A stretch of DNA of 64,000 nt. It comes from Azoarcus sp. Aa7. Its GTDB lineage: Bacteria > Pseudomonadota > Gammaproteobacteria > Burkholderiales > Rhodocyclaceae. Each line of letters opens with the position of its first letter. Positions within the stretch are counted from its first letter, which is position 1. Shown here in pieces: positions 1 to 64,000 of this stretch. The stretch covers positions 1-64,000 of the forward strand of contig NZ_QVLR01000030.1 in the NCBI RefSeq assembly GCF_014822185.1, given 5' to 3'. The position numbers and the translations under genes were made by a program. The notes beneath the pieces are model-generated. The model was not told the origin of the DNA. It did no database searches and saw only the letters and a list, made by a program, of their open reading frames with translations.

Positions 1-1147
1 AGAAGGAGATCGCCCCGTAGCTCTCGAGCCCGTCGGCCATCAGATGGCCCTTCCAGCCTTCGAGCAGGCGTAAGGGGACCGCCTGCGCGCGGCTCGGGTC
101 GTACTCGAACAGGATCACCGGCGTGCCCGGCGGGCCGCCGCGCTGCACCCACATCTGGCTCGTGCTCGTGGGCGAGCGCCCGGGCTCCTTGAGGACCTGG
201 ATCGGGGTCTCATCCATGTGGATGACGTCATGCCCGAGCAGCAGGTCCCGCATCAGGTTGGCGATCGGCTGCAGCGCCTGGGCAGTACCGATCACCCAGC
301 GCGCCAGGGTCTGACGTGGCACGAGGACGCCCGCGCGCGCGAGCACGTACTCGAAACGCGCCAGCGGCAGACCATCGACGTATTTGATGATGAGCAGCAA
401 GGCCAGCAGATCGTTGCTGGCGTTGCTCTTGGGCAGCACCTGCGCGGGTGCGGGGGCGGTGACCGGCGCCTGGTCGCCCTTGGGGCAGCCGTAGCGCTTG
501 CGGATGTGACGCAGCACCCGCACCTGCATGGGCACGATGTCGAGCTGTTCGCTGACGTCCTGGCCAATCTCGACCATCGGGGTGCCGCAGGCGCAGGTGC
601 GCTCGGCCTCGGGGACGTCGTGGATCACATCGATGCGGGGCAACTCGACCGGCAAGGGCTTGCGCTTGCCGCGCGCCTTCTTCTTGCCGGCGTCGACGGG
701 CGTGTCGTCAGACGTCTCGGTAGCCGGCGGCAACGCTGCGGCGTCGCTGGCCTCGGGCGCGGACTCGACCAGCACCTCGGCCTCGTTGAACAGCCACCCC
801 TGGCCCGCGTGCGATTCACTGCTGGGCCCGAACATGCGCCCACGTGCCAGGCGCAGTTGTTCGTAAATCTCGAGGATGCGCGCCTCGAAGGCTTTTTGCA
901 GTTCGGCTTCACGGGCCTGGAAGGTCGCTTGCTGTGCGGCCTCACGGGCCTGGAAGGCCGCTTGCCGTGCGGCCTCACGTGCCTCGAGGGCTGCCTGGTG
1001 CTCGATCTCACGCGCCTCGAAAGCGCGCTGCTGCGCCAGCAGCAAGGCTTTGAGCACCGCAGGATCGTCCGGCAACTGCGCCGGGAGGACGAGCGCACAC
1101 ACGCCGCTGGCGGAGTTCGAGAGGGTGTCGGCGGTGCTGCGTGGCAT
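1..1147 (-). CDS. tnpC: IS66 transposase TnpC, truncated by window edge
   Basis: The frame is open from an ATG at 1147 down to the window edge (about 382 codons; full-length IS66 transposases are about 510-550 aa). After a short head, residues about 35-85 form a charged Ala/Gln/Glu-rich coiled coil built from near-repeats of the type AREAARQAAFQ, corresponding to the usual leucine-zipper region of this family. Then come the zinc-finger-like stretch with CACG and the start of the DDE catalytic domain, including HMDETPIQV (first catalytic Asp) and later LMADGLESYG. It carries out cut-and-paste transposition with TnpA and TnpB as accessory proteins. Nothing disrupts the visible part. Confidence 0.9.
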   Translation of the reverse strand, partial: MPRSTADTLSNSASGVCALVLPAQLPDDPAVLKALLLAQQRAFEAREIEHQAALEAREAARQAAFQAREAAQQATFQAREAELQKAFEARILEIYEQLRLARGRMFGPSSESHAGQGWLFNEAEVLVESAPEASDAAALPPATETSDDTPVDAGKKKARGKRKPLPVELPRIDVIHDVPEAERTCACGTPMVEIGQDVSEQLDIVPMQVRVLRHIRKRYGCPKGDQAPVTAPAPAQVLPKSNASNDLLALLLIIKYVDGLPLARFEYVLARAGVLVPRQTLARWVIGTAQALQPIANLMRDLLLGHDVIHMDETPIQVLKEPGRSPTSTSQMWVQRGGPPGTPVILFEYDPSRAQAVPLRLLEGWKGHLMADGLESYGAISF

Positions 1148-1169
1148 GCCGCAATTATACCCAATTGAA

Positions 1170-1529
1170 CTACGTAACTGATTGGTAATGCAGCGTTTTA
1201 TGCGGCTTTGCAGCCCACAGATCGAAACCTTCGAGCAGCCACTCGAGCTCCCTGGCCGTCAGCACGCAGGTGGCCTCGCCAGCGTCGGTCGCAGGCCAGG
1301 CGAAGCGCTCGGCTTCGAGCCGCTTGTACCAGAGACAGAACCCGTTACGGTGCCAGTACAGCGCTTTGAGTTTGTCGCGGCGACGATTGATGAACAGGTA
1401 CAACGCGTCGCCAAAGGGATTCAAGCCCAGCTCCTGCTCGACCAGCGCCGACAGCCCGCCGATCGACTTCCGGAAGTCGATCGCCGACCGGTACAGATAT
1501 ACCGTGCCGATGCTGTGCCCCGGGTGCAT
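1170..1529 (-). CDS. tnpB: IS66 accessory protein TnpB
   Basis: This 119-aa protein matches the TnpB (Orf2, PF05717) family: YLYRSAIDFRKSIGGL near the N-terminus, LFINRRRDKLKALYWHRNGF in the middle and the WLLEGFD segment near the end. The ATG at 1529 overlaps the TGA of tnpA by four bases (ATGA), implying translational coupling; longer upstream frames only read through tnpA in another frame. Its biochemical role is not established in the family, but it is needed for efficient transposition of several IS66 elements. The tnpC start lies 22 bp downstream. Confidence 0.9.
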   Translation of the reverse strand: MHPGHSIGTVYLYRSAIDFRKSIGGLSALVEQELGLNPFGDALYLFINRRRDKLKALYWHRNGFCLWYKRLEAERFAWPATDAGEATCVLTARELEWLLEGFDLWAAKPHKTLHYQSVT

Positions 1530-1846
1530 CAGCGCCCCCGCTCGCGCAGTGCCACCGACAGTGCGGCCAGCCAGTCGACGGCGGGCAGCGTTGCGCATTC
1601 GAGCCGCAACCCGGCATCGATCACCACCGTGCAGCCCGCACGGGTTGCCATCGAAGGCTCGATCTGGATCGGGACGAATCCGCCGAGTTTGCCGCGACTG
1701 CGGCGACCACCGGCCACCAGGCGCTTGCGCCATTGATAGAGCGCCTGCGGCGACAGGCCCTCACGCTCGGCATACGCCTTCGTGGTGATGCCCTCGGCCT
1801 CGATCGCCGATAGGTGCGACCACCAGAACTCGCTGCGCTCCGACAT
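1529..1846 (-). CDS. tnpA: IS66 accessory protein TnpA (helix-turn-helix)
   Basis: A 105-aa protein with an N-terminal helix-turn-helix like that of IS3/IS66 Orf1 proteins (SERSEFWWSHLSAIEAEG, then GLSPQALYQWRKRL). The start at 1846 is chosen because AGGGGAG lies about 7 bases upstream; an in-frame start further up (1891) has no ribosome-binding site and would put the start near the terminal repeat. The C-terminal half (LRLECATLPAVDWLAAL) is the usual TnpA tail. It overlaps tnpB by four bases. Confidence 0.88.
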   Translation of the reverse strand: MSERSEFWWSHLSAIEAEGITTKAYAEREGLSPQALYQWRKRLVAGGRRSRGKLGGFVPIQIEPSMATRAGCTVVIDAGLRLECATLPAVDWLAALSVALRERGR

Positions 1847-1929
1847 GCTCGTGCTCCCCTGAAAAACGGAAGCCACAGCATGCGGGCTCACCAGCAGCTA
1901 CATAAGGATGGGGTTCGTGGAGCGCTTAC

Positions 1930-2197
1930 ATTTGAAATATCCGAAAGTCTGCTGACAATCTTCATCTTCGCGCCCTTGTCACCTTCACCTGGATCGACCT
2001 CGCCAGCTGGTTCATGCGTATGCTTCCAACAACAACATTCCGTGAGATCCGCCCCCCGTACGGGCCACAAAGTCACAGCAAAGCAGTGCAGCAAATAGCG
2101 ATATATTCATAAGCCATATTCCGATGATCTGCAGTGACGAAACCATTAAGGTGGAAGCCCTCATCCGGCTTATGGATGCTTGCTCGCCGGAGGTGCA
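1930..2197. other. Intergenic stretch beside the IS end
   Basis: About 270 bp between the IS66 end and the HAD-type gene, with lower GC than its surroundings. No convincing coding frame, RNA gene or repeat was seen. Short frames here lack ribosome-binding sites and recognisable motifs. Confidence 0.5.
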
Positions 2198-2635
2198 GTG
2201 ATCCTGTTCTTGGATTTCGACGGTGTGCGGCACCCTTGGCCGTGCCAACCGGATGCAACGTTCTCCGCCGCTCCGCGGTTGCTCGCCGTTCTTGGGGATT
2301 TTCCCGGCGTCGATGTCGTCGTGTCGTCCTCGTGGCGACTCCTCATGCACACGAAGGCGTGGCAACAGATCCCCAAAGCGCTACGCGCTCGCATTATTGG
2401 CCACACGCCGGAGATCCGGCGGCGCGAACACGGAATGTCGGTCGCGGAGTTGCCGCCGTTGCGGCACGCAGAGATCTTGCGTTACCTGGCTGAAAGCGGC
2501 CAACCGGACCGCCCATGGATCGCGCTCGACGATGATGCGCGGCTTTTTCCGACCGATTGCCCGAACCTGATTCTCTGTCGTGTTGGTTTCGGCGAGAAGG
2601 AAGCGCACTCTAAGTCTTCCCACAGGCACACCTGA
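2198..2635 (+). CDS. HAD-superfamily domain protein (Swiss-army-knife RNA repair type)
   Basis: About 145 aa. The N-terminus VILFLDFDGVRHP carries HAD motif I (DxD). VVSSSWR further in fits motif II (Ser/Thr with nearby Trp-Arg), and ALDDDARLF near the end fits motif IV acidic residues. This arrangement resembles the stand-alone HAD domains (PF18143-like) linked to RNA-repair and toxin contexts. GTG at 2198 is preferred because GGAGG lies four bases upstream; an in-frame TTG at 2180 is the alternative. It stands alone beside the IS element and its substrate is unknown. The C-terminal lysine/serine/histidine-rich tail looks unstructured. Confidence 0.7.
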   Translation: MILFLDFDGVRHPWPCQPDATFSAAPRLLAVLGDFPGVDVVVSSSWRLLMHTKAWQQIPKALRARIIGHTPEIRRREHGMSVAELPPLRHAEILRYLAESGQPDRPWIALDDDARLFPTDCPNLILCRVGFGEKEAHSKSSHRHT

Positions 2636-2824
2636 CCGATGATGGTGCCTCGGGACACGAGAAAGTCGGAGGTCCAACGAACCAGCCAGCTTTCTCCACA
2701 ATCTCTGTGGGCGAGCCTGTGGATAAGATTCAGGGAACCGGCGGGAAGCCACGCGGCGAGGGCGACGCGGGGATGCGCCTCAAAATGGGGCAACGCGCAG
2801 GCAAGCGCGTCGCCGCGTTGGTCG

Positions 2825-4801
2825 TCAAGCGGTTTCCGCGGCTGCCGGCAGCGCTGCAGCCACGAGTTCCGCGACGTCGAACACCCTCCTCTCCTCACCG
2901 TGCTTCGACGCGCTCGAGGTGAGCATCAGCAGGCAGAACGAGCATGAGGTCGCAACCTTTGCGGCGCCAGTGTCGACAGCTTCCTGCATGCGCACGTCGT
3001 TGATGCGCGCAGTACCACCTTTCCCGCCCCAGTAGTTGCCGCCGCCCGCGCCGCAGCAGAAGCTGTCCTTGCGGTTGCGCGGCATTTCGATGAGTTGGGC
3101 GACGGCGCCGAGGGCGCGGCGGGGTTCGGCAAGGATGTCGTTGTGGCGGCCGAGGTAGCAGGGGTCGTGGAAGGTGATCTTCTCGGCGTCGTTGCGCAGG
3201 ACCTGCAGGCGGCCGTCGGTGATCAACTGGTCGATCAACACGGAGTGCGGGATCGTATGCCAGTCGGCGCCGAGTTCGGGGTAGTAACGGTCGAAGCTGT
3301 TGAAGCAGTGCGCGCACATCGTGATCACTTTCTGGATCTTGCGCTCGCGGAAGTCTTCGATGTTGGCCTGGGCGATCTCGACGAACTGCATCTCGTCGCC
3401 GGCCATCTTCGCCGGGTCGCCCGTACAGCGCGACTCTTCGAGGATGCCGTAGGACACCCCGGCCCTCTCCAGGATGCGGACCATGGCGCGGGCGACTTCC
3501 TGGGCGCGCGGCTCGAAGGCGACGGAGCAGCCGATCCAGAGCAGATATTCGCTCTTGCCCGGTTCGAAGAAGGGCACGTCCAGCCCCTTGCGCCAGTCGT
3601 CGGGGTTCGCGGCGGTGCCGACGAAGGGGTGGCCGCGCGATTCGAGGTTGCGATTGGCGAGCGCGAGCGTGTCCGGCATTTCCGAACGGTCCATGACGAA
3701 ATGGCGGCGGAACTCGAGGATGGTCTCGGCAGGGCTGTTGCTCGCGGGACACTCCTCGACGCAGGCGGCGCAGGTGGTGCAGTCGAATATGGCTTGCAGG
3801 CCGATCTCGTCGATCAGCGCGACGTCGTCGATACGCCCGCTTTCAAGGTAGCTCGCGCAGGTCGTCATGACCTTCTTCGGCGACAACGCCTTGCCCGTCT
3901 GCGCCGCGGGGCACACTTCCTGGCAGCGCCCGCACCACAGGCAGGCGGAGAAATCTAGCAGTTTCTTGCGGTCGAGATCGGCGAGTTTCGCAGCGCCGAA
4001 GGATATCTCCTCGCCCTCGGGCGGATCGGCGTCGAAGTCGATCGGAGCGAGCGTGATCCCCGGGCGGCGGCGGGCGAGCGCGGCGTTGGCGGGCGCAAGC
4101 AGCATGTGCGACAGCGGCGTGTGCGCGATCAGGCCGATGAACGCGACGCCCAGCAGGCCGTGCAGCCACCACGCGAGGTGCGAGCCGAGGGCGTCGGCAC
4201 CGAGCCCGATGTCGCGCAGCCCGCCCGCGAGCGCGAGGCCGAAGAACTCGCCGCGACTGAAGGATCCGGGTGCCGCCAGCCGCAAGGCTTCGGCCGCGAA
4301 GCCGGCCGCGATGGTGACGAGGAACAACACTTCCATCGCGACGAAGCCGCGGCGGAAGCCACCGGTGTTCAGGCGTTCGAGGCGCGTGAGGCGCCGCACG
4401 AGGAAGAAGGCCACGCCCGCGAACATCAGCAGGCCGGCGAGTTCGCGCCCGAGTTCCATCACGGCAAGGCCGAACTTCCCCTCATACACCGGCACGCCGG
4501 TAAAACTCAGCAGGAAAGCCGCGTGGCCGAAGATGGCGACGAGTGCACCGACGAACATCAGGCCATGGGCGAGCCCGGCCACCGGGCGTTTGATGAGGCG
4601 CGACGCGAACAGGCCGCGCGACGCAAAGGCACGCAAGTTCAGGCGCTCGCGCCACGCCTGCCCCGCACCAATGCCCGCCGGGGTCGCCTTGCCGGCTGCA
4701 ATCCGCGCCGCGCGACGCTTCAGGCCCAGGAGCATGCTGACCAGTGCGCCCCCCAGCAGGATCGCGAGGAGCGTGTAGTCGAGTGCGGAGATCGTGGACA
4801 T
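2825..4801 (-). CDS. Membrane Fe-S oxidoreductase, EMO-like (ETF:quinone electron transfer)
   Basis: 658 aa. The N-terminal about 260 residues contain five or six hydrophobic segments with several histidines, as in the NarI-like haem b domain. Next come two 4Fe-4S motifs, CLWCGRCQEVCP and CTTCAACVEECP, then two CCG-type cysteine-rich domains (ESRCTG...CAHC, and CYLGRHND...FCCGAGGG). This is the layout of the ETF:(methyl)menaquinone oxidoreductases (EMO, DUF224/CCG group) that take electrons from reduced ETF and reduce membrane quinone. It lies at the end of an operon beginning with etfA, about 95 bp after the thiolase gene, which supports that role. Relation to HdrD/GlpC-type proteins is through the same domains, so the electron donor is inferred from context. 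Confidence 0.82.
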   Translation of the reverse strand: MSTISALDYTLLAILLGGALVSMLLGLKRRAARIAAGKATPAGIGAGQAWRERLNLRAFASRGLFASRLIKRPVAGLAHGLMFVGALVAIFGHAAFLLSFTGVPVYEGKFGLAVMELGRELAGLLMFAGVAFFLVRRLTRLERLNTGGFRRGFVAMEVLFLVTIAAGFAAEALRLAAPGSFSRGEFFGLALAGGLRDIGLGADALGSHLAWWLHGLLGVAFIGLIAHTPLSHMLLAPANAALARRRPGITLAPIDFDADPPEGEEISFGAAKLADLDRKKLLDFSACLWCGRCQEVCPAAQTGKALSPKKVMTTCASYLESGRIDDVALIDEIGLQAIFDCTTCAACVEECPASNSPAETILEFRRHFVMDRSEMPDTLALANRNLESRGHPFVGTAANPDDWRKGLDVPFFEPGKSEYLLWIGCSVAFEPRAQEVARAMVRILERAGVSYGILEESRCTGDPAKMAGDEMQFVEIAQANIEDFRERKIQKVITMCAHCFNSFDRYYPELGADWHTIPHSVLIDQLITDGRLQVLRNDAEKITFHDPCYLGRHNDILAEPRRALGAVAQLIEMPRNRKDSFCCGAGGGNYWGGKGGTARINDVRMQEAVDTGAAKVATSCSFCLLMLTSSASKHGEERRVFDVAELVAAALPAAAETA

Positions 4802-4895
4802 GTCGGGGCCCCGGGGTAATCAGCCTTGTAACCAGCGATCGTTCGTGCCGAGGGCCTTTGGCAGGCTCGGGGCGAACGGTCGTATCTGGAGGAAG

Positions 4896-6089
4896 TCAGC
4901 GCTTGAGGATGGCGGCGGTCGCGTTGCCACCCAGGCCGTTGGTCTGGGCAAGCCCGACCTTCGCGTCCGGCACCTGCCGTCCGCCCGCCTGGCCGCGCAG
5001 CTGCCAGGTGAGTTCGGCGATCTGGAAGACGCCCATCGCCGTCGTCGCCTCGCCGAAGGACACGAAGCCGCCCGAAGGGTTGATCGGCATCCTTCCGGAG
5101 GGAGCGGTCTCGCCCGCCTCCAGCAGGCGCTCGGCCTCGCCGGGTTCGCACAGCCCCCATTCCTCGGGAAACGCGAGTTCGTAGTAGCAGGTGTTGTCCT
5201 GCAACTCGGTGAAGCTGATGTCGCGCGGGCCAATACCGGAACGCTCGAAGGCCTTCAGAACCGCCGACTTCGCCTCGGTGTGGAAGCTCGGGCCGGAGGG
5301 GACCGGGCCGGCGAGGCTGCGCGGCAGGGCGTCGTCGAAGCCGATGGTGGCGACGGCGCTGGTGGCGACCGTGATCGGTTTCGACGTGAAGCGGCGCGCC
5401 ATCTCCTTCGAGCAGATCACCGCCGCGGCGGCGCCGTTCGACACCGGACAGATCTCGAACAGGCGCAGCGGATTGCTGACGTAGGGCGACGCGAGCACCT
5501 CGTCGAGCGACACGGCCTTCTGGAAGCGCGCGAAGGGATTGCTCTCGGAGCACTTGCGCGCCTTCACGGTGACCTTGGCCATCTGCTCCTCGGTCGTGCC
5601 GTAGTCGAACATGCGGCGGCGCGCGAGAGTCGCCCAGAAGGCGGGGCCGGGCATGCCGATACAGCGCTGGCGCAGGTATTCGGGATCGTTCGCGTCCGCG
5701 ACACCGGATGTCTGGATCATGCCCTTGGGCATCACCTCGCCGCCGACTACGAGGACGAGGTCATGGATGCCGCCGGCGACGAGCGAGTAGCCGATGTTGA
5801 ACGCGTTGCCCCCGGCGGCGCAGCCGGCCGAGAGGTTGTAGACGGGGATGCCGGTGCAGCCGAAATCCTCGACGATGTCGTTGCCGTTCAGGCCCCAGCC
5901 CTTCCCGCCCGAAAAACGCGAACTCGCGGCGGACACCGCCTGCACCTGTTTCCACGACACGCCGGCGTCCTTCATCGCCATGTCCACCGCATGGCGGCAC
6001 AACTCGGTGACGGACTTCTCCCCCACGATCGCATCGCCGGTCTTGCCGAAGCGATGCATCCCTACTCCCAGAACGACGACTTCCTGCAT
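4896..6089 (-). CDS. Thiolase (SCP2/BbsB-like), Cys nucleophile present
   Basis: 397 aa, usual length for SCP2-type thiolases. The start MQEVVVLGVG at 6089 follows a GGGGG-containing site; an in-frame upstream start is less likely. Cys90 in SAGCAAGGNAF is the expected acyl-accepting nucleophile. Near the C-terminus the family motif NPSGG is followed by FGEATTAMG, so the histidine of the common GHP motif is replaced by Glu-Ala, as can happen in thiolases that need a DUF35 partner. The next gene upstream is a DUF35 protein, the same pairing as BbsA/BbsB, which cleave benzoylsuccinyl-CoA in toluene degradation. Likely cleaves a beta-ketoacyl-CoA with CoA; the substrate is unknown. Confidence 0.82.
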   Translation of the reverse strand: MQEVVVLGVGMHRFGKTGDAIVGEKSVTELCRHAVDMAMKDAGVSWKQVQAVSAASSRFSGGKGWGLNGNDIVEDFGCTGIPVYNLSAGCAAGGNAFNIGYSLVAGGIHDLVLVVGGEVMPKGMIQTSGVADANDPEYLRQRCIGMPGPAFWATLARRRMFDYGTTEEQMAKVTVKARKCSESNPFARFQKAVSLDEVLASPYVSNPLRLFEICPVSNGAAAAVICSKEMARRFTSKPITVATSAVATIGFDDALPRSLAGPVPSGPSFHTEAKSAVLKAFERSGIGPRDISFTELQDNTCYYELAFPEEWGLCEPGEAERLLEAGETAPSGRMPINPSGGFVSFGEATTAMGVFQIAELTWQLRGQAGGRQVPDAKVGLAQTNGLGGNATAAILKR

Positions 6090-6103
6090 GTTTCCCCCGG
6101 AGC

Positions 6104-6553
6104 TCAGAGCAGTTTGAATTTCCACGACGTGAAGGCCTTGCCGTCACCGTGATGGATCGGTTCGATCACGAGCCGGACGCGCGCGCCGACCTGCATGGCC
6201 TCGGCGGGATCCACCATCTGCCCGACCACGCGCAGGCCGCTGTCGAGGTCGACCACGCCGATGGCGTACGGGACGAAGGGCTGGTCGTAGCGGTGGGGCG
6301 GCGGCGGCGGAAAGTCCGCGACCGAATAGCTCCAGAGCTTTCCCTCGCCCCCGAACGTGCAGGGCACGATCCGCGATTCGTCACACGACGGATTGCGGCA
6401 GGTGGCCACCCGCGGAAAGTAGGGCGTGTTGCAGCAGGTGCAGCGGGCACCGTGCAGGCGCGCGCCCTCCTCTTCAGAGAACAGTCCCGGGACGCAGGGC
6501 TCGCGCAGGGCGGCAGTGTTGGCAATCTCATTCATCGTGTAACGCTCCGTCAT
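6104..6553 (-). CDS. DUF35 OB-fold / zinc-ribbon protein, thiolase partner
   Basis: 149 aa. The N-terminal half has a zinc-ribbon with paired cysteines (RCTCCN...TCRNPSC), followed by an OB-fold with the family pattern GKLWSYSV and [19 protein letters not shown]. Such proteins bind thiolase-fold enzymes (BbsA with BbsB; the ChsH2 tail with Ltp2) and help position the acyl-CoA. The ATG at 6553 overlaps the etfA stop by four bases; a second in-frame ATG at 6535 is possible. The thiolase follows after a 14-bp gap, so the two are almost certainly made together. Confidence 0.85.
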
Positions 6554-7518
6554 GCCTTCGCCGCCTTGATGAGTTCGGGCAGGATCTCCAGGCAGTCGCC
6601 CACGACCCCGTAGTGCGCGTAGCGGAAGATCGACGCGTCGGCATCCTTGTTGATCGCGACGATGGTCTTCGCCGCGGAGCAGCCGGCCATGTGCTGGCTG
6701 GCGCCGGAGATGCCGACGGCTATATACAGCGCCGGACGCGTGACCTTGCCGGTGAGGCCGACCTGGTGCGACGAGTCGATCCACCCGTCATCGACGATGG
6801 CGCGCGAACCACCCCACATCCCGCCGAGGGCTGCCGCCATGCCCTTGACCATCTCGAAGTTCTCCTTGCTGCCGAGGCCCCGACCGCCCGAGACGATGAT
6901 CTGGGCGTCCTCGAGACGCGCTTCGGCGACCTGCGGCGAGGAGATGACTTCGAAGCGTTCGCCGACGGCGCCCGTGTCGAGCGCGACGGCGTGCTGCACG
7001 ACGGCCGTGGGCACGGCGGCGGGCGCCGCGACGATCGAGGTGGTCGTCACCGACAGCACCGCGACCGGCGCCGTCAGTTCGTAGACCGCATGCGTGTCGC
7101 CACCGAAGGCCGTCGCCGTCACGTGCAGCCCGTTGCCGGCGGGCTCTGCATCGAATACGTTTGCGACCACGGGCACGCCGAGACGGCCCGCGAGGCGCGC
7201 CGCGATGACGCGCGATTCGGCGCCCTGATTGAACAGCACCGTGCTGGGCGAGGTGCTGCCGCAGTAAGCGGCGAGGATTGCGACAAGCGCATCCGGTCCG
7301 GACGGCCCTGCAGTCACCCCCTGCGCGGCTCCCTCGATGCGATCGAGGCGATTCACGCCGTAACGGGCGGCGACTTCGGTCGCCACGCCCGCGGCATTGC
7401 CGAGCACCAGCCAGCGCAATTCCACGCCGGTCGAGCCCGCCAGCTTGCGTGCGAGCGTCAGCGCCTCATCGGTACCGCCGTCGATGGCATCACCCCAGGA
7501 ACACAGCACAACGGCCAT
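6550..7518 (-). CDS. etfA: Electron transfer flavoprotein alpha subunit
   Basis: 322 aa. The start [13 protein letters not shown] at 7518 has AGGAG about 9 bases upstream; longer in-frame starts run through the non-coding leader. The N-terminal domain matches EtfA, and the C-terminal FAD domain has the family signature around [13 protein letters not shown] and [16 protein letters not shown]. EtfA with EtfB accepts electrons from acyl-CoA dehydrogenases. Unusually the neighbouring gene is not etfB; the only etfB in the window lies about 44 kb away (51127-51915). It heads a four-gene operon ending in the EMO-like oxidoreductase. Confidence 0.93.
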
Positions 7519-7942
7519 AGCGAGGACTCCTTGTTCAGTGCGACGAATTGATCGAGCGGGCATCCGGCAGAGGAAGTGATATTTCCGTGTGGCCACTTTG
7601 CGGCGAGTTTTCGTCGCAGTCCCGGATCCCGATTCCTGAATCCAGTCTAATTGCCTGCCCTTTTTCGCACTGCACCGCTTCGAATCAGAAGGGGACTTTG
7701 CCAATTCATTTCCGGCCAGTCCAAAACCCTTGTCCGGCAAGGGATTGCGCGACCCAAGAATGGGCCGCAGCAGCAAGCCCGGCGCGCCCATGGCCTTATC
7801 TGACATTCCTGCGGCCACTTCGGAACTGCCGCCGGACAACACCGCCGGAAATCGGAATCTAGAATCGGCTCAACGATTCGCGGCATGACGGCAATTGCCG
7901 ATTTGCCGGCCGTCTTGATTAATTCCTGATGCGGGGACAGAC
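7519..7942. promoter_or_regulatory. Divergent promoter region between the etfA operon and the acyl-CoA dehydrogenase operon
   Basis: A 424-bp non-coding region with lower GC than its surroundings separates two long divergent operons. A perfect palindrome GGCAATTGCC lies at 7890-7899, close to the plus-strand start. On the minus strand TAGACTGGA occurs at about 7641-7649; the same string sits in the promoter region of the CoA-transferase operon (about 35471-35479). No clear -35 box accompanies it here. The region probably holds both promoters and one or more operators; the exact sites are inferred. Confidence 0.5.
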
Positions 7943-9124
7943 ATGGATTTTGAGTTTTCCGAAAATGAAAGCGAATTCCTGCGTGAAGTCGATCAATTCC
8001 TGAAGGAAAACCATGACCCGAAAGTCATGGACGTAACCCGCGAAAACATGGCGCAGGTGTGCGATACGGCGGAGCGCCGCGCCTTCATGAAGAAGGTCGC
8101 CGAAAAGGGTTGGCTCGGCATCACCTGGCCGAAGGAATATGGCGGTCAGGAAGGCGAAGGTTTCTTCGAATACCTGCTCAATGAAAAACTCTCATCGGTG
8201 GGCGCACCGCAGATCGGCAAGGGCGTGGGGATCATCGGCAAGACGCTGATCAACGTCGGCTCGGAAAAGCTGAAACGCGAATTCCTGCCGCAGATCCTCG
8301 ACGCAAAGATCGAATTCGCCGTCGGCTATTCGGAACCGTCCGCCGGCTCCGACGCGGCGGCGATGCGCCTGAAGGCCGAGCGCAAGGGCGACGGCTGGCT
8401 GCTCAACGGCCAGAAGGTGTTCACAACCTCCGCGCACTTCGCCGACTGGTACTGGGTTGGCGCGCGCACCGATCCGGATGCCCCGAAGCACCACGGCATC
8501 AGCCTGTTCCTCGTGCGCATGGACGACCCGGGCCTCACGATCCACCCGATGTACACGATGGGCAACGAGCGCACCAACGCGGTGTTCTTCGACAACGTGT
8601 TCGTGCATGACGACTACCGTGTCGGCGAGCTCAACAAGGGCTTCCAGTACATCGCCGAGGCGCTCGACATCGAACGCTTCAGCATGTTCACCTTCGCACC
8701 GATCCGCGGGCGCATGGAAGTCCTGGCCAACTACGTGAAGACCGCGAAGCGCGACGGCAAGCCGCTCAAGGATGACGCGGTGGTGCGCCACAGGATCGCC
8801 GAACTGGCGACCGAGTGCGAAGTTGCGCGAGTGCTCGGCGTGAAGTTCGTCGATGCCGCGCTCAACAGCAACAAGACCCCGACTGTCGAGGCCTCCGAAT
8901 ACAAGCTGTACGCCACCGAGCTGTCGCGTCGTCTGGCCGATGCGACGATGGATATCGTCGGCCCCGGCGGGCAGCTCGCGCTGCACACCGCGGACGCGCC
9001 GCTCAAGGGCCGTGGCGAGAGCTGCTACACCTACACGGTGATCGACACCATCGGCGGCGGCTCGTCGCAGGTGCAGCGGAACATCATCGCCAAGCGCAAG
9101 CTCGACCTGCCCAAGAATTTCTGA
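7943..9124 (+). CDS. Acyl-CoA dehydrogenase
   Basis: 393 aa, usual length. It opens with MDFEFSENESEFLREVDQF, has the FAD/substrate region GYSEPSAGSDAAAMRLKAER, and ends with GGGSSQVQRNIIAKRKL. The Glu that acts as base in MCAD-type enzymes (in YEGT) is Gly here, so the base must lie elsewhere or be supplied by a partner. It introduces a double bond next to the thioester and passes electrons to ETF. First gene of the 15-gene operon; its neighbours (racemase-like, MaoC pair, second dehydrogenase) suggest it acts on a branched acyl-CoA and may form a heteromer with the product of 11371-12534. Confidence 0.9.
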   Translation: MDFEFSENESEFLREVDQFLKENHDPKVMDVTRENMAQVCDTAERRAFMKKVAEKGWLGITWPKEYGGQEGEGFFEYLLNEKLSSVGAPQIGKGVGIIGKTLINVGSEKLKREFLPQILDAKIEFAVGYSEPSAGSDAAAMRLKAERKGDGWLLNGQKVFTTSAHFADWYWVGARTDPDAPKHHGISLFLVRMDDPGLTIHPMYTMGNERTNAVFFDNVFVHDDYRVGELNKGFQYIAEALDIERFSMFTFAPIRGRMEVLANYVKTAKRDGKPLKDDAVVRHRIAELATECEVARVLGVKFVDAALNSNKTPTVEASEYKLYATELSRRLADATMDIVGPGGQLALHTADAPLKGRGESCYTYTVIDTIGGGSSQVQRNIIAKRKLDLPKNF

Positions 9125-9139
9125 CCGGACGGACGCGCG

Positions 9140-10300
9140 ATGAACTTCCTCGACGGCTACACCGTTCTCGATCTGGCGAGCGTCGGCCCGGCCGCGCGCG
9201 CTTCGCGCATCCTCGCCGATTTCGGCATGCGCATCGTCAAGGTCGCGCCGGTCGCGGCCAAGGGCGCCAAGCAGGTCGAGCCTGTCTTCCATGCCTACGG
9301 CGCGGGGCGCGGCACGCAAAAAATCCGCCTCGACCTCAAGTCCGACGCAGGACGCGACACGCTGCTGCGTCTGGCCGAACAGGCAGATGTCGTGATCGAA
9401 AGCTACCGGCCCGGCGTCGCGGCCCGGCTCGGCGTCGGGTATGCCGCCATCGCAGCGCGCAACCCGAAGATCATCTACTGCTCGACCAGCGGCTACGGTC
9501 AGGACGGCCCGTGCGCGCAGTGGGTCGGCCACGACATCAACTACCTGGCGATGTCCGGCTTCCTCGCCTGCAGCGGGCGCGACGCTAACGGCCGCCCTGC
9601 CCTGCCCGGCGCGACCCTCGCCGATGGTGCGGGCGGCGGCATGCACGCGGCACAGTCCATCCTCGCGGCGCTGCTGCGCCGGGAGCGCACCGGCGAAGGC
9701 GCCTGCCTCGACGTGGCGATCACCGACGGGGTGCTGAACCTCATGTCGCTGTACCTCGACCAGTACCTCGCGACCGGCGAGGACACCGCGCCCGGATCCG
9801 GCGTGCTGACCGGCAAATACGCGTGGTACGGCGTGTATACCGCCAGCGACGGGCGGCACATCGCGGTGGGCGCGATCGAAGGCCACTTCTTCCGCAATCT
9901 GTGCCGGCTGCTCGAGCTCGAAGCCTTCGCCGACCACCAGTACGACGACGCGCAGCAGGACGCGATGCGTGCGGCCTTCGCGGCGCGCTTCCTCACCCGC
10001 AGCCGCGACGAATGGGTCGCGCTGCTTGCCGGGGCCGACACCTGCGTCGCGCCGGTGCTGGCGATCCCCGAAGTGGCCGCGCATCCGCAGTTCCGCGAGC
10101 GCAAGGCCTTCATGGCGGCCGAACATCCGCGCCGCGGTGCCTTCGAACAGCTCGCGCCGGTGCTCGCCGGCGGCGACCGCAGCCAGCCGCTGCACCGCGT
10201 CGCCGCATCCGCTAACACCGACACGGATTCGATACTTGCCGAAGCCGGCTTCCCGGCCACGCAAATTGCCGAATTGCGCGCAGCGGGGTGCATCGAATGA
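9140..10300 (+). CDS. Alpha-methylacyl-CoA racemase-like protein (CaiB/BaiF fold)
   Basis: 386 aa. General family is class III CoA-transferase, but the active-site motifs are those of alpha-methylacyl-CoA racemases (AMACR/MCR): His131 in GHDINYLAMSG and Asp162 in TLADGAGGG, with the spacing seen in racemases. Racemases interconvert the R and S forms of 2-methylacyl-CoA thioesters so that stereospecific dehydrogenases can act on them. It begins 15 bp after the dehydrogenase and its stop overlaps the next ATG. If the assignment is right, the pathway substrate has an alpha-methyl-branched acyl chain, as in sterol side chains or isoprenoids. A CoA-transferase role is the alternative. Confidence 0.75.
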   Translation: MNFLDGYTVLDLASVGPAARASRILADFGMRIVKVAPVAAKGAKQVEPVFHAYGAGRGTQKIRLDLKSDAGRDTLLRLAEQADVVIESYRPGVAARLGVGYAAIAARNPKIIYCSTSGYGQDGPCAQWVGHDINYLAMSGFLACSGRDANGRPALPGATLADGAGGGMHAAQSILAALLRRERTGEGACLDVAITDGVLNLMSLYLDQYLATGEDTAPGSGVLTGKYAWYGVYTASDGRHIAVGAIEGHFFRNLCRLLELEAFADHQYDDAQQDAMRAAFAARFLTRSRDEWVALLAGADTCVAPVLAIPEVAAHPQFRERKAFMAAEHPRRGAFEQLAPVLAGGDRSQPLHRVAASANTDTDSILAEAGFPATQIAELRAAGCIE

Positions 10301-10842
10301 GCGCGCGCGAGCCACAAGCTGGCAGCAACGCCACCGACCTGCCGATCGAAGCCCTGCGAATGATCGACACGCCACTCTACGAAGAGCCGGGCGAGTTCCC
10401 GATCGAGATGGGCTACGTCTACAACACCTGCGCCGCAGTGCAGAACGGCAACCCGATCTTCTGGGACCCGGCCGTCGCCGAGGCCATCACCGGCGGCCCG
10501 ATCGCACCGCCGACGATGATGTCCGTGTGGTTCCGTCCGCACTACTGGACGCCCGGGGCGAGCGGCGAGCGCAAGGCGCTGCAGACGCATTTCGACCTCA
10601 AGCAGGTCCTCGACCTGCCCGAGGCGGTCGTCGCCAGCAACGAAGCGGTGTTCGGCGAACCGGTCCGCCCCGGCGACCGCCTCACGACACGCCAGATCGT
10701 GCGCAGCATCGGCCCCCTCAAACGGACGAAGCTGGGCATCGGGCGATTCTGGACAATCGACGTCGAAACCACCAACCAGCATGGCGAATGGGTCGGCACC
10801 GAGATCTACACCATGCTGGGCTACCGGAGGCCGGAGCAATGA
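10297..10842 (+). CDS. MaoC N-terminal-type (FAS1-like) dehydratase subunit
   Basis: 181 aa starting at the ATG that overlaps the previous stop (ATGA). It belongs to the MaoC_dehydrat_N/FAS1-like hotdog family (PF13452): YNTCAAVQNGNPIFWD, then GPIAPPTMMSVWFRPHYW and VRPGDRLTTRQIV. Such non-catalytic hotdog proteins commonly pair with a catalytic MaoC subunit to form an enoyl-CoA hydratase with room for bulky substrates, as ChsH1/ChsH2 do in cholesterol side-chain degradation. The catalytic partner is the next gene, again with a four-base overlap. Confidence 0.82.
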   Translation: MSAREPQAGSNATDLPIEALRMIDTPLYEEPGEFPIEMGYVYNTCAAVQNGNPIFWDPAVAEAITGGPIAPPTMMSVWFRPHYWTPGASGERKALQTHFDLKQVLDLPEAVVASNEAVFGEPVRPGDRLTTRQIVRSIGPLKRTKLGIGRFWTIDVETTNQHGEWVGTEIYTMLGYRRPEQ

Positions 10843-11327
10843 ATGCGACCGACGCGAGCGGCATCACTGCCGCGGACATCGCCGAAGGCCAGGAAATGCC
10901 CGCGCTGCGCCACCCCGTGAGCGCCACGACCATCGTGCTCGGCGCGCTGGCGAGCCGCGACTGGCGGCCGATGCACCATGACAAGGACTTCGCCGTCGAG
11001 CGCAACGGCGTGAAGAACATCTTCATCAACACGCCGAACAACGCCGCGTGGTTCGAGCGCTACATCACCGACTGGACCGGCCCGAAAGGCCGACTCGGGC
11101 GACTGCGCTTCGAGATGAAGAAATCCGTCTTTCCCGGCGACGAGATGTGCTTTTCCGGGGTCGTGCGCAAGCTCGCCCGCGACGCAGCCGGATGCCACTG
11201 GGCGGAGCTGGAGCTGGCGATCTCCGTCGACGGCGAAGTGCGCACCACCGGCCGCGCGCGGGTCGCCGTGCCCGCCGATCCCACCGACAACCCCTGGACC
11301 CGCAAGGGCGATCGCTGGCTGCCTTGA
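10839..11327 (+). CDS. MaoC-like (R)-enoyl-CoA hydratase, catalytic subunit
   Basis: 162 aa from the ATG at 10839, which overlaps the preceding stop. The hydratase-2 dyad is visible in SRDWRPMHHDKDFA (Asp and His about five residues apart). Hotdog-fold segments follow, including RLRFEMKKSVFPGDEMCFSG. It would hydrate the enoyl-CoA made by the flanking acyl-CoA dehydrogenases, together with the FAS1-like subunit upstream. The tight overlaps indicate co-translation at fixed stoichiometry. Confidence 0.84.
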   Translation: MNATDASGITAADIAEGQEMPALRHPVSATTIVLGALASRDWRPMHHDKDFAVERNGVKNIFINTPNNAAWFERYITDWTGPKGRLGRLRFEMKKSVFPGDEMCFSGVVRKLARDAAGCHWAELELAISVDGEVRTTGRARVAVPADPTDNPWTRKGDRWLP

Positions 11328-11370
11328 GGCACCTGCGCGCAATGCCCGCCACCCTTTCAAGAGGCTGCCA

Positions 11371-12534
11371 ATGGACCTGAAGTTCACCGACGAGCAGAAC
11401 ATGCTCCGCGACATGACCCGCAACCTGTGCGCCGACTTCAGCGGCACGGACGTCGTGCGCAAGATGGAAAACGACCCGCTCGGCGTCCCCGCCGACCTGT
11501 GGCAGCAGATGCGCGAGACGGGCCTGCTCGGCATGGCGATCCGCGAGGAAGACGGCGGCATGGGACTGAGCATGCTCGACTGCGCCGTGATCTACGAGCA
11601 GCTCGGCCGCCACCTCGCGCCCGGACCCTACTTCCCCAGCACGGTGATGGTGGCGGGGGCGCTGCGTCACGCGGGCGAAGCCGCGGACCGGCGCGGGCTG
11701 CTCGGCGCCATCGCAACCGGCGACACCGTCGTGGTGCCGGCGTGGCTGGAACCGGACGGCGGCTTCGGCCCGGCGGGCGTGCAGCTGCGCGCCACGCGGC
11801 AGGGCGACGACTATGTCCTGTCCGGCACCAAGCGGCACGTGTTCCACGCCGCCGCCGCGCAACAGCTCCTCGTGCTGGCCCGCACGGGCGAGGCCGCGGA
11901 CGCCATCGACCTGTTCCTCGTCGATACGAAGGCGCCCGGCGTCACGCTGACGCAGCAGCACTCGATGGCTTCCGACACCCAGTACCGCGTCGATTTCGAC
12001 AATGTCCGGGTCAGTGCAGAGAACCACGTCGGCGCCGAAGGGCGGGGCTGGCAGGCGTGGGAGGCCGCGATGTACGACGGCATCATCCTGCTCGCGGCCT
12101 GGGCCGCGGGCGGCGCCGAACGCGCGCTCGAGATCACCGTCCAGTATTCGAAGGAGCGCGAGCAGTTCGGCAAGCCGATCGGCGCCTTCCAGTCGCTCGC
12201 GCACTACATGGCCGACGCGAGCGCCGTGGTCGACGGCGCGAAGATGCTGGTGCTCGAAGCCGCCTGGGCGCACGCCTCGGGCAAGGACGTGAAGCGCCTC
12301 GCGGCAATGGCCAAGCTCTTCGCCTGCCGCGCCTTCCGCGAGGTCACGCACATGGCCCAGCAGGTGCACGGCGGCATCGGCTTCACGCTCGACTACGACA
12401 TCCAGCTCTTCTACCGCCGCGCCAAGCAGCTGCAGATGAACTGGTGGGATTCGTCTTACCTCGAGGAGCTGATCGCCGCCGACATCCTCGACCGCGACGG
12501 CGAACGAACGATCCCCGATCCCTTCACCGTCTGA
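11371..12534 (+). CDS. Acyl-CoA dehydrogenase (probable heteromer subunit)
   Basis: 387 aa. N-terminus MDLKFTDEQNMLRDMTRN is typical; SKEREQFGKPIGAFQS and QQVHGGIGFTLDYD are the conserved C-terminal FAD/dimer motifs. The usual Y-x-GT-x-E/Q-I end motif is missing; the protein ends LDRDGERTIPDPFTV. Dehydrogenases of this short-tailed kind often form alpha2-beta2 tetramers with a second subunit, as in ChsE-type steroid enzymes. It directly follows the MaoC pair. The two dehydrogenases of this operon are therefore candidates for one heteromeric enzyme. Confidence 0.88.
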   Translation: MDLKFTDEQNMLRDMTRNLCADFSGTDVVRKMENDPLGVPADLWQQMRETGLLGMAIREEDGGMGLSMLDCAVIYEQLGRHLAPGPYFPSTVMVAGALRHAGEAADRRGLLGAIATGDTVVVPAWLEPDGGFGPAGVQLRATRQGDDYVLSGTKRHVFHAAAAQQLLVLARTGEAADAIDLFLVDTKAPGVTLTQQHSMASDTQYRVDFDNVRVSAENHVGAEGRGWQAWEAAMYDGIILLAAWAAGGAERALEITVQYSKEREQFGKPIGAFQSLAHYMADASAVVDGAKMLVLEAAWAHASGKDVKRLAAMAKLFACRAFREVTHMAQQVHGGIGFTLDYDIQLFYRRAKQLQMNWWDSSYLEELIAADILDRDGERTIPDPFTV

Positions 12535-12570
12535 TCCGCCCACGACCGCCCGCCTGAACGAGGAACCCGC

Positions 12571-13344
12571 ATGGCACGCCCGAACCCGCATTACGGAAAC
12601 GGCACCTTCCGTCGTCGCCTCCGCGTCAGCGCGGCGCCGGGCGAGGTCGCCGTCGAGCTGGAGGACTGCAATCACGGCTTCCGCCTGCGCCTGTGGCACG
12701 ACGGCGAGCGCGTGACGACCGTCGAGGTGCAGCCGATGCGCATCCCGTTCAACACTTGCGCCGAGGCGGTACGCCCGCTCCAGCGCGCGATCGGCCATCG
12801 ACTGAACGAGGACGAGGCGACGCTGCGCAGCCGCCTCGTCCCGGGCGACAACTGCACGCACATGCACGACATGACCATCCTCGCCGTCGCGCATGCCGCC
12901 GCACACCGCGGCGAAGAACGCACGACACGGCTCTACGACATGGCGGTGGACGACGAGCGCGACGGCATCACCCGCGCGCGCATCGCCTGCGACGGCGTGC
13001 CGGTCCACGAATGGCACATTGCCACGCCGCGCGCGCACACGATCACGGCGCCGGAAGAACTGGCCGGCAAGCCCGTGATGCGCGGCTTCCACGCATGGGC
13101 GTCGCAGGCCTTCGACGGGATGCCGCGCGAAGCCGCCGTCGCACTGCAGCGCGCGTATTTCGTCGCCCAGGCGCGGCGCCACAGCTTCGAACCGGTCGCA
13201 GCGCATCCGGGCATCTCCGACGGCATGCCGCAGGGCGCCTGCTACTCGTACAACGCAGGGGCCGTCGAACGGGCGCTGCGCAGCGCGGGCACGGTGCGCG
13301 ACTTCACGCACGCCCCCGAACGCCTGCTGAAGTTCCTGCCCTGA
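12571..13344 (+). CDS. DUF2889 domain protein
   Basis: 257 aa, start MARPNPHYGNGTFRRRLR with a purine-rich site upstream. Its whole length fits DUF2889 (PF11136): the FRRRLR opening, the central histidine-rich GDNCTHMHDM segment, and the late YSYNAG segment before the end LLKFLP. No enzymatic role is established for this family. It is usually found with CoA-transferases, acyl-CoA dehydrogenases and luciferase-like proteins, exactly as here. The conserved CTHMHD cluster could bind a metal; that is inference. Confidence 0.75.
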   Translation: MARPNPHYGNGTFRRRLRVSAAPGEVAVELEDCNHGFRLRLWHDGERVTTVEVQPMRIPFNTCAEAVRPLQRAIGHRLNEDEATLRSRLVPGDNCTHMHDMTILAVAHAAAHRGEERTTRLYDMAVDDERDGITRARIACDGVPVHEWHIATPRAHTITAPEELAGKPVMRGFHAWASQAFDGMPREAAVALQRAYFVAQARRHSFEPVAAHPGISDGMPQGACYSYNAGAVERALRSAGTVRDFTHAPERLLKFLP

Positions 13345-13360
13345 TCCCCGCGGAGGCTCC

Positions 13361-14593
13361 ATGATCCCCAACACCCCTGCCGCCCCGCGCGGCGCTCTGG
13401 CCGGCATCCGCGTCATCGACTTCGGCCAGATGGTCTCGGCCCCTTACTGCGCGAAACTCTTCAGCGACTACGGGGCCGACGTGATCAAGGTCGAGCTGCC
13501 CGAGGGCGACGCTGCGCGCACTGCGGGGCCGTTCCCGGGTGACGTGCCGCACGTCGAAAAGAGCGGACTGTACTTCTTCCACAACACCAACAAGCGCGGC
13601 ATCACCTGCGATGTCGCCCACCCCGAAGGCCGTCGGCTGTTCCTCCGCCTGCTGGAACACAGCGACGTGCTGATCGAGAACAACCTGCCGCAGCGCATGC
13701 GTGCGTGGGGGCTCGATTACGCGACCCTTGCGGAGACCAACCCCGACCTGGTCGTGATCTCCATCACTCCCTTCGGGCAGACCGGCCCCTACAGCGGCTG
13801 GAACGGCTACGACCTGAACGCCTACCACCTGTCCGGCGCGAGTTCCCGCTACTGCGGTCGGCCAGGCGAAACGCCGCTCGAGCACGGCACTTTCGCCGCG
13901 GACTACTTCGGCGCGGTCACCGCGGCGGCATGGGGACTCGCCGCCGTCTATGGCCGTGAGCTCGCCGGGGGCGGGCAGCAGGTCGACGTGTCCTGCGCCG
14001 AGGCGATCGCCGCCACCTTCGTCGGCGGACAGAACATCGGCTGCTACGCGCAGGAAGGCCGCTTCGACAAGCGCACCGGCGTCGGCATGCCGCTCGGCGC
14101 GCCGGCGACGATCCTGCCCTGCCGCGACGGCCACGTGTGGATGCTGGCGCTGGAGCCCGGCCAGTGGAACGGGCTGCGCAAGGTCATGGGCGACCCGGAA
14201 TGGGCGAGCCTGGAGATGTTCCAGGACATGTACTCGCGCGCCCAGAACGCGGACGTCATCTACGAGTTCATCCGCGAGTGGACGCTGCAGCACGACAAGA
14301 TGGAAATCATGGAGAAGTGCCAGGCCGCCGGCTGCCCGGTGACGGCGGTATTCACCATTGCCGAGGCGGCCGCCCAGCCGCATCTGCAGGCGCGCGACTA
14401 CTTCGTCGACATGGAGCACCCGCAGCTCGGCCGGCTGAAGAATCTCGGCGCCCCCTTCAAGCTGCCGGCCTGTCCCGGCGGGCCGGAACGCCCCGCGCCG
14501 CTGCTCGGCCAGCACAACGCGGAGGTCTACCGCGAACTGCTGGGTCTGGGCGCCGCGGACGTGCGCCGACTCGCGCAACGCAACGTGATCTGA
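13361..14593 (+). CDS. CaiB/BaiF-type CoA-transferase (first of a tandem pair)
   Basis: 410 aa. N-terminal Rossmann motif GIRVIDFGQMVSAPYCAKLFSDYGADVIKVE is standard for class III CoA-transferases, and the catalytic Asp is expected in TFAADYFGAVTAA about 20 residues before AGGGQQVDVS. It transfers CoA between carboxylic acids, probably activating the growth substrate or an intermediate. Followed after 9 bp by a second family member; tandem genes of this kind form heteromers in BbsEF of toluene degradation, so the pair may be one enzyme. Confidence 0.88.
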   Translation: MIPNTPAAPRGALAGIRVIDFGQMVSAPYCAKLFSDYGADVIKVELPEGDAARTAGPFPGDVPHVEKSGLYFFHNTNKRGITCDVAHPEGRRLFLRLLEHSDVLIENNLPQRMRAWGLDYATLAETNPDLVVISITPFGQTGPYSGWNGYDLNAYHLSGASSRYCGRPGETPLEHGTFAADYFGAVTAAAWGLAAVYGRELAGGGQQVDVSCAEAIAATFVGGQNIGCYAQEGRFDKRTGVGMPLGAPATILPCRDGHVWMLALEPGQWNGLRKVMGDPEWASLEMFQDMYSRAQNADVIYEFIREWTLQHDKMEIMEKCQAAGCPVTAVFTIAEAAAQPHLQARDYFVDMEHPQLGRLKNLGAPFKLPACPGGPERPAPLLGQHNAEVYRELLGLGAADVRRLAQRNVI

Positions 14594-14602
14594 TCGGGGG
14601 AA

Positions 14603-15829
14603 ATGCGCATGGCCAACCAACTACCGCTAAAGGGTGTCCGCGTCGTCAATTTCGGCTGGGTGTGGGCGGGCCCGGTGGTCGGGCAGACGCTCGGCTTCCT
14701 CGGCGCCGAGGTGCTCAAGATCGAATCGGCCGCGCGCGTCGACATGACCCGCAACCTGCCGCCCTTCGCCGACGGCATCCTCGGCCCGGACCGCAGCCTG
14801 TCGAACCACGCCTGCTGGGCGGGCAATGGATCGGTGTCGCTCAACCTGAAGGAACCCGAAGCGCTGGAACTCGCGCTGCGACTGATCGCCAGCGCCGATG
14901 TGGTCGTCGAGAACTTCGGCCCCGGCGTCATGGAGCGGCTCGGGCTCGGCTACGAGCGCCTGCGCGCGGTGAAGGAGGACATCATCCTGTTCTCGATGCC
15001 CGCGGCAGGGCTTTACGGTCCGCTCGAGCACGTGCGCACCTACGGCCTGAGCCTCACGTCGCTGACGGGCCTCGACAGCCTCGTCGGCTACAAGGGGGGC
15101 GACCCGGTCCCGGTGGAGAACGCGTTCTCGGATCCCTTCGCGGGCATTTTCGGTGCGTTTGCCGTGCTCGCCGCGCTCAACCATCGGCGCAACACCGGCA
15201 CGGGCCAGCACGTCGACTTCTCCCAGCAGGAGGCGGTGATGCAGATGGTCGGCCCGGCGTGGATGGACTACGCGCTCAACGGGCGCAGCGGCGGGCCGAA
15301 GAGCAACGAACATCCCACCGCCGCCGCCGCGCCTCATGGGGTCTTCCCCTGCCAGGGCGACGACCGCTGGATCAGCATCGCCGTCTGTCGCGACGAGGAG
15401 TGGCAAGGCCTCGTCGCCGCGATGGGCCACCCGGACTGGGCAACGGCGCCCGCCTTCGCGACGCTGCCGGGCCGGGTGTCCGCGATCGACCGTCTGCACG
15501 AACACATCGCGCAATGGACGCGCGAATTCGACGACCGCGAGCTCGCCGCGCGCCTGCAGGAGCACGGCGTCGCCGCGTCCCCGGTGCTCAACGTCGGCGA
15601 TCTGCTGCACGACCCGCAATACCGCGCCCGCGACACCTTCATCGAAGTCACCCACCCGCTGGGCTTCCGCGAAACGATCTACGGCGCCTACGTGAAGACC
15701 AGCCGCAGCCGTCCCGACATCCGCCCCGGCCCGACCATCGGACAGGACAACGAGCGGGTATTCCGGACGCTCCTCGGCATCCCGGAAGCGGAATACGAGC
15801 GCCTGAAGCGCGACCGGATCATCTACTGA
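14603..15829 (+). CDS. CaiB/BaiF-type CoA-transferase (second of a tandem pair)
   Basis: 408 aa starting at 14603 after a GGGG-rich site; an ATG two codons later is possible. The motifs GVRVVNFGWVWAGPVVGQTLGFLGAEVLKIE and NAFSDPFAGIFGAFAVL (catalytic Asp) are present, with TGTGQHVDFSQQEA after it. Only about 30% of residues appear shared with the upstream copy, so this is not a recent duplication. Both likely act together on one acid/CoA pair; the substrate is unknown. Confidence 0.88.
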   Translation: MRMANQLPLKGVRVVNFGWVWAGPVVGQTLGFLGAEVLKIESAARVDMTRNLPPFADGILGPDRSLSNHACWAGNGSVSLNLKEPEALELALRLIASADVVVENFGPGVMERLGLGYERLRAVKEDIILFSMPAAGLYGPLEHVRTYGLSLTSLTGLDSLVGYKGGDPVPVENAFSDPFAGIFGAFAVLAALNHRRNTGTGQHVDFSQQEAVMQMVGPAWMDYALNGRSGGPKSNEHPTAAAAPHGVFPCQGDDRWISIAVCRDEEWQGLVAAMGHPDWATAPAFATLPGRVSAIDRLHEHIAQWTREFDDRELAARLQEHGVAASPVLNVGDLLHDPQYRARDTFIEVTHPLGFRETIYGAYVKTSRSRPDIRPGPTIGQDNERVFRTLLGIPEAEYERLKRDRIIY

Positions 15830-15883
15830 CAAGCACCGGCCCGCAGGCACCCCGCCGCCCGGCCCATAAATCGGAGACACGCC

Positions 15884-16807
15884 ATGAAGTTCGCCCTCGC
15901 AACGCCTGCGCTGAACAACTACCCGGCCGCGATGGCCCCGTGGGAGCCGCGTGCCGGCGGCCCGGAAGTCCTGCGCTATGCGCGGAAGGCCGACTCCCTG
16001 AGCTGGGACTGGCTCACAATCCCCGAGCACATCGTGATGCCCACGGACATGAAGGAGGTGATGGGTTCGCGCTTCGCCGAGGGCATCGCCGCCTCTGCAG
16101 TGTTGATGGGCGCGACCGAGCGCATCCACTTGCTCACCTACATCCTGGCGCTGCCCTACCGCCATCCGCTGGTGCTCGCCAAGCAAATCGGCACGATGGA
16201 ATTCCTCGCCGGGGGACGCTTCACGCTCGGCACCGCAGTCGGTCACCTGGAACGCGAGTTCGAGACCCTCGGCATTCCGTTCGAACAGCGCGGACCGATG
16301 ACCGACGAATACCTCAAGGCGCTCAAAGAAGTGTGGACCTCGGAGCATCCGAAGTTCCACGGGGACTTCGTCAAGTTCGACAACATCCTCGTCGAACCCA
16401 AGCCCGTGCAGAAGCCGCACCCGCCGATCTTCATCGGCGGCAACTCGCAGGCTGCGATGCGCCGCGCCGCCGTGCACGGCGACGGCTGGATCCCCTGGCT
16501 CGTGACCGCCGAAGACCTCCCGGGCTGCATCGCCTACATGAAGAGCCTGACCGCCTACGAAGAGAAGGCCGACCGCTTCGAGATCCTCGTCACGACCACC
16601 GCCTACAAGGTCGAGGACTACTCGCACGCCGAGAAGGGCGAGACCGAGGTCTCCGCGGACCGCGACAGCGTGCTGCGCGAGATCGAGGCACTGCAGAAGG
16701 CCGGTGCCACCTCGGTGCAGGTCATGCCGCCGAAGCTCGGAACCTTCGAGCAGTGCCTCGAATGGATCGAGTGGTACGACCACGAAATCATTCCGCAATT
16801 CCGCTGA
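15884..16807 (+). CDS. Luciferase-like (LLM class) flavin/F420-type oxidoreductase
   Basis: 307 aa TIM-barrel protein of the bacterial luciferase/F420-dependent oxidoreductase family. Seen are WDWLTIPEHIVMP, the strand-turn ILALPYRHPLVLAKQIGTMEFLAGGRF, and PPIFIGGNSQAAMRRAA. This group uses either FMNH2 or reduced F420, which the sequence alone cannot settle. It sits in the long catabolic operon between a CoA-transferase and a crotonase. A second member is at 60826-61695 and a DUF385 protein (another F420-associated family) at 25921-26439. Confidence 0.83.
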   Translation: MKFALATPALNNYPAAMAPWEPRAGGPEVLRYARKADSLSWDWLTIPEHIVMPTDMKEVMGSRFAEGIAASAVLMGATERIHLLTYILALPYRHPLVLAKQIGTMEFLAGGRFTLGTAVGHLEREFETLGIPFEQRGPMTDEYLKALKEVWTSEHPKFHGDFVKFDNILVEPKPVQKPHPPIFIGGNSQAAMRRAAVHGDGWIPWLVTAEDLPGCIAYMKSLTAYEEKADRFEILVTTTAYKVEDYSHAEKGETEVSADRDSVLREIEALQKAGATSVQVMPPKLGTFEQCLEWIEWYDHEIIPQFR

Positions 16808-16833
16808 TCCGGCCCACTGCCACGGAGAGCCTC

Positions 16834-17664
16834 ATGCAGGACACCTACCGCTTCCTGACGACCCGCATCGAAGACAACGTCGGGATCGTCACCCTCAACC
16901 GCCCCGACAAGCTCAATGCCCTGAGTTGGGAACTCGCCGAGGAACTCGCCACGGTCTTCTATCGCTGGCGCTACGTCGATGAAGTCCGCGCCATCGTCCT
17001 GACCGGCGCCGGCCGCGCCTTCTGCGCCGGGGGCGACATCGACTGGATCTCAGGCGACAGCGACCGGCCGATGCCGGGGACCTCGGACGCGACGCGCCCG
17101 ATTCCGCGCTCGCAGCGCAAGACCCCGGGTGGCCCCTTCATGGACGCGACGCGGCAGATGATCGCCGTCGACAAGCCCATCGTCGCCGCCCTCCACGGGC
17201 ACGCCGTCGGCGCCGGGCTCGCCTACGCCATGGTGTGCGACCGCCGCTTCGCCGACACGACGCTCAAGATGTCGGCCATCTTCACCAACGTCGGCGTCGC
17301 GCCGGACTGCGGCCTGTCGTGGTTCCTGCCGCGCGTCGTCGGCCTGCCCACCGCGCTGATGATGGTCGAGACCGGGCGCGTCTTCCGCGCCGAGGAATGC
17401 AGGACGATGGGCCTCGTCGACGAGCTGGTGCCGGAAGGGGAAAGCTTCGCCGCCGCCTTCGAATACGCCAAGACGCTGGCCCAGCGCGCCAGCGTCGCCG
17501 TGGACATGGCCCGCCGCATGATCTACATGGGCCAGACCGCGCCCCTCGAACAGATGCTCGACTACGAAGGCATCGCCGGCGTCATTGTCGCCTCGTCGCT
17601 CGACGCCAGGGAAGGCACCCAGTCCTTCCTCGAGAAGCGCAAGCCGGTGTATCGCGGAATCTGA
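16834..17664 (+). CDS. Enoyl-CoA hydratase/isomerase (crotonase)
   Basis: 276 aa from an ATG preceded by GGAG. Crotonase motifs: VGIVTLNRPDKLNALS, the first oxyanion loop GRAFCAGGDIDWIS, and the second PIVAALHGHAVGAGLAYAM. A stretch of about 25 residues between the two loops (DSDRPMPGTSDATRPIPRSQ region) is longer than in simple hydratases. FTNVGVAPDCGLSWFLPRVVG has Asp where hydratases often carry Glu, so isomerase or other chemistry is possible. Part of the plus-strand operon after the luciferase-like gene. Confidence 0.86.
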   Translation: MQDTYRFLTTRIEDNVGIVTLNRPDKLNALSWELAEELATVFYRWRYVDEVRAIVLTGAGRAFCAGGDIDWISGDSDRPMPGTSDATRPIPRSQRKTPGGPFMDATRQMIAVDKPIVAALHGHAVGAGLAYAMVCDRRFADTTLKMSAIFTNVGVAPDCGLSWFLPRVVGLPTALMMVETGRVFRAEECRTMGLVDELVPEGESFAAAFEYAKTLAQRASVAVDMARRMIYMGQTAPLEQMLDYEGIAGVIVASSLDAREGTQSFLEKRKPVYRGI

Positions 17665-17776
17665 CGCGTACGGCCGAGCCGGGCACAGACCGGGCCGGAG
17701 TCCTCATCACCAACCCCGACACGACACCCGCCCTGCGGCGCGCCACGCGCCGCGGGCGCCATGACATGGAGTTGAG

Positions 17777-18433
17777 ATGAGCAGATTCACCGTCGCGGCA
17801 ATGGCCGCACTGATGCTTTCGTCCGCGGCCTTCGCCGCGGCCCCTCCCAAAGCCGACAGCATGGCCAGCCAGCTCAAGGCGCTGCAAGCCGAACTGCGCA
17901 CATTGAAGGACATCGAGGAAATCCGCCTGCTCAAGCACGCGTATTTCCGCGGCATCGACAGCGCCGACCTCGACCTGCTGCGCAGCCTCATGCACCCGGA
18001 GGTCAACGTGCATTTCATCGGCGGCGGCTACGAATGGAAGCTCACGGGCCGCGAGCAGTACCTCGAGGCCATCGGCAACAACTTCAACAGCGAAGTCATC
18101 GCCCAGCACAACGGCCACCACCCGGAGATCCGCCTGATCAGCCCGACCGAGGCCGAAGGCACGTGGTACCTGCACGACAACTTCTACAACCTGCGCGAAA
18201 AGCTCTACACCACCGGCACCGCCTTCTATCACGACCGTTACATGAAGGTTGACGGCAAGTGGCTGCTCAAGAGCACCCAATACAAGCGCCACTACGAGAT
18301 CGTCGAGAAGCTCGACAAGCTGCCCAACGTCACCGTCGACTACCTCGCCGAGCACGGCCGCAAGGTCGAGCGCCACTGCCACGGCGACGGCCTGTGCCGC
18401 GACGGACAGGAGACGCCGGTCGCCTCGCAATAA
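17777..18433 (+). CDS. SnoaL-like/NTF2-fold protein with Sec signal peptide
   Basis: 218 aa. Residues 1-20 are a clear signal peptide (SRFTVAAMAALMLSS followed by AFA-AA). Residues about 30-55 are a helical, charged segment, followed by a SnoaL-like domain: EEIRLLKHAYFRGIDSADLD, the HPEVNVHFIGG strand and FYHDRYMKVDGKWLLKSTQY. SnoaL-like proteins act as cyclases, isomerases or hydratases, but most are cytoplasmic; this one is likely periplasmic. It lies among CoA-thioester genes, so it may act on the free substrate before uptake. Function unknown. Confidence 0.78.
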   Translation: MSRFTVAAMAALMLSSAAFAAAPPKADSMASQLKALQAELRTLKDIEEIRLLKHAYFRGIDSADLDLLRSLMHPEVNVHFIGGGYEWKLTGREQYLEAIGNNFNSEVIAQHNGHHPEIRLISPTEAEGTWYLHDNFYNLREKLYTTGTAFYHDRYMKVDGKWLLKSTQYKRHYEIVEKLDKLPNVTVDYLAEHGRKVERHCHGDGLCRDGQETPVASQ

Positions 18434-18515
18434 CCCATCCTGATGATGCGGGTACCTCCCCACCCGCATACAGTCATCCCGACCGATCCCCCAGACCCGC
18501 ACCGAGGTCCGCGCC

Positions 18516-19391
18516 ATGAAACCGGCCCCGTTCGAATACCACGCCCCGACGTCCATCGCCGACGCCGTCACGCTCCTCGCACGTCTCGAAGACGAGGGCT
18601 GCGACGCGAAGATCCTCGCCGGCGGCCAGAGCCTCATGCCGATGCTGGCGATGCGCGTCGCGCGACCCGATGCCCTGGTCGACCTCCGCCGCGTCCCCGG
18701 GCTCGACCACATCCGTCTGCAAGATGGCCATATCGCGATCGGCGCGATGGCGAGCAAGCGTGCCGCAGAACTCTCGGAACTGGTGCGCGAACGCCAGCCG
18801 CTTTTCCACGCAGCCACGCGACTCGTGGGGCACCAGCAGATCCGCAACCGCGGCTCCGTCGGCGGCTCGTTTGCACACGCCGACCCGGCTTCCGAATACC
18901 CCGCGGTCGCGCTGGTGCTCGACATGGAAATGGTCGCCACCGGCCCCGACGGCGAGCGCGTAATCCCGGCCGCCGAGTTCTTCGTCACCTACATGACCAC
19001 CGCGCTCGAACCGGGCGAGATCCTCACCGAGGTCCGCATGCCGGTGTTGCCAGCAGGAACGGGCTGGGCCATCCAGGAGATTACGCGCCGTAGCGGCGAT
19101 CTCGCGCTGGCGGGCATTGCCCTGACGCTGCGCATCGAAGCCGGCCGCTGTACCGACGCGCGCATTGCCGCATTCGGCATCGACGCGACGGCCGTGCGCC
19201 TAGGCGAAGCCGAAGAGGCGCTGCGCGGCGCCGCCCCGAACGGCGAAAGCTTCGCCCGGGCGGGGGCCATCGCCGCAGCCTCGCTCGCCGATCCGATGAG
19301 TTGCATCCACGCTTCGGCCGAATACCGACGCCACCTGGTCGGCACCCTGCTCGAGCGCGCGCTCGCCGAAGCGGCCGCGCGCGCGCACTGA
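18516..19391 (+). CDS. Molybdenum hydroxylase FAD subunit (CoxM-like)
   Basis: 291 aa, the usual length of the medium subunit. It opens MKPAPFEYHAPTSIADAVTLL, has the FAD-binding loop AGGQSLMPMLAMR and the second site RNRGSVGGSFAHADPASEYP (family pattern R-x-x-G-S/T-x-G-G-x-x). It passes electrons from the 2Fe-2S subunit to FAD and on to the final acceptor. Followed by the small and large subunits in M-S-L order, all on the same strand and closely spaced. Confidence 0.9.
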   Translation: MKPAPFEYHAPTSIADAVTLLARLEDEGCDAKILAGGQSLMPMLAMRVARPDALVDLRRVPGLDHIRLQDGHIAIGAMASKRAAELSELVRERQPLFHAATRLVGHQQIRNRGSVGGSFAHADPASEYPAVALVLDMEMVATGPDGERVIPAAEFFVTYMTTALEPGEILTEVRMPVLPAGTGWAIQEITRRSGDLALAGIALTLRIEAGRCTDARIAAFGIDATAVRLGEAEEALRGAAPNGESFARAGAIAAASLADPMSCIHASAEYRRHLVGTLLERALAEAAARAH

Positions 19392-19421
19392 AGCTCTCTC
19401 ACTCCCGGCACGAGGTTCACC

Positions 19422-19916
19422 ATGAGCACCCGGCAAACCATCCGCCTCACCGTCAACGGCAAGGCCTACGAACGCGAGGTCGAACCCCGCCTCACGCTCG
19501 CCGACTTCATCCGTCACGAGTTGCATCTGGGCGGCACGCACGTCGGCTGCGAGCACGGCATCTGCGGTGCGTGCACGATCCTCATCGATGGCAGTTCCGC
19601 GCGCGCGTGCCTCACCCTCGCCGTGCAGGCCGACGGCGCCAGCATCACGACCGTCGAAGGGCTGCGCAAGCGCGAGACCGGGCAACTGCATCCCATCCAG
19701 CAAGCCTTTGTCGATGCCCATGGCCTGCAATGCGGCTTCTGCACCCCCGGCTTCATCATGACCACCCTCGAACTGCTCGGCGAGAACCCCAACCCGACGG
19801 ACGACGAGATCAAGGAAGCCCTCGGCGGCAACCTGTGCCGCTGCACCGGCTACCAGAGCATTCTCGATTCGGTGCGTCTCGCCGCCAGCCGGATCAACAC
19901 CGCCTCCGCCGCCTGA
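19422..19916 (+). CDS. Molybdenum hydroxylase 2Fe-2S subunit (CoxS-like)
   Basis: 164 aa with both 2Fe-2S clusters: the plant-ferredoxin-type motif HVGCEHGICGACTIL and the C-terminal helical motif QCGFCTPGFIM with GNLCRCTGYQSIL. It links the molybdenum site of the large subunit to the FAD subunit. Start ATG at 19422 follows GAGG. Length and motifs are complete, so the complex looks functional. Confidence 0.94.
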   Translation: MSTRQTIRLTVNGKAYEREVEPRLTLADFIRHELHLGGTHVGCEHGICGACTILIDGSSARACLTLAVQADGASITTVEGLRKRETGQLHPIQQAFVDAHGLQCGFCTPGFIMTTLELLGENPNPTDDEIKEALGGNLCRCTGYQSILDSVRLAASRINTASAA

Positions 19917-19938
19917 CGCGGCTCACGGACTTCCTCTC

Positions 19939-22347
19939 ATGGCGATCGACATTCCCACCCGTACCGATCAGCTGCCGACCAGCGCCACGCGATTCATCGG
20001 CAAGGCCGTCAACCGCATCGAAGACCCCGCGCTCGTCTCCGGCACCGTCGAGTTCATCGACAACCTGTCCCTGCCCGGCATGCTTCACTGCGCGATCCTG
20101 CGCAGCCCGCATCCGCACGCGCGCATCACCGGCATCGACGTCAGCGCAGCGCTGGAGCTGCCCGGCGTCGAGGCGGTGCTGACCGGCGAGGACGTCGAGC
20201 GCTGGTGCGACCCCTGTTTCACGGCACCGGAAGGATGGGGCAACTATTGCCTGGCGGTCGGCAAGGTCCGATTCGTCGGCGAACCCGTCGTCGCCGTGGC
20301 CGCCACCAGCCGTTATATCGCGGAAGATGCGCTCGAACTGATCCAGGTCGAGTACGAACTGCTGGCGCCCGTCGCCAATCCGGACGAGGCGATGGCCCCC
20401 GGCGCGCCCCTCGTGTTCGAGAGTCGCGGCACCAACGTCATCCAGAGCCGGACCTACACCTGGGGCGAGGTCGATCGCGTGTTCGCCGAGGCCGACCGCA
20501 TCGTCACGCGCCAATTCCGCTGGAACCGCGTCGGCGCCAACCCCACCGAGACCTTCGGCTGCATCTGCCAGTGGGACCTCGCGGACAACAGCCTCACCTG
20601 CCGCGGTGCCTACCAGACCCCGCGCTTCATGGGGATCGGCCGTGCCGCGTCGCTGCGTCTGCCAGCCAACAAGGTCAAGATCATCAGCCACGCCCAGGGG
20701 GGCGGCTTCGGCGGCAAGGGCGGGCCGCGCGGCACCGACATCGCGGCGCTGCTGTCGCGCAAGAGCGACGGACGTCCCGTCAAATACATCGAAGACCGCA
20801 TGGAATACTTGCTCGCCGGCGGCGGGCAGTCCTGGGACCGCTACTACGACGCGTCTCTCGCGCTCAAGGCCGACGGCACCGTCACCGGCTTCAAGGTGCG
20901 CCTCGTCGACGACCAGGGCGCGGGCGCCGAAGGCTACGGCACCATCTCGGCCGCCAAGCCGCTCGCGGCCTTCACCGGCAACTATCGCATCGAGGCGGCC
21001 TTCTACGACCTCACGCTCGTCGCCACCAACCGGGCGCCGACCTACCCCTATCGGGGCTACGGCCCGCCGCCGCACAACCTCGTCCTCGAATCGCTGATGG
21101 ACGTCGCCGCGCGCGAACTCACGCTCGACCCGGCCGAACTGCGCCGGCGCAACTATATCCGCCCCGAGCAGTTCCCCTACACGGTGCCGAGCGGCAACGA
21201 ATACGACAGCGGCAACTACGCCGCAGTGCTCGATCGCGTCCTCGAACTCGCGGACTACAAGGGGCTGCGCGAAGCGCAGACGAAGGCTCGCGCCGAGGGC
21301 CGCTTGGTCGGCATCGGGGTGGTGAGCACCGTCGAGCCGGGCGTGTTCGACTGGAACGCCTATGCCACAGTCGGCGTGCCCGGAGTCGGCGTGCCCGAAG
21401 GCGTCAAGGTCGCCGTCGATGTCTTCGGCAGCGTCACCGTCGCGGTCGGCTTCAACCTGCAGGGCCAAGGGCAATTCACCATCGCCGCGCAGGTCGTCGC
21501 GGACTACCTCGGCGTCGACATGAACACCGTCAAGGTCACTACCGCCTCCACCGACGTCGCCCTGCCCCACTTCGGTCAGGGCGGCAGCCGCCTCGGTGTC
21601 GCCGTGACCGGCGCGATCCTGGGCGCCTGCGAAAAGCTTCGCCAGACTTTCTGCCGCGTCGTCGCCCACGTGATGCAGACCGAGCCCGAACAGATCGAAC
21701 TGCTCGATGGGCGCCTGCAGATGAAGGGCGCACCTTCGCACGGCATGTCCATCGCGGAAGTCGCGGGCCTCATGCTTTCACGCAGCGACCTGCTTCCGCT
21801 CGGTGTCGAGCCCTGCCCGGAGGCCACCTTCGTGTGGGTCTCGCCGAACCGCAACCAACCCGACGACCAAGGGCGTTGCCGCAGCTATCTCACCGCCGCC
21901 GCGGCCACGCACGTCGTCCAGGTCGAAATCGACCGCGATACCGGGCAGGTCAAAATCCTCGGCTACTACATCGTCGATGACTGCGGCACCCGCCTCAACC
22001 CCGCGAACGTCGAAGGCCAGTTGCAGGGCGGCGTCGCGCAGGGCGTGGGCGCCGCGCTGTACGAGGAATACGTCTACGACCCGCAATGCCAGCCGCTGGT
22101 GAGCACCTTCGTCGACTACCTCATGCCGACCATCCACGAGGTGCCGATGACCGTGAAGGATCACATCGTCACCCCCTCCCCGATCGCGCCGCTGGGCGCC
22201 AAGGGCTGCGGCGAAGGCGCGATTCACACGACTCCCGCGGCACTGCTGTGCGCGATCAACGATGCCTTGGCACCGCTCGGCCTCGAATGCCGGGAAACCC
22301 CCGCCTCGCCGCGCCGGCTGTGGCAACTGCTGCACGACAAAGCCTGA
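19939..22347 (+). CDS. Molybdenum hydroxylase large subunit (xanthine dehydrogenase family)
   Basis: 802 aa, full length. Molybdopterin-binding motif HAQGGGFGGKGGPRGTD and the C-terminal catalytic Glu region GAKGCGEGAIHTTPA are present. The signature loop reads YPYRGYGPPPHN, not the AYRCSFR of form I CO dehydrogenase nor AYRGAGR of form II, so CO oxidation is unlikely. The family hydroxylates or dehydroxylates aromatic and heterocyclic compounds, including CoA thioesters (4-hydroxybenzoyl-CoA reductase). Flanked by CoA-transferases, it may hydroxylate a ring or activated C-H of the pathway substrate with water; that is inference. Confidence 0.9.
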   Translation: MAIDIPTRTDQLPTSATRFIGKAVNRIEDPALVSGTVEFIDNLSLPGMLHCAILRSPHPHARITGIDVSAALELPGVEAVLTGEDVERWCDPCFTAPEGWGNYCLAVGKVRFVGEPVVAVAATSRYIAEDALELIQVEYELLAPVANPDEAMAPGAPLVFESRGTNVIQSRTYTWGEVDRVFAEADRIVTRQFRWNRVGANPTETFGCICQWDLADNSLTCRGAYQTPRFMGIGRAASLRLPANKVKIISHAQGGGFGGKGGPRGTDIAALLSRKSDGRPVKYIEDRMEYLLAGGGQSWDRYYDASLALKADGTVTGFKVRLVDDQGAGAEGYGTISAAKPLAAFTGNYRIEAAFYDLTLVATNRAPTYPYRGYGPPPHNLVLESLMDVAARELTLDPAELRRRNYIRPEQFPYTVPSGNEYDSGNYAAVLDRVLELADYKGLREAQTKARAEGRLVGIGVVSTVEPGVFDWNAYATVGVPGVGVPEGVKVAVDVFGSVTVAVGFNLQGQGQFTIAAQVVADYLGVDMNTVKVTTASTDVALPHFGQGGSRLGVAVTGAILGACEKLRQTFCRVVAHVMQTEPEQIELLDGRLQMKGAPSHGMSIAEVAGLMLSRSDLLPLGVEPCPEATFVWVSPNRNQPDDQGRCRSYLTAAAATHVVQVEIDRDTGQVKILGYYIVDDCGTRLNPANVEGQLQGGVAQGVGAALYEEYVYDPQCQPLVSTFVDYLMPTIHEVPMTVKDHIVTPSPIAPLGAKGCGEGAIHTTPAALLCAINDALAPLGLECRETPASPRRLWQLLHDKA

Positions 22348-22363
22348 CAGGAAACCCTACCGA

Positions 22364-23620
22364 ATGTCCCGCCCCGACCTTAGCAACGGCCCCCTCGCCG
22401 GCCTGCGCGTCCTCGACCTCTCGACCATGCTCGCCGGCCCCTACGGCGCCACGCTGCTCGGGGACATGGGCGCCGACGTGATCAAGATCGAGTCCCACTA
22501 CGGCGACGAAAGCCGCCACCTCGGCCCCAAGCGCGGCGAGGAACGCGGCCCCTACCTGAGTCTGAACCGCAGCAAGCGCGACCTCGTGCTCGATCTGCAG
22601 CGGGAAGAAGCGCTGGAAATCTTCGCCCGCCTCGCCGCCACCGCCGACATCCTCGTCACCAACATCCGCGAACCGGCGCTGTCGAAGCTCGGCCTGGACT
22701 ACGAGCAGGTGAAGAAGCACAGGCCGGACATCATCTGGATCCGCGTCACCGCCTTCGGCGCCGACGGCCCCTACGCCGGCCGCCCCGGCATCGACTTCCT
22801 CGCCCAGGGCTACACGGGTGTGCTCACACTCAACGGCGACCCCGATGGTGCGCCCGTACGCACCGGCTTCCCGGCCGTTGACGTCATGACCTCGCTCCTC
22901 GTCAGCAACGCGGCGCTGGCCGCGCTGCGCGCGCGCGACCTCACCGGTGAAGGCCAACGCATCGAGGTCTCGCTCCTCGACGCCCTGATGCACGCGCAGG
23001 CGAGCTCCATCGGCACCTGGCTCACCACCGGCGACCGCCCCAAGCGCACCGGCAACCGCAGCCTCTACTTCGCGCCCTCCGGCGTTTATCCCACGAAGGA
23101 CGGCAAGCACGTCGTCATCACCACGCCGGGCGAGAAGTTCTTCGCCAAGGTCTGCCGTGCCCTGGAAACCGACTGGGACACCGACCCGCGCTTCCAAGAC
23201 ATCCACGCGCGCCTCGCGAACGAAGACGAGCTCGACATCGTCATGGCCGAACGCACCCGCCAGTACGATCGCGCGGAACTCGTCGACAAGCTCGTCGCGG
23301 CCGACGTCCTCACCGCGCCGATCAACGAGGTCGAAGACGTCGTCAAGGATCCCCAGATCCTGCACAACCGCATGATCGTCCCCGTCGAGCACCCGGTCCT
23401 CGGCCGCCTGGACGTCACCGGCATTCCGATCCGCTTCTACGGCACCCCCTGCGAAGTCACGCGCCACCCTCCCATGCAGGGCGAACACACGCGGGAGATT
23501 CTTGGTGAGCTGGGTTACGCGAAGGGGGATGTCGATGCGCTGATCGGCGAGGGTCTGGTCGCAGACGTCGCGGACATGACCCGCCGCCGCGAGGAACGGA
23601 AGGTCAGAAAGCCGACCTGA
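22364..23620 (+). CDS. CaiB/BaiF-type CoA-transferase
   Basis: 418 aa from the ATG at 22364, 16 bp after the molybdenum hydroxylase stop. N-terminal motif GLRVLDLSTMLAGPYGATLLGDMGADVIKIE and the catalytic Asp in GFPAVDVMTSLLVSNAALAAL before TGEGQRIEVSLLDA. FLAQGYTGVLTLNGDP and the C-terminal swapped-ring segment are normal. Last gene of the long plus-strand operon; the tail (TRRREERKVRKPT) is very basic. Probably transfers CoA to or from the product of the molybdenum enzyme step. Confidence 0.88.
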   Translation: MSRPDLSNGPLAGLRVLDLSTMLAGPYGATLLGDMGADVIKIESHYGDESRHLGPKRGEERGPYLSLNRSKRDLVLDLQREEALEIFARLAATADILVTNIREPALSKLGLDYEQVKKHRPDIIWIRVTAFGADGPYAGRPGIDFLAQGYTGVLTLNGDPDGAPVRTGFPAVDVMTSLLVSNAALAALRARDLTGEGQRIEVSLLDALMHAQASSIGTWLTTGDRPKRTGNRSLYFAPSGVYPTKDGKHVVITTPGEKFFAKVCRALETDWDTDPRFQDIHARLANEDELDIVMAERTRQYDRAELVDKLVAADVLTAPINEVEDVVKDPQILHNRMIVPVEHPVLGRLDVTGIPIRFYGTPCEVTRHPPMQGEHTREILGELGYAKGDVDALIGEGLVADVADMTRRREERKVRKPT

Positions 23621-23747
23621 ACGGATTCGAGCGACCCAACGAAAGGGCCACGGGCGGCCGGACGTTACACCGGCTGCTATGTGCGCCCCACTGTGTCGGG
23701 CGATATGTTCCGACCATACGCTGGCGAGTGAGGTGGACCTTCACACC

Positions 23748-23773
23748 TCCGCAGCACCGAAGTGCTGAGCGGA
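23748..23773. terminator. Hairpin with UUCG-type loop between convergent operons
   Basis: On the plus strand TCCGCAGCAC, CGAA, GTGCT, GAGCGGA form a near-perfect stem; the minus strand has the very stable CAGCAC-TTCG-GTGCTG core. With the next hairpin it separates two convergent operons. There is no T-run, so intrinsic termination is uncertain. Confidence 0.5.
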
Positions 23774-23798
23774 CAGGCGCCCGTGGCGAAATGATTGT

Positions 23799-23835
23799 GC
23801 GCCGATCCTTGCCCTGACGGGCAACGGATCGGCGC
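23799..23835. terminator. Long stem-loop, probable bidirectional terminator
   Basis: GCGCCGATCC plus TTGCCC, loop TGAC, then GGGCAA, a one-base bulge and GGATCGGCGC: a 16-bp stem located 24 bp from the stop of the minus-strand gene and about 180 bp after the plus-strand operon. Position between convergent genes and stem strength fit a terminator; there is no clear U-tract. Confidence 0.6.
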
Positions 23836-23859
23836 GTTCATGCTGGCCGGCGCAAGGGA

Positions 23860-25857
23860 CTAGACCATCATCCCCACCGCCGCCCCATGCCGGGTCGCCT
23901 CGGCCAGCCGCCGCGGCACCCAGGCGCCGCCGGCGATGAACACCTGCGGGATGCTGCCATCCGCCTTGAGGGCGTCGTAGAGTTGAGGCTGCTGCACGGA
24001 GCCGTACATCAGTACCACGGAATCGAAGCCGTCGATCCGGTAAGTCTGGTCGCCCCAGCTGGAGACGAACTCCAGCGCCTCAGCGGTGATGCCGCGCAGG
24101 ATCAGGTTCGGATGAACCTTCACGCCGCAGCGCTCCATGCGCTTCAGCACCATGCCGATGGAGTAGCGCGCGACTTCGGTGGCGAGGTGCACGGACTTGT
24201 GGAAGATCTCGACCGACTTGCCCTGCTCGGCGAGGTGTTCCGCGACGCAGGGGGTCTGGTAGTAGTCTTCCTGGGAGACGATCGCGACGCGCTGCCCCGT
24301 CTTCGCGCGCCCGCGCAGCACGTCCCAGCCCTGCACGACGTGGGGCAGGTCGATTCCCGGCACCTCGGTCGGCACGCGCGGCAGCGAGCCGGTGGCGATC
24401 ACGACGGCATCGGGATCGAGGGCCTTGATCGCGGCTAGATCCGCGGCGGTTTCGAGGCGCACGTCGACACCGAGGCGCGCGAGTGCGTTTTCCTCAAAGT
24501 AGACCTGATCCTCGAACGAGTCCCGCCCCGGCGCCTTCGCGGCGAGAAGGAGCTGGCCGCCGAGGCGTTTGCCCTGCTCCAGCATCGTCACCCTGTGGCC
24601 GCGCAGCGCGGCGATGCGCGCGGCCTCGCAGCCGGCGGCACCGCCCCCCACGACGACGACGTGGCCGGGCTTGTCGGCAGGACGGAATTCGGCTTCCCAC
24701 TGCAGCTCGTTGCCGATCATCGGGTTGATCGAACATGTGGGCGTATAGGGGATGTACGCAGGCTCGGAGGCTTCGTCGATGCAGCGCGTGCAGCCGATGC
24801 AGCGGCGGATCTCGCCGAGCCGGCCCTCCTTCGCCTTGATGGCGAACTCGGGATCCGCGATGCCGGCGCGCACCATGCCGACGAGGTCGCAAAAGCCGCC
24901 CTTGATGAGCTCCTCGGCGAGCACAGGGTCGTTGATGCGCCCGGTGAAGAGCACGGCGATCTTCGGATCCAGATCGGCGAGGTCGGCACGCGCCGCCTTG
25001 CCGAACTCGCGGTACTCCGCATGCGGGTGGTAGGACGACGGCACGTAGGACGGAGCGCCCCAGCAGTGGCCGACGTCGAGGTCGACGAAGTCGAGCAGCC
25101 CAGTCTCGCCGATGTGGTACAGCATCTCCCGGAGCTGCATGTTGTCGTAGCCGCCTTCGCGGGACTCCTGCCCGTTCACGCGGATGCCGACCGCCATCGT
25201 GGAACCGACGCGCTCGCGTACGCGCCTGAGGGCCTCGACGACGAAGCGGATGCGCTCGGCCGGCCCGCCGCCCCATCTGTCGGTGCGGCGATTGGTGACC
25301 GGGGACAGGAAGCTGTAGCCGACCGTCTCGTGCGCGCAGTGGATCTCCACCGCATCCGCCCCGCTCGCCTTCGCCGCCGCGGCGGCATCGGCATACCCGT
25401 CGAGCAGGAACTCGATCTCGGCTTCGCCGAGCACGTGCGGCGTGTAGTCCTGCGCCCCGACGACCGGCACCGGCGACGGCGACCAGAGCGCGTTGAGGTG
25501 CGTGAGCTGCACGACGACGACCGCCCCATGTCCATGCACTTCGTCGACGAATCTCTTCCAGCCTTCGAGGAAGGCCGGGTTCTGGTACGCCGCGAAGCGA
25601 CAGCCGAAGCCGCCCTTCAGCGAGATCTCGTCGGGCGCCCCCGGCGGCAGCGGCACATTGAGCAACCAGGTCTCGCTGCCGATCCACCCCGTGCCCCCCT
25701 TGGCCTTCGCGCCGTGGTGGGCGATGAAGTGCTCGTCGATGAGCCCGGGTGCGCGCGAGGAATTGATCGTATTGGTCGTCTCGCAGATGCGGTTGGGCAC
25801 GCGCATCGGACCGACCTGCAGCGGCGAGAAGAGGTGTTCGAAGTTCACGGTGCTCAT
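23860..25857 (-). CDS. NADH:flavin oxidoreductase / 2,4-dienoyl-CoA reductase-like (FMN, 4Fe-4S, FAD)
   Basis: 665 aa from MSTVNFEHLF at 25857 (GGAG upstream). The N-terminal half is an old-yellow-enzyme TIM barrel (LFSPLQVGPMRVPNRI; SPVTNRRTDRWGG). The 4Fe-4S cysteines follow in IRRCIGCTRCID...PTCSINP. The C-terminal half is a FAD/NAD(P) module starting HVVVVGGGAAGCEAAR. Same architecture as FadH, trimethylamine dehydrogenase and the bile-acid enzymes BaiCD/BaiH. It could reduce an enone or dienoyl-CoA of the pathway using NAD(P)H. First-listed gene at the 3' end of the minus-strand cluster, 63 bp from the DUF385 gene. Confidence 0.88.
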   Translation of the reverse strand: MSTVNFEHLFSPLQVGPMRVPNRICETTNTINSSRAPGLIDEHFIAHHGAKAKGGTGWIGSETWLLNVPLPPGAPDEISLKGGFGCRFAAYQNPAFLEGWKRFVDEVHGHGAVVVVQLTHLNALWSPSPVPVVGAQDYTPHVLGEAEIEFLLDGYADAAAAAKASGADAVEIHCAHETVGYSFLSPVTNRRTDRWGGGPAERIRFVVEALRRVRERVGSTMAVGIRVNGQESREGGYDNMQLREMLYHIGETGLLDFVDLDVGHCWGAPSYVPSSYHPHAEYREFGKAARADLADLDPKIAVLFTGRINDPVLAEELIKGGFCDLVGMVRAGIADPEFAIKAKEGRLGEIRRCIGCTRCIDEASEPAYIPYTPTCSINPMIGNELQWEAEFRPADKPGHVVVVGGGAAGCEAARIAALRGHRVTMLEQGKRLGGQLLLAAKAPGRDSFEDQVYFEENALARLGVDVRLETAADLAAIKALDPDAVVIATGSLPRVPTEVPGIDLPHVVQGWDVLRGRAKTGQRVAIVSQEDYYQTPCVAEHLAEQGKSVEIFHKSVHLATEVARYSIGMVLKRMERCGVKVHPNLILRGITAEALEFVSSWGDQTYRIDGFDSVVLMYGSVQQPQLYDALKADGSIPQVFIAGGAWVPRRLAEATRHGAAVGMMV

Positions 25858-25920
25858 GGCGAGCGTCTCCACTGGAAAGCGACAGGACACGAAGCCGGCG
25901 GGTGCGACCGGCGAGGCGCG

Positions 25921-26439
25921 TCAGGCGGCGCCGGTCGGCGAGATGATCACGATGCCGAAGGGGCGGTCGGTCTGCTGCTGGAAGAAGCCCCAGGGCGGGA
26001 ACAGCGCAGTGAGGCGCGGCCACAGCGCCTTGCGTTCCTCGTCGGTGGCGTCGCGGGCGACGGCGGTGGACTTGTTGCGGTCGAGTTGCACCCAGCAGTT
26101 GGGGTTGGCCGTGGCGTTGAGGTACCAGGCGGGCGGCTCGTCATACCCGGCAAGCGAGGCGACGACGACCACATCCTTGCCGTTCTGCAGGAAAACCAGC
26201 GGGGTGGTGCGCGGCTCGCCCGACTTCCGGCCGAGAACCGTGAGCAGCAGGGTCGGGAAGCCCGACGGTGAGCCCTTGCCCGAGGCCCAACCGTCCGGGT
26301 TCGCGAGGTAGCGCTGGACATCGGCCTTCGCATCGCCGCGGATGCGCTCGAGCGACGCCGTGGCGTCCTTGATGGCCTGCCATTCTTCGTCGGACATGAA
26401 GTCCGGCTTCACCATGGTTTCGCGATTTTGCGTGGACAT
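25921..26439 (-). CDS. DUF385/Ddn-like (deazaflavin-type) nitroreductase family protein
   Basis: 172 aa. After an N-terminal helical part it shows the Ddn-like split-barrel pattern: GFPTLLLTVLGRKSGEPRTTPLVFLQNGKDVVVVAS, then PAWYLNATANPNCWVQL. These proteins bind F420 in actinobacteria (Ddn, FDOR-A) and are uncommon in betaproteobacteria; some relatives may use other flavins or bind fatty acids. It probably forms an operon with the OYE-type reductase. A promoter-like string TACACTGGAC lies about 25-35 bp upstream of its start, similar to the TAGACTGGA noted elsewhere. Confidence 0.8.
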   Translation of the reverse strand: MSTQNRETMVKPDFMSDEEWQAIKDATASLERIRGDAKADVQRYLANPDGWASGKGSPSGFPTLLLTVLGRKSGEPRTTPLVFLQNGKDVVVVASLAGYDEPPAWYLNATANPNCWVQLDRNKSTAVARDATDEERKALWPRLTALFPPWGFFQQQTDRPFGIVIISPTGAA

Positions 26440-26563
26440 TGCTGCAATTCCTTCGGTAGACGATCCGCAGTCCAGTGTAGAGAGGCATCGTGCGGCGCTT
26501 GCGCCGGCAGGGCTTCGGATCCGGCCGATCGCGTCTCATTTGCGGACAGCGAACGGCGAGGAT

Positions 26564-27745
26564 TCAGGCGCTGCGGGTGAGACGTCGGGCGAGCGCGATC
26601 CCGGCCAGCGACAGCAGTGTCGCGACGATGCCGACCAGGCCGAATCCGTCGAGCTGTCCGTCCGCCCCGATGCCGATCACGGCGCCGCTGAACATCGCGC
26701 CCACCCCCATGCCGAACTGGGTCGTGACGCCGTTGAGCATCATGAACGCGCCCCGCACCGGGGGGGACGGAAGGTCGGCGAGGATCGCCACCGTCGGCGT
26801 CCAGCGCGCATACACGGAGACGAAGAAGAGGCTGCTCACCACGAGCGCGCCGGCGATCGGCAGCACCGGGGCGTGCGTGGCGAGCACGATCCCGATCGCG
26901 GACAGCGCGCTGGTCGCCGCGAACACCGGAAAGCGGCCGTGGCGGTCGGCGAGCCGTCCCGCGAAGGGCGTCGTGAAGAAACTGATCGCGCCGGCCAGCA
27001 GATAGATCCACGGCAGCTGCGTCTCGGCGATCCCGACGTTCTTCACCCAGTAAGGCGCGATGTAGGCGATCACCGCGTAGCAGGACGAGGTCACGAGGAA
27101 GGTCAGGAGAAAGCCGCCCAGCGCACGGCCGCCCAGAAGCTCCCGGAACGAGGCCCGGGCCGGGGTATCCGACGCAGGTTGGAGCCGCCGTGACGGCACG
27201 GGTGGCAGGTGGCGTATGAGACCCACGAACACGCCCACCGAGATCAGCGCGACCGCGACGAAAGGCCCCTGCCAGCCCAGCGCGGCAGCCACCCAGAGCC
27301 CCGCGGGCAGCCCGATCACCGCTGACAGCGCGTGCCCGCTCATGACGCGTCCGATGGCCCCGGCCCGCTGACCGGGTACGGCGACCTCGGCGACGAGGGA
27401 CTGGATCAGCGCCGAGAGCACGCCGCCGCTCATGCCTGCGAAGACCCGTGCGCGGACCAGTTCGTCAAGGCTGCCGGCGGTCGCCGTCACGAGCAAGGAC
27501 AGCACGAAGGCCGCATACACGGCGCACAGCACTCGTCCACGGTCGAAGCGGTCGATGACGGTACTGACGAGCACGCCCGCGACAGCCGCGCTCGCCGTGT
27601 AGGCCAGCACGAGCCGGCCCAGATCGGCCGGCGTCGCGCCGAAGGCACCGATGAAGTGCGCGCCCAGCGGCATCATGACCATGAAATCGATCAGATGCGT
27701 CATGTGCGCGGCGCGCAGGACCGCGACGAGCCGGTCCCCGGTCAA
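26564..27745 (-). CDS. Major facilitator superfamily transporter
   Basis: 393 aa with about 12 hydrophobic helices. A TTG at 27745 preceded by AGGGGA is the likely start; an ATG at 27703 is the alternative. The loop between helices 2 and 3 has DRFDRGRVLCAVY, the standard MFS motif A remnant, and the second half repeats it as GRLADRHGRFPVF. Family resembles DHA1-type multidrug/arabinose efflux proteins. In this catabolic cluster it may import substrate or export a toxic intermediate; direction cannot be read from sequence. Confidence 0.83.
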   Translation of the reverse strand: MTGDRLVAVLRAAHMTHLIDFMVMMPLGAHFIGAFGATPADLGRLVLAYTASAAVAGVLVSTVIDRFDRGRVLCAVYAAFVLSLLVTATAGSLDELVRARVFAGMSGGVLSALIQSLVAEVAVPGQRAGAIGRVMSGHALSAVIGLPAGLWVAAALGWQGPFVAVALISVGVFVGLIRHLPPVPSRRLQPASDTPARASFRELLGGRALGGFLLTFLVTSSCYAVIAYIAPYWVKNVGIAETQLPWIYLLAGAISFFTTPFAGRLADRHGRFPVFAATSALSAIGIVLATHAPVLPIAGALVVSSLFFVSVYARWTPTVAILADLPSPPVRGAFMMLNGVTTQFGMGVGAMFSGAVIGIGADGQLDGFGLVGIVATLLSLAGIALARRLTRSA

Positions 27746-27757
27746 TCCATTCCCCTG

Positions 27758-28480
27758 CTACCCAACGCCGCCGCGCGGGGGCATAAGCACGTACTGGCTG
27801 GTCTGCACGACGTCGATCTTGTCCATGTCGATGAAGCGCGCGCAGCTCTCGCGCATTGCCACGACGTTCCGACGGAATTTTTCCTCGTCGCCCACGGCGT
27901 CGTAGAAGGCCCGGATGTTGCCGATCGCCTCCGGCGGGAAGCCCTCCTCGACGATCGCGTCGTACTGCGGCGCGTCGGGCGTGAGCGCCCGCGTGACCAC
28001 GTTCTGCACGTAGAGGAAGGTGTCCTGCGTGTCGATGGCGACCTGCGTGTGCGATCCGAGCCACACGTCGAGCCAGGCTTCGCGCTCGATGCGCGGCGGG
28101 CGCCGGAACAGGGCCACCTGCGCAAAGCCGGCCGTGCGCTCGCCGGGCGCGGGCAGGAAGCGCGTGTTACGGATCGGGCGCGACTCGGTCACGAGCCAGG
28201 CGGCGTAGCGCTCGCACGCGGCCGCAACGGCATCGTCGACCGGCTTGCGCAGCGCGGCGTTGGCCGAATCCACCCACACCGAGACGAATGCGTCCATCGG
28301 CACCGGCAGTGCCTGCACCGTCGGTGCGGCATCCGCAGCGTGTTCGTCGGCAACGTTCAGCTGGGCGCCGAGTACGCCCAGCGCAACGAGGCGGGGCACG
28401 AGTTCGCCGTGCAGGCGCGCGGCGAAGGCGGCCTTGTCGGTGCCTTCGCCGCGCCACAGGGCATAGATGACTTTTTCCAT
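27758..28480 (-). CDS. EthD-domain protein
   Basis: 240 aa. Two dimeric alpha+beta barrel (EthD-like) halves are visible: MEKVIYALWRGEGTDKAAFAARLHGELVPRLVALG at the start and AQVALFRRPPRIEREAWLDVWLGSHTQVAIDTQDTF in the second half. EthD domains occur in catabolic operons (ETBE degradation; polyketide tailoring) with poorly defined roles. Sits between the MFS gene and an amidohydrolase with gaps of 12 and 7 bp, so it is part of the operon. Confidence 0.75.
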   Translation of the reverse strand: MEKVIYALWRGEGTDKAAFAARLHGELVPRLVALGVLGAQLNVADEHAADAAPTVQALPVPMDAFVSVWVDSANAALRKPVDDAVAAACERYAAWLVTESRPIRNTRFLPAPGERTAGFAQVALFRRPPRIEREAWLDVWLGSHTQVAIDTQDTFLYVQNVVTRALTPDAPQYDAIVEEGFPPEAIGNIRAFYDAVGDEEKFRRNVVAMRESCARFIDMDKIDVVQTSQYVLMPPRGGVG

Positions 28481-28487
28481 GAACCGA

Positions 28488-29462
28488 TCAGCGCAACGGC
28501 GCGCGTTTGGTCGGCTCGATACCGGTCAGGCGCGCAAGGTTGAGACCCAGGATGTTGGCCTTGTCCTGCTCGGTGACCTGCGCGTAGCCCCACTTCTCCT
28601 GCAGTTCCTCGGGCATGTCGAGGTTCTTGATGTAGTCGGTGACGCGGCCGAGGTCGTCGAAAGGCAGGTCGAAGCCCAGCACGATCTTCTCGGACGTCAT
28701 CCACTGCAATGCGGTGCCGATGGTGTGATAGCCGCGGTACGGCGCGCGCTGGAACCAGCCGATGATGCCCGACAGGCTCAGGTAGAGGTTCTTGTGCTTG
28801 CCGCACAGGCCGATCAGTTCCTCAGAATGCGGCCAGCCGGCGTGGTAGGCGATGATCTTCAGATCGGGGAAGTCGAGCATCACGTCGTCGAGCTGGGACG
28901 GATGGCAATGGTTGCTCGGCTGCGGGCACACGTAGCTCATGCCGGTATGCACGGTCAGCGGCACACCCAGTTCCACGGCCTTCTCGTAGAAGGGCCACAG
29001 GCGCTTGTCGTTGAGCGGGCCGTCGTCCTCGGGCGTGTAGAGCTTGCACAGCTTGGCGCCACGCTCCTTCACGAGGTATTCGAGTTCCCAGTTCGCATGC
29101 TTGATACCGCGCTTGATGACCGGGCCGACGTTGGCCTCCAGGTACATGCGCTCCGGATAGGGCTCGATCTGCTGCAGCATGAAACCGTTGGTCGACATCG
29201 ACACAGTGCCGCCCGTGATGTCCATCATCGGCTCGCGCAGGCAGAACGCAACGTCGACGCTGGTCTTGTCCATGTACTTGATCAGCTCGCTCGCGATCGG
29301 CTGCGGCCATTCGCTGTCGAGGTCGCGGCCGGCCCAGGCACGCAGCACGCCGTTCACGCTGTCGTGGAACTGCTGCATGCCCGGGTAGTAGCCGATCTCA
29401 CTCATGGTCTGCAGGTTCATGAAGTGAAACTCGGTCATTGCGACGAAGTAATCCTTGCTCAT
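28488..29462 (-). CDS. Amidohydrolase-2 family protein (ACMSD-like fold)
   Basis: 324 aa; start MSKDYFVAMTEFHFMNL at 29462, with AGGAGA upstream. TIM-barrel metal-site residues are seen in VPLTVHTGMSY, IIAYHAGWPHSEEL and VLGFDLPFDDLGR, typical of amidohydrolase-2/decarboxylase proteins. The N-terminal HxH metal motif is not visible (FHFMN is in its place), so the metal site may be altered. Family members hydrolyse C-N or C-O bonds, open lactones, or decarboxylate. Lies between a crotonase and the EthD protein on the same strand. Confidence 0.75.
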   Translation of the reverse strand: MSKDYFVAMTEFHFMNLQTMSEIGYYPGMQQFHDSVNGVLRAWAGRDLDSEWPQPIASELIKYMDKTSVDVAFCLREPMMDITGGTVSMSTNGFMLQQIEPYPERMYLEANVGPVIKRGIKHANWELEYLVKERGAKLCKLYTPEDDGPLNDKRLWPFYEKAVELGVPLTVHTGMSYVCPQPSNHCHPSQLDDVMLDFPDLKIIAYHAGWPHSEELIGLCGKHKNLYLSLSGIIGWFQRAPYRGYHTIGTALQWMTSEKIVLGFDLPFDDLGRVTDYIKNLDMPEELQEKWGYAQVTEQDKANILGLNLARLTGIEPTKRAPLR

Positions 29463-29505
29463 GCTGCGGTCTCCTTCCCGTGGTTCGTGGCGGTGTTTGA
29501 GGGTG

Positions 29506-30285
29506 TCAGCGGCCGACGTATTCCGGCTTGCTCTTGGCTGCGAAGGCGCGGGGGCCTTCGCGCGCGTCCTCTGACGCGAAGACGCGCGCGGACATGGTCT
29601 TTTCGAGCACGAAGGCCGGTTCGTTGTTGAGCGCACGCATCGCGATTTCCTTCGCGGTGCGCACTGCGAGCGGGCCGTTCTCGCAGATGCGTTCGGCGTA
29701 GGCCAGCGCCTCGTCGAGCAGGCGTTCGGCGGGCACGACCTTGTTGATCAGGCCGATGTCGTAGGCGCGCTGCGCGTCGATGGTGTTGCCGGTGAGGAGC
29801 ATTTCCATCGCGAGCGCCCACGGGATCTGCTGCGGCAGGCGCACGTGCGAGCCGCCCGCCGGCACGACCGCCCAGCGCACTTCGGCGAGGCCGAACTTGG
29901 CGTGCTCGGCGGCAATGCGGATGTCGGTGCCGAGCAGGAATTCCAGCCCGCCCGCCACGCACACGCCGTTCACCGCGGTGATGATCGGTTTGTAGACGTT
30001 CTGGAACGGGCGCTTCGCCGGGTCTTCGTAACCCAGCGCATCACCCTCATTGAGCGCCGGAAGCGCCACCTTCAGGTCGAGCCCGGTGCAGAAGGCGCGG
30101 TCGCCGGAGGCGGTGAAGATCGCGCAGCGCAATTCGGGATCGTTGTTGTAATCCTCGAAGGCCGCCTCCAGGCCAATCAGCATCTCCTTCGTCAGCGAGT
30201 TCATCGCCTCCGGGCGGTTCATTGTGATGATCGCGATACGGCCACGCTTCTCGTAGCTCAGGCTCGCGGGCAGGTTCAGGCCCAT
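29506..30285 (-). CDS. Enoyl-CoA hydratase/isomerase
   Basis: 259 aa, standard crotonase length. RIAIITMNRPEAMNSLT, the first oxyanion loop DRAFCTGLDLKVA, the second GVCVAGGLEFLLGTD and EVRWAVVPAGGSHVRLPQQI are present. Likely hydrates an enoyl-CoA of the pathway. Separated from the DUF35 gene upstream by a palindromic repeat, which may reduce read-through, and followed by the amidohydrolase after 43 bp. Confidence 0.87.
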   Translation of the reverse strand: MGLNLPASLSYEKRGRIAIITMNRPEAMNSLTKEMLIGLEAAFEDYNNDPELRCAIFTASGDRAFCTGLDLKVALPALNEGDALGYEDPAKRPFQNVYKPIITAVNGVCVAGGLEFLLGTDIRIAAEHAKFGLAEVRWAVVPAGGSHVRLPQQIPWALAMEMLLTGNTIDAQRAYDIGLINKVVPAERLLDEALAYAERICENGPLAVRTAKEIAMRALNNEPAFVLEKTMSARVFASEDAREGPRAFAAKSKPEYVGR

Positions 30286-30331
30286 GACTTTGTCCTCACG
30301 TTGACTGCGTTATCCAATGAAAACGTCTTGC

Positions 30332-30418
30332 GTAGGGCGGAAAAGCGCAGCGCCTTCCGCCGAATGTGACTGGGATCGGTACATGCGGCGGAAGGCGCCT
30401 TCGGCTTTTCCGCCCTAC
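30332..30418. repeat. Palindromic intergenic repeat, copy 1
   Basis: The ends GTAGGGCGGAAAAGC and GCTTTTCCGCCCTAC are inverted repeats, with internal inverted arms GCGCCTTCCGCC and GGCGGAAGGCGCC. A second copy with the same ends lies at 53482-53600. The element reaches into the DUF35 gene, whose stop codon (TAG) is supplied by the repeat end. It resembles REP/MITE-like elements of betaproteobacteria. Confidence 0.8.
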
Positions 30419-30840
30419 CGGGCTGCACGGCGAAATACGGGCAAGGTCAACGCGTCGCTGACTTTCTGGAAATCGACCTCGACGGGCATCCCGATCTGCA
30501 ACTCATCGGGCGTGCAATCGACGACGCACGACAGCAGGCGCACGCCCTCCTCCATCTCGACGACGACTGGCGCGTACGGGGTCGCGGTGACGAAGGCTGG
30601 ATGCAGCGCGCGCACGACCTCCGTCCAGGTAAACACCGTGCCGCGCCCGCTGGAACGGGCCCATTCCCATTCCATCGAGCTGCAATGCGCGCAGATGTCG
30701 CGCGGCACGTGCCGATGGCGCCCGCAGCCTTTGCAGCGCTGGAAGCGCAGCTCGCGGTCGCGGCACCAGGCGTAGAACTCGCCGTGCAGGCCCGTGAGGG
30801 CGGGCACCGGCTTGTCGTAGGGCGTTGCGTGTTCGCTCAT
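30415..30840 (-). CDS. DUF35 OB-fold / zinc-ribbon protein, thiolase-like partner
   Basis: 141 aa. Zinc ribbon RCKGCGRHRHVPRDICAHC (two CxxC pairs), then the OB-fold with RGTVFTWTEVVRA and YAPVVVEMEEGVRLLSCVV. The next gene upstream, after 20 bp, is a thiolase-like protein without the nucleophilic Cys. In steroid side-chain degradation the aldolase Ltp2 needs exactly such a DUF35 partner. Its last codons (FRRAAR) and stop overlap the palindromic repeat at 30332-30418. Confidence 0.85.
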   Translation of the reverse strand: MSEHATPYDKPVPALTGLHGEFYAWCRDRELRFQRCKGCGRHRHVPRDICAHCSSMEWEWARSSGRGTVFTWTEVVRALHPAFVTATPYAPVVVEMEEGVRLLSCVVDCTPDELQIGMPVEVDFQKVSDALTLPVFRRAAR

Positions 30841-30860
30841 GGCGCTTCTCCAGGGATTCT

Positions 30861-32024
30861 TCAGCGGCGCAGGACGGCGATGCTGCCGTCGCCGAAATCG
30901 CCCCAGCCGGTGACGACGCCGATTTCGGCATCCGCCACCTGCCGTGCGCCGGCCTCGCCGCGCAGCTGGCGCACCGCCTCGACGACGTGCGAGATGCCAA
31001 GTACATGGGCCTGCGAGAGCAGCCCGCCGTGCGTATTCACCGGAAGACGCCCGCCCAGCTCGATGCCGCCGTTCTCGACGAAGGCACCGCCTTCGCCGCG
31101 CTTGCAGAAGCCGGCTTCCTCGAGCTGCTGGATCACCTCGAAGGTGAAGCAGTCGTAAATCTGTGCGAAATCGGCATCGGCAGGGGTCACGCCGGCCATG
31201 CGGAAGGCTTCCGGAGCGGCATTGGTGAGCCCGGTGCGGTGGAAGTCCGCACGGTTGGTGATCTCGTCGGCGGGATATGGCTGGCCGGCGGCGGCACCCA
31301 TGATGTAGACGGGTTTCTGCCGCAAGTCGCGCGCGCGCTCGACGGTGGTGACGATGAAGGCTGCCGCGCCGTCGGTTTCAACGCAGCAGTCGAGCAGCCG
31401 GTAGGGCGAAGCGATGTACGGCGACGCGAGGTAACCGGCCATCGTCAGCGGCTTGCCGTGCATCAACGCGGCGGGGTTGAGCTGCGCGTGCTTGCGCATC
31501 GCCAGTGCCACTGCACCGAACTGCTCGGCAGTGGTGCCGTATTCGTGCATGTGCCGGCGCGCCATCAGGGCGTACCACTGCGGCGGCGCTGTGAGGCCGA
31601 AGGGCATATAGAAGTCGCGCGCGATCTCGCCGCCGGGGATGGAATTGACGTCGTTCGCCGCCGTCTCGCGCACCCGCGCGCCGGAGTAGCCGTTCCAGCC
31701 GCCCGGCACCATCACGTAGTCGGCCGCGCCGCTCGTGACCGCCATCGCCGCCATGCGCAAAGAGCCGACCGGTGCCGCGCCGCCCATGTGCAGCGTCGCC
31801 GCGAAACGCAGGTTCTCGCAGCCCAGGCTCGCGGCGAAGGCCTCCGCCTTGCCGACGTTCGGGAAGGGCAGGATGCCGTCGATCTGCGCTGCCTTGAGCC
31901 CGGCGTCTTCCAGCGCGGCCACCGCCGCCTTCAGCTGGATGCCCATCTCGCTGAGTCCGGAGCCGGGCTTGCGGCAGAAAGGAGTTTCGCCGATGCCGAC
32001 GATGCAGGCCTTGTCCTTGAACAT
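30861..32024 (-). CDS. Thiolase-fold protein lacking the catalytic Cys (Ltp2/retro-aldolase-like)
   Basis: 387 aa, thiolase-like lipid-transfer-protein family. Where thiolases have the Cys nucleophile this protein reads TLHMGGAAPVGSLRMA, with Gly at about residue 82. The IYDCFTFEV and VNTHGGLLSQAHVLG motifs are those of the Ltp group. Ltp2 of actinobacteria, together with a DUF35 domain, is a retro-aldolase releasing propionyl-CoA from the steroid side chain. The adjoining DUF35 gene supports the same chemistry here: cleavage of a beta-hydroxyacyl-CoA with a tertiary alcohol. That function is inferred; loss of activity is the alternative. Confidence 0.8.
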   Translation of the reverse strand: MFKDKACIVGIGETPFCRKPGSGLSEMGIQLKAAVAALEDAGLKAAQIDGILPFPNVGKAEAFAASLGCENLRFAATLHMGGAAPVGSLRMAAMAVTSGAADYVMVPGGWNGYSGARVRETAANDVNSIPGGEIARDFYMPFGLTAPPQWYALMARRHMHEYGTTAEQFGAVALAMRKHAQLNPAALMHGKPLTMAGYLASPYIASPYRLLDCCVETDGAAAFIVTTVERARDLRQKPVYIMGAAAGQPYPADEITNRADFHRTGLTNAAPEAFRMAGVTPADADFAQIYDCFTFEVIQQLEEAGFCKRGEGGAFVENGGIELGGRLPVNTHGGLLSQAHVLGISHVVEAVRQLRGEAGARQVADAEIGVVTGWGDFGDGSIAVLRR

Positions 32025-32036
32025 TCGCCGGCTCTC

Positions 32037-32966
32037 CTATTTGCCCGCGGGCGCGTGCTGCGCCTCGCAATCCGCCTCGTAATTCGCGAGCAGCGCCTGC
32101 CGGGCCTCGGCCTCGCGCTGCCGGATGTCCCAGAAGCGCGCCTTGCGCTTGGCGAGAAAAGCCGCCCCGCCCTCCTTGCCTTCGGGCATGTCGAACCAGT
32201 CTGGATACATCGCTGCGGAGGTGACGCAGGACTCCTTGTAGCCGTCCATTTCCTGGTCGAAGGAAGCCTTGAGCACTTCGAGGCAGCCGGGGCTCACGGC
32301 CAGCATTTCCTCGCACCAGCGATCGACCTCGGCCTCCAGCTCGTCGAGCGGCACGACCGTATTGATCAGCCCCATCTGCAGCGCCTCGGGCGCCTTGTAC
32401 TTGCGGCACAGCATCCACATCTCGCGCGCCTTCTTGGCGCCCACGACCTTGGTCAGATACGGCACGAAGAAGCCGTCCGCCGGGGACGAGACGCGCGGGC
32501 CGGCCTGCCCGAAGATGGCGTTGTCGGCGGCAATCGTGAAGTCGCAGCAGTAGGCCATGTGGTTGTGGCCGGCGATGCAGTAGCCCTGCACCTGCGCGAT
32601 GATCGGCTTGCGCGACAGGCGCATCAGCCGGTTGTGCGGATAGCGGTTGTAGAAGGCCTCGCGCAGCCCCCAGCGCTCCCACTCGACATCCCCGCCCGCG
32701 CCGAAATGCTTGCCCTTGCCGGCGATCACGATCACGCCGATCGCGGGGTCGTGGTTCGCGTCGTAGAAGGCGCGGAACATCTCATCGACGGTCGCGAGCG
32801 TCAGCGTGTTCATCTTGTCGGGCTTGTTCAGCGTGATGCGCGCAATGCCCCCGCCCAGCTCGCCATGCATCTTCTTCTCGTAGAGGATCTCGGCGAAGTC
32901 ATCGAGCCCCTCGCCCTCCACGACACGCCACGCGCTCCACGCGGTTGGCACGTTTTCGTTCTTCAT
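32037..32966 (-). CDS. Crotonase of the BadI/MenB type (possible alicyclic ring hydrolase)
   Basis: 309 aa from MKNENVP at 32966 (GGAG upstream). The core follows BadI (2-ketocyclohexanecarboxyl-CoA hydrolase) closely: IIAQVQGYCIAG, AIFGQAGPRVSSP and KVVGAKKAREMWMLCRKY correspond to the same stretches in BadI and MenB. BadI opens a cyclohexane ring by hydrolysing a cyclic beta-ketoacyl-CoA. The first oxyanion loop KHFGAGGDVEWERWG is present, and an N-terminal extension of about 40 residues and a 30-residue C-terminal tail are extra. Ring opening is thus likely but not proven. Confidence 0.78.
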   Translation of the reverse strand: MKNENVPTAWSAWRVVEGEGLDDFAEILYEKKMHGELGGGIARITLNKPDKMNTLTLATVDEMFRAFYDANHDPAIGVIVIAGKGKHFGAGGDVEWERWGLREAFYNRYPHNRLMRLSRKPIIAQVQGYCIAGHNHMAYCCDFTIAADNAIFGQAGPRVSSPADGFFVPYLTKVVGAKKAREMWMLCRKYKAPEALQMGLINTVVPLDELEAEVDRWCEEMLAVSPGCLEVLKASFDQEMDGYKESCVTSAAMYPDWFDMPEGKEGGAAFLAKRKARFWDIRQREAEARQALLANYEADCEAQHAPAGK

Positions 32967-32995
32967 CGATTTGTCTCCGGATGCGCGCTCGGCAG

Positions 32996-34204
32996 TCAAG
33001 GAATCGCGCGCTGCGCTTTCAGGGTTTCGATCTCATCCCACTCGTAGCCGAGCAGGTCCATCAGCAGCAGCTCGGTGTCCTGCCCGAGCTGCGGGCCGAG
33101 GCAGTGGATCTCGCCGGGCGTCTTCGACAGCGTCACGGGCAGCCCGCGCACGTCGACCTCGCGCTGCACTTCCTCGCAGTACGCCTTCATGAAGTAGTTG
33201 TTGCGCCAGGCCTGCTCGTCACGCACGACGTCGGCGAGGTTGTTGACCGGACTCGCGACGACCGCTTCGGCGACGAAGGCCCGCATCAGCGCCTGATGGT
33301 CGTGCCGCAGCGTCAGCGCCTCGATGGCCGCGATCAGGGCCTCGTTGTGATCAGCCCGCAATGTGCCGGTCGCGAAGCGCGGATCGGCGTGCAGGGAAGG
33401 CGCATCGAGGGCGCGACACAGCGCGGCGAAGCGCGCGTCCTCGTTCGGTTCGCACAGAAAGACCCATTTCCCGCGCGTCGGATACACGTTCCACAGCGGG
33501 TTCTCGACCGCTTTGCGGGAGTGCTGCAGGGCCGCGTCCTGCTTGCCGGCGAGGAAGGATTGCAGGTGCGGTGCGGCGAGGAAGAGCTGCGCGCCGTACA
33601 GCGACGCATCCAGGTACTGGCCGCGTCCGGTGCGACGGCGCTGGTAGAGCGCCAGCGCGATGCCCAGCGCGGACATGATCCCGCCGTAGGCGTCGCCCGA
33701 GCCCATGCCGAGGTACACCGGCGGCTCGCCGGGCTCGCCCAGACGCGCCATCGCGCCGGTCAGCGCCTGCACCGTCATGTCGAAGGACGGCTTCGACACG
33801 CCGCCGAAGCGGCCGTAACCGGTATTGGTCGCATAGACCAGCGCCGGGTTGAGCGCGGAGAGCTTCTCGTACGACAGCCCCCAGCTCTCCAGCATTTCCG
33901 GCGCGAGATTGGACAGGAACACGTCCGACTTTTCGACGAGCCTATAGAGGATCTGGCGCCCGCCCTCGGTCTTGAGGTCGATCGCCATGCTCTTCTTGTT
34001 GCGGTTGATGACCAGGAAATACTGGTTCCAGTCGCCCACCGGCAGCGACTTGATCGAGCGCACCCCGCGCCCCTGGTCGCCGCCCTGCGGTCGCTCGACC
34101 TTTATGACCTCGGCCCCGAAATCGGCCAGATACTGCGCCGACACCGGCCCCTGGAACCACACGGTGAGGTCGATGACCCGGATTCCTTCCAATGCTTTAG
34201 CCAC
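32996..34204 (-). CDS. CaiB/BaiF-type CoA-transferase, catalytic member of a pair
   Basis: 402 aa starting at a GTG (34204) with CGGAGA upstream; longer frames run into the next gene. Motifs: GIRVIDLTVWFQGPVSAQYLADFGAEVIKVERP and the catalytic Asp in YLGMGSGDAYGGIMSALG before TGRGQYLDASL. The neighbouring homologue (34234-35415) lacks the Asp, so this is probably the active subunit of a heteromer, as in BbsEF. Operon partner of the BadI-like crotonase downstream. Confidence 0.86.
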   Translation of the reverse strand: MAKALEGIRVIDLTVWFQGPVSAQYLADFGAEVIKVERPQGGDQGRGVRSIKSLPVGDWNQYFLVINRNKKSMAIDLKTEGGRQILYRLVEKSDVFLSNLAPEMLESWGLSYEKLSALNPALVYATNTGYGRFGGVSKPSFDMTVQALTGAMARLGEPGEPPVYLGMGSGDAYGGIMSALGIALALYQRRRTGRGQYLDASLYGAQLFLAAPHLQSFLAGKQDAALQHSRKAVENPLWNVYPTRGKWVFLCEPNEDARFAALCRALDAPSLHADPRFATGTLRADHNEALIAAIEALTLRHDHQALMRAFVAEAVVASPVNNLADVVRDEQAWRNNYFMKAYCEEVQREVDVRGLPVTLSKTPGEIHCLGPQLGQDTELLLMDLLGYEWDEIETLKAQRAIP

Positions 34205-34233
34205 GAGCGTTCTCCGTTCCCGTTTGCTGTACG

Positions 34234-35415
34234 TCAGACGAGCACGCGGTCCGCGCGCAGTTGTTGGATGGCCTCTTCCGTGTAGCCGAGCAGGTCGGCG
34301 AGCACTTGGCTGCCGTGCTGGCCGACGCAGGGCGCAAGGCGGTCGAGGCGCGCCGGGCTGTCGCTCATGAAGATCGGGAAGCCGAGGCTCTTCACCGGCC
34401 CGAAGCTCGGGTGGTCGAGTTCGAGGATGTAGCGGTTGGCGAGCACCTGCGGATCGTTCGCCGGGTAGTCGAAGCGTTCGATGACGTCCGCCGACATCTG
34501 CTTTTCCTGGAACACCTGGCGCCAGTGGCTGCCGGGCTGCTCCCCTAAGGCGGCTTCGAGTTCGCGGATCAATTCGAGGCGGTTCGTCTCGGTGCGCTTG
34601 TCGTGCGTGTCGAAGCGCGGATCGTCGGCGGCGATTCCGACCGCCGCGGAAAACACCGGCCACCAGCGGTCGGTATCCGGCATCGTGAGCGTCACCCAGC
34701 GCCCGTCGGCGCTCGGATAGAGCGAGCCGGACATGGGGTTGGAGACGTCCATGCGGGAGATCGGATTGAGGAAGCGCTCCCCTTCACCGATCGCGAGGAA
34801 AGCCTGGATGTCGAGCGCCGCGCCGTACATGTTGGCGCCGAACAGCGACACGTCGACCTCCTGCCCCTCGCCGGAGCCCTGCCGATGCAGCAGCGCGGTG
34901 ACGACGCCGAAGGCCAGCATCACCGTCGCGTGCATCGCTCCCGCGCCGGTATGGATCGGCGGCTGCCCGGGCTGCGGCAGGATCGGCATCATCCCTGTGC
35001 GCGCGGCCGCGAGCTCGTCGATCGGCGGCAGGTCGGCATCCGGCCCCTGCGGGCCGAAACCGGAGATGCGCCCGAAGACGATGTCGGGGCGCAGCGCAGA
35101 CGCGCCTGCGTAGTCGATCCCCAGCGCCGCCAGTTCGTCACGCTGCCAGTCGGTAACGATGACGTCGGCCTTGGCCACGAGCTGGTGCAGGAGCGCCGCC
35201 CCCCGCTTGGTGGCGGGATCGAGCGCGACGCTCTCCTTGTTGCGGTGGATCAGGTCCGCCTCGTGGTTCCAGCGTCCGTCGGTGGGCGCGCGCAGGGGCG
35301 GCAGGTCGAGGCGGATCACACGCGCCCCGAAGTCGGCGAGGAAGGCGGCAGACAGCGAGGCGCAGAACTGCCGGGTCAGATCGAGAACGACGACATCGTC
35401 GAGGGCGCGGCTCAT
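34234..35415 (-). CDS. CaiB/BaiF-type CoA-transferase subunit without catalytic Asp
   Basis: 393 aa from MSRALDD at 35415 (AAGGA upstream). Rossmann motif VVVLDLTRQFCASLSAAFLADFGARVIRLD is normal. At the place of the catalytic Asp it reads IHTGAGAMHATVMLAFG, with Ala, 20 residues before SGEGQEVDVSL. It is therefore probably a structural or substrate-binding subunit paired with the gene immediately downstream (29-bp gap). First gene of the minus-strand cluster, with a good promoter about 60 bp upstream. Confidence 0.85.
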   Translation of the reverse strand: MSRALDDVVVLDLTRQFCASLSAAFLADFGARVIRLDLPPLRAPTDGRWNHEADLIHRNKESVALDPATKRGAALLHQLVAKADVIVTDWQRDELAALGIDYAGASALRPDIVFGRISGFGPQGPDADLPPIDELAAARTGMMPILPQPGQPPIHTGAGAMHATVMLAFGVVTALLHRQGSGEGQEVDVSLFGANMYGAALDIQAFLAIGEGERFLNPISRMDVSNPMSGSLYPSADGRWVTLTMPDTDRWWPVFSAAVGIAADDPRFDTHDKRTETNRLELIRELEAALGEQPGSHWRQVFQEKQMSADVIERFDYPANDPQVLANRYILELDHPSFGPVKSLGFPIFMSDSPARLDRLAPCVGQHGSQVLADLLGYTEEAIQQLRADRVLV

Positions 35416-35473
35416 CGGGAGTCCTTGTGACGAGTTCGGATGTGCGGGGCGAACTTCACCCCATGCCAATTCC

Positions 35474-35501
35474 AGTCTATCGATCCCGCTTTACCCGTCA
35501 G
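35474..35501 (-). promoter_or_regulatory. Probable sigma-70 promoter of the CoA-transferase operon
   Basis: On the minus strand CTGACG (35501-35496), a 16-bp spacer and TAGACT (35479-35474) form a plausible -35/-10 pair about 60 bp upstream of the start at 35415. The string TAGACTGGA also occurs upstream of etfA, hinting at shared control. Confidence 0.45.
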
Positions 35502-35589
35502 GGATGGCAGCGAGTCATTTACGGCCGATGGCGGATCAAATGCGGACGACGCCGGAAACGCCGCGCAGCGCGGGGTTCTCAGCAATGCA

Positions 35590-35611
35590 AAGAGGGCCCG
35601 CAGGCCCCCTT
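35590..35611 (-). terminator. Intrinsic-type terminator after the MFS gene
   Basis: Read on the minus strand, AAGGGGGCC, loop TGCG, GGCCCTCTT form a GC-rich stem followed by a short T-containing stretch. It lies 37 bp beyond the stop of the MFS gene at 35648 and separates the two minus-strand operons. Confidence 0.6.
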
Positions 35612-35647
35612 CGAACGACGTCTGCGGCGTGACTTGCACCACGCCGC

Positions 35648-36976
35648 TCATGGGGTGGAACCCGACACCGCGAGACCGGCTTGCGGCTGCCCCCCGAGCA
35701 GGCCGCCCACGCGCCTGATCGCGAACATTGCGACAAGCGTCGTCGCACACACGAACAGCAACGCGTAGCGCAGCGACTCCGCGCCGAACCAGGGCTGCAG
35801 CCCGTCGCTGAACGCGCCGATCAGCAGTGGCCCCACGCCGACACCGAGCAAGGTGGTGAGGATCGTCAGGGCGGCGAGCGCCACCGCGCGCTGGCCGGGC
35901 GCGACCAGATGGGTGATGAAGCTGTACGAGGGCGCGACCCACCACACGGAAAAGAAGCCGTTCAGCCCGCACCACAGCATGGCGGTGGGCACGGCAACCG
36001 AACCGGCCTGCAGCAAGGTCGCGTGCGGCCACAGCAGATAGGCGGCCAGCGAAACGAAGGCGATGCTGTGCCCGATCAGCGGAATCCTGAGGTGCCAGCG
36101 CTGCCCGCGATGGGTCAGGCGATCCGTCAGCCACCCGCTGAAGAGCATGCCGACGCCCGCCGAGGTGCCGCCGACGAGGCCCGCGAGGAGCCCGGCGTTC
36201 TGCAGCGACAGGTCGTGCGAACGCACGAGGAAGGTCGGATTCCACATGCCGTAGGCGTTCGCACCGAGCGTCGTCACCGCGCTGGCGAGCACGAGGTAAC
36301 GGTAGGGACGGCAAGCCCAGAGCTCGCGCAAGGTGCTCCACATTCCCAGCGGGATCGCGGCGCCCGTATGGCCGCCATCCCATACGCCGCGCCGCGGCTC
36401 GCGCACCGCAAACGCAAGCAGCGCCGCCACCGGCAGGACCGGCAGCGCGAGCACCATGAAAGCGTTGCGCCATCCCCACGCCCCCACCATCCACGCCCCC
36501 ACGCTCAGCGCGACGATCGCGGCAAAGGTCGGCGCCGCCGTGAAGCAGCTGATCGCGAACGAGCGGCGCTGCGGCGGATAGAGGTCGGCGATGATGGACA
36601 ACGAGGCCGGCGTCGCCGGCGCCTCCGCCACCGCCACCGCCATGCGCGCCAGCACCAGCAGTCCGAAGCCGCCCGCCAGACCGCACAGCACCGTCGCCAC
36701 GCACCACATGAGCCCGGACACGGCGAGCATCCGCACGCGCGAGACGCGATCCGCGATGCGTCCCGCAGGCAGGCCCAGCAGCGCATACACGCCGGCGAAC
36801 GCAAGGCCCGAGATGAGCCCCATCGCCGTGTCGCTCGCGCCGAACTCACGCTTGATCGGCTCGATCATCACCGCCATGATCTGCCGCCCGACGAAGTTGT
36901 CCGCATACATCAGCGACAACAGCATGAGCAGCCCGTGGCTGCGCCAGCCAGGTGTCGTGGGGGACGGTGCGGACAT
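35648..36976 (-). CDS. Major facilitator superfamily transporter (spinster-like)
   Basis: 442 aa, about 12 membrane helices. Typical MFS features are RQIMAVMIEPIKREFGASDTAMGLISGLAF near the start and motif A in GRIADRVSRVRML, echoed by GWLTDRLTHRG in the second half. This subgroup is found near aromatic-acid and CoA-pathway genes and is presumed to take up organic acids. It lies 10 bp after the aldolase gene at the end of the lower meta-cleavage operon. Confidence 0.85.
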   Translation of the reverse strand: MSAPSPTTPGWRSHGLLMLLSLMYADNFVGRQIMAVMIEPIKREFGASDTAMGLISGLAFAGVYALLGLPAGRIADRVSRVRMLAVSGLMWCVATVLCGLAGGFGLLVLARMAVAVAEAPATPASLSIIADLYPPQRRSFAISCFTAAPTFAAIVALSVGAWMVGAWGWRNAFMVLALPVLPVAALLAFAVREPRRGVWDGGHTGAAIPLGMWSTLRELWACRPYRYLVLASAVTTLGANAYGMWNPTFLVRSHDLSLQNAGLLAGLVGGTSAGVGMLFSGWLTDRLTHRGQRWHLRIPLIGHSIAFVSLAAYLLWPHATLLQAGSVAVPTAMLWCGLNGFFSVWWVAPSYSFITHLVAPGQRAVALAALTILTTLLGVGVGPLLIGAFSDGLQPWFGAESLRYALLFVCATTLVAMFAIRRVGGLLGGQPQAGLAVSGSTP

Positions 36977-36986
36977 CAGGGCTCCA

Positions 36987-38015
36987 TCACGCGGCAGCCC
37001 GCGCCTTCGCCAATGTCATTGCCGTATCCTCGATCATGTCCTCCTGCCCGCCGACCATGCCGCGGCGCCCCATCTCGACGAGGATCTCGCGCGCCGGCAC
37101 GCCGTACTTCTTCTCCGCGCGCTTCGCGAACAGCAGGAAGGAGCCATACACGCCGGCGTAGCCGAGCGTGAGCGCGTCACGGTCGATGCGGATCGGGAAG
37201 TCCATGATGGGCACGACGAGGTCTTCGGCGACGTCCTGGATGCGGAACACATCGACGCCGGTGGCTATCCCCATGCGCGCGCACACCGCGACGAACACCT
37301 CCATCGGCGTGTTGCCCGCGCCGGCCCCGAGGCCCGCTGCCGCCGCATCGATGCGGTTTGCCCCCGCCTCGATCGCCGCGATGGAGTTCGCGACGCCCAT
37401 CGCCAGATTGTGGTGGCCGTGGAAACCCAGCTCGGTCTCGGGCTTCAGCGCCGCGCGCACCGCGCCGATGCGGGCGCGCACGTCGTCGGGCAGCATGTAG
37501 CCGGCCGAGTCGGTGATGTAGATGCAGTTCGCGCCGTAGCTCTCCATCAGCTTCGCCTGCGCGACGAGCCCTTCGGGGCTGTTCATGTGCGCCATCATCA
37601 GGAAGCCGACGGTATCCATCCCGAGCTTGCGCGCCATGCCGATATGCTGTTCGGAGACGTCCGCCTCGGTGCAGTGGGTCGCGACGCGGATCGTCGACAC
37701 TCCCAGCCCGTGCGCCATCTTCAGGTGATCGACGGTGCCGATCCCCGGCAGCAGCAGCGCCGACACGCGGGCGCGCTTCATCAGCGGCACGACCGCGCCG
37801 AGGTATTCCTCGTCCGTGTGCGCCGGGAAGCCGTAGTTCACCGACGAGCCGCCCAGGCCGTCGCCGTGCGTGACCTCGATCAGCGGCACGCCGGCCTCGT
37901 CCAGCCCGCAAGCGATGGTCTTCATCTGTTCGAGCGTCATCAGGTGACGCTTCGGATGCATGCCGTCCCGCAGGGTCATGTCATGGACGGTGATTTTCCT
38001 GCCGTGCAGATCCAT
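36987..38015 (-). CDS. mhpE: 4-hydroxy-2-oxovalerate (4-hydroxy-2-ketoacid) aldolase
   Basis: 342 aa, full length. DmpG/MhpE/HsaF signature: [17 protein letters not shown] at the N-terminus (metal-binding Asp and catalytic-site residues), [15 protein letters not shown] (metal His pair), [13 protein letters not shown]. It splits 4-hydroxy-2-oxoacids to pyruvate plus an aldehyde (acetaldehyde or propanal) and channels the aldehyde to the acylating dehydrogenase encoded immediately upstream. Homologues serve phenol, biphenyl and steroid routes, so the exact chain length is not known. Confidence 0.95.
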
Positions 38016-38025
38016 GGCCGGCTCC

Positions 38026-39027
38026 TTACGCTGCGACGGGTTGGGGGGCGACGGGCACGAGCACGAGCTCGCCCTTGAGGATTTCCTCGGCGAACATCTC
38101 GGCAGTGCGCGCCGCGGCGGCGGTCATGATGTCGAGGTTGCCGGCGTACTTCGGCAGGTAGTCGCCGAGCCCTTCGACCTCGAGGAAGACCGACACGCGA
38201 TTGCCGTCGAAAACCGGCCCGTTTACGAGGCGGTAGCCCGGCACGTACTTCTGCACCTCCGCGATCATTCTGTGGATGGATGCGGTGATCGCCGCCTGAT
38301 CGGGTTCGGACTCGGTCAGGCAATGCACCGTGTCGCGCATCATCAGCGGCGGTTCGGCCGGATTGATGACGACGATGGCCTTGCCCTTCTTCGCGCCGCC
38401 GACTCGTTCGACCGCAGCTGCGGTGGTGCGCGTGAACTCGTCGATGTTCTTGCGCGTGCCGGGACCGACCGACCGCGAGGACACCGTCGCGATGATTTCG
38501 CCATAGGCCACCGGCTGCACGCGCGAGATCGCCGCGACCATTGGGATCGTCGCCTGCCCGCCGCAGGTCACCATGTTCACGTTCATCTCAGAGAGTAGGC
38601 CCCCACGCTCACTGCGTTCGCTGCCCCCCGAGGGGGCGCGGCCGTCTTGGGGGCGGCCCGGCGACGGCCGGCCGACATGCTCGACCAGATTCACCGGCGG
38701 CACGCAATAGGGGCCGATCGCCGCGGGCGTCAGGTCGATCATCAGCACGCCCAGCTCGTTGAGCTTGCGGCTGTTCTCGGCGTGCACATAGGCGCTGGTC
38801 GCATCGAAAGCGATCTGGATGTCGTCCGCCTTCACGTGCGGCAGCAGGCCATCGACGCCTTCCGCGGTCGTCTTCAGGCCCATCTCGCGAGCACGCACCA
38901 GGCCGTCCGACTCGGGGTCGATGCCGACCATCCACACCGGCTCCAGCACCGGGCTGCGTTGCAGCTTGTACAGCAGGTCGGTGCCGATGTTCCCCGGCCC
39001 GATCAGTGCGCAGCGGATCTTTTTCAT
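38026..39027 (-). CDS. mhpF: Acetaldehyde dehydrogenase (acylating) with an in-frame repeat insertion
   Basis: 333 aa; relatives are about 305-316 aa. [17 protein letters not shown] (NAD site), FDATSAYVH and the catalytic Cys in [13 protein letters not shown] are conserved. Between VNLVEHV and [10 protein letters not shown] lies an extra stretch of 29 residues rich in Gly, Arg, Pro and Ser (38587-38673) that homologues do not have; it is encoded by palindromic repeat-like DNA and keeps the frame. The site is a few residues before the catalytic Cys, so activity might be affected, yet the rest of the gene is intact. It converts the aldehyde from the aldolase to acyl-CoA with NAD and CoA. Confidence 0.92.
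38587..38673. repeat. Palindrome-rich insertion within the acetaldehyde dehydrogenase gene
   Basis: 87 bp absent from the expected gene alignment. It contains GCCCCCCGAGGGGGC (a palindrome around 38622-38637) next to ACGCTCACTGCGTTCGCTGC-like DNA, a composition frequent in intergenic repeats of betaproteobacteria. The length is a multiple of three, so it adds 29 codons without a frameshift. Confidence 0.75.
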
Positions 39028-39126
39028 TATGTTGTCCTTGCAGGGTTCTCTGTTGGGGTGGCGCAGCGCACGCGACGCGGAGGAGGAGAGCGATGGGTTT
39101 CGCGCCGCGTGCCTGCAACCGGAAAA

Positions 39127-39918
39127 CTACGGCGCGAAGCCGATCGAGCAGCCGCCCAGGCCCTCGATCCGCATCGTGAAGCGGTCGCCCGCGACAACGG
39201 GTACCAGCGGGGCGAGCGAACCCGACAGGATCAGCTCGCCCTTGCGGAACGGGATGCCGAACTCACCCAGCGTGTTCGCGAGCCACGCCACGGCCTCCGC
39301 CGGGTGGCCCTGCACCGCCGCGCCGAAGCCGCTGCCCGCCGGCTCGCCGTTGCGGAACATCTCCATGTGCAGCGCCGCGAGGTCCAGCCCGCGCGGGTCG
39401 ACGTGCTCACGCCCGACCACGAACACGCCGCAAGAGGCGTTGTCGGCGACGGTGTCCTGGATGTGGATCTTCCACGCATCGATGCGCGAATCGACGATCT
39501 CGAAGCACGGCGCGACCCATTCGGTCGCCGCCAGCACGTCGTCGCGCGTCACGCCGGGCCCGCGCAGATCCGCCTTCAGCATGAAGGCGATCTCGCCCTC
39601 GGCGCGCGGCTGGATCAGCGGATAGTCCTTCAGGCTGATCGTCGCGCCGTCGTCGAACAGCATCGCGTCGGTCAGGAAGCCAAAGTCCGGCTGATGCACG
39701 TCCAGCATGTCCTGCACAGCCTTGCTCGTGACGCCGATCTTCTTGCCGATCACGCGCTCCCCGTCAGCCTCGCGCCGCTGCAGCAGGCGCAGCGAGATGC
39801 GGTACGCGTCGGCGACGGACATGCCCGGGTGGCGCGAGGTGAGCGGCGACACCGTGCGCCGGCTGCGCAGGGCGGCATGCAGTTCGTCGCCCAGGGTTTC
39901 GATCAGGGTTGCATCCAT
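39127..39918 (-). CDS. 2-oxopent-4-enoate (2-hydroxydienoate) hydratase
   Basis: 263 aa from MDATLIETLGDELHAAL at 39918; longer frames read into the SDR gene. Family motifs: KKIGVTSKAVQDMLDVHQPDFGFL, PRAEGEIAFMLKADL (metal-binding Glu residues) and FEIVDSRIDAWKI. It hydrates 2-hydroxypenta-2,4-dienoate or the hexadienoate analogue to a 4-hydroxy-2-oxoacid, the substrate of the aldolase encoded two genes on. Order hydratase-dehydrogenase-aldolase is that of meta-cleavage lower pathways. Confidence 0.92.
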   Translation of the reverse strand: MDATLIETLGDELHAALRSRRTVSPLTSRHPGMSVADAYRISLRLLQRREADGERVIGKKIGVTSKAVQDMLDVHQPDFGFLTDAMLFDDGATISLKDYPLIQPRAEGEIAFMLKADLRGPGVTRDDVLAATEWVAPCFEIVDSRIDAWKIHIQDTVADNASCGVFVVGREHVDPRGLDLAALHMEMFRNGEPAGSGFGAAVQGHPAEAVAWLANTLGEFGIPFRKGELILSGSLAPLVPVVAGDRFTMRIEGLGGCSIGFAP

Positions 39919-39962
39919 GCTTGTCGTTCTTTCTTCATCTCTGTCGGGATTGTGTGCGCTGC

Positions 39963-40736
39963 TCAGCCGGGCCAGACGCTCGATTCGGCGCCGCCATCGA
40001 CCTCGATGACCTTCCCGGTCACCCAACGCGATGCGTCCGAGGCGAGGTAGAGCGCCGCGGCGGCGATGTCCTCGGTCTCGCCAAGGCTCTGCAGCGGGGT
40101 GTTCTTGATCATTCCGTCGCGCATCTCGGCCGGCAGCACGCGGTTGAGCGCATCGGTGAGAATCGGTCCCGGCGCGATCGCGTTCACGCGCACCTGCGGC
40201 GCGAAATCCTGCGCGAGCAGGCGCGTCAGTTGCGTCAGCGCCGCCTTCGCGGTGCCGTAGGCGCTGAAGTGCGGCTGCGCATAGCGCGCGGCGCCCGAGG
40301 TGATGTTGATGATGTTGCCCGCACCGGCCTCGCGCATCAGCGGCACGCACAGCTGGCTCAGCGCGTAGGCCGAGCTGACGTTGAAGCGGAAGACCTCCTC
40401 GAACTGCTCGGGCGTCATCTTCAGCGGATGGTTCGGTCCCGCACCGCCGGCGTTGTTCACGAGATGCGTCACGCGGCCGAACGCTTCCTGCGCCGCCGCC
40501 ACGAGCGCGGCCCGCCGGGCAGCGTCATTCACGTCGCAGGACACGGCCAGCGCCCTCCGCCCCATCGCGCGCACTTCGGCCGCGACGGCCTCGACGTCGG
40601 CGAGCGTGCGCGCAGCGCACACCACGTCCGCCCCGCGCTCGGCGAAGGCCAGCGCAATCGCGCGCCCTATTCCCCGCCCCGCGCCCGTCACCACGGCCAC
40701 GCGGCCTTCCATGCTGAAGCGATCGATGATGCTCAT
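39963..40736 (-). CDS. Short-chain dehydrogenase/reductase
   Basis: 257 aa classical SDR. Cofactor motif TGAGRGIGRA, NNAGGAG, catalytic Ser in NITSGAARYAQ, and YGTAK (Tyr-x3-Lys), ending with the common VIEVDGG. Residues after the second beta strand (AARTLADVE) favour NADP(H). It oxidises or reduces a hydroxyl/keto group of a pathway intermediate. Placed between the flavin reductase and the hydratase, with gaps of 34 and 44 bp, so in the same operon. Confidence 0.88.
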   Translation of the reverse strand: MSIIDRFSMEGRVAVVTGAGRGIGRAIALAFAERGADVVCAARTLADVEAVAAEVRAMGRRALAVSCDVNDAARRAALVAAAQEAFGRVTHLVNNAGGAGPNHPLKMTPEQFEEVFRFNVSSAYALSQLCVPLMREAGAGNIINITSGAARYAQPHFSAYGTAKAALTQLTRLLAQDFAPQVRVNAIAPGPILTDALNRVLPAEMRDGMIKNTPLQSLGETEDIAAAALYLASDASRWVTGKVIEVDGGAESSVWPG

Positions 40737-40770
40737 GAATTCTCCCGATGATTGGATCGAACGGCCCCGC

Positions 40771-41748
40771 TCAGCGCGGCGCCCACAAATCAGGCAGGCC
40801 GGGATCGGTCGCGGCGACCAGGCGCTTGAGCATCAGCTTGAGCGCCATCACGTCGCCCACCCCCAGCTTGTCCGCGAGGTTGTCCTCCTGGGCCTTTGCC
40901 AGCGCGATCTGCCGCAGCGCGACCTCGCGCCCGTCGGCCGTCAGCACGTAGCGGTTCTGCCGGCCGCGGCGCTCGCAGGCCACGAAGCGACGCTCCTCGA
41001 GCTGCGCCATCATCTCGGCGGTCGCCTCGATGCCGGTATAGCTCACGAACGCGTTGAGCTCCTCCAGCGTCAGGTCGTCGCGGATGCACAGCACCGACAG
41101 CAGGAAGAAGTTCGCCTCGTCCAGCGCATCGCCCGCGAGCATGCGGCGCAGCGCGAACAGCATCTGATAATGGGCGCGACCGAGCAGGTAGCCGAGCAGG
41201 TCCTCGGTGTAGCTGCATTCGGGCGGTGGAGGCGCCGCAAGGCGAAGTTCGGTGCGCGGCTTGCGTGCGGCCACCGCATACTGCCCGGCCTGATACACCA
41301 GCGGCGGTTCCGGGCTGCGGTCGTAGGCATGCACCTCGCCGACGAAGATCACGTGATCGCCGCCTTCGTAGCTGAACGCAGTGCGGCACTGGAAGCGCGC
41401 TGTACACCCAGGCAGCAGCGGCGCATCGCTGATCCCCTCGTCGAGCTCGATGCCGCCGAACTTGTCCTCGCCCGGCGACGCGAAGCGGCCCGACAGCCCT
41501 TCCTGCGCCGCCGACAGTACATGCACGTTCCAGTGCTGGTGAGTCGAGAACGCCTCCAGGCTGCGGGCACTCTTCGCGAGGCTCCACAGCACCAGCGGCG
41601 GATTGAGCGAAACTGAATTGAAGCTGTTGGCGGTCACCCCCACCGGAGCCCCACCGGAGTCACGCGTCGTGATGATCGTGACCCCGGTCGTGAAGGTGCC
41701 GAGCGCGGCACGGAACGCCTGCGGATCGAAGCTCGCTTGCGACGTCAT
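40771..41748 (-). CDS. Flavin reductase fused to a C-terminal MarR-like domain
   Basis: 325 aa. Residues 1-165 are a HpaC/HsaB-type flavin reductase (ALGTFTTGVTIITTRD, GVTANSFNSVSLNPPLV, FVGEVHAYD). Residues about 180-310 are a winged-helix MarR-like domain (LTLEELNAFVSYTGIEATAEMMAQLEERRFV, RRGRQNRYVLTADGRE). This fusion is known from the C1 reductase of Acinetobacter p-hydroxyphenylacetate hydroxylase, in which the C-terminal domain is an autoinhibitor released by substrate. It would supply FMNH2/FADH2 to a partner oxygenase, which is not in this window. Head of the lower-pathway operon. Confidence 0.87.
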   Translation of the reverse strand: MTSQASFDPQAFRAALGTFTTGVTIITTRDSGGAPVGVTANSFNSVSLNPPLVLWSLAKSARSLEAFSTHQHWNVHVLSAAQEGLSGRFASPGEDKFGGIELDEGISDAPLLPGCTARFQCRTAFSYEGGDHVIFVGEVHAYDRSPEPPLVYQAGQYAVAARKPRTELRLAAPPPPECSYTEDLLGYLLGRAHYQMLFALRRMLAGDALDEANFFLLSVLCIRDDLTLEELNAFVSYTGIEATAEMMAQLEERRFVACERRGRQNRYVLTADGREVALRQIALAKAQEDNLADKLGVGDVMALKLMLKRLVAATDPGLPDLWAPR

Positions 41749-41969
41749 CGGGGGTCTCCGGAAACAGGGAACATGGCCGCAGTATCAAAGCTGGCCAAGC
41801 CTGCAACATCGTCCCAATGGACTAACGCGTGCGAGGCATCGGGCAACTCCGCGTGCGTAATTCGATTTGGGCCATTTCCGTCAACCGCAACCGTCGTTCG
41901 CTCACGCAGGCAAGCCGCGATCCGTCCACAGGCAGCCAGCAGGGTGTGTTCGAGCAACCCAGGGAATGC

Positions 41970-42007
41970 GTGAAAAAAGCGCTACGAAAACGTACAATGT
42001 TCTGTAC
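41970..42007 (+). promoter_or_regulatory. Promoter and autoregulatory palindrome of the toxin-antitoxin operon
   Basis: GTGAAA (41970-41975), a 17-bp spacer and TACAAT (41993-41998) form a sigma-70-like promoter. The inverted repeat GTACA-N6-TGTAC (41992-42007) overlaps the -10 box, where an antitoxin repressor would bind. The antitoxin start is 28 bp further on. Confidence 0.6.
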
Positions 42008-42034
42008 CTTTTTTGTGCGATTCAGGAGGCCACG

Positions 42035-42325
42035 ATGGCTATCTCCGCAAGCGACATCGTCCCGCTCTCTCACGCCCGGGCCAACTTTTCCGAACTGGCA
42101 GAAGAGGTCAAAGGCGGCGCCGAGAAGATCATCACCAAGAACGGTGAGAGCTACGTCGCCCTGATCGACGCCAACCGTCTGGACTACTACCACCAGCTGG
42201 AGCGTGAGCGGATTCATCTGCTGCTGATCGACGAGGCCGCCAAGGGACTCGACGATGTTGTCGCCGGCAAGGTGAAGGACGCCCGCAGCGTGGTTCAGTC
42301 CATCAAGCGCCGTCGCAGCGTGTGA
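42035..42325 (+). CDS. Phd/YefM-type antitoxin
   Basis: 96 aa from an ATG with GGAGG about 6 bases upstream; longer in-frame starts lie in the promoter region. The Phd/YefM motif is clear: IVPLSHARANFSELAEEVK, then ITKNGESYVALIDANRLDYYHQLE. The N-terminal half would bind the palindrome upstream and the C-terminal half would wrap the toxin encoded 18 bp downstream. GC is lower than in the catabolic genes around it. Confidence 0.88.
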   Translation: MAISASDIVPLSHARANFSELAEEVKGGAEKIITKNGESYVALIDANRLDYYHQLERERIHLLLIDEAAKGLDDVVAGKVKDARSVVQSIKRRRSV

Positions 42326-42343
42326 GTTGCGACGGATCTGCTT

Positions 42344-42733
42344 GTGGCAAGAAAACCGGCCGTCAAACTCACCGCGAACTTCGAGCGCAACCTCGAAGAC
42401 ATCGAGCGCTTCCTGACCGAAGCGGAAGTACCGCAAGCCTTCGACAGCTTGCTGGACGAACTGCTTGAAACGGTGATTCCCAACCTCGAGCGCTACCCGG
42501 ACATGGGGCGCCCCTTCCTGACCCGTCAGCCGCGCTCCGTGGAGGCCACCAATGCGCTGGCAACGCTCCGTGCAAAGTTGTCTGCACTGACAGCCGACAT
42601 GGACGCCCTCCGCGAATACGTCCTCAAGGACTACCTGCTGCTCTACGCACAGGCTGGAGGCGCGATCTACCTGCTGGCCATCCGACACCAGCGACAGCTG
42701 TCGTTCGACTTCGAAGGGCACTGGAGGGCATAG
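42344..42733 (+). CDS. RelE/ParE-type toxin
   Basis: 129 aa, GTG start at 42344. N-terminal KLTANFERNLEDIERFL and the late segment YVLKDYLLLYAQAGGAIYLLAIRHQRQLSFDFEG follow the ParE/RelE plasmid-stabilisation fold (beta strands ending with a basic patch). It is somewhat longer than common RelE toxins (about 95-105 aa) because of the helix around residues 55-85. Co-transcribed with the antitoxin. The molecular target (gyrase or ribosome) is not determinable here. Confidence 0.82.
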   Translation: MARKPAVKLTANFERNLEDIERFLTEAEVPQAFDSLLDELLETVIPNLERYPDMGRPFLTRQPRSVEATNALATLRAKLSALTADMDALREYVLKDYLLLYAQAGGAIYLLAIRHQRQLSFDFEGHWRA

Positions 42734-42867
42734 ACCAAACGGCCGCCCCGCCATGGTCCGATCGGACGAGGCCGCCCCCCGCCGCGGGGTGATAGTGTTG
42801 CGTCCAAAGCGCAAGCCGCATTGCGCCGCGCGACACTTCTCCGACAACCCACGGGAACCGCAACGCC

Positions 42868-44301
42868 ATGACCTCCACGGTAAGCACAGTCGCTGGCCTG
42901 AGCCAGATGCTCTCGCAGCAGAAATCCGCATTCACGGCCGCCGGCCCGGTCGGCGCCGACGAGCGCCGCGCGCGCATCCAGAGCGTGATCGACCTGCTCG
43001 TGAAGCACCACGAAGCCCTCGCGGCGGCGATGGAAGCGGACTTCGGCAACCGGCCGAAGGGCTTCTCGCTGATGAACGACGTGCTCGGCTCGCTCGCGTC
43101 GCTGAAGCACGCGCGCGACCACCTCGAAGCGTGGATGCAGAACGAGAAGCGCGCACCCTTCACGCCCTATGACCACTTCGGCGGTGAAGCCTGGGTGATG
43201 TACCAGCCGAAGGGCTCGATCGGCGTCATCGGCACCTGGAACGCCCCGCTGTTCACGCTCCTGAGCCCGCTCGCCTACGCGCTCGCCGCGGGCAACCGCG
43301 CGATCCTGAAACCCTCCGAAATCACCCCGCGCACCGCAGCAATCGTCGCCGAGGCCTTCGCCGGCCTGATCGACCCGGCCATCGTCGGCGTCGTCACCGG
43401 CGGGCCGGATATCGGCGAAGCCTTCAGCAAGCAGCCCTTCGACCACCTCGTCTTCACCGGCAGCACCGCGGTCGGCCGCGAAGTGATGCGCAACGCGGCT
43501 GAGAACCTCGTACCGGTCACGCTCGAACTCGGCGGCAAGTCGCCGACCATCGTCGCCCGCAGTGCCGATCTCGCCACCGCCGCCTTCCGCATCGCCGCCG
43601 CCAAGGCCGCCAACGGCGGACAGTTGTGCGTGAACCCGGATGTAATCTACGCCCCGCGCGAACGCCTGGAAGACTTCGTCGGCGCCCTCAAGAGCGCCTA
43701 CGCGTCGCTATTCCCGACCATCGCCGACAATCCGGACGTCGTCGCGGTCGTCAATGCGCGCCATCTCGCGCGCGTGGAAGGCTACGTCGACGAAGCCGCC
43801 GCGGCCGGCGCGCGCGTCGAAACCACGCCGGCACCCACCCCAGCCGATCCCGAAAACCGTCGCCGTCCGCTGCGCATCGTCATCGACCCGCCGCGCACGA
43901 CCCGCATCATGCAGGAAGAGATCTTCGGACCCGCCGTGGTCGTGCTGCCTTACGACGACATCGACGCGGTCATCGCCGACATCAACGCCCGCCCCCGTCC
44001 GCTCGCGCTGTACTACTTCGGCGAGGATGCGGCCGAGCAGCAGCGCGTGCTCGAACACACCCTCTCGGGCGGCGTCACGATCAACGAAGCCATGTTCCAC
44101 GCCGCGATGCAGGACGCCCCCTTCGGCGGCGTCGGCGCCTCGGGCATGGGCCACTACCACGGCCGCGAGGGCTTCATCGAGTTCAGCCACGTGCGCACCG
44201 TGTTCAAGGCCCCTGCCCACGACCCGCGCCGCGAATGGGGCACCCTGCCGCCCTACCCCGAGCACCTTCTCGCCGCGATGCAATCCCAGGTCACGCCCTG
44301 A
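42868..44301 (+). CDS. Coniferyl-aldehyde-dehydrogenase-type aldehyde dehydrogenase
   Basis: 477 aa. Closest in appearance to CalB-type coniferyl aldehyde dehydrogenases. NAD-binding and catalytic features: GVIGTWNAPLFTLLSPL, FTGSTAVGREVM, ELGGKSPTIV (catalytic Glu) and NGGQLCVNPDV (catalytic Cys). It oxidises an aliphatic or aromatic aldehyde to the acid. It is followed 37 bp on by a LuxR-type regulator, suggesting local control. About 130 bp separate it from the toxin gene. Confidence 0.87.
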   Translation: MTSTVSTVAGLSQMLSQQKSAFTAAGPVGADERRARIQSVIDLLVKHHEALAAAMEADFGNRPKGFSLMNDVLGSLASLKHARDHLEAWMQNEKRAPFTPYDHFGGEAWVMYQPKGSIGVIGTWNAPLFTLLSPLAYALAAGNRAILKPSEITPRTAAIVAEAFAGLIDPAIVGVVTGGPDIGEAFSKQPFDHLVFTGSTAVGREVMRNAAENLVPVTLELGGKSPTIVARSADLATAAFRIAAAKAANGGQLCVNPDVIYAPRERLEDFVGALKSAYASLFPTIADNPDVVAVVNARHLARVEGYVDEAAAAGARVETTPAPTPADPENRRRPLRIVIDPPRTTRIMQEEIFGPAVVVLPYDDIDAVIADINARPRPLALYYFGEDAAEQQRVLEHTLSGGVTINEAMFHAAMQDAPFGGVGASGMGHYHGREGFIEFSHVRTVFKAPAHDPRREWGTLPPYPEHLLAAMQSQVTP

Positions 44302-44338
44302 CAGCACCGCACCGTAACCCGAGACCGGAGGATTTCCG

Positions 44339-45502
44339 ATGGCACCCGAGACCGACCTCGCAAGCCGATTCGCCGCCTCCGGTCTCGGCGTCGCCGACTA
44401 CGACCACCTGATCCGGCTCGTCTACGAAGGCGTCACCGAGCCGGTGCCCTGGACGCGGCTGCTCGAGTCGCTGCGCAAGCGGCTCGACGCCAACTACGTA
44501 TCGCTGATCCTGCGCCCGCCGACGCCCGAGCACCAGTGGCGCGTCGTCTTCGCCGGCGAAGCCCAGCCGGCGATCGCCTCCACGTACGAGACCTTCTTCT
44601 ACGCGATGGACCCCTTCGTCAATCTGCCCGCCGACCGCATGGTCACGGTCGACGAAGTGATCAACGAGGCGGACTGGCTCAAGAGCGCCATCTACCAGGA
44701 ATTCCTCAAGCCGCTCAACATCCGCTACTACATGGGCGCCGACGTCGGCGGCGGCAACGATGCAATCTGCCGCATCCGCGTCAGCCGTCCGAGCGAGTCA
44801 ACCCCCTTCTCCGAGCACGAGCGCGCCCTCTGCACGCTGCTGCTGCCGCACCTGAAATGCGCCGTGCGCCTGCGCTCCGCGCACGACGCCACCGAGGCCG
44901 AACGCACCGTCTATGCCGGCGCGCTGGAGCGCCTCGCCATCGGCGCCGTCATCCTCGACAAGAAGGGCCGCGTGCTCAAGACCAACCGCGCCGCCGACGA
45001 GATCCTCGCCGAGCGCAACGGGATAAGTCTCGTGCAGGGCGGCCTCCAGGCCTCCTACGGCAGCGAGAACCGCGAGCTGCACCGCCTCATCGAACAGGCC
45101 GTCGCGGGCCACGCCGACCGCGGCCCCGGCGTCGTCGGCGCCATGTCCATCACCCGCACCGCCGGCCACGGCAACCTTGGCATCCTCGTCCGCACCGCGC
45201 CCATCACCGAGTGGTCCGAAACCGCGAACCGCCCCGCCGCCGTCGTCGTCATCCGCGACTCCGAATCCCGCGTGCAGGCCTCGCAAGCGCTGATGAAACG
45301 CCTCTACGGCCTGACCCCGGCCGAATCGACCCTCACGCTGAAGCTCCTCGACGGGCTGACCGTCGACGAAGCGGCGGAAGAACTCTCGATCAGCCGCAAC
45401 ACGGCGCGTTGTCAGTTGCGGGCGATCTTTGCGAAGACGGGGGTGACGCGGCAGACGGAGCTGCTGCGGCTGTTGCTGGGGGGTGTGATTCCGTTAGCTT
45501 GA
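44339..45502 (+). CDS. LuxR-family transcriptional regulator
   Basis: 387 aa. The N-terminal about 300 residues form a sensor-like region with a PAS-like segment (VILDKKGRVLKTNRAADEILAERNG). The C-terminus carries the LuxR helix-turn-helix LTPAESTLTLKLLDGLTVDEAAEELSISRNTAR. Such regulators often control nearby catabolic genes; the aldehyde dehydrogenase immediately upstream is the obvious target. A truncated near-copy of its C-terminal half lies at 47266-47943 on the other side of the flavoprotein gene. Confidence 0.87.
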   Translation: MAPETDLASRFAASGLGVADYDHLIRLVYEGVTEPVPWTRLLESLRKRLDANYVSLILRPPTPEHQWRVVFAGEAQPAIASTYETFFYAMDPFVNLPADRMVTVDEVINEADWLKSAIYQEFLKPLNIRYYMGADVGGGNDAICRIRVSRPSESTPFSEHERALCTLLLPHLKCAVRLRSAHDATEAERTVYAGALERLAIGAVILDKKGRVLKTNRAADEILAERNGISLVQGGLQASYGSENRELHRLIEQAVAGHADRGPGVVGAMSITRTAGHGNLGILVRTAPITEWSETANRPAAVVVIRDSESRVQASQALMKRLYGLTPAESTLTLKLLDGLTVDEAAEELSISRNTARCQLRAIFAKTGVTRQTELLRLLLGGVIPLA

Positions 45503-45833
45503 TGTACCCGAAGTAAATTAAGTTTGCAGGGCGCGACACCCTCCCCTTCAAGGGGGCGGAGGCGGGGGTTCGCGGAGCACCGCTCCGCGCCGCCTCACGC
45601 TCAATCCCGAGCGCGACGCGGTCATCCGCGACCACCTGCATGCTGAAGACAATATGCGGTTAGTCGCATGAATCAGGCGACAACTATCTTGAGGCGCTCC
45701 GGTTGGAAAATCCTGTCGAACGGCACCGGCCTTCCCGCTTAGCCTGACACGCCGCGGCGGCACTCACGAAGAACTAGCCGCCCCTCGACGCGCGGCGTAT
45801 GCTGCGCCCCTTTCCGACGACGGGCAGGCGGCA
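45503..45833. other. Intergenic region with GC-rich hairpins
   Basis: 331 bp without a supported gene. CCTCCCCTTCAAGGGGGCGG and then GCGGAGCACCGCTCCGC, both near 45540-45590, form strong hairpins that may terminate the LuxR transcript. The remainder is AT-richer and shows nothing recognisable. Confidence 0.5.
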
Positions 45834-47039
45834 GTGGCTGAGCAGCATTTCGAAGTGATCGTGATCGGCGCGGGCGCGGCTGGCATGATGTGCGCGGCCC
45901 AGGCCGGGCAACGCGGGCGGCGCGTGCTGCTCATCGATCACGCCGAGCACCTCGCCGAGAAGATCCGCATCTCGGGCGGCGGGCGCTGCAACTTCACCAA
46001 CCGGCGCGTCGGTCCGGAACACTACCTGTCGCAGAATCCGCATTTCGTGCGCTCGGCACTCTCGCGCTACGGCTCCGCCGACTTTATCGCGCTCGTCGAG
46101 CGCTATGGCATCCGCTACCACGAACGCGACCACGGCCAACTGTTCTGCGACGACTCCGCACAGCAGATCATCGACATGCTGCGCGCCGAGTGTGACGCCG
46201 GTGGCGTAGCGTGGGCGATGCCCATGACGGTACAGGCCATCGCGCGCGGCGAGGGCGACACCGGCTTCGTGCTCGACACCGCGCGCGGGCGCCTGCGGTG
46301 CGACAGCCTGGTCGTCGCCACCGGCGGACTGTCTATCCCGAAGATCGGGGCGACGCCGTTCGGCTACCGCATCGCCGAACAGTTCGGCCTACCGATGGTC
46401 GCGCCGCGCCCTGCGCTGGTCCCGCTGACGCTGCCGCCCGAAACCCTTACCCGCTTCGCCGATCTCTCCGGCGCCTCGCTCGACGTCGCCGCGCAGTGCA
46501 ACGGCGCGCGCTTTCGCGAGGCGCTGCTGGTGACACATCGCGGGCTGTCCGGGCCGGTGGTGCTGCAGGTGTCGAACTATTGGCAGGCACAGGCCTACCG
46601 CGACGGCGAGTGGGAGCCGGTCGGCATCGACCTGCTGCCCGACCTCGATGCGGAGGACTGGCTGCTCTCGCACGCCGATGGCAAGGCGCTGCTCGCCAAC
46701 CTGCTCGCCGAACATCTGCCGCGCCGCTTCGCGCATGCGTGGTGCGCGATGCATGGCTGGGAACGGCCATTGAACCGCTTCAGCCACACCGAACTGCGCA
46801 CCATCGCGACCACGCTCGCGAACTGGCAGATCGTCCCATCGGGCACGCAAGGCTACGCCAAGGCGGAAGTCACGCTCGGCGGCGTCGACACGCGCGCGCT
46901 GTCGTCGAAGACGATGGAGGCGACGCGCTGCAAGGGGCTGTTTTTCGTCGGCGAGGTGATGGACGTCACCGGCCATCTCGGCGGCTACAACTTCCAGTGG
47001 GCATGGTCGTCCGGGCACGCTGCCGGACAGTTCGTTTAA
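45834..47039 (+). CDS. BaiN/HI0933-family NAD(P)/FAD-dependent oxidoreductase
   Basis: 401 aa from a GTG (45834). VIVIGAGAAGMMCAAQAG is the FAD dinucleotide-binding motif; KIRISGGGRCNFTN and the C-terminal VGEVMDVTGHLGGYNFQWAWSSGHAAG are the signature of the HI0933/YhiN/BaiN flavoproteins. BaiN reduces steroid enones in gut bacteria; most family members have no known substrate. It sits between the intact LuxR gene and its truncated copy, so its location is probably the result of rearrangement. Confidence 0.9.
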   Translation: MAEQHFEVIVIGAGAAGMMCAAQAGQRGRRVLLIDHAEHLAEKIRISGGGRCNFTNRRVGPEHYLSQNPHFVRSALSRYGSADFIALVERYGIRYHERDHGQLFCDDSAQQIIDMLRAECDAGGVAWAMPMTVQAIARGEGDTGFVLDTARGRLRCDSLVVATGGLSIPKIGATPFGYRIAEQFGLPMVAPRPALVPLTLPPETLTRFADLSGASLDVAAQCNGARFREALLVTHRGLSGPVVLQVSNYWQAQAYRDGEWEPVGIDLLPDLDAEDWLLSHADGKALLANLLAEHLPRRFAHAWCAMHGWERPLNRFSHTELRTIATTLANWQIVPSGTQGYAKAEVTLGGVDTRALSSKTMEATRCKGLFFVGEVMDVTGHLGGYNFQWAWSSGHAAGQFV

Positions 47040-47096
47040 GGGTTACCCTCAAGCCCCGCGAAGCGGGCCCGGATCGCCTCGACGTGCTGGTGGTTC

Positions 47097-47267
47097 CTAA
47101 GAAACACCAGCCGAGCTTGCCTCCTGGAGTGTAAAGCCGAACGCGGCAGCTCTCCGATGCAACTGCTTGAACACCCGAGGTCAATATTGGCGCGCGTATT
47201 GGTCGGCGCCAGGATCTTGGTAGGTCGCGCCGTACCGTTTGGCGGTATAGAACAGCACGGCGATTTT
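47097..47267 (-). pseudogene. Transposase C-terminal remnant
   Basis: On the minus strand one frame reads KIAVLFYTAKRYGATYQDP, a premature TGA after ARQY, then PRVFKQLHRRAAAFGFTL and a TAG at 47097. This pattern (short Tyr-rich strand, then basic RRA-x-x-x-GF-x-L end) is that of IS transposase C-termini; the family was not assigned. It lies exactly at the point where similarity to the LuxR gene begins (about 47280), so it likely marks the recombination site. Confidence 0.55.
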
Positions 47268-47943
47268 GCTCTCTACGCTGCGGTTCCACCACCTCAAATG
47301 CGCCGTGCGCCAGCACTCGGCGCACGACGCCACCGAGGCGGAGCGCAGCGTCTATGCCGGCACCTTGGAGCGCCTCGCGATCGGCGCTGTCATCCTCGAC
47401 AAGAAGGGCCGCGTGCTCAAGACCAACCGCGCCGCCGACGAGATCCTCGCCGAACGCAACCGCATCAACCTCGCGCAAGGCGGCCTCCAGGCCTCCTACG
47501 GCAGCGAGAACCGCGACCTGCACCGCCTCATCGAGCAGGCAGTCGGGGGCCACGCCGACCGCGGCCCGGGAGTGGTCGGCGCCATGTCCATGACCCGCAC
47601 CGCCGGCCACGGCAACCTCGGCATCCTCGTCCGCACCGCGCCCGTCACTGAGTGGTCCGACACCGCGAACCGCCCCGCCGCCGCCGTCGTCATCCGCGAC
47701 TCCGAATCCCGCGTGCAGGCATCCCAAGCGCTAATGAAGCGCCTCTACGGCCTCACCCCCGCCGAATCCACTCTCACGCTGAAGCTCCTCGACGGACTCA
47801 CCGTCGACGAAGCGGCGGAAGAACTGTCCATCAGCCGCAACACGGCGCGGTGTCAGTTGCGGGCGATCTTTGCGAAGACCGGGGTGACGAGGCAGACGGA
47901 GTTGCTAAGGCTGCTGCTGGGGGGTGCAATTCCGCTGGCATGA
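47266..47943 (+). pseudogene. Truncated copy of the LuxR-family regulator
   Basis: About 220 codons nearly identical to residues 168-387 of the LuxR gene at 44339-45502, including LTPAESTLTLKLLDGLTVDEAAEE and the full helix-turn-helix. The sensor N-terminus (about 170 residues) is missing and replaced by a transposase remnant; there is no good start codon or ribosome-binding site. A short DNA-binding product cannot be excluded, but it is best read as a duplication remnant. Confidence 0.8.
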
Positions 47944-48279
47944 TCACCTAGCCGCGGATCGCTGCGCCGTGCGGTTGGACTGGCGTCCCTGCGGCACGCA
48001 GGCGTCCTCCAAACTCCGCAAAGTAAAACATGCGCGCTCGCTATTTTATTATTCGCCTTATCGTAGAATAAAACGTTTGCTTGTTTTTGCTTAGCGCCTT
48101 CGAGCCACGCAGCGCGTTGCCCTTTTCTACAAGCAGCGCTGCCACTCCACCTTCAGATACCAGTCTCCGACCACCTTCCTCCAGAACTTGGACGACCGAC
48201 GGGGTCAACAAGATATGGCCGCATGAGGACGATCGGTTGGAAGGCGGAGAACGTTGGGCGCTCAGGATAGGACGGAACC
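47944..48279. other. AT-rich intergenic region before the ATPase island
   Basis: 336 bp with distinctly lower GC. TTTTATT (48044-48050) and AATAAAA (48067-48073) are an inverted repeat with a 16-bp spacer; a promoter for the island probably lies here or just downstream. No coding frame is supported. Confidence 0.5.
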
Positions 48280-49467
48280 ATGAAAATCGAATCCATACGC
48301 CTGAAGAACTTCAAGGTATTTCGCGACGTGCATCTAAAAGACATCCCGTCTTTCCTGGTCGTCGTCGGTGCCAACGGATCGGGCAAATCGACATTCTTCG
48401 ACGTGTTCGGGTTTTTGCACGACTGCCTGAAAGGCACCGTGCGCCAAGCGCTGGACAAGCGCGGTCGCTTCCGCGAAGTGTTGAGCCGCGGTGCCGATGG
48501 CGACACCATCCTGATCGAGATTCAGTACCGCATGCTGATTACCGGCGTGGAGCGACTGGTGACCTACTCCCTCGAGATCGGTGAACAAGGCGGCTCGCCC
48601 GTCGTGCAACGCGAACTGCTGCGTTACAAGCGGGGACGCTACGGCAGCCCATTCCATTTTCTCGATTTCTCGAACGGTGAAGGCTACGCCATTACCAACG
48701 AGGAAGATTTCAACAAGGCTGACGAAGACCTAGAGCGCGAACTACAAAAGGTCAGCGCCGACAGCCTGGCGATCAAGGGGCTGGGCCAGTTCGAGCGCTT
48801 CAAGGCGGCGAACGCTTTCCGTCAGTTGATCGAGTCCTGGCATGTGTCGGATTTTCATATCAGCGCGGCGCGTGGCCGCAAGGAGGCCGCCGGGGATTCA
48901 GAGCATTTATCGGAGACCGGCGACAATCTACCGCGTGTGGCTCAGTATCTGTTCGAACAGCACCCAGAGACCTTTCACCGCATTCTCGACACCATGGCGC
49001 GACGGGTGCCGGGTGTGGCCTCGGTGGAGCCGCGCCTCATGGACGACGGTTACCTGACCTTGCGCTTTCAGGATGGTTCGTTCAAGACGCCGTTTCTGGA
49101 TCGCTATGTGTCAGACGGCACGATCAAGATGTTCGCCTACCTCGTGCTGCTGCACGACCCCAAGCCACACCCCTTGCTGTGTGTGGAAGAGCCCGAGAAC
49201 CAACTCTATCCACGCCTGATGGGCGAGTTGGCCGAGGAGTTCCGGCTCTACGCCAACCGGGGCGGGCAGGTGCTGGTGTCCACCCACTCGCCGGATTTCC
49301 TGAATGCGACCCGGCTCGAAGAAGTGTGCTGGCTGGTCAAACGTGGAGGTCGCACCGAAATCTGCCGGGCTCGCGAAGATGCGCAGATTGCGGCCTACAT
49401 GGCCGACGGCGACCAAATGGGCTTTCTCTGGAAGCAGGGCTTTTTCGAGGGAGCCGATCCGGAATGA
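48280..49467 (+). CDS. ABC/OLD-like AAA ATPase (defence-island type)
   Basis: 395 aa. MKIESIRLKNFKVFRDV with Walker A GANGSGKST at about residues 30-38; an ABC-signature-like SDGTIKMFAYL around 275; Walker B LLCVEEPENQLYP around 300; and the switch His in STHSPDFLN around 331. This is the RecF/SMC-type ATPase fold of OLD, AriA (PARIS) and AbiL-type proteins, here without an attached nuclease domain. The next gene overlaps by four bases and encodes a Toprim-like protein, so ATPase and nuclease are split over two genes. Codon use and GC are lower than in neighbouring catabolic genes, suggesting transfer. Confidence 0.87.
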   Translation: MKIESIRLKNFKVFRDVHLKDIPSFLVVVGANGSGKSTFFDVFGFLHDCLKGTVRQALDKRGRFREVLSRGADGDTILIEIQYRMLITGVERLVTYSLEIGEQGGSPVVQRELLRYKRGRYGSPFHFLDFSNGEGYAITNEEDFNKADEDLERELQKVSADSLAIKGLGQFERFKAANAFRQLIESWHVSDFHISAARGRKEAAGDSEHLSETGDNLPRVAQYLFEQHPETFHRILDTMARRVPGVASVEPRLMDDGYLTLRFQDGSFKTPFLDRYVSDGTIKMFAYLVLLHDPKPHPLLCVEEPENQLYPRLMGELAEEFRLYANRGGQVLVSTHSPDFLNATRLEEVCWLVKRGGRTEICRAREDAQIAAYMADGDQMGFLWKQGFFEGADPE

Positions 49468-50057
49468 GGGAGCTTGTCTTTCTGCTCGAAGAAGAGTCTG
49501 CGAAGGCGATGCTGGAGGGATTGTTGCCGCGCATCCTGCATGCAGACATCCGGCCCCGCTATATTCCTTTTGAAGGCAAGCAGGACCTTGAGCGGCAGAT
49601 GGTCAAACGCCTTCGTAGCTATGTCAATCCGCATGCACGTTTCATTGTCTTGCGCGATCAGGATAGTGCGCCCGATTGCATGGAACTCAAGGCAAGGCTC
49701 GTTGAGCGCTGCCAGCAAGCCGGGCAGCTGGCAACATCTGTAGTGCGCATTGCCTGCAGGGAACTGGAGTCGTTCTACTTGGCGGATCTGTGCGCGGTCG
49801 AGCAGGCATTGGGCGTCAAGAAACTGGCACGTCAGCAAGGCTCGGCCAAATTTCGTGCTCCGGATCGCCTCGGCAGTCCCAGCAAAGAGCTGGAGACATT
49901 GACCGTAGGCTCATACCAGAAGGTGAGTGGTTCCCGTGTGATTGGGCGATTCCTCGACCCGGACAACGAGCGCTCCCCAAGTTTCAAGAACTTCATCAAG
50001 AGTATTCGGCGCATGGAGAGCGAATTGCTCGCCTTACCGAATGCAGAGGGAACATGA
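49464..50057 (+). CDS. DUF4276 family, Toprim-like protein
   Basis: 197 aa, ATG overlapping the ATPase stop. The N-terminus ELVFLLEEESAKAMLEGLLPR provides the conserved Glu(s) at 9-11, and FIVLRDQDSAPD the DxD at 65/67; these are the catalytic residues of the Toprim fold. RELESFYLADLCAVEQAL in the middle is typical of DUF4276. In OLD, Gabija and PARIS systems a Toprim domain (fused or separate) cuts nucleic acid under control of the ATPase. A nuclease effector role is inferred. Confidence 0.8.
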   Translation: MRELVFLLEEESAKAMLEGLLPRILHADIRPRYIPFEGKQDLERQMVKRLRSYVNPHARFIVLRDQDSAPDCMELKARLVERCQQAGQLATSVVRIACRELESFYLADLCAVEQALGVKKLARQQGSAKFRAPDRLGSPSKELETLTVGSYQKVSGSRVIGRFLDPDNERSPSFKNFIKSIRRMESELLALPNAEGT

Positions 50058-51016
50058 GCGACATCAAACTCTTTCGCCTCACCGCTGGCAAAGCCACCGA
50101 ACTGCAAGGCGACGCCTCCGACCTGGAAAAGCCCCTACAAACCCTGATCGAGGCCAACCTTGAACCCCTGCTCGGCATCCGCTTCCTGGCCACCGAGTAC
50201 TCCACCGGTAAGACCCACGGCGGGCGCATCGACTCTCTAGGCCTAGATGAGAACAACTGCCCGGTGATTCTTGAGTACAAGCGGTCGGTCGGGGAGAACG
50301 TCATCAATCAGGGGCTGTTCTACCTCGACTGGCTGATGGACCACCAGACCGAGTTCAAGCTGCTGGTGATGGACCAGCTTGGCAAGACGGCGGCCGACAC
50401 GATCGATTGGAGCGCACCCCGGCTGGTGTGCATCGCGGCGGACTTCACCAAGTACGACGGGCATGCGGTTCAACAAATCAACCGCAATATCGAACTCATT
50501 CGCTACCGCCGCTTCGGCGAAGAATTGTTGTTGCTCGAACTCGCCAATGCCACGAGCAGTGGCAACGGCAAACCCGCCACCAGCAAGGCAGCCAAGCTGA
50601 CGACGAGCGACGCAAGCCCAGTCAAAGCGGCGCCGCGCGATCGTTCTTTCGCCGAGTGGTTGCCTATGCTTCCCGCCCATCTGACGGAATTGCTGTCATC
50701 ACTGGAGGACTATGTAATGTCCCTCGGCGACGATGTACAACGCAAGGAGTTGCGGTTGTACCTGGCGTTTAAGCGCTTGAAGAACTTCGCCACGGTGGTG
50801 GCACAAAAAAACAGGCTCGTCCTGTATCTGCACCTAAATCCGGCCGATCATATGCCACTCCCCGCCATTGGTCGCGACGTCACGCAACAGGGCCATTGGG
50901 GAACAGGCGACCTAGAGTTGTCGCTGACGTGTCAGGCAGACTTGGAGACGGCGAAACCTCTGATCCTGATGTCTTATCAAGGCCGCGGCACAACGGGGAT
51001 AGTTACAACGAGCTGA
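50054..51016 (+). CDS. PD-(D/E)XK nuclease domain with C-terminal DUF5655
   Basis: 320 aa, ATG overlapping the previous stop. The N-terminal domain resembles NucS/DUF91 endonucleases: Glu33 in TLIEANLEPLLG, Asp60 in HGGRIDSLG, Glu74 and Lys76 in VILEYKRS make up the PD-(D/E)XK site. Residues about 205-310 are DUF5655 (LEDYVMSLGDDVQRKELRLYLAFK...; LELSLTCQADLETAKPLI), a presumed nucleic-acid-binding domain. The polar linker at 170-200 is Ser/Lys/Thr-rich. Third gene of the compact operon; proteins like this also occur alone, so its part in a joint system is inference. Confidence 0.82.
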   Translation: MSDIKLFRLTAGKATELQGDASDLEKPLQTLIEANLEPLLGIRFLATEYSTGKTHGGRIDSLGLDENNCPVILEYKRSVGENVINQGLFYLDWLMDHQTEFKLLVMDQLGKTAADTIDWSAPRLVCIAADFTKYDGHAVQQINRNIELIRYRRFGEELLLLELANATSSGNGKPATSKAAKLTTSDASPVKAAPRDRSFAEWLPMLPAHLTELLSSLEDYVMSLGDDVQRKELRLYLAFKRLKNFATVVAQKNRLVLYLHLNPADHMPLPAIGRDVTQQGHWGTGDLELSLTCQADLETAKPLILMSYQGRGTTGIVTTS

Positions 51017-51067
51017 CGGGAACAGCAGCAGTTTTGAGCGGAGCTGTTGCACGATCAAGATACGGCA

Positions 51068-51104
51068 AAGAGCCGGCGCGTTCATTCCGAACGCACCGGC
51101 TCTT
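51068..51104 (-). terminator. Terminator downstream of etfB
   Basis: AAGAGCCGG-CGCGTTC and GAACGCACCGGCTCTT form a 16-bp stem with a four-base loop; the single mismatch is a G-U pair on the minus-strand RNA. It begins 23 bp after the etfB stop and also lies beyond the end of the plus-strand nuclease gene, so it may serve both. Confidence 0.65.
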
Positions 51105-51126
51105 CCATGCCGAGGGAGTTTCTCCC

Positions 51127-51915
51127 CTACGCAGGCCGAATCTTCTCCAACAACTGACGTGCAATCTCCGCCGCCGAGCCAGTCAGGAACTTGCAGTTCC
51201 CCTGCACCTTCGGGACATACTGCCGCAGCATCACGACCGCCGGCTGAAGCTCCTGCGCGGTAAGCCCCAGCGCCGCCGGGGCGAGTTCGACGGGGCTCAT
51301 CTTGCGCGCAGCCATCTTGGCCTTGGCGGTGGGGAAACGCGGGGTGCCGAGTTCGTTGCTGACGGTGACGACGGCGGGGAGCGGGCCGCGGACGACTTCG
51401 TCGCCGTCGGCGGTGGCGCGGGTGACCGTGACGCTGGTGCCGTTGACCTCCACCGCGCGGGCGAGCGTCGCCGCGGGCAGGCCGAGCTTTTCGGCGAGCA
51501 GCAGGGGGACGACGCCCTGGTCGTCGTCGGAGGCCTGGCGGCCGCAGAGGACGAGGTCGGCGCCGCCGATGCTTTTTACGTAGGCGGCGAGGATGTTGGC
51601 GACGACCTGGCCGTCGGGTTCCGCACCGCCGGGGTCGATCGCGACGATCTCGTCGGCGCCGAGGGCGGCGCAGTGCTTGAGCAGGTCTTTGCGGTCGGTG
51701 CCGATCGTGACGGCGGTGATGGTGCAGGCGACGCCCTGGTCGCGGATGCGCAGCGCGGCTTCCATCGCCTGTTCGTCATAGCCGTTGATGAGGCGCGGGA
51801 TCGCGGCGACTTCGGGCGTGCGGCCGTCGGCGGCGATCTTGAGGTTGCCGGCGAGCGCGTAGTTGTTGACGGCGGCCGGGTCGAGCACTTCCTTCACGCA
51901 TACGACGATTCGCAT
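51127..51915 (-). CDS. etfB: Electron transfer flavoprotein beta subunit
   Basis: 262 aa, normal length. MRIVVCVKEVLDP, the AMP-site region LCGRQASDDDQGVVPLLLAEKLGLP and the ETF-beta signature around VTVSNELGTPRFPTAKAKMAARK are present. It pairs with EtfA, but no etfA lies next to it; the one in the window is at 6550-7518. It follows a 112-aa protein of unknown function and a nitronate-monooxygenase-like gene on the same strand, with a terminator right after it. Confidence 0.94.
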   Translation of the reverse strand: MRIVVCVKEVLDPAAVNNYALAGNLKIAADGRTPEVAAIPRLINGYDEQAMEAALRIRDQGVACTITAVTIGTDRKDLLKHCAALGADEIVAIDPGGAEPDGQVVANILAAYVKSIGGADLVLCGRQASDDDQGVVPLLLAEKLGLPAATLARAVEVNGTSVTVTRATADGDEVVRGPLPAVVTVSNELGTPRFPTAKAKMAARKMSPVELAPAALGLTAQELQPAVVMLRQYVPKVQGNCKFLTGSAAEIARQLLEKIRPA

Positions 51916-51921
51916 AGCGGG

Positions 51922-52260
51922 TCACTCCTGTTCGGGTTGGCGGATGCCGGCGGCGTCGAGGGCGCCGGTCAGGGTGAGGCTTTCCGCATCACACCAGACG
52001 GCGTCATGGGCGAAGCCTTGGGGCTTGCGGGTGAGCTGGGCGAGCAGGTACCAGCGCCACGGATAGGGGCCGAAGTCGCGGTAGGCGCCGGTGAGCGTGC
52101 CGGTGAATTCCTGACGGCCGGCGAACTTGGTGCCCGCAATGGCGCGGCCGCCGTCGCACTCGGCGACGCGGCCGCACATCGCGGTGTCGAAGCCGGGGCT
52201 GAAGCCCGCGTCGGCCGGCGAGTCAGGCAGAAAATCAGGCTGCGAAGCGGTCGAAGACAT
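51922..52260 (-). CDS. Small hypothetical protein
   Basis: 112 aa. The start overlaps the end of the nitronate-monooxygenase-like gene by 26 bp, and the stop is 6 bp before etfB. No known domain is recognised. It contains AMCGRVAECDGGRA early and a YPWRWYLLAQLTRKPQGFAHDAVWC stretch that looks structured; two cysteines near residue 30. Codon use matches the neighbours, which favours a real gene. It may be translated coupled to etfB. Confidence 0.55.
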   Translation of the reverse strand: MSSTASQPDFLPDSPADAGFSPGFDTAMCGRVAECDGGRAIAGTKFAGRQEFTGTLTGAYRDFGPYPWRWYLLAQLTRKPQGFAHDAVWCDAESLTLTGALDAAGIRQPEQE

Positions 52261-53329
52261 CGAGCGCCTCCTCGACGATGTCGGACAGGATCTGGCGGGC
52301 GGGCTTCATCTCGGTGACGTAGTGGATGCCCTGCCCCGCGGCCTCGGTCATCAGGTCCTTGCGCTGGTAGTCGAGCGAGCCCTGGATGTAGTTGGACGAG
52401 AGCATCATCTGCAGCGGCGGCTTGAGGACTTCGGGCGCGGCGTCGCTGCTCCATTCGTTGTGCCACGGGCTGCGCGTGGTGCGCATGGTGTAGCCGGAGA
52501 TGCAGTTGGAGTAGACGGTGTCGTCGGTCTCGGCCTCGATGAGGCGTTCCTTGAGCGGGAGATTCACGTCCGATTCGCGCGACGCGAGCCACAGCGAGCC
52601 GGTCCACACGCCATCCGCGCCGAGCACGAGCGCCGCGGCGAGGTGACGGCCGGTGGTGACACCGCCCGCGGCGATGACCGGCACGCCGGTGCCGCGCGCG
52701 GCATCGACGACCTGCGGCACGATCGAGAAGGTGCCGATGTTGCCGGTGTGGCCGGCCGCGTCGTAGCCCTGCGCGATGATGACGTCGGTGCCGGCGGCGA
52801 GCTGCTTTTTCGCCTGCCTGGGCTTGCCGACGAGGCCCCACACCTGCATGCCGAGCTCGTGCGCACGCTTGAGGAGGAAGGCCGGGGAGCCGAGGCCGGA
52901 GGCGAACACGGGCACGCGCTCGTCGAAGATGACCTCGAGCTGGGCGAGCGCGCGCTTCTGGTCGAGGCCGCCCCAGTGGTGGATATCCGGCGCGATCTTG
53001 GGATCGGGCACGTCATACTTGCGCTTGATCATCTGCTCGAACTCGCGCTGCTCGGGCGGGATCATCGCCAGCAGTTCCTCGACGGTCTTCTCCTCGGGCA
53101 CCGACGACGGCAGCACGAGGTCGATGCCGAAGGGCTTGCCGCCGATGCGTTCGCGGATCCACTTGATGTCCGCGGCGATCTGGTCGGGGGTGTGCAGCGC
53201 CTCGCCGAGCACCGCGAAGCCGCCCGCGTTGATGACGGCGACGGCGACGTCCTTGCAGTGGGTGAAGGCGACGACCGGATACTCGATGCCGAGCTTGTCG
53301 CAGAGTGGGGTGTGCAGGGGGTTGCTCAT
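52235..53329 (-). CDS. Nitronate monooxygenase-like (2-nitropropane dioxygenase family) flavoprotein
   Basis: 364 aa FMN TIM barrel. N-terminus TPLCDKLGIEYPVVAFTH; glycine-rich phosphate site VIIAQGYDAAGHTGNIGTFSIVPQVVDA and PVIAAGGVTTGRHLAAAL. The catalytic His region (AGHTG) is present. Besides nitronate oxidation the family includes IpdC-like CoA-thioester enzymes of steroid ring degradation and enoyl-ACP reductases; the etfB neighbourhood and CoA setting fit such a role better than nitronate detoxification. That is inference. Confidence 0.85.
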   Translation of the reverse strand: MSNPLHTPLCDKLGIEYPVVAFTHCKDVAVAVINAGGFAVLGEALHTPDQIAADIKWIRERIGGKPFGIDLVLPSSVPEEKTVEELLAMIPPEQREFEQMIKRKYDVPDPKIAPDIHHWGGLDQKRALAQLEVIFDERVPVFASGLGSPAFLLKRAHELGMQVWGLVGKPRQAKKQLAAGTDVIIAQGYDAAGHTGNIGTFSIVPQVVDAARGTGVPVIAAGGVTTGRHLAAALVLGADGVWTGSLWLASRESDVNLPLKERLIEAETDDTVYSNCISGYTMRTTRSPWHNEWSSDAAPEVLKPPLQMMLSSNYIQGSLDYQRKDLMTEAAGQGIHYVTEMKPARQILSDIVEEALDVFDRFAA

Positions 53330-53481
53330 CTTGGCTCCTTCGGGAATCGGCGGTGGCCGGCGAGCGACGCCGACCTCGATTTGATTCTATTGAGCGGTGC
53401 CGCGGGCTTCCGGCGCGTTTGATATCCGAAACGGCCCGCGGGGTATCCGTACGTGACAGACGGATGTGCAGCCGGAATTGC

Positions 53482-53600
53482 GTAGGGCGGATGAGCCGAA
53501 GGCGTTATCCGCCGCATGTAGCTCGTGAGCCAAGGGCATGCGGGACGCGGCACGCCACCCATTGCCATGCGGCGGAAGGCGCTTCGCTTTTCCGCCCTAC
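53482..53600. repeat. Palindromic intergenic repeat, copy 2
   Basis: Bounded by GTAGGGCGGATGAGC and TTTTCCGCCCTAC inverted ends, with internal GGCGTTATCCGCCGCATG and CATGCGGCGGAAGGCGC arms; the same element type as at 30332-30418, but with a longer centre. It lies between the nitronate-monooxygenase-like gene and a CoA-transferase stop codon. Confidence 0.8.
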
Positions 53601-53611
53601 GGACGACCCAT

Positions 53612-54844
53612 TCACCCGAACGCTTTCTCCTGACCGAGCGCGTCGATGGTCGCGGCGTCGTAGCCGAGCACCTCGCGCAGCACGGCCTCGCGGTGCTCGC
53701 CGACGGTGGGCGCACGGGTGGGCTCGGGCAGCTCCTCGCCGACGAACTGCACCGGGAAGCCGAGCATGTCGGCACCGTGCGTCTCGTGCGGGATGACCTT
53801 GAAACGCGCCTGGAACTGCGGGTCATCGACGATGTTCTGCGCGGTATTGACCGGGGCGATCGGAGTGTTGGCCTCGACGCCGAAGGCGAGCCACTGTTCG
53901 GTGGTGCGCGTCTTGAAGATGTCGCGCAGGATGACCTGCAGCTCGCGGTTGCCGCGCGCGTGGTCGGCGTACTTCGAGCCGGGCCACTTGTCGAAGAGGT
54001 CCATGCGGCCGACGCCCGCGCAGAAGTTCTTCCAGAAGGCCTGCTCGGAGGCCATGAAGAGCACGTGGCCGTCGGCCGATGCGTAGAGCTGGTAGCGCAC
54101 GCCCTCCTTCATGCCGGCGGTGGCGACCGGGCGGCGCACCCAGTTGTCGGACTTGTTGCCGGTGACGACGTCCTCGGGGCGTGCATAGGCCATGTGGCTT
54201 TCGCTGCGGTACCAGTCGAAGGCGGCGGCGGCGTCGCTTTGCGCGAGTTCCATGAAGGCGCCCTCGCCCGTTTCGCGTGCGCGGATCACTGCGGCGAGCA
54301 CCGCCAGGCCGCCGAACAGCGGCGCGGCGTTGATGCCGATGCCGACGTGTTCGGGGATGTAGCAGAAGCCTTCGTCGTCATACGCGGGCTTCACGATGCC
54401 GGCCCAGGTGTCGTAGGCGATGCCGTGCGAGGGCATGTCCTTGTACGGGCCGCTCATGCCGTAGCCGGAGACGGTGATGAAGACGATCTTCGGGTTGATC
54501 TTGCGCAGGTCCTCGTAGCCGAGGCCGTACTTCGCGAGCGCGCCGGGCTTGGACGCCTCGATCACGACGTCCGCGTCGCGCACGAGGTCGCGGTAGATGC
54601 GGCGCGCGGCCTCGGTCTTGAGGTCGAGCGCGATGCTCTTCTTGCCGCGGTTGAGGTGGTAGTGCATCAGCGACACGCCCTCGATGACCGGCCAGGTCAT
54701 CTCGCGGATGTAGTCGCCGGCCGGCGTTTCGACCTTGATGACTTCGGCGCCGAGATCCGCGAGCGCGGTGGTGATGGCGGCGGGGCCGAGAATCGAGCTT
54801 TCGATGATGCGCAGACTGCCGAGCGGCGGGACGGGCGTATTCAT
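53612..54844 (-). CDS. CaiB/BaiF-type CoA-transferase-like protein without the usual catalytic Asp
   Basis: 410 aa from MNTPVPPLGS at 54844 (GAGGTG upstream; an ATG three codons earlier is too close to that site). Rossmann motif SLRIIESSILGPAAITTALADLGAEVIKVE is clear. At the usual Asp position it reads HVGIGINAAPLFGGLAVLAAV before TGEGAFMEL, with Ile/Asn instead of Asp. It may need a partner subunit or do racemase-like chemistry (SHGIAYD resembles the racemase His region). It is divergent from the acyl-CoA synthetase operon. Confidence 0.82.
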   Translation of the reverse strand: MNTPVPPLGSLRIIESSILGPAAITTALADLGAEVIKVETPAGDYIREMTWPVIEGVSLMHYHLNRGKKSIALDLKTEAARRIYRDLVRDADVVIEASKPGALAKYGLGYEDLRKINPKIVFITVSGYGMSGPYKDMPSHGIAYDTWAGIVKPAYDDEGFCYIPEHVGIGINAAPLFGGLAVLAAVIRARETGEGAFMELAQSDAAAAFDWYRSESHMAYARPEDVVTGNKSDNWVRRPVATAGMKEGVRYQLYASADGHVLFMASEQAFWKNFCAGVGRMDLFDKWPGSKYADHARGNRELQVILRDIFKTRTTEQWLAFGVEANTPIAPVNTAQNIVDDPQFQARFKVIPHETHGADMLGFPVQFVGEELPEPTRAPTVGEHREAVLREVLGYDAATIDALGQEKAFG

Positions 54845-55136
54845 GATGGGCATTCACCTCGTGATCCGGAGCGCTTGTCCGGGGATTGCAAAGGAAGGGC
54901 GCAGCGAGCCGAGCCGTGGCGGATCGGCCGTTGCGATCACGATAGGGAATTGCCGGAAGGGGGTTTCCGGGCTTGCGTTTCTGATCAGGCCATCGGAATT
55001 GCAATTCGGGCCAGTCAAATGTTTATCGGAGATCCATCGCCCAGAATCGCAGCACGATCAATGCGATGCGGCGCTCGGCCCGGTCTCCCGGAAGAGCGTC
55101 GCGAAAACGATCAACGGACAATCCGAAGGAGCTTCG
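54845..55136. promoter_or_regulatory. Divergent intergenic region with a 12-bp palindrome
   Basis: About 290 bp between divergent genes. A perfect palindrome GAATTGCAATTC at 54996-55007 recalls the GGCAATTGCC at 7890-7899 in the other divergent region. TTTATC at about 55022 may be a -10 box for the plus-strand operon. Operator function is inferred. Confidence 0.45.
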
Positions 55137-55445
55137 ATGAAAACCCTGAAAGCCGGAACGCGCCTGAAGAGCGCCGCGTGCGATACCGAAGTGATGGTGA
55201 TCCGCACCCGCCCCGAGCCCGTGCTGCTGTGCTGTGGCGGCATGGAGATGATCGCGATGGACGGCCAGAAGGCGGCTGCCGAGCCGGATGCGGCCTTCGC
55301 GCAAGGCACGCTGGTGGGCAAGCGCTATGTGGATGAGCAGGACACGACTGAACTGCTGTGCACGAAGGGCGGCAAGGGCGGTCTGTCGCTGGAGGGTGCG
55401 ATCCTTGTCGTGAAGCAGGCCAAGGCCCTGCCCTCGTCGGACTGA
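55137..55445 (+). CDS. Small conserved-looking hypothetical protein
   Basis: 102 aa from an ATG with AAGGAG about 7 bases upstream. No domain is recognised. It opens MKTLKAGTRLKSAACDTEVMVI and has Cys at about 14, 32, 33 and 75, including LLCCGG, and ends in a Lys-rich tail. Four bases separate its stop from the acyl-CoA synthetase start, so they are co-transcribed. The cysteines could bind metal; this is a guess from spacing. Confidence 0.65.
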   Translation: MKTLKAGTRLKSAACDTEVMVIRTRPEPVLLCCGGMEMIAMDGQKAAAEPDAAFAQGTLVGKRYVDEQDTTELLCTKGGKGGLSLEGAILVVKQAKALPSSD

Positions 55446-55449
55446 GCCC

Positions 55450-56964
55450 ATGAACATCGTCATGGCCCTGGAGATGGCGGCCGACTGCCATCCCGATCGG
55501 ATCGCCGTCACGTCCGGCACAAAAAGTCTCACCTCCGGGGAGTTGCTGCGCGCGGCGCGCACTGCCGGAGCGGTCGTGCGCAACAGCGGCTGCCGCTACG
55601 TCGGCCTGCTCGACATCAACAGCACCGCGGCGCCGGTGGCGATCTTCGCCGCGGCCTATGCGGGCGTGCCCTACGTGCCGATGAACTACCGGCTGACGCG
55701 CCCGGAGCTGGAGGCGCTGCTCGCCCGCATCGAACCGGCCTTCCTCGTCGCCGCCCCGGCCTACGTCGAGGCGCTGACGATGCCGGCCGGCAACCACGTC
55801 GTAAGCGCCGAGGACTTCCTCGCGCTGGCGCAGGGCGACACCCCACCGGCCACCGAAGCGCCGGGCGAGCCGTCGTCGGTCGCGGTGCAGCTCTTCACCA
55901 GCGGCACCACCGGCGCCCCGAAGGCCGCGGTGCTGCGCCACGAGAACCTGATGAGCTACATCCTCGGCACCGTCGACTTCGCCGGCGCCGACGACGCGGA
56001 TGCCGCGCTGGTCGCGGTGCCCCCGTATCACATCGCCGGCATCTCGGCGGTGCTGAGCTCGACCTATGCCTGCCGACGCATGGTGCAGCTGCCGAACTTC
56101 GACGGCGCGACCTGGCTCGGGCTGTGCCGCGACGAGGGCGTCACCAACGCCTTCGTCGTGCCGACGATGCTCTCGCGCGTGATCGAGCATCTCGACGCCA
56201 CTGGCGAGTCCGGTGCGCTGCCGGCGATGAAGGCGATCGCCTACGGGGGCGGAAAGATGCCGCCGCAGGTGATCGAGAAGGCGATGGCGATCTGGCCCGC
56301 GGTGGATTTCACGAACGCCTATGGGCTCACCGAAACGAGTTCGACGATCTGCCTGCTCGGCCCCGAGGATCACCGCGACGCGTTCGCGAGCAGCGACCCG
56401 GAGGTGCGCCGCCGCCTGCATTCGGTGGGCAAGCCGATCGGCACCGTGGAGATCGAGATCCGCGGCACGAACGGCAAGGCGTTGCCCGCGGGCGAAGTCG
56501 GCGACGTGTTCGTGCGCGGCGGGCAGGTGTCGGGCGAATACCTCGGCGTCGGCAGCCTGCTCGACGCGGACGGTTGGTTCCCGACGCGGGACCGTGGCTT
56601 CCTGGACCGCTACGGTTTCCTCTACCTCGACGGGCGGGCCGACGACGTGATCGTGCGCGGCGGCGAGAACATCTCGCCGGGCGAGATCGAGGACGTGCTG
56701 CGCGAACACCCGGCAGTGTCCGACGTCGCGGTCGTCGCAATGGCGGACGAGCAGTGGGGCGAGGCGGTGGCCGCGGTGGTGGTGCCGCGCGAAGGTACAA
56801 ACGTGGCGGCGAGCGACCTGCAGGACTGGGTGCGGGAACGCCTGCGTTCGTCGCGCGTGCCCGCGGCCATCCGCTTCCGCAACGAACTGCCGTACAACGA
56901 AATGGGCAAGGTGCTGCGGCGCGTGCTGAAGGACGACTTCCGCAGCGCGGCGGTGTCGGCCTGA
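55450..56964 (+). CDS. Acyl-CoA synthetase (adenylate-forming enzyme)
   Basis: 504 aa. P-loop-like motif LFTSGTTGAPKAAVL, AYGLTETSSTI (A5), the hinge Asp region GWFPTRDRGFLDRYG and the C-terminal catalytic Lys in PYNEMGKVLRRVLK. It activates a carboxylic acid through an acyl-AMP and transfers it to CoA. The N-terminal about 100 residues are shorter than in long-chain FadD, consistent with a medium-chain or aromatic acid ligase. In this cluster it may provide the entry CoA-thioester. Followed by an unusual CoA-transferase-like protein. Confidence 0.9.
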   Translation: MNIVMALEMAADCHPDRIAVTSGTKSLTSGELLRAARTAGAVVRNSGCRYVGLLDINSTAAPVAIFAAAYAGVPYVPMNYRLTRPELEALLARIEPAFLVAAPAYVEALTMPAGNHVVSAEDFLALAQGDTPPATEAPGEPSSVAVQLFTSGTTGAPKAAVLRHENLMSYILGTVDFAGADDADAALVAVPPYHIAGISAVLSSTYACRRMVQLPNFDGATWLGLCRDEGVTNAFVVPTMLSRVIEHLDATGESGALPAMKAIAYGGGKMPPQVIEKAMAIWPAVDFTNAYGLTETSSTICLLGPEDHRDAFASSDPEVRRRLHSVGKPIGTVEIEIRGTNGKALPAGEVGDVFVRGGQVSGEYLGVGSLLDADGWFPTRDRGFLDRYGFLYLDGRADDVIVRGGENISPGEIEDVLREHPAVSDVAVVAMADEQWGEAVAAVVVPREGTNVAASDLQDWVRERLRSSRVPAAIRFRNELPYNEMGKVLRRVLKDDFRSAAVSA

Positions 56965-56975
56965 GTCTGCTGACC

Positions 56976-58379
56976 ATGGCCTCCGTCCGCCCGCTCGCCG
57001 GTTTGCGCGTCGCGCTGGGGGGGCGGGGCCATGCGAGCGACTACGCGCGTCAATTGCTGGCGTCGCTGGGGGCCGAATGCGAGGCGAAGGGCGACGGCGA
57101 GTCCGACGAGCACCCAGCGCTCGCATGGCGCCGCAGCGGATTGATGGCGCTCACGGGACGGGCGGGCGGCGCGGCGCGGATGTGCCCGGTGCCGCTCACC
57201 GCCTGTGCCGACGGGGCGCTCGCCGCACTGGCGGCACTCGGGGGCGGTTTGCGCGTCGCACCCGGCAGCGGCGCCGCCTTGATGGGCGTGCGTGCACAAT
57301 TCGCCGGCCTGGCCCGTCAGGGCGCGGTCTCGCCGGGCGGAACCTGCCGCCTGCTCGCATGCCGCGACGGACATATCGCGATCAACCTCGCCCGCCCCGA
57401 CGACTGGGCGATGGTGCCGGCGTGGCTCGAAAGCGATGATGTCCCCAATTGGGTCACCGTCGCTGCGCGGGTGTCGGATCAACCGGCCGCGCAGCTGCTT
57501 GAACGCGCGCGCCTGCTGGGGCTTGCGGCCGCCGTGTCGGCGGCCCCCACGCCACGCTCGTGGCTCGAACTGAATCTTCTCGGCGCTCCCAAGGCGCCAC
57601 GCCCGCGGTGTGCCGGCGACGACCGCCCCCTCGTCGTGGACCTCTCGTCCCTGTGGGCTGGACCACTGTGCGGACAACTCCTGCGTGAATTGGGCGCCCA
57701 CGTGATCAAAGTCGAATCGTCTGCACGGCCCGACGGAGCCCGCCGCGGCCCGGCGGCCTTCTTCGATCTGCTCAACGCGGGCAAGGCGAGCGTGCAGCTC
57801 GACCTCGCCTCGCCCACCGGACGCGATCGCCTGCGGCAACTGATCGAGCGCGCCGACATCGTGATCGAGGCCTCCCGTCCGCGCGCCCTGCGCCAGATGG
57901 GCGTCGCCGCCGAAGACTGGCTTGCCGCGCGCGCCGGACGCAGCTGGCTGAGCATCACCGGCCATGGCAGACGGGGTGACGCCGCCGACTGGGTCGCATT
58001 CGGCGACGACGCGGGCGTGGGCGCGGGACTCTCCGAGCTGATGCACCGCGCGACGGGCGAACGGCTGATCTGCGGCGACGCGATCGGCGACCCGCTCACG
58101 GGCCTGCATGCCGCGCTCGCCGCGTGGGCGAGCTGGCGTGCGGGCGGCGGTCATCTGCTCGCGCTCTCGCTGGACGCGGTGCTGCGGCATTGCGTGAGCT
58201 TCGGCGCGCCGCGATCGGACGACGCGCTGCACGAGCGCCATGCCCGTTGGACCCGCGTTGCGAGATCCCGGCGCAACATCGCGCGCGCCCCGCTCTGCTT
58301 CGCGCCGCAGAGCCACGCGCGCCCGCTCGGCGCCGACACCGCGGCCGTGCTGTCGGTCCTCGGCGTGCGCGCGGCATGA
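56976..58379 (+). CDS. Rearranged two-part CaiB/BaiF-like protein
   Basis: 467 aa. Residues 1-40 start like a CoA-transferase (PLAGLRVALGG...LLASLGAECE), but then jump to material matching the middle of the family (GGTCRLLACRDGHIAINLARPDDW, about residues 125-150). A second N-terminal unit begins near residue 210 (LVVDLSSLWAGPLCGQLLRELGAHVIKVE) and continues through the expected Asp in CGDAIGDPLTGLHAALAAW to LSLDAVLRH, with the final part missing. It thus looks like a short N-half plus a second incomplete copy rather than one ordinary enzyme. ATG at 56976 is 11 bp after the synthetase; the stop overlaps the next start. Confidence 0.72.
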   Translation: MASVRPLAGLRVALGGRGHASDYARQLLASLGAECEAKGDGESDEHPALAWRRSGLMALTGRAGGAARMCPVPLTACADGALAALAALGGGLRVAPGSGAALMGVRAQFAGLARQGAVSPGGTCRLLACRDGHIAINLARPDDWAMVPAWLESDDVPNWVTVAARVSDQPAAQLLERARLLGLAAAVSAAPTPRSWLELNLLGAPKAPRPRCAGDDRPLVVDLSSLWAGPLCGQLLRELGAHVIKVESSARPDGARRGPAAFFDLLNAGKASVQLDLASPTGRDRLRQLIERADIVIEASRPRALRQMGVAAEDWLAARAGRSWLSITGHGRRGDAADWVAFGDDAGVGAGLSELMHRATGERLICGDAIGDPLTGLHAALAAWASWRAGGGHLLALSLDAVLRHCVSFGAPRSDDALHERHARWTRVARSRRNIARAPLCFAPQSHARPLGADTAAVLSVLGVRAA

Positions 58380-59815
58380 GCCCCACTCCGAACCTGCTCA
58401 TCCGCGACGCGGAGCTTCAATCCGGGGCGCGGGTGGACGTGCGCCTCGCCTCCGGACGTATCGAGCGCATCGCACCGGGACTGCCGCCGCGCGACGGCGA
58501 GGCCGTGATCGATGCGCGCGGCCGCGCGTTGTCGGTCGGGCTGCACGACCACCACCTGCACCTCATGGCCCACGCGGCGGCGCTGGAATCCCTGCCGTGC
58601 GGGAACCCGGTCATCGGCTGCGTCACCGGCTTTTCGGAACTGCTGCTGATGCGGGCGCGCATGGAAGATCCGTCAGCGCCGGGCTGGATCCGCGGCATCG
58701 GCTACCACGAGAGCGTCGCCGGCCCCATCGACCGGCGCTGGCTCGACGCCGTGGCGCCGCGCGTGCCCGTGCGCATCCAGCATCGCAGCGGCCGGCTGTG
58801 GATCCTGAACACCTGCGCGCTGCGTCGTCTCGGCGTGGATGAGAATGACGCCAAAAGCAGCCGCGGCACTCCGCTCGAGCGCATCGACGGACGGCTCACC
58901 GGGCGAATCTTCGACGGCGACGAGTGGCTGAGCGCGCGCCTTGCCGGCACCTACCCGTCGCTCGCGCGGACAAGTGAGGCCCTCGCCCGGCTGGGCGTAA
59001 CCGGCGTCACCGACGCAGGCGCGCGCAATGGGCGCGGCGAATTCGGGCACTTCGTCGCGGAGCGGCGCGGCGGCCGCCTGAAGCAGGACGTGCAGGTGAT
59101 GGGCAACGCGGAGCTCGACGGTCTCGCGGACGTGGCAGGCATCCGGGTCGGCCCGACCAAGCTGTACCTGTGCGACGCCGAGCTTCCGTCCTTCGAGGAC
59201 TTCTGCCACGCCATCGCCCGGAGTCACGCGGCCGGGCGACCGGTGGCGATCCACTGCGTGACCCGCGGCGAACTGATCTTCGCGACCGCCGCCCTGCGCC
59301 AATGCGGCCCCCTGCGCGGCGACCGCATCGAACACGCCTCCGTCGCCCCACCCGAGGGCGTCGAACTGCTGCGGGAACTGGGCCTCACCGTCGTGACCCA
59401 GCCGCATTTCGTGCTCGAACGCGGGGACAGCTATCTCGACGAAGTCGACCGGGAAGACCTGCCCTGGCTCTACCGCGGACGCGGTTTTGCGGAAGTCGGC
59501 ATCGCGCTCGCCGCTGGCACCGACGCGCCCTGCGGTGAGCTCAACCCCTGGACCGCAATGTCCGCCGCCGTCAGCCGCCGCACGCGCAAGGGATCACTCA
59601 TCGGCCCCGACGAAGCGCTCTCGCCCGCCGAAGCCCTCGCGCTGTTCACAGGTGACGCGAATGATCCGGGCGGATCGTCACGCCGCATCGAAAGCGGTGC
59701 CGCGGGAGACCTGTGCCTGCTGAATCGTTCGTGGGAGGCTGCACTGGGCGATCTGGCAGCGGTCGGTGTGGATGCGACGATCAAGGATGGACGGGTGATC
59801 TGGCGCCGGAGCTAG
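58376..59815 (+). CDS. Amidohydrolase (YtcJ/Amidohydro_3-like)
   Basis: 479 aa, start overlapping the previous stop by four bases. Metal site HxH in GLHDHHLHLMAH, a later His in RIEHASVAPPEG and the Asp in LAAGTDAPCGELNPW. The composite N-/C-terminal beta sandwich (LLIRDAELQSG and DLCLLNRSWEAALGD...DATIKDGRVIW) is typical of imidazolonepropionase-like amidohydrolases. Likely hydrolyses an amide, ester or lactone of a pathway compound; the substrate is unknown. Its 3' end overlaps the convergent crotonase by four bases. Confidence 0.86.
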   Translation: MSPTPNLLIRDAELQSGARVDVRLASGRIERIAPGLPPRDGEAVIDARGRALSVGLHDHHLHLMAHAAALESLPCGNPVIGCVTGFSELLLMRARMEDPSAPGWIRGIGYHESVAGPIDRRWLDAVAPRVPVRIQHRSGRLWILNTCALRRLGVDENDAKSSRGTPLERIDGRLTGRIFDGDEWLSARLAGTYPSLARTSEALARLGVTGVTDAGARNGRGEFGHFVAERRGGRLKQDVQVMGNAELDGLADVAGIRVGPTKLYLCDAELPSFEDFCHAIARSHAAGRPVAIHCVTRGELIFATAALRQCGPLRGDRIEHASVAPPEGVELLRELGLTVVTQPHFVLERGDSYLDEVDREDLPWLYRGRGFAEVGIALAAGTDAPCGELNPWTAMSAAVSRRTRKGSLIGPDEALSPAEALALFTGDANDPGGSSRRIESGAAGDLCLLNRSWEAALGDLAAVGVDATIKDGRVIWRRS

Positions 59816-60822
59816 TCGACGACCTCTTCAACCAACCCCCACGCCAACGCCGTCGGCGCGCCGATGCGCCGCCCCGACAACGCCAGCCACGCCGTCCGCT
59901 GTCGCCCGATGCGTCGCGGCAAGCTCACGCAGCCGCCCGCGCCGGGGATGAGACCGAAGCGGAGTTCCGGCAGCTGGATGAAGGTGTCGCGGGCCGCCGT
60001 GACGCGATGCGCGAACACGGGGAGTTCGATTCCCGAGCCGATGCATGCGCTGTGCAGATGGGCGGTGACCCGATCGGCACATTGAAGGAGCAGCGCAGCA
60101 GGCAGACGCTGACTGCGGATGGCATGTGCTGTGGTCGGATCGGGGGCGGTGCCGAACTCGCGCAGCTCGCCACCCGTGCTGAAACAGCCGCCGGCACCGG
60201 AGAGCGTGACCGAGGCGATGGACTCGTCGGCGACGACCAGCTGCAGCGCCTCGCACAGGTGGTCCCGCATCTCGACCGACATCGCATTGCGGCTGCGCGG
60301 ACGGTTCAGGATGAGTTCGAGCCGCGGTCCGTCGCGCGCGACGCGTACCGCCGGCCCCGCCTCGGCGATGAGCTTCTCAGGCGCGGGCGGATTCGCGCGC
60401 GACCACGCCGCGAACTCGGGCCCGGCCTGCAGCGTCGCGTAGGCCAGGGATTCGACGGCCAGGGCCTGCGCGGGCGGCATGCCTTCCGTGACGCGTAGCA
60501 CCTGCACCAGCGTCATCGCTGCGAGCGGCGCCTTGCGGATGTTTGCAGCGATTGGTGCGAGATCGGCGATGTCGTCCAGCACGACGTCGCAGGCGGCGAG
60601 CAGCGCGGGGGCGGCACCCTTAGCGGGAAACCCGATCACCGGGCAGGGCTGGCGTGCGAGCCAGGCGGCGAGCCGGTCCTCATCGCCTTCCTCTGGTCCG
60701 ACGGGGGCGACGACGAGGAAAGGATCGGGCGCGAACGGCGAGCCCCCTGCCCCGCCGGCCGACGCGAAGCGCAAAGCGCGCAGGTCGGCCAGATCGAGGA
60801 CCGCAGGTTCGCCGTCCGCCAT
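59812..60822 (-). CDS. Enoyl-CoA hydratase/isomerase with N-terminal extension
   Basis: 336 aa. The C-terminal about 190 residues are a crotonase (ARDGPRLELILNRPRSRNAMS, the oxyanion loop GGCFSTGGELREFG, and SACIGSGIELPVFA). The N-terminal about 145 residues (FLVVAPVGPEEGDEDRLAAWL...; CDVVLDDIADLAP; PLAAMTLVQVLRVTEG) look like a degenerate crotonase half found in a subgroup of fused proteins. PELRFGLIPGAGGCVSLPRRIG aligns with hydratases. Four bases separate it from the luciferase-like gene upstream. Confidence 0.8.
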   Translation of the reverse strand: MADGEPAVLDLADLRALRFASAGGAGGSPFAPDPFLVVAPVGPEEGDEDRLAAWLARQPCPVIGFPAKGAAPALLAACDVVLDDIADLAPIAANIRKAPLAAMTLVQVLRVTEGMPPAQALAVESLAYATLQAGPEFAAWSRANPPAPEKLIAEAGPAVRVARDGPRLELILNRPRSRNAMSVEMRDHLCEALQLVVADESIASVTLSGAGGCFSTGGELREFGTAPDPTTAHAIRSQRLPAALLLQCADRVTAHLHSACIGSGIELPVFAHRVTAARDTFIQLPELRFGLIPGAGGCVSLPRRIGRQRTAWLALSGRRIGAPTALAWGLVEEVVD

Positions 60823-60825
60823 GGT

Positions 60826-61695
60826 TCAGTCCATCTTCGCGATGACCTCGTCGCCGAAGCGGCGGATCGCGTCGAGCTGGCCCTGGAGGTCCGTCGGATC
60901 GCTGCGCACATTCCACGGCAGCACGCCGGCATCCGTCACGCCGACCTCGGCGAGGCGCTTGAAGTCATCGACGGTTCGTGCGGCGAAATCGATGCCGTGG
61001 AACTGGAAGTCGCGCCCGAGGGTGCCGAACTCGGCGCGGTAGGCATTGACCTCGGCGATCAGGTCTTTCAGCGTCGGAAGGTCGGTGTTGGCAGAAACCC
61101 AGCCATCGCCCAGACGTGCGGCGCGGCGCAGTGCGGGCTTGCTGTGTCCGCCGATCAGGATCGGCACCGGCTTTTCCGGCACCGGGCGCATGCGCAGCGG
61201 GCCGAAGTCGTGATGCTTGCCATGGAATTCGAAGAACTCGCCGCTCATTGCGCCGCGCAACACGGCGATGCACTCGTCCATCAGTTCGCCGCGGCGTTCG
61301 AAGTCCGCGCCGTTATAGACGAAGTCCTCCTTCCACGGACTCAGGCCCGCACCGAGCGCGACGCGACCGTTGGAGATAACCGCAAGCGAACTCAGGGCCT
61401 TCGCGAGGATCAGCGGCTGGCGCACCGGCACCTTCATCACTCCAGGGTAGAAACCGATCCGCTGCGTCACCGCCGCCATCGTCGACATCGCGACGAAGGG
61501 CTCGATGAAGTCGGAATGTTCCAGGTATTGCCGGATCGCACTGGTTTCGGCATACGGATATTCCGACTCCGTCAGTCGCGGAAAGAACAGACTGTCCGGA
61601 ATGGACAACCAATCCCAGCCGGCAGCGTCGGCGGCCTGGGCGATCGCGGTGTAATTGCGGTAGTTGCTGAAGCCGAGTTGCAGCACGAAACGCAT
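60826..61695 (-). CDS. Luciferase-like (LLM class) oxidoreductase
   Basis: 289 aa from MRFVLQLGFSNYRNY at 61695 with GGGAG upstream; longer frames overlap the next gene. TIM-barrel motifs AGWDWLSIPDSLFFPR, GVMKVPVRQPLILAKALSSLAVIS and PVPILIGGHSKPALRRAA are those of F420/FMN-dependent luciferase-like enzymes. A second member at 15884-16807 shares the layout. The cofactor is not settled by sequence. It is in an operon with two acyl-CoA dehydrogenases and a crotonase. Confidence 0.84.
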   Translation of the reverse strand: MRFVLQLGFSNYRNYTAIAQAADAAGWDWLSIPDSLFFPRLTESEYPYAETSAIRQYLEHSDFIEPFVAMSTMAAVTQRIGFYPGVMKVPVRQPLILAKALSSLAVISNGRVALGAGLSPWKEDFVYNGADFERRGELMDECIAVLRGAMSGEFFEFHGKHHDFGPLRMRPVPEKPVPILIGGHSKPALRRAARLGDGWVSANTDLPTLKDLIAEVNAYRAEFGTLGRDFQFHGIDFAARTVDDFKRLAEVGVTDAGVLPWNVRSDPTDLQGQLDAIRRFGDEVIAKMD

Positions 61696-61717
61696 GGGAA
61701 CTCCCTTTCCGGTCGCA

Positions 61718-62884
61718 TCAGCGCGGCATGGCCAGCGCGCGCTCGGCGATGATGTTGAGCTGGATTTCGTTGGTGCCCGCGTAGATCGTGTCGGCGCGGG
61801 AGAAGAAGAACACTTGTTGCAGGCGCCGCACGGCATCGTCGTCGGAGCGCACGTCGCCGGCTGCGCCGAGCACGTCCATTGCCAGCTGGCCGAGGTCGCG
61901 GTGCCAGTTCGACCACGCGTACTTGTACATCAGCGATTCCGGACGAACGGCACCGTCATTGCCCGCGAGCATACGCAGGGCGTTGTGGCGCAGGGCGCGC
62001 AGACCGATCCACGCGTCGGCGATACGTTCGCGGATGGCGGGGTCGAAGGCCGTGCCGGTAGCGATGGCCGCATCCACGACGAGCTGCATCTCATGCACGA
62101 AGTGCATCTGCTGGCCCAGCGTCGAGGCGCCGCGCTCGAAGCCGAGCAAGGCCATCGCGACTCGCCAGCCCTCGCCGGGCTTGCCTACGATGCAGCCCGC
62201 ATCGGTCGCGGCGCCGTCGAAGAACACCGCGTTGAACTCCGCCTCGCCGGTCATCTGGCGGATCGGCTGGATCTCGATGCCCGGCTGGTCGAGCGGCATC
62301 AGAAGAAAGGTGAGTCCTTCGCGGCCCACCGAACCCGGCGTGCTGCGCGCGATCACGAAAATCCAGTCGGATTCATGCGCGAGCGAGGTCCACACCTTCT
62401 GCCCCTGTACACGCCACACGTCGCCGTCCTGCCAGCAGCGGGTGGTGATCGCCGCGAGGTCCGAACCTGCGCCCGGCTCCGAATAGCCCTGGCACCAGAA
62501 TTCGCGTCCCTCGCGGATGCCGGGCAGGAAGCGGCGTTGCTGCTCGGGGGTGCCGAGCTCGATCAGGGTCGGGGCAAGCAGGGTTTCGCCGATGTGGCCC
62601 ATGCGGCCGGGGCCGCCCGCGCGCACGTATTCCTCATGGAAGGCGAGCTGAAGTTCCAGCGGCAAACCGCGCCCCCCATGCTCCTGCGGCCACGACGCGC
62701 CAACCCAGCCCCCTTCGGCGAGCTTGCGTTCCCAGTCCTTGCGCAAGGCCGGGAAGGCCTCTTCGTCGCCGGGGCCGCCGCGGTGGCGCAGGCAGGCGAA
62801 TTCGCCCTTCAGCTCGCGCGCGAGCCACGCGGCCACTTCGGCGCGAAAGGCCGTCTCGTTCATCGAATCCTTTGTCGCATCCAT
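61718..62884 (-). CDS. Acyl-CoA dehydrogenase (paired, longer subunit)
   Basis: 388 aa, start at the ATG 62884 one base after the upstream stop. GYSEPGAGSDLAAITTRC is the FAD/substrate loop; DTIYAGTNEIQLNIIAERAL is the C-terminal motif common in short-chain FadE pairs. The Glu of YEGT is Ala here. The adjacent gene (62886-64000) lacks the GT-x-E-I motif, so the two may form one alpha2-beta2 enzyme, as in ChsE-type steroid dehydrogenases. Confidence 0.87.
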   Translation of the reverse strand: MDATKDSMNETAFRAEVAAWLARELKGEFACLRHRGGPGDEEAFPALRKDWERKLAEGGWVGASWPQEHGGRGLPLELQLAFHEEYVRAGGPGRMGHIGETLLAPTLIELGTPEQQRRFLPGIREGREFWCQGYSEPGAGSDLAAITTRCWQDGDVWRVQGQKVWTSLAHESDWIFVIARSTPGSVGREGLTFLLMPLDQPGIEIQPIRQMTGEAEFNAVFFDGAATDAGCIVGKPGEGWRVAMALLGFERGASTLGQQMHFVHEMQLVVDAAIATGTAFDPAIRERIADAWIGLRALRHNALRMLAGNDGAVRPESLMYKYAWSNWHRDLGQLAMDVLGAAGDVRSDDDAVRRLQQVFFFSRADTIYAGTNEIQLNIIAERALAMPR

Positions 62885-62885
62885 G

Positions 62886-64000
62886 TCAGGCAAGATCCAG
62901 AAGTTGGGTGGCCACGCGCTCGCGCCAGCGGCTGGCCGGACCGAGCCACTGGCTGCCCCACTGCGCGCGCTTGAAGTGCAGTTGCGGGTCGTATTCCCAT
63001 GTGAATCCCACGCCGCCGTGCAGCTGCACCGCCTCCTGTGCGCAGTAGCGATAGGCGTCCGACGCGAGCACGCGCGCGACAGCGACCTCGCAGGCCAGCG
63101 CGTCCGCGTCCTCCAGGCGTCCGACGCTCGCGGCGACGCCGCGCACGGCGGAGCGGGCGGTTTCGAGCTTCACCATCATCTGCGCACAGCGGTGCTTGAC
63201 GGCCTGGAAACTCGCGACCGGCCGGCCGAACTGGACGCGTTCCTTCGTGTAGGCCACGGTCATGTCGAGGCAGGCCGCGGCGCCACCGACCTGCTCGGCC
63301 GCGAGTTGCAGCGCGGCGAGCGAGACCGTGCGCGCAAGCCCCACGTCGAGCTTCCCGGGCGCGTCGATGCGGGCATCGGCCGCGAGACGCACCTCCCGGA
63401 AGCGCCACGCGCATTGCGGGCGGGTCAGATCCCAGACATCCAACGGACTGCGCTCGACGCCGGCGGCGTGTGCCGAAACATGGAAGAGACCGAAGCCGTC
63501 CTCGGTACGCGCGGCGACAAAGGCCATCGCGGCGTTGCCGTCGTCGAGCACCTGCGCGGCCTCGCCGTTCATCACCCATCCGTCCCCCTCGCGGCGGCAT
63601 TCGATGCCGATCGCGTCCGGGGCCCAGACGAGCCCGGGCGCGAGGATCAGGGTCGCGCTCACCTCGCCGTTCGCGAGTTCGGGCAGGAAACGCTCGCGCG
63701 CGGCGGCACTGCCCGCTTCGAGCAAGGCGGTCTGCGCCAACACCACACTCGCGAAGTAATGCGAGCGGATGAGCCGGCGCCCCATCTCCTCCATCAGCAG
63801 GGCGAGTTCCACCGCCCCCATGGCCAGCCCGCCCAAGTCCTCCGGCACCTGCACCGCCGGCCAGCCCAGCTCAGTGATGCGCCGCCACAGGGACGCATCC
63901 TCGTCCCGCGGCTTGCGGGCGTTGGCGAACTCGGCGAGGAACGCGGCCGCGGTGTCCTGCAGCGCGAGTTGCTCGTCGGATAACAGCAATGCATTTTCCA
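62886..64000 (-). CDS. Acyl-CoA dehydrogenase (paired, short-tail subunit), 5' end outside window
   Basis: At least 367 codons. The frame continues to the window edge with no ATG inside it (a TTG at 63989 is possible), so the true start is probably beyond 64000. Seen are ELALLMEEMGRRLIRSHYF, TKERVQFGRPVASFQAVKH and QLHGGVGFTWEYDPQLHFKRA. The protein ends ATQLLDLA without the usual GT-x-E-I motif. A single C separates its TGA from the next ATG, pointing to coupled expression with the other subunit. Confidence 0.85.
   Translation of the reverse strand, partial: ENALLLSDEQLALQDTAAAFLAEFANARKPRDEDASLWRRITELGWPAVQVPEDLGGLAMGAVELALLMEEMGRRLIRSHYFASVVLAQTALLEAGSAAARERFLPELANGEVSATLILAPGLVWAPDAIGIECRREGDGWVMNGEAAQVLDDGNAAMAFVAARTEDGFGLFHVSAHAAGVERSPLDVWDLTRPQCAWRFREVRLAADARIDAPGKLDVGLARTVSLAALQLAAEQVGGAAACLDMTVAYTKERVQFGRPVASFQAVKHRCAQMMVKLETARSAVRGVAASVGRLEDADALACEVAVARVLASDAYRYCAQEAVQLHGGVGFTWEYDPQLHFKRAQWGSQWLGPASRWRERVATQLLDLA

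Follow-up and report, generated by a model that had tools for sequence, protein, structure and literature searches.

In the DNA of Azoarcus sp. Aa7 analysed here, a 64-kb stretch referred to below as the window, a variable island without assigned strand (47081..51064) carries three genes joined end to end. Gene A (48280..49467, + strand, 395 aa) encodes an OLD-type ABC ATPase, gene B (49464..50057, + strand, 197 aa) a DUF4276 protein that is a putative Toprim-like nuclease, and gene C (50054..51016, + strand, 320 aa) a predicted NucS-like PD-(D/E)XK nuclease with a DUF5655 domain. The A/B and B/C junctions are both four-base overlaps of the form ATGA on one strand, just as the sequence-only reading of this DNA had described them. 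The genes are preceded by an AT-rich leader, presumed to be the promoter region (47945..48279, + strand), and by a partial duplicate (47269..47944, + strand) of the LuxR/GerE-type gene located at 44828-45503, to which it is 90.5% identical over 676 bases in blastn and which still gives a weak GerE match.

The limits of the island are set by comparison with the sister genome G009, to which the flanks align (45773-47080 at 97% and 51065-54357 at 94%) and the interior, 47081-51064, does not, save for the LuxR duplicate, which matches elsewhere. The flanking genes were identified by domain search as that of an HI0933-like flavoprotein and that of an ETF-domain protein. The GC content is 0.598 in the island and 0.568 in the leader versus 0.672 for the whole window, in agreement with the low GC and AT-rich leader noticed earlier. 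The transposase/LuxR scar that had been placed upstream of the genes is borne out for the LuxR/GerE fragment but not for the transposase: none of the five ORFs in 46969-48581 has a Pfam match at E<=0.01, and the IS transposase of G009 from the same site, used as a query, matches nothing in the window. A sigma-70-type scan of the leader returned neither a promoter nor a consensus, and an Rfam search of positions 40000-56000 gave no match. A remnant of a restriction operon in the leader was also considered and rejected; a tblastn comparison with 11,880 neighbour ORFs yielded 17 rows at E<=1e-3 with a lowest E of 7.2e-5, which is about the level of chance.

Both flank genes are found at 96% or more in three genomes, the window's included, and the DNA between them differs in each. 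G009 has a DDE transposase there, together with a protein that matches the PADLOC model DUF4238-Pers. In G015, where the flanks are on two separate contigs, the ETF side carries an ATPase and an RloB protein, which match AbiLi and AbiLii. Elsewhere in the genus, at most one of the flank genes reaches this level of identity, or the two do not adjoin. Because three different PADLOC-matching cargoes occupy the site in three genomes, it is described here as a small hotspot of changing candidate-defence cargo. The earlier proposal that the block is an acquired island is supported. The site resembles the 1-5 kb hotspots reported in the available portion of PMC9122126, but the latter belong to phages and their satellites, and the present one is chromosomal, with no prophage shown.

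Gene A has the motifs GANGSGKST, VEEPEN and STHSPD. Residues G30, N32, G33, G35, K36, EEPEN 303-307 and H336 are invariant in 10 aligned sequences, the window's included, and the OLD-like ATPase motifs claimed for this gene (the GANGSGKST and EEPEN segments and the switch His) are all present, and the Walker A core, EEPEN and the switch His belong to this invariant set. The PADLOC model of the HEC-01 ATPase subunit, PDLC04144, matches gene A with 753.9 bits over residues 1-395 of 395, and the AAA_21 match has an E-value of 7.6e-30. An hhalign comparison with seven OLD proteins gave a probability of 99.5. The SMC_N match of gene A falls slightly under the Pfam cut-off.

Gene B matches the PADLOC model of the second HEC-01 subunit, PDLC04143, with 298.6 bits and the DUF4276 family at 9e-13. 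The only other Pfam match at E<=1 is a sub-threshold one to Toprim_3. The Toprim active site consists of a Glu after strand 1 and a DxD after strand 3 of an alternating alpha/beta core. Gene B has Glu9/Glu10 and D65xD67, and all of the 34 sequences aligned, that of the window among them, share E9, D65, D67, E100 and E102. The predicted structure (pLDDT 96.7, pTM 0.91) is an alternating alpha/beta one, in which E9 follows strand 1 (residues 3-8), D65 ends strand 3 (59-65), placing D65/D67 there, and E100/E102 are located past strand 4, an arrangement compatible with such an active site. The part of the earlier claim that concerned the residues of a separate Toprim-like protein is therefore upheld by their invariance, but the matches to the Toprim fold itself are weak. 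In hhalign the E and DxD of gene B are in register with those of the OLD Toprim at a probability of 18, and Toprim-type Pfam matches occur in at most 2 of the 34 family members. The model had no match in the PDB at E<=0.001 and none at that level in a viral structure library, where the top entry was an RloB-like protein (probability 1.00, E 0.013, TM 0.51). Taken together, sequence and model suggest that gene B likely has a Toprim fold. A literature search that covered a minority of papers returned none on DUF4276.

Gene C is assigned to PDC-S18, a single-gene PADLOC candidate, by a 465.7-bit match of model PDLC04946 to residues 1-313 of 320; DUF5655 is matched at 1.4e-9. D60 and E74-Y-K76 are invariant in 39 sequences, the window's among them. 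The predicted structure has a pLDDT of 84.4 and a pTM of 0.57, and in a Foldseek search its nuclease domain matched EndoMS (1.7e-5), NucS 2vld (1.8e-4) and, more weakly, Shedu (8.4e-3). In a weak match (E 0.29), D60/E74/K76/Q86/Y90 align with D160/E174/K176/Q187/Y191 of NucS. The available text of PMC7343888 lists these NucS residues in a conserved motif and gives Y191 as a key active-site residue. On its catalytic set and its predicted fold, gene C meets the description of a PD-(D/E)XK nuclease, and the NucS-like nuclease with DUF5655 that had been proposed is confirmed in both the invariant residues and the EndoMS fold match. The DUF5655 half bears a weak likeness to the small YjbR domain (E 0.066). 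The fold and the catalytic-motif residues are common to the nuclease domain of gene C, NucS/EndoMS and Shedu; gene C differs from these proteins by its C-terminal DUF5655 and by NucS family scores under the cut-offs (NucS_C 21.6 bits versus 24, PRK04247 23.6 of 216). Of the 17 genomes sampled from the genus, one has the gene C family, and the same partial literature search gave no paper on PDC-S18 or DUF5655.

Genes A and B are identified by their PADLOC matches as HEC-01, a candidate defence system consisting of an ATPase and a DUF4276 protein: a match to the ATPase model and a DUF4276 partner adjoining it on the same strand are both found here, and the A/B lettering of the PADLOC HEC-01 models differs from model to model. 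From the DUF4276 matches of the phylum sample, the neighbourhood analysis took in the 29 with loci besides the window. The ATPase adjoins on the same strand in 39 of 39 DUF4276-derived loci, a set that overlaps with, and is different from, the 39 HEC-01 loci referred to below, which are 36 pairs and 3 lone HEC-01 ATPases. Among nine ATPase-derived viral loci, DUF4276 is on the same strand in six. Of the three viral loci lacking it, two (L246 and L247) seem to come from duplicate records of a single virus, and the third contig ends shortly after the ATPase. A start of B is possible within 60 nt of the stop of A in 42 of 45 A-B pairs, 13 of which have a four-base overlap. Paired in 39/39 and 6/9 loci and closely spaced in 42/45, A-B is a conserved two-gene unit. 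The HEC candidates reportedly originate from a 2024 preprint by Payne et al. Within the minority of papers that the literature search covered, HEC-01 occurs only in the accessible part of PMC12724379, where predicted systems are enumerated and it is among them. Several HECs have demonstrated activity according to the accessible part of PMC12988326, where HEC-06 is the sole one named.

A separate ABC ATPase accompanied by a small Toprim-like protein is reminiscent of PARIS. As described in the available sections of PMC12409363, the PARIS ATPase forms a hexamer that holds AriB, a Toprim tRNase; once phage proteins, for example Ocr, are detected, AriA releases AriB, which cleaves tRNA. Among the related systems of the ATPase/Toprim type, the same sections name OLD, AbiL and MADS. 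Membership of PARIS itself was rejected: AriB is a DUF4435 protein in the available portion of PMC9122126, and gene B, which is DUF4276, has no match to DUF4435 (PF14491) at E<=1. Gene A scores 98.1 bits against the AriA model versus 753.9 bits against that of HEC-01. OLD and Gabija were rejected on the grounds that the ATPase and the Toprim-like protein are in separate genes and not fused, and that the three proteins contain no helicase domain, as GajB would supply in Gabija. In NCBIfam, A and B score highest against MAD3 and MAD4, at 130.8 of 420 and 22.6 of 160 bits and so well short of the cut-offs; gene C matches no MADS model, and MADS was rejected as well. The likeness to AbiL/RloAB lies in the pairing of an ATPase with a Toprim-like protein, in the AbiL-like pair at the same site in G015 and in the RloB-like protein at the top of the viral structural matches. 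Membership of AbiL was also rejected. A Pfam search at E<=1 did not link gene B to RloB, and its direct hhalign comparison with a single RloB protein gave nothing.

The components of the island all have catalogue entries, and novelty seems confined to the way they are combined. The sequence-only reading could not match the three-gene layout to a named system; this no longer applies to its components, since PADLOC has names for both A-B and gene C, and the trio itself does not recur in the loci examined. A-B was found beside gene C in none of 137 C loci (80 named loci, which are the best 80 of 525 relatives, 4 from the phylum, 9 from the order, 17 viral and 27 from the family). These 137 loci have 131 distinct C ends, a few contigs being counted twice. 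DUF4276 is absent from all the C locus sets, and an HEC-01 ATPase at E<1e-30 is absent from the 80 named loci (best 80 of 525). Partial matches were not counted among the phylum C neighbourhoods, and two regions, L185 and L186, were left out of the 137; neither contains DUF4276 or an HEC-01 ATPase. Conversely, gene C is beside HEC-01 in 0 of 39 HEC-01 loci. The sequence-only reading had itself stated that near-absence of the third gene beside the first two in other genomes would refute its proposal, and the two counts have this outcome. The C family occurs in 33 of 398 phylum genomes (mostly as partial matches, about five of them near full length) and in 13 of 399 order genomes, the B family in 43 and 12, respectively, and the window's genome is the only one among the 398 and 399 that has both. 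The thresholds were E<=0.001 for the phylum samples, 1e-10 for the order samples and 1e-30 for the family sample. No further trio was found in the phylum, the order, the family (27 regions, C only), the named contigs (best 80 of 525) or the viral contigs. A tblastn search of plasmids returned 45 records with relatives of C and 224 with relatives of A. In NZ_AP026896.1 (Aeromonas caviae, 4.9 Mb) a relative of A (59.6%) and a relative of C (55.8%) are about 1.36 Mb apart, so the two families can coexist unlinked in one genome. Among the loci examined the combination is unique to this island, and the idea that A-B-C is a conserved new three-gene system is not supported. The coupling of gene C to HEC-01 may be a single recent join.

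The habitat of gene C relatives was examined in the 80 named loci, the best 80 of 525, in which distant relatives are under-sampled. An Hsd gene is located within 10 kb of C in 57/80, and at least two kinds of Hsd gene are present in 53/80. About half of the 23 loci with no Hsd gene are on stretches shorter than 14 kb, and the others are not. The Septu PtuA/PtuB pair was found in 7 of these 80 loci, SoFic in 7 and the YhcG nuclease in 11, counted wherever in the locus they lay. All these counts, those of Hsd included, are based on profiles made for this analysis by clustering the proteins around C, each profile being named by a single scanned representative. An Hsd gene is likewise found in 3/4 phylum, 4/9 order, 8/17 viral and 17/27 family C loci. 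Gene C has a four-base overlap with the preceding gene in 28 of 79 loci (of the best 80 of 525; L101, where the match starts at residue 49, was left out), and that gene is hsdS in 15, ptuB in 4 and another gene in 9. In loci such as L102, L109 and L116, C is situated between hsdS and hsdR. The available text of PMC12255303 describes this slot as a probable hotspot at which defence systems recombine, and places darTG2 and a pair containing an AAA-like ATPase there. In a tree of 39 sequences the window's gene C groups with L061 and L062 (support 100/97), both of which are in restriction operons. L061 is the closest C relative among the matches listed, and its C follows another ATPase-containing module in a restriction operon. 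Gene C belongs to a lineage that often sits in type I restriction operons. Here it is behind HEC-01, and the type I restriction genes of Azoarcus sp. Aa7 are on other contigs.

Hsd genes are near 2 of 39 HEC-01 loci. In both of these, L180 and L249, A-B lies between hsdS and hsdR (hsdM-hsdS-A-B-hsdR), and L180 has additional ORFs in between; in L209 an HsdS-like fragment of 86 aa directly precedes A. The other refuting outcome named by the sequence-only reading, a lack of enrichment near defence genes, was in part contradicted: gene C is clearly linked to defence genes (57/80 named loci with an Hsd gene, best 80 of 525), HEC-01 less so in this sample (2/39). The call of a candidate defence system is partly supported, by the names HEC-01 and PDC-S18 and by the AbiL-like and DUF4238 cargo of the sister genomes. 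Nesting inside type I operons is thus seen for A-B (L180 and L249) and, in other loci, for gene C, and such an operon is a plausible meeting place of the two modules; no joint copy in one was seen.

The most satisfactory reading, to which we give a probability of roughly 0.62, is that the island holds an HEC-01 candidate defence module, in which A would be the sensor and B the nuclease, and a separately acquired, translationally coupled accessory nuclease, C, with a PARIS-like mechanism. By analogy with PARIS, A would keep B inactive until A senses a phage product, plausibly a restriction inhibitor; the freed B would then cut nucleic acid, either RNA such as tRNA or DNA, and stop the infected cell. 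A-B would act as a suicide module and C as an auxiliary nuclease, probably acting on DNA, a second effector at least partly independent of the pair. We infer the defence activity, the trigger, the substrates and any joint work of C with A-B from these likenesses. For A-B, the idea that the trigger is linked to restriction has a weak basis, since Hsd genes are near only 2/39 HEC-01 loci. In the accessible text of PMC12839542, ATPase/Toprim and other nuclease modules are backup effectors beside BREX.

Further-reaching and rather unlikely is the proposal of C as a portable second effector, attached through start/stop coupling to the end of modules as different as type I restriction, Septu and HEC-01. 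HEC-01 and C, when joined, would then form one layered unit, in which the suicide nuclease of Toprim-like type and the nuclease acting on DNA are under joint control. A true three-component system, with C an obligate partner, for example a nuclease directed by A with B as regulator or second effector, would account for two ATGA couplings within one operon and is in keeping with L061, where C likewise follows an ATPase-containing module, albeit of another kind. It is improbable in view of the 36 HEC-01 pairs and 3 lone ATPases that have no C, of the 137 C loci (the 80 named ones being the best 80 of 525) that have no A-B, and of the co-occurrence of the two families in no other genome than this one among the 398 and 399 sampled.

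A four-base overlap of C with varied upstream genes is common (28/79, best 80 of 525) and thus says little about partnership; it speaks for passive co-capture, in which two unrelated defence cargoes entered one hotspot and are co-transcribed by chance, C functioning alone or with the type I system of the genome. The differing cargo at the site in sister genomes, the type I genes on other contigs and the cataloguing of C as a single-gene candidate point in this direction as well; the B-C coupling, which puts C under the transcript and translation of B, does not, and we consider co-capture rather unlikely. A housekeeping or repair cassette outside defence, made of an SMC/RecF-like ATPase and a NucS-like repair nuclease, could be suggested by the near-threshold SMC_N match of A and the resemblance of C to a mismatch endonuclease. 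The patchy distribution of the genes (C in 1/17 genomes of the genus), the defence-type neighbours and cargo, and defence-model matches that far exceed those to repair families make it very hard to credit.

On the favoured reading of HEC-01 with a separately acquired nuclease, the island shows small defence modules trading parts. A gene of a restriction-operon lineage, often found in type I operons and in some cases behind Septu, is coupled here, away from any restriction operon, to an ATPase and a Toprim-like protein that together resemble PARIS; none of the 39 other HEC-01 loci examined has such a gene behind the pair. If C were indeed a portable second effector, tail genes of this type would become testable as independent weapons versus amplifiers of the module that precedes them.

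At the left end of the island lies a partial duplicate of a LuxR/GerE-type regulator gene, and the two copies (44828-45503 and 47269-47944 of the window, 90.5% identity) flank the HI0933-like flavoprotein gene. The same chromosomal site holds other cargo in the two sister genomes: a DDE transposase with a DUF4238 candidate at 3683-6115 of the G009 locus, and an AbiL-like ATPase/RloB pair at 196-2336 of the G015 locus (contig C283). When the GC content of the window was scanned in 1-kb stretches with steps of 500, the sole stretch below 0.60 outside the island was 7501-8500 (0.583), which is possibly another acquired segment.

The nearest relative of gene C, the PDC-S18 nuclease with DUF5655, among the matches listed is that of Zoogloea ramigera, where it belongs to a restriction operon (locus L061, 7389-9987). 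A HEC-03-like ATPase, a 175-aa protein and an RNA ligase (PF09414) are encoded immediately 5' of it; the RNA ligase adjoining a defence ATPase is a noteworthy pairing.

The plasmid search showed that many plasmids of enterobacteria, such as NZ_CP084057.1, carry a distantly related HEC-01-like ATPase, and 163 of the 224 matching plasmid records are predicted to be conjugative. BREX pglX is listed alongside one such match. Two viral loci, L246 and L247, apparently copies of one virus, encode a HEC-01 ATPase without DUF4276 (8973-11191 in both). The ORF before this ATPase gene overlaps it by 4 bases; its 343-aa product gives a weak match to the ATPase profile.
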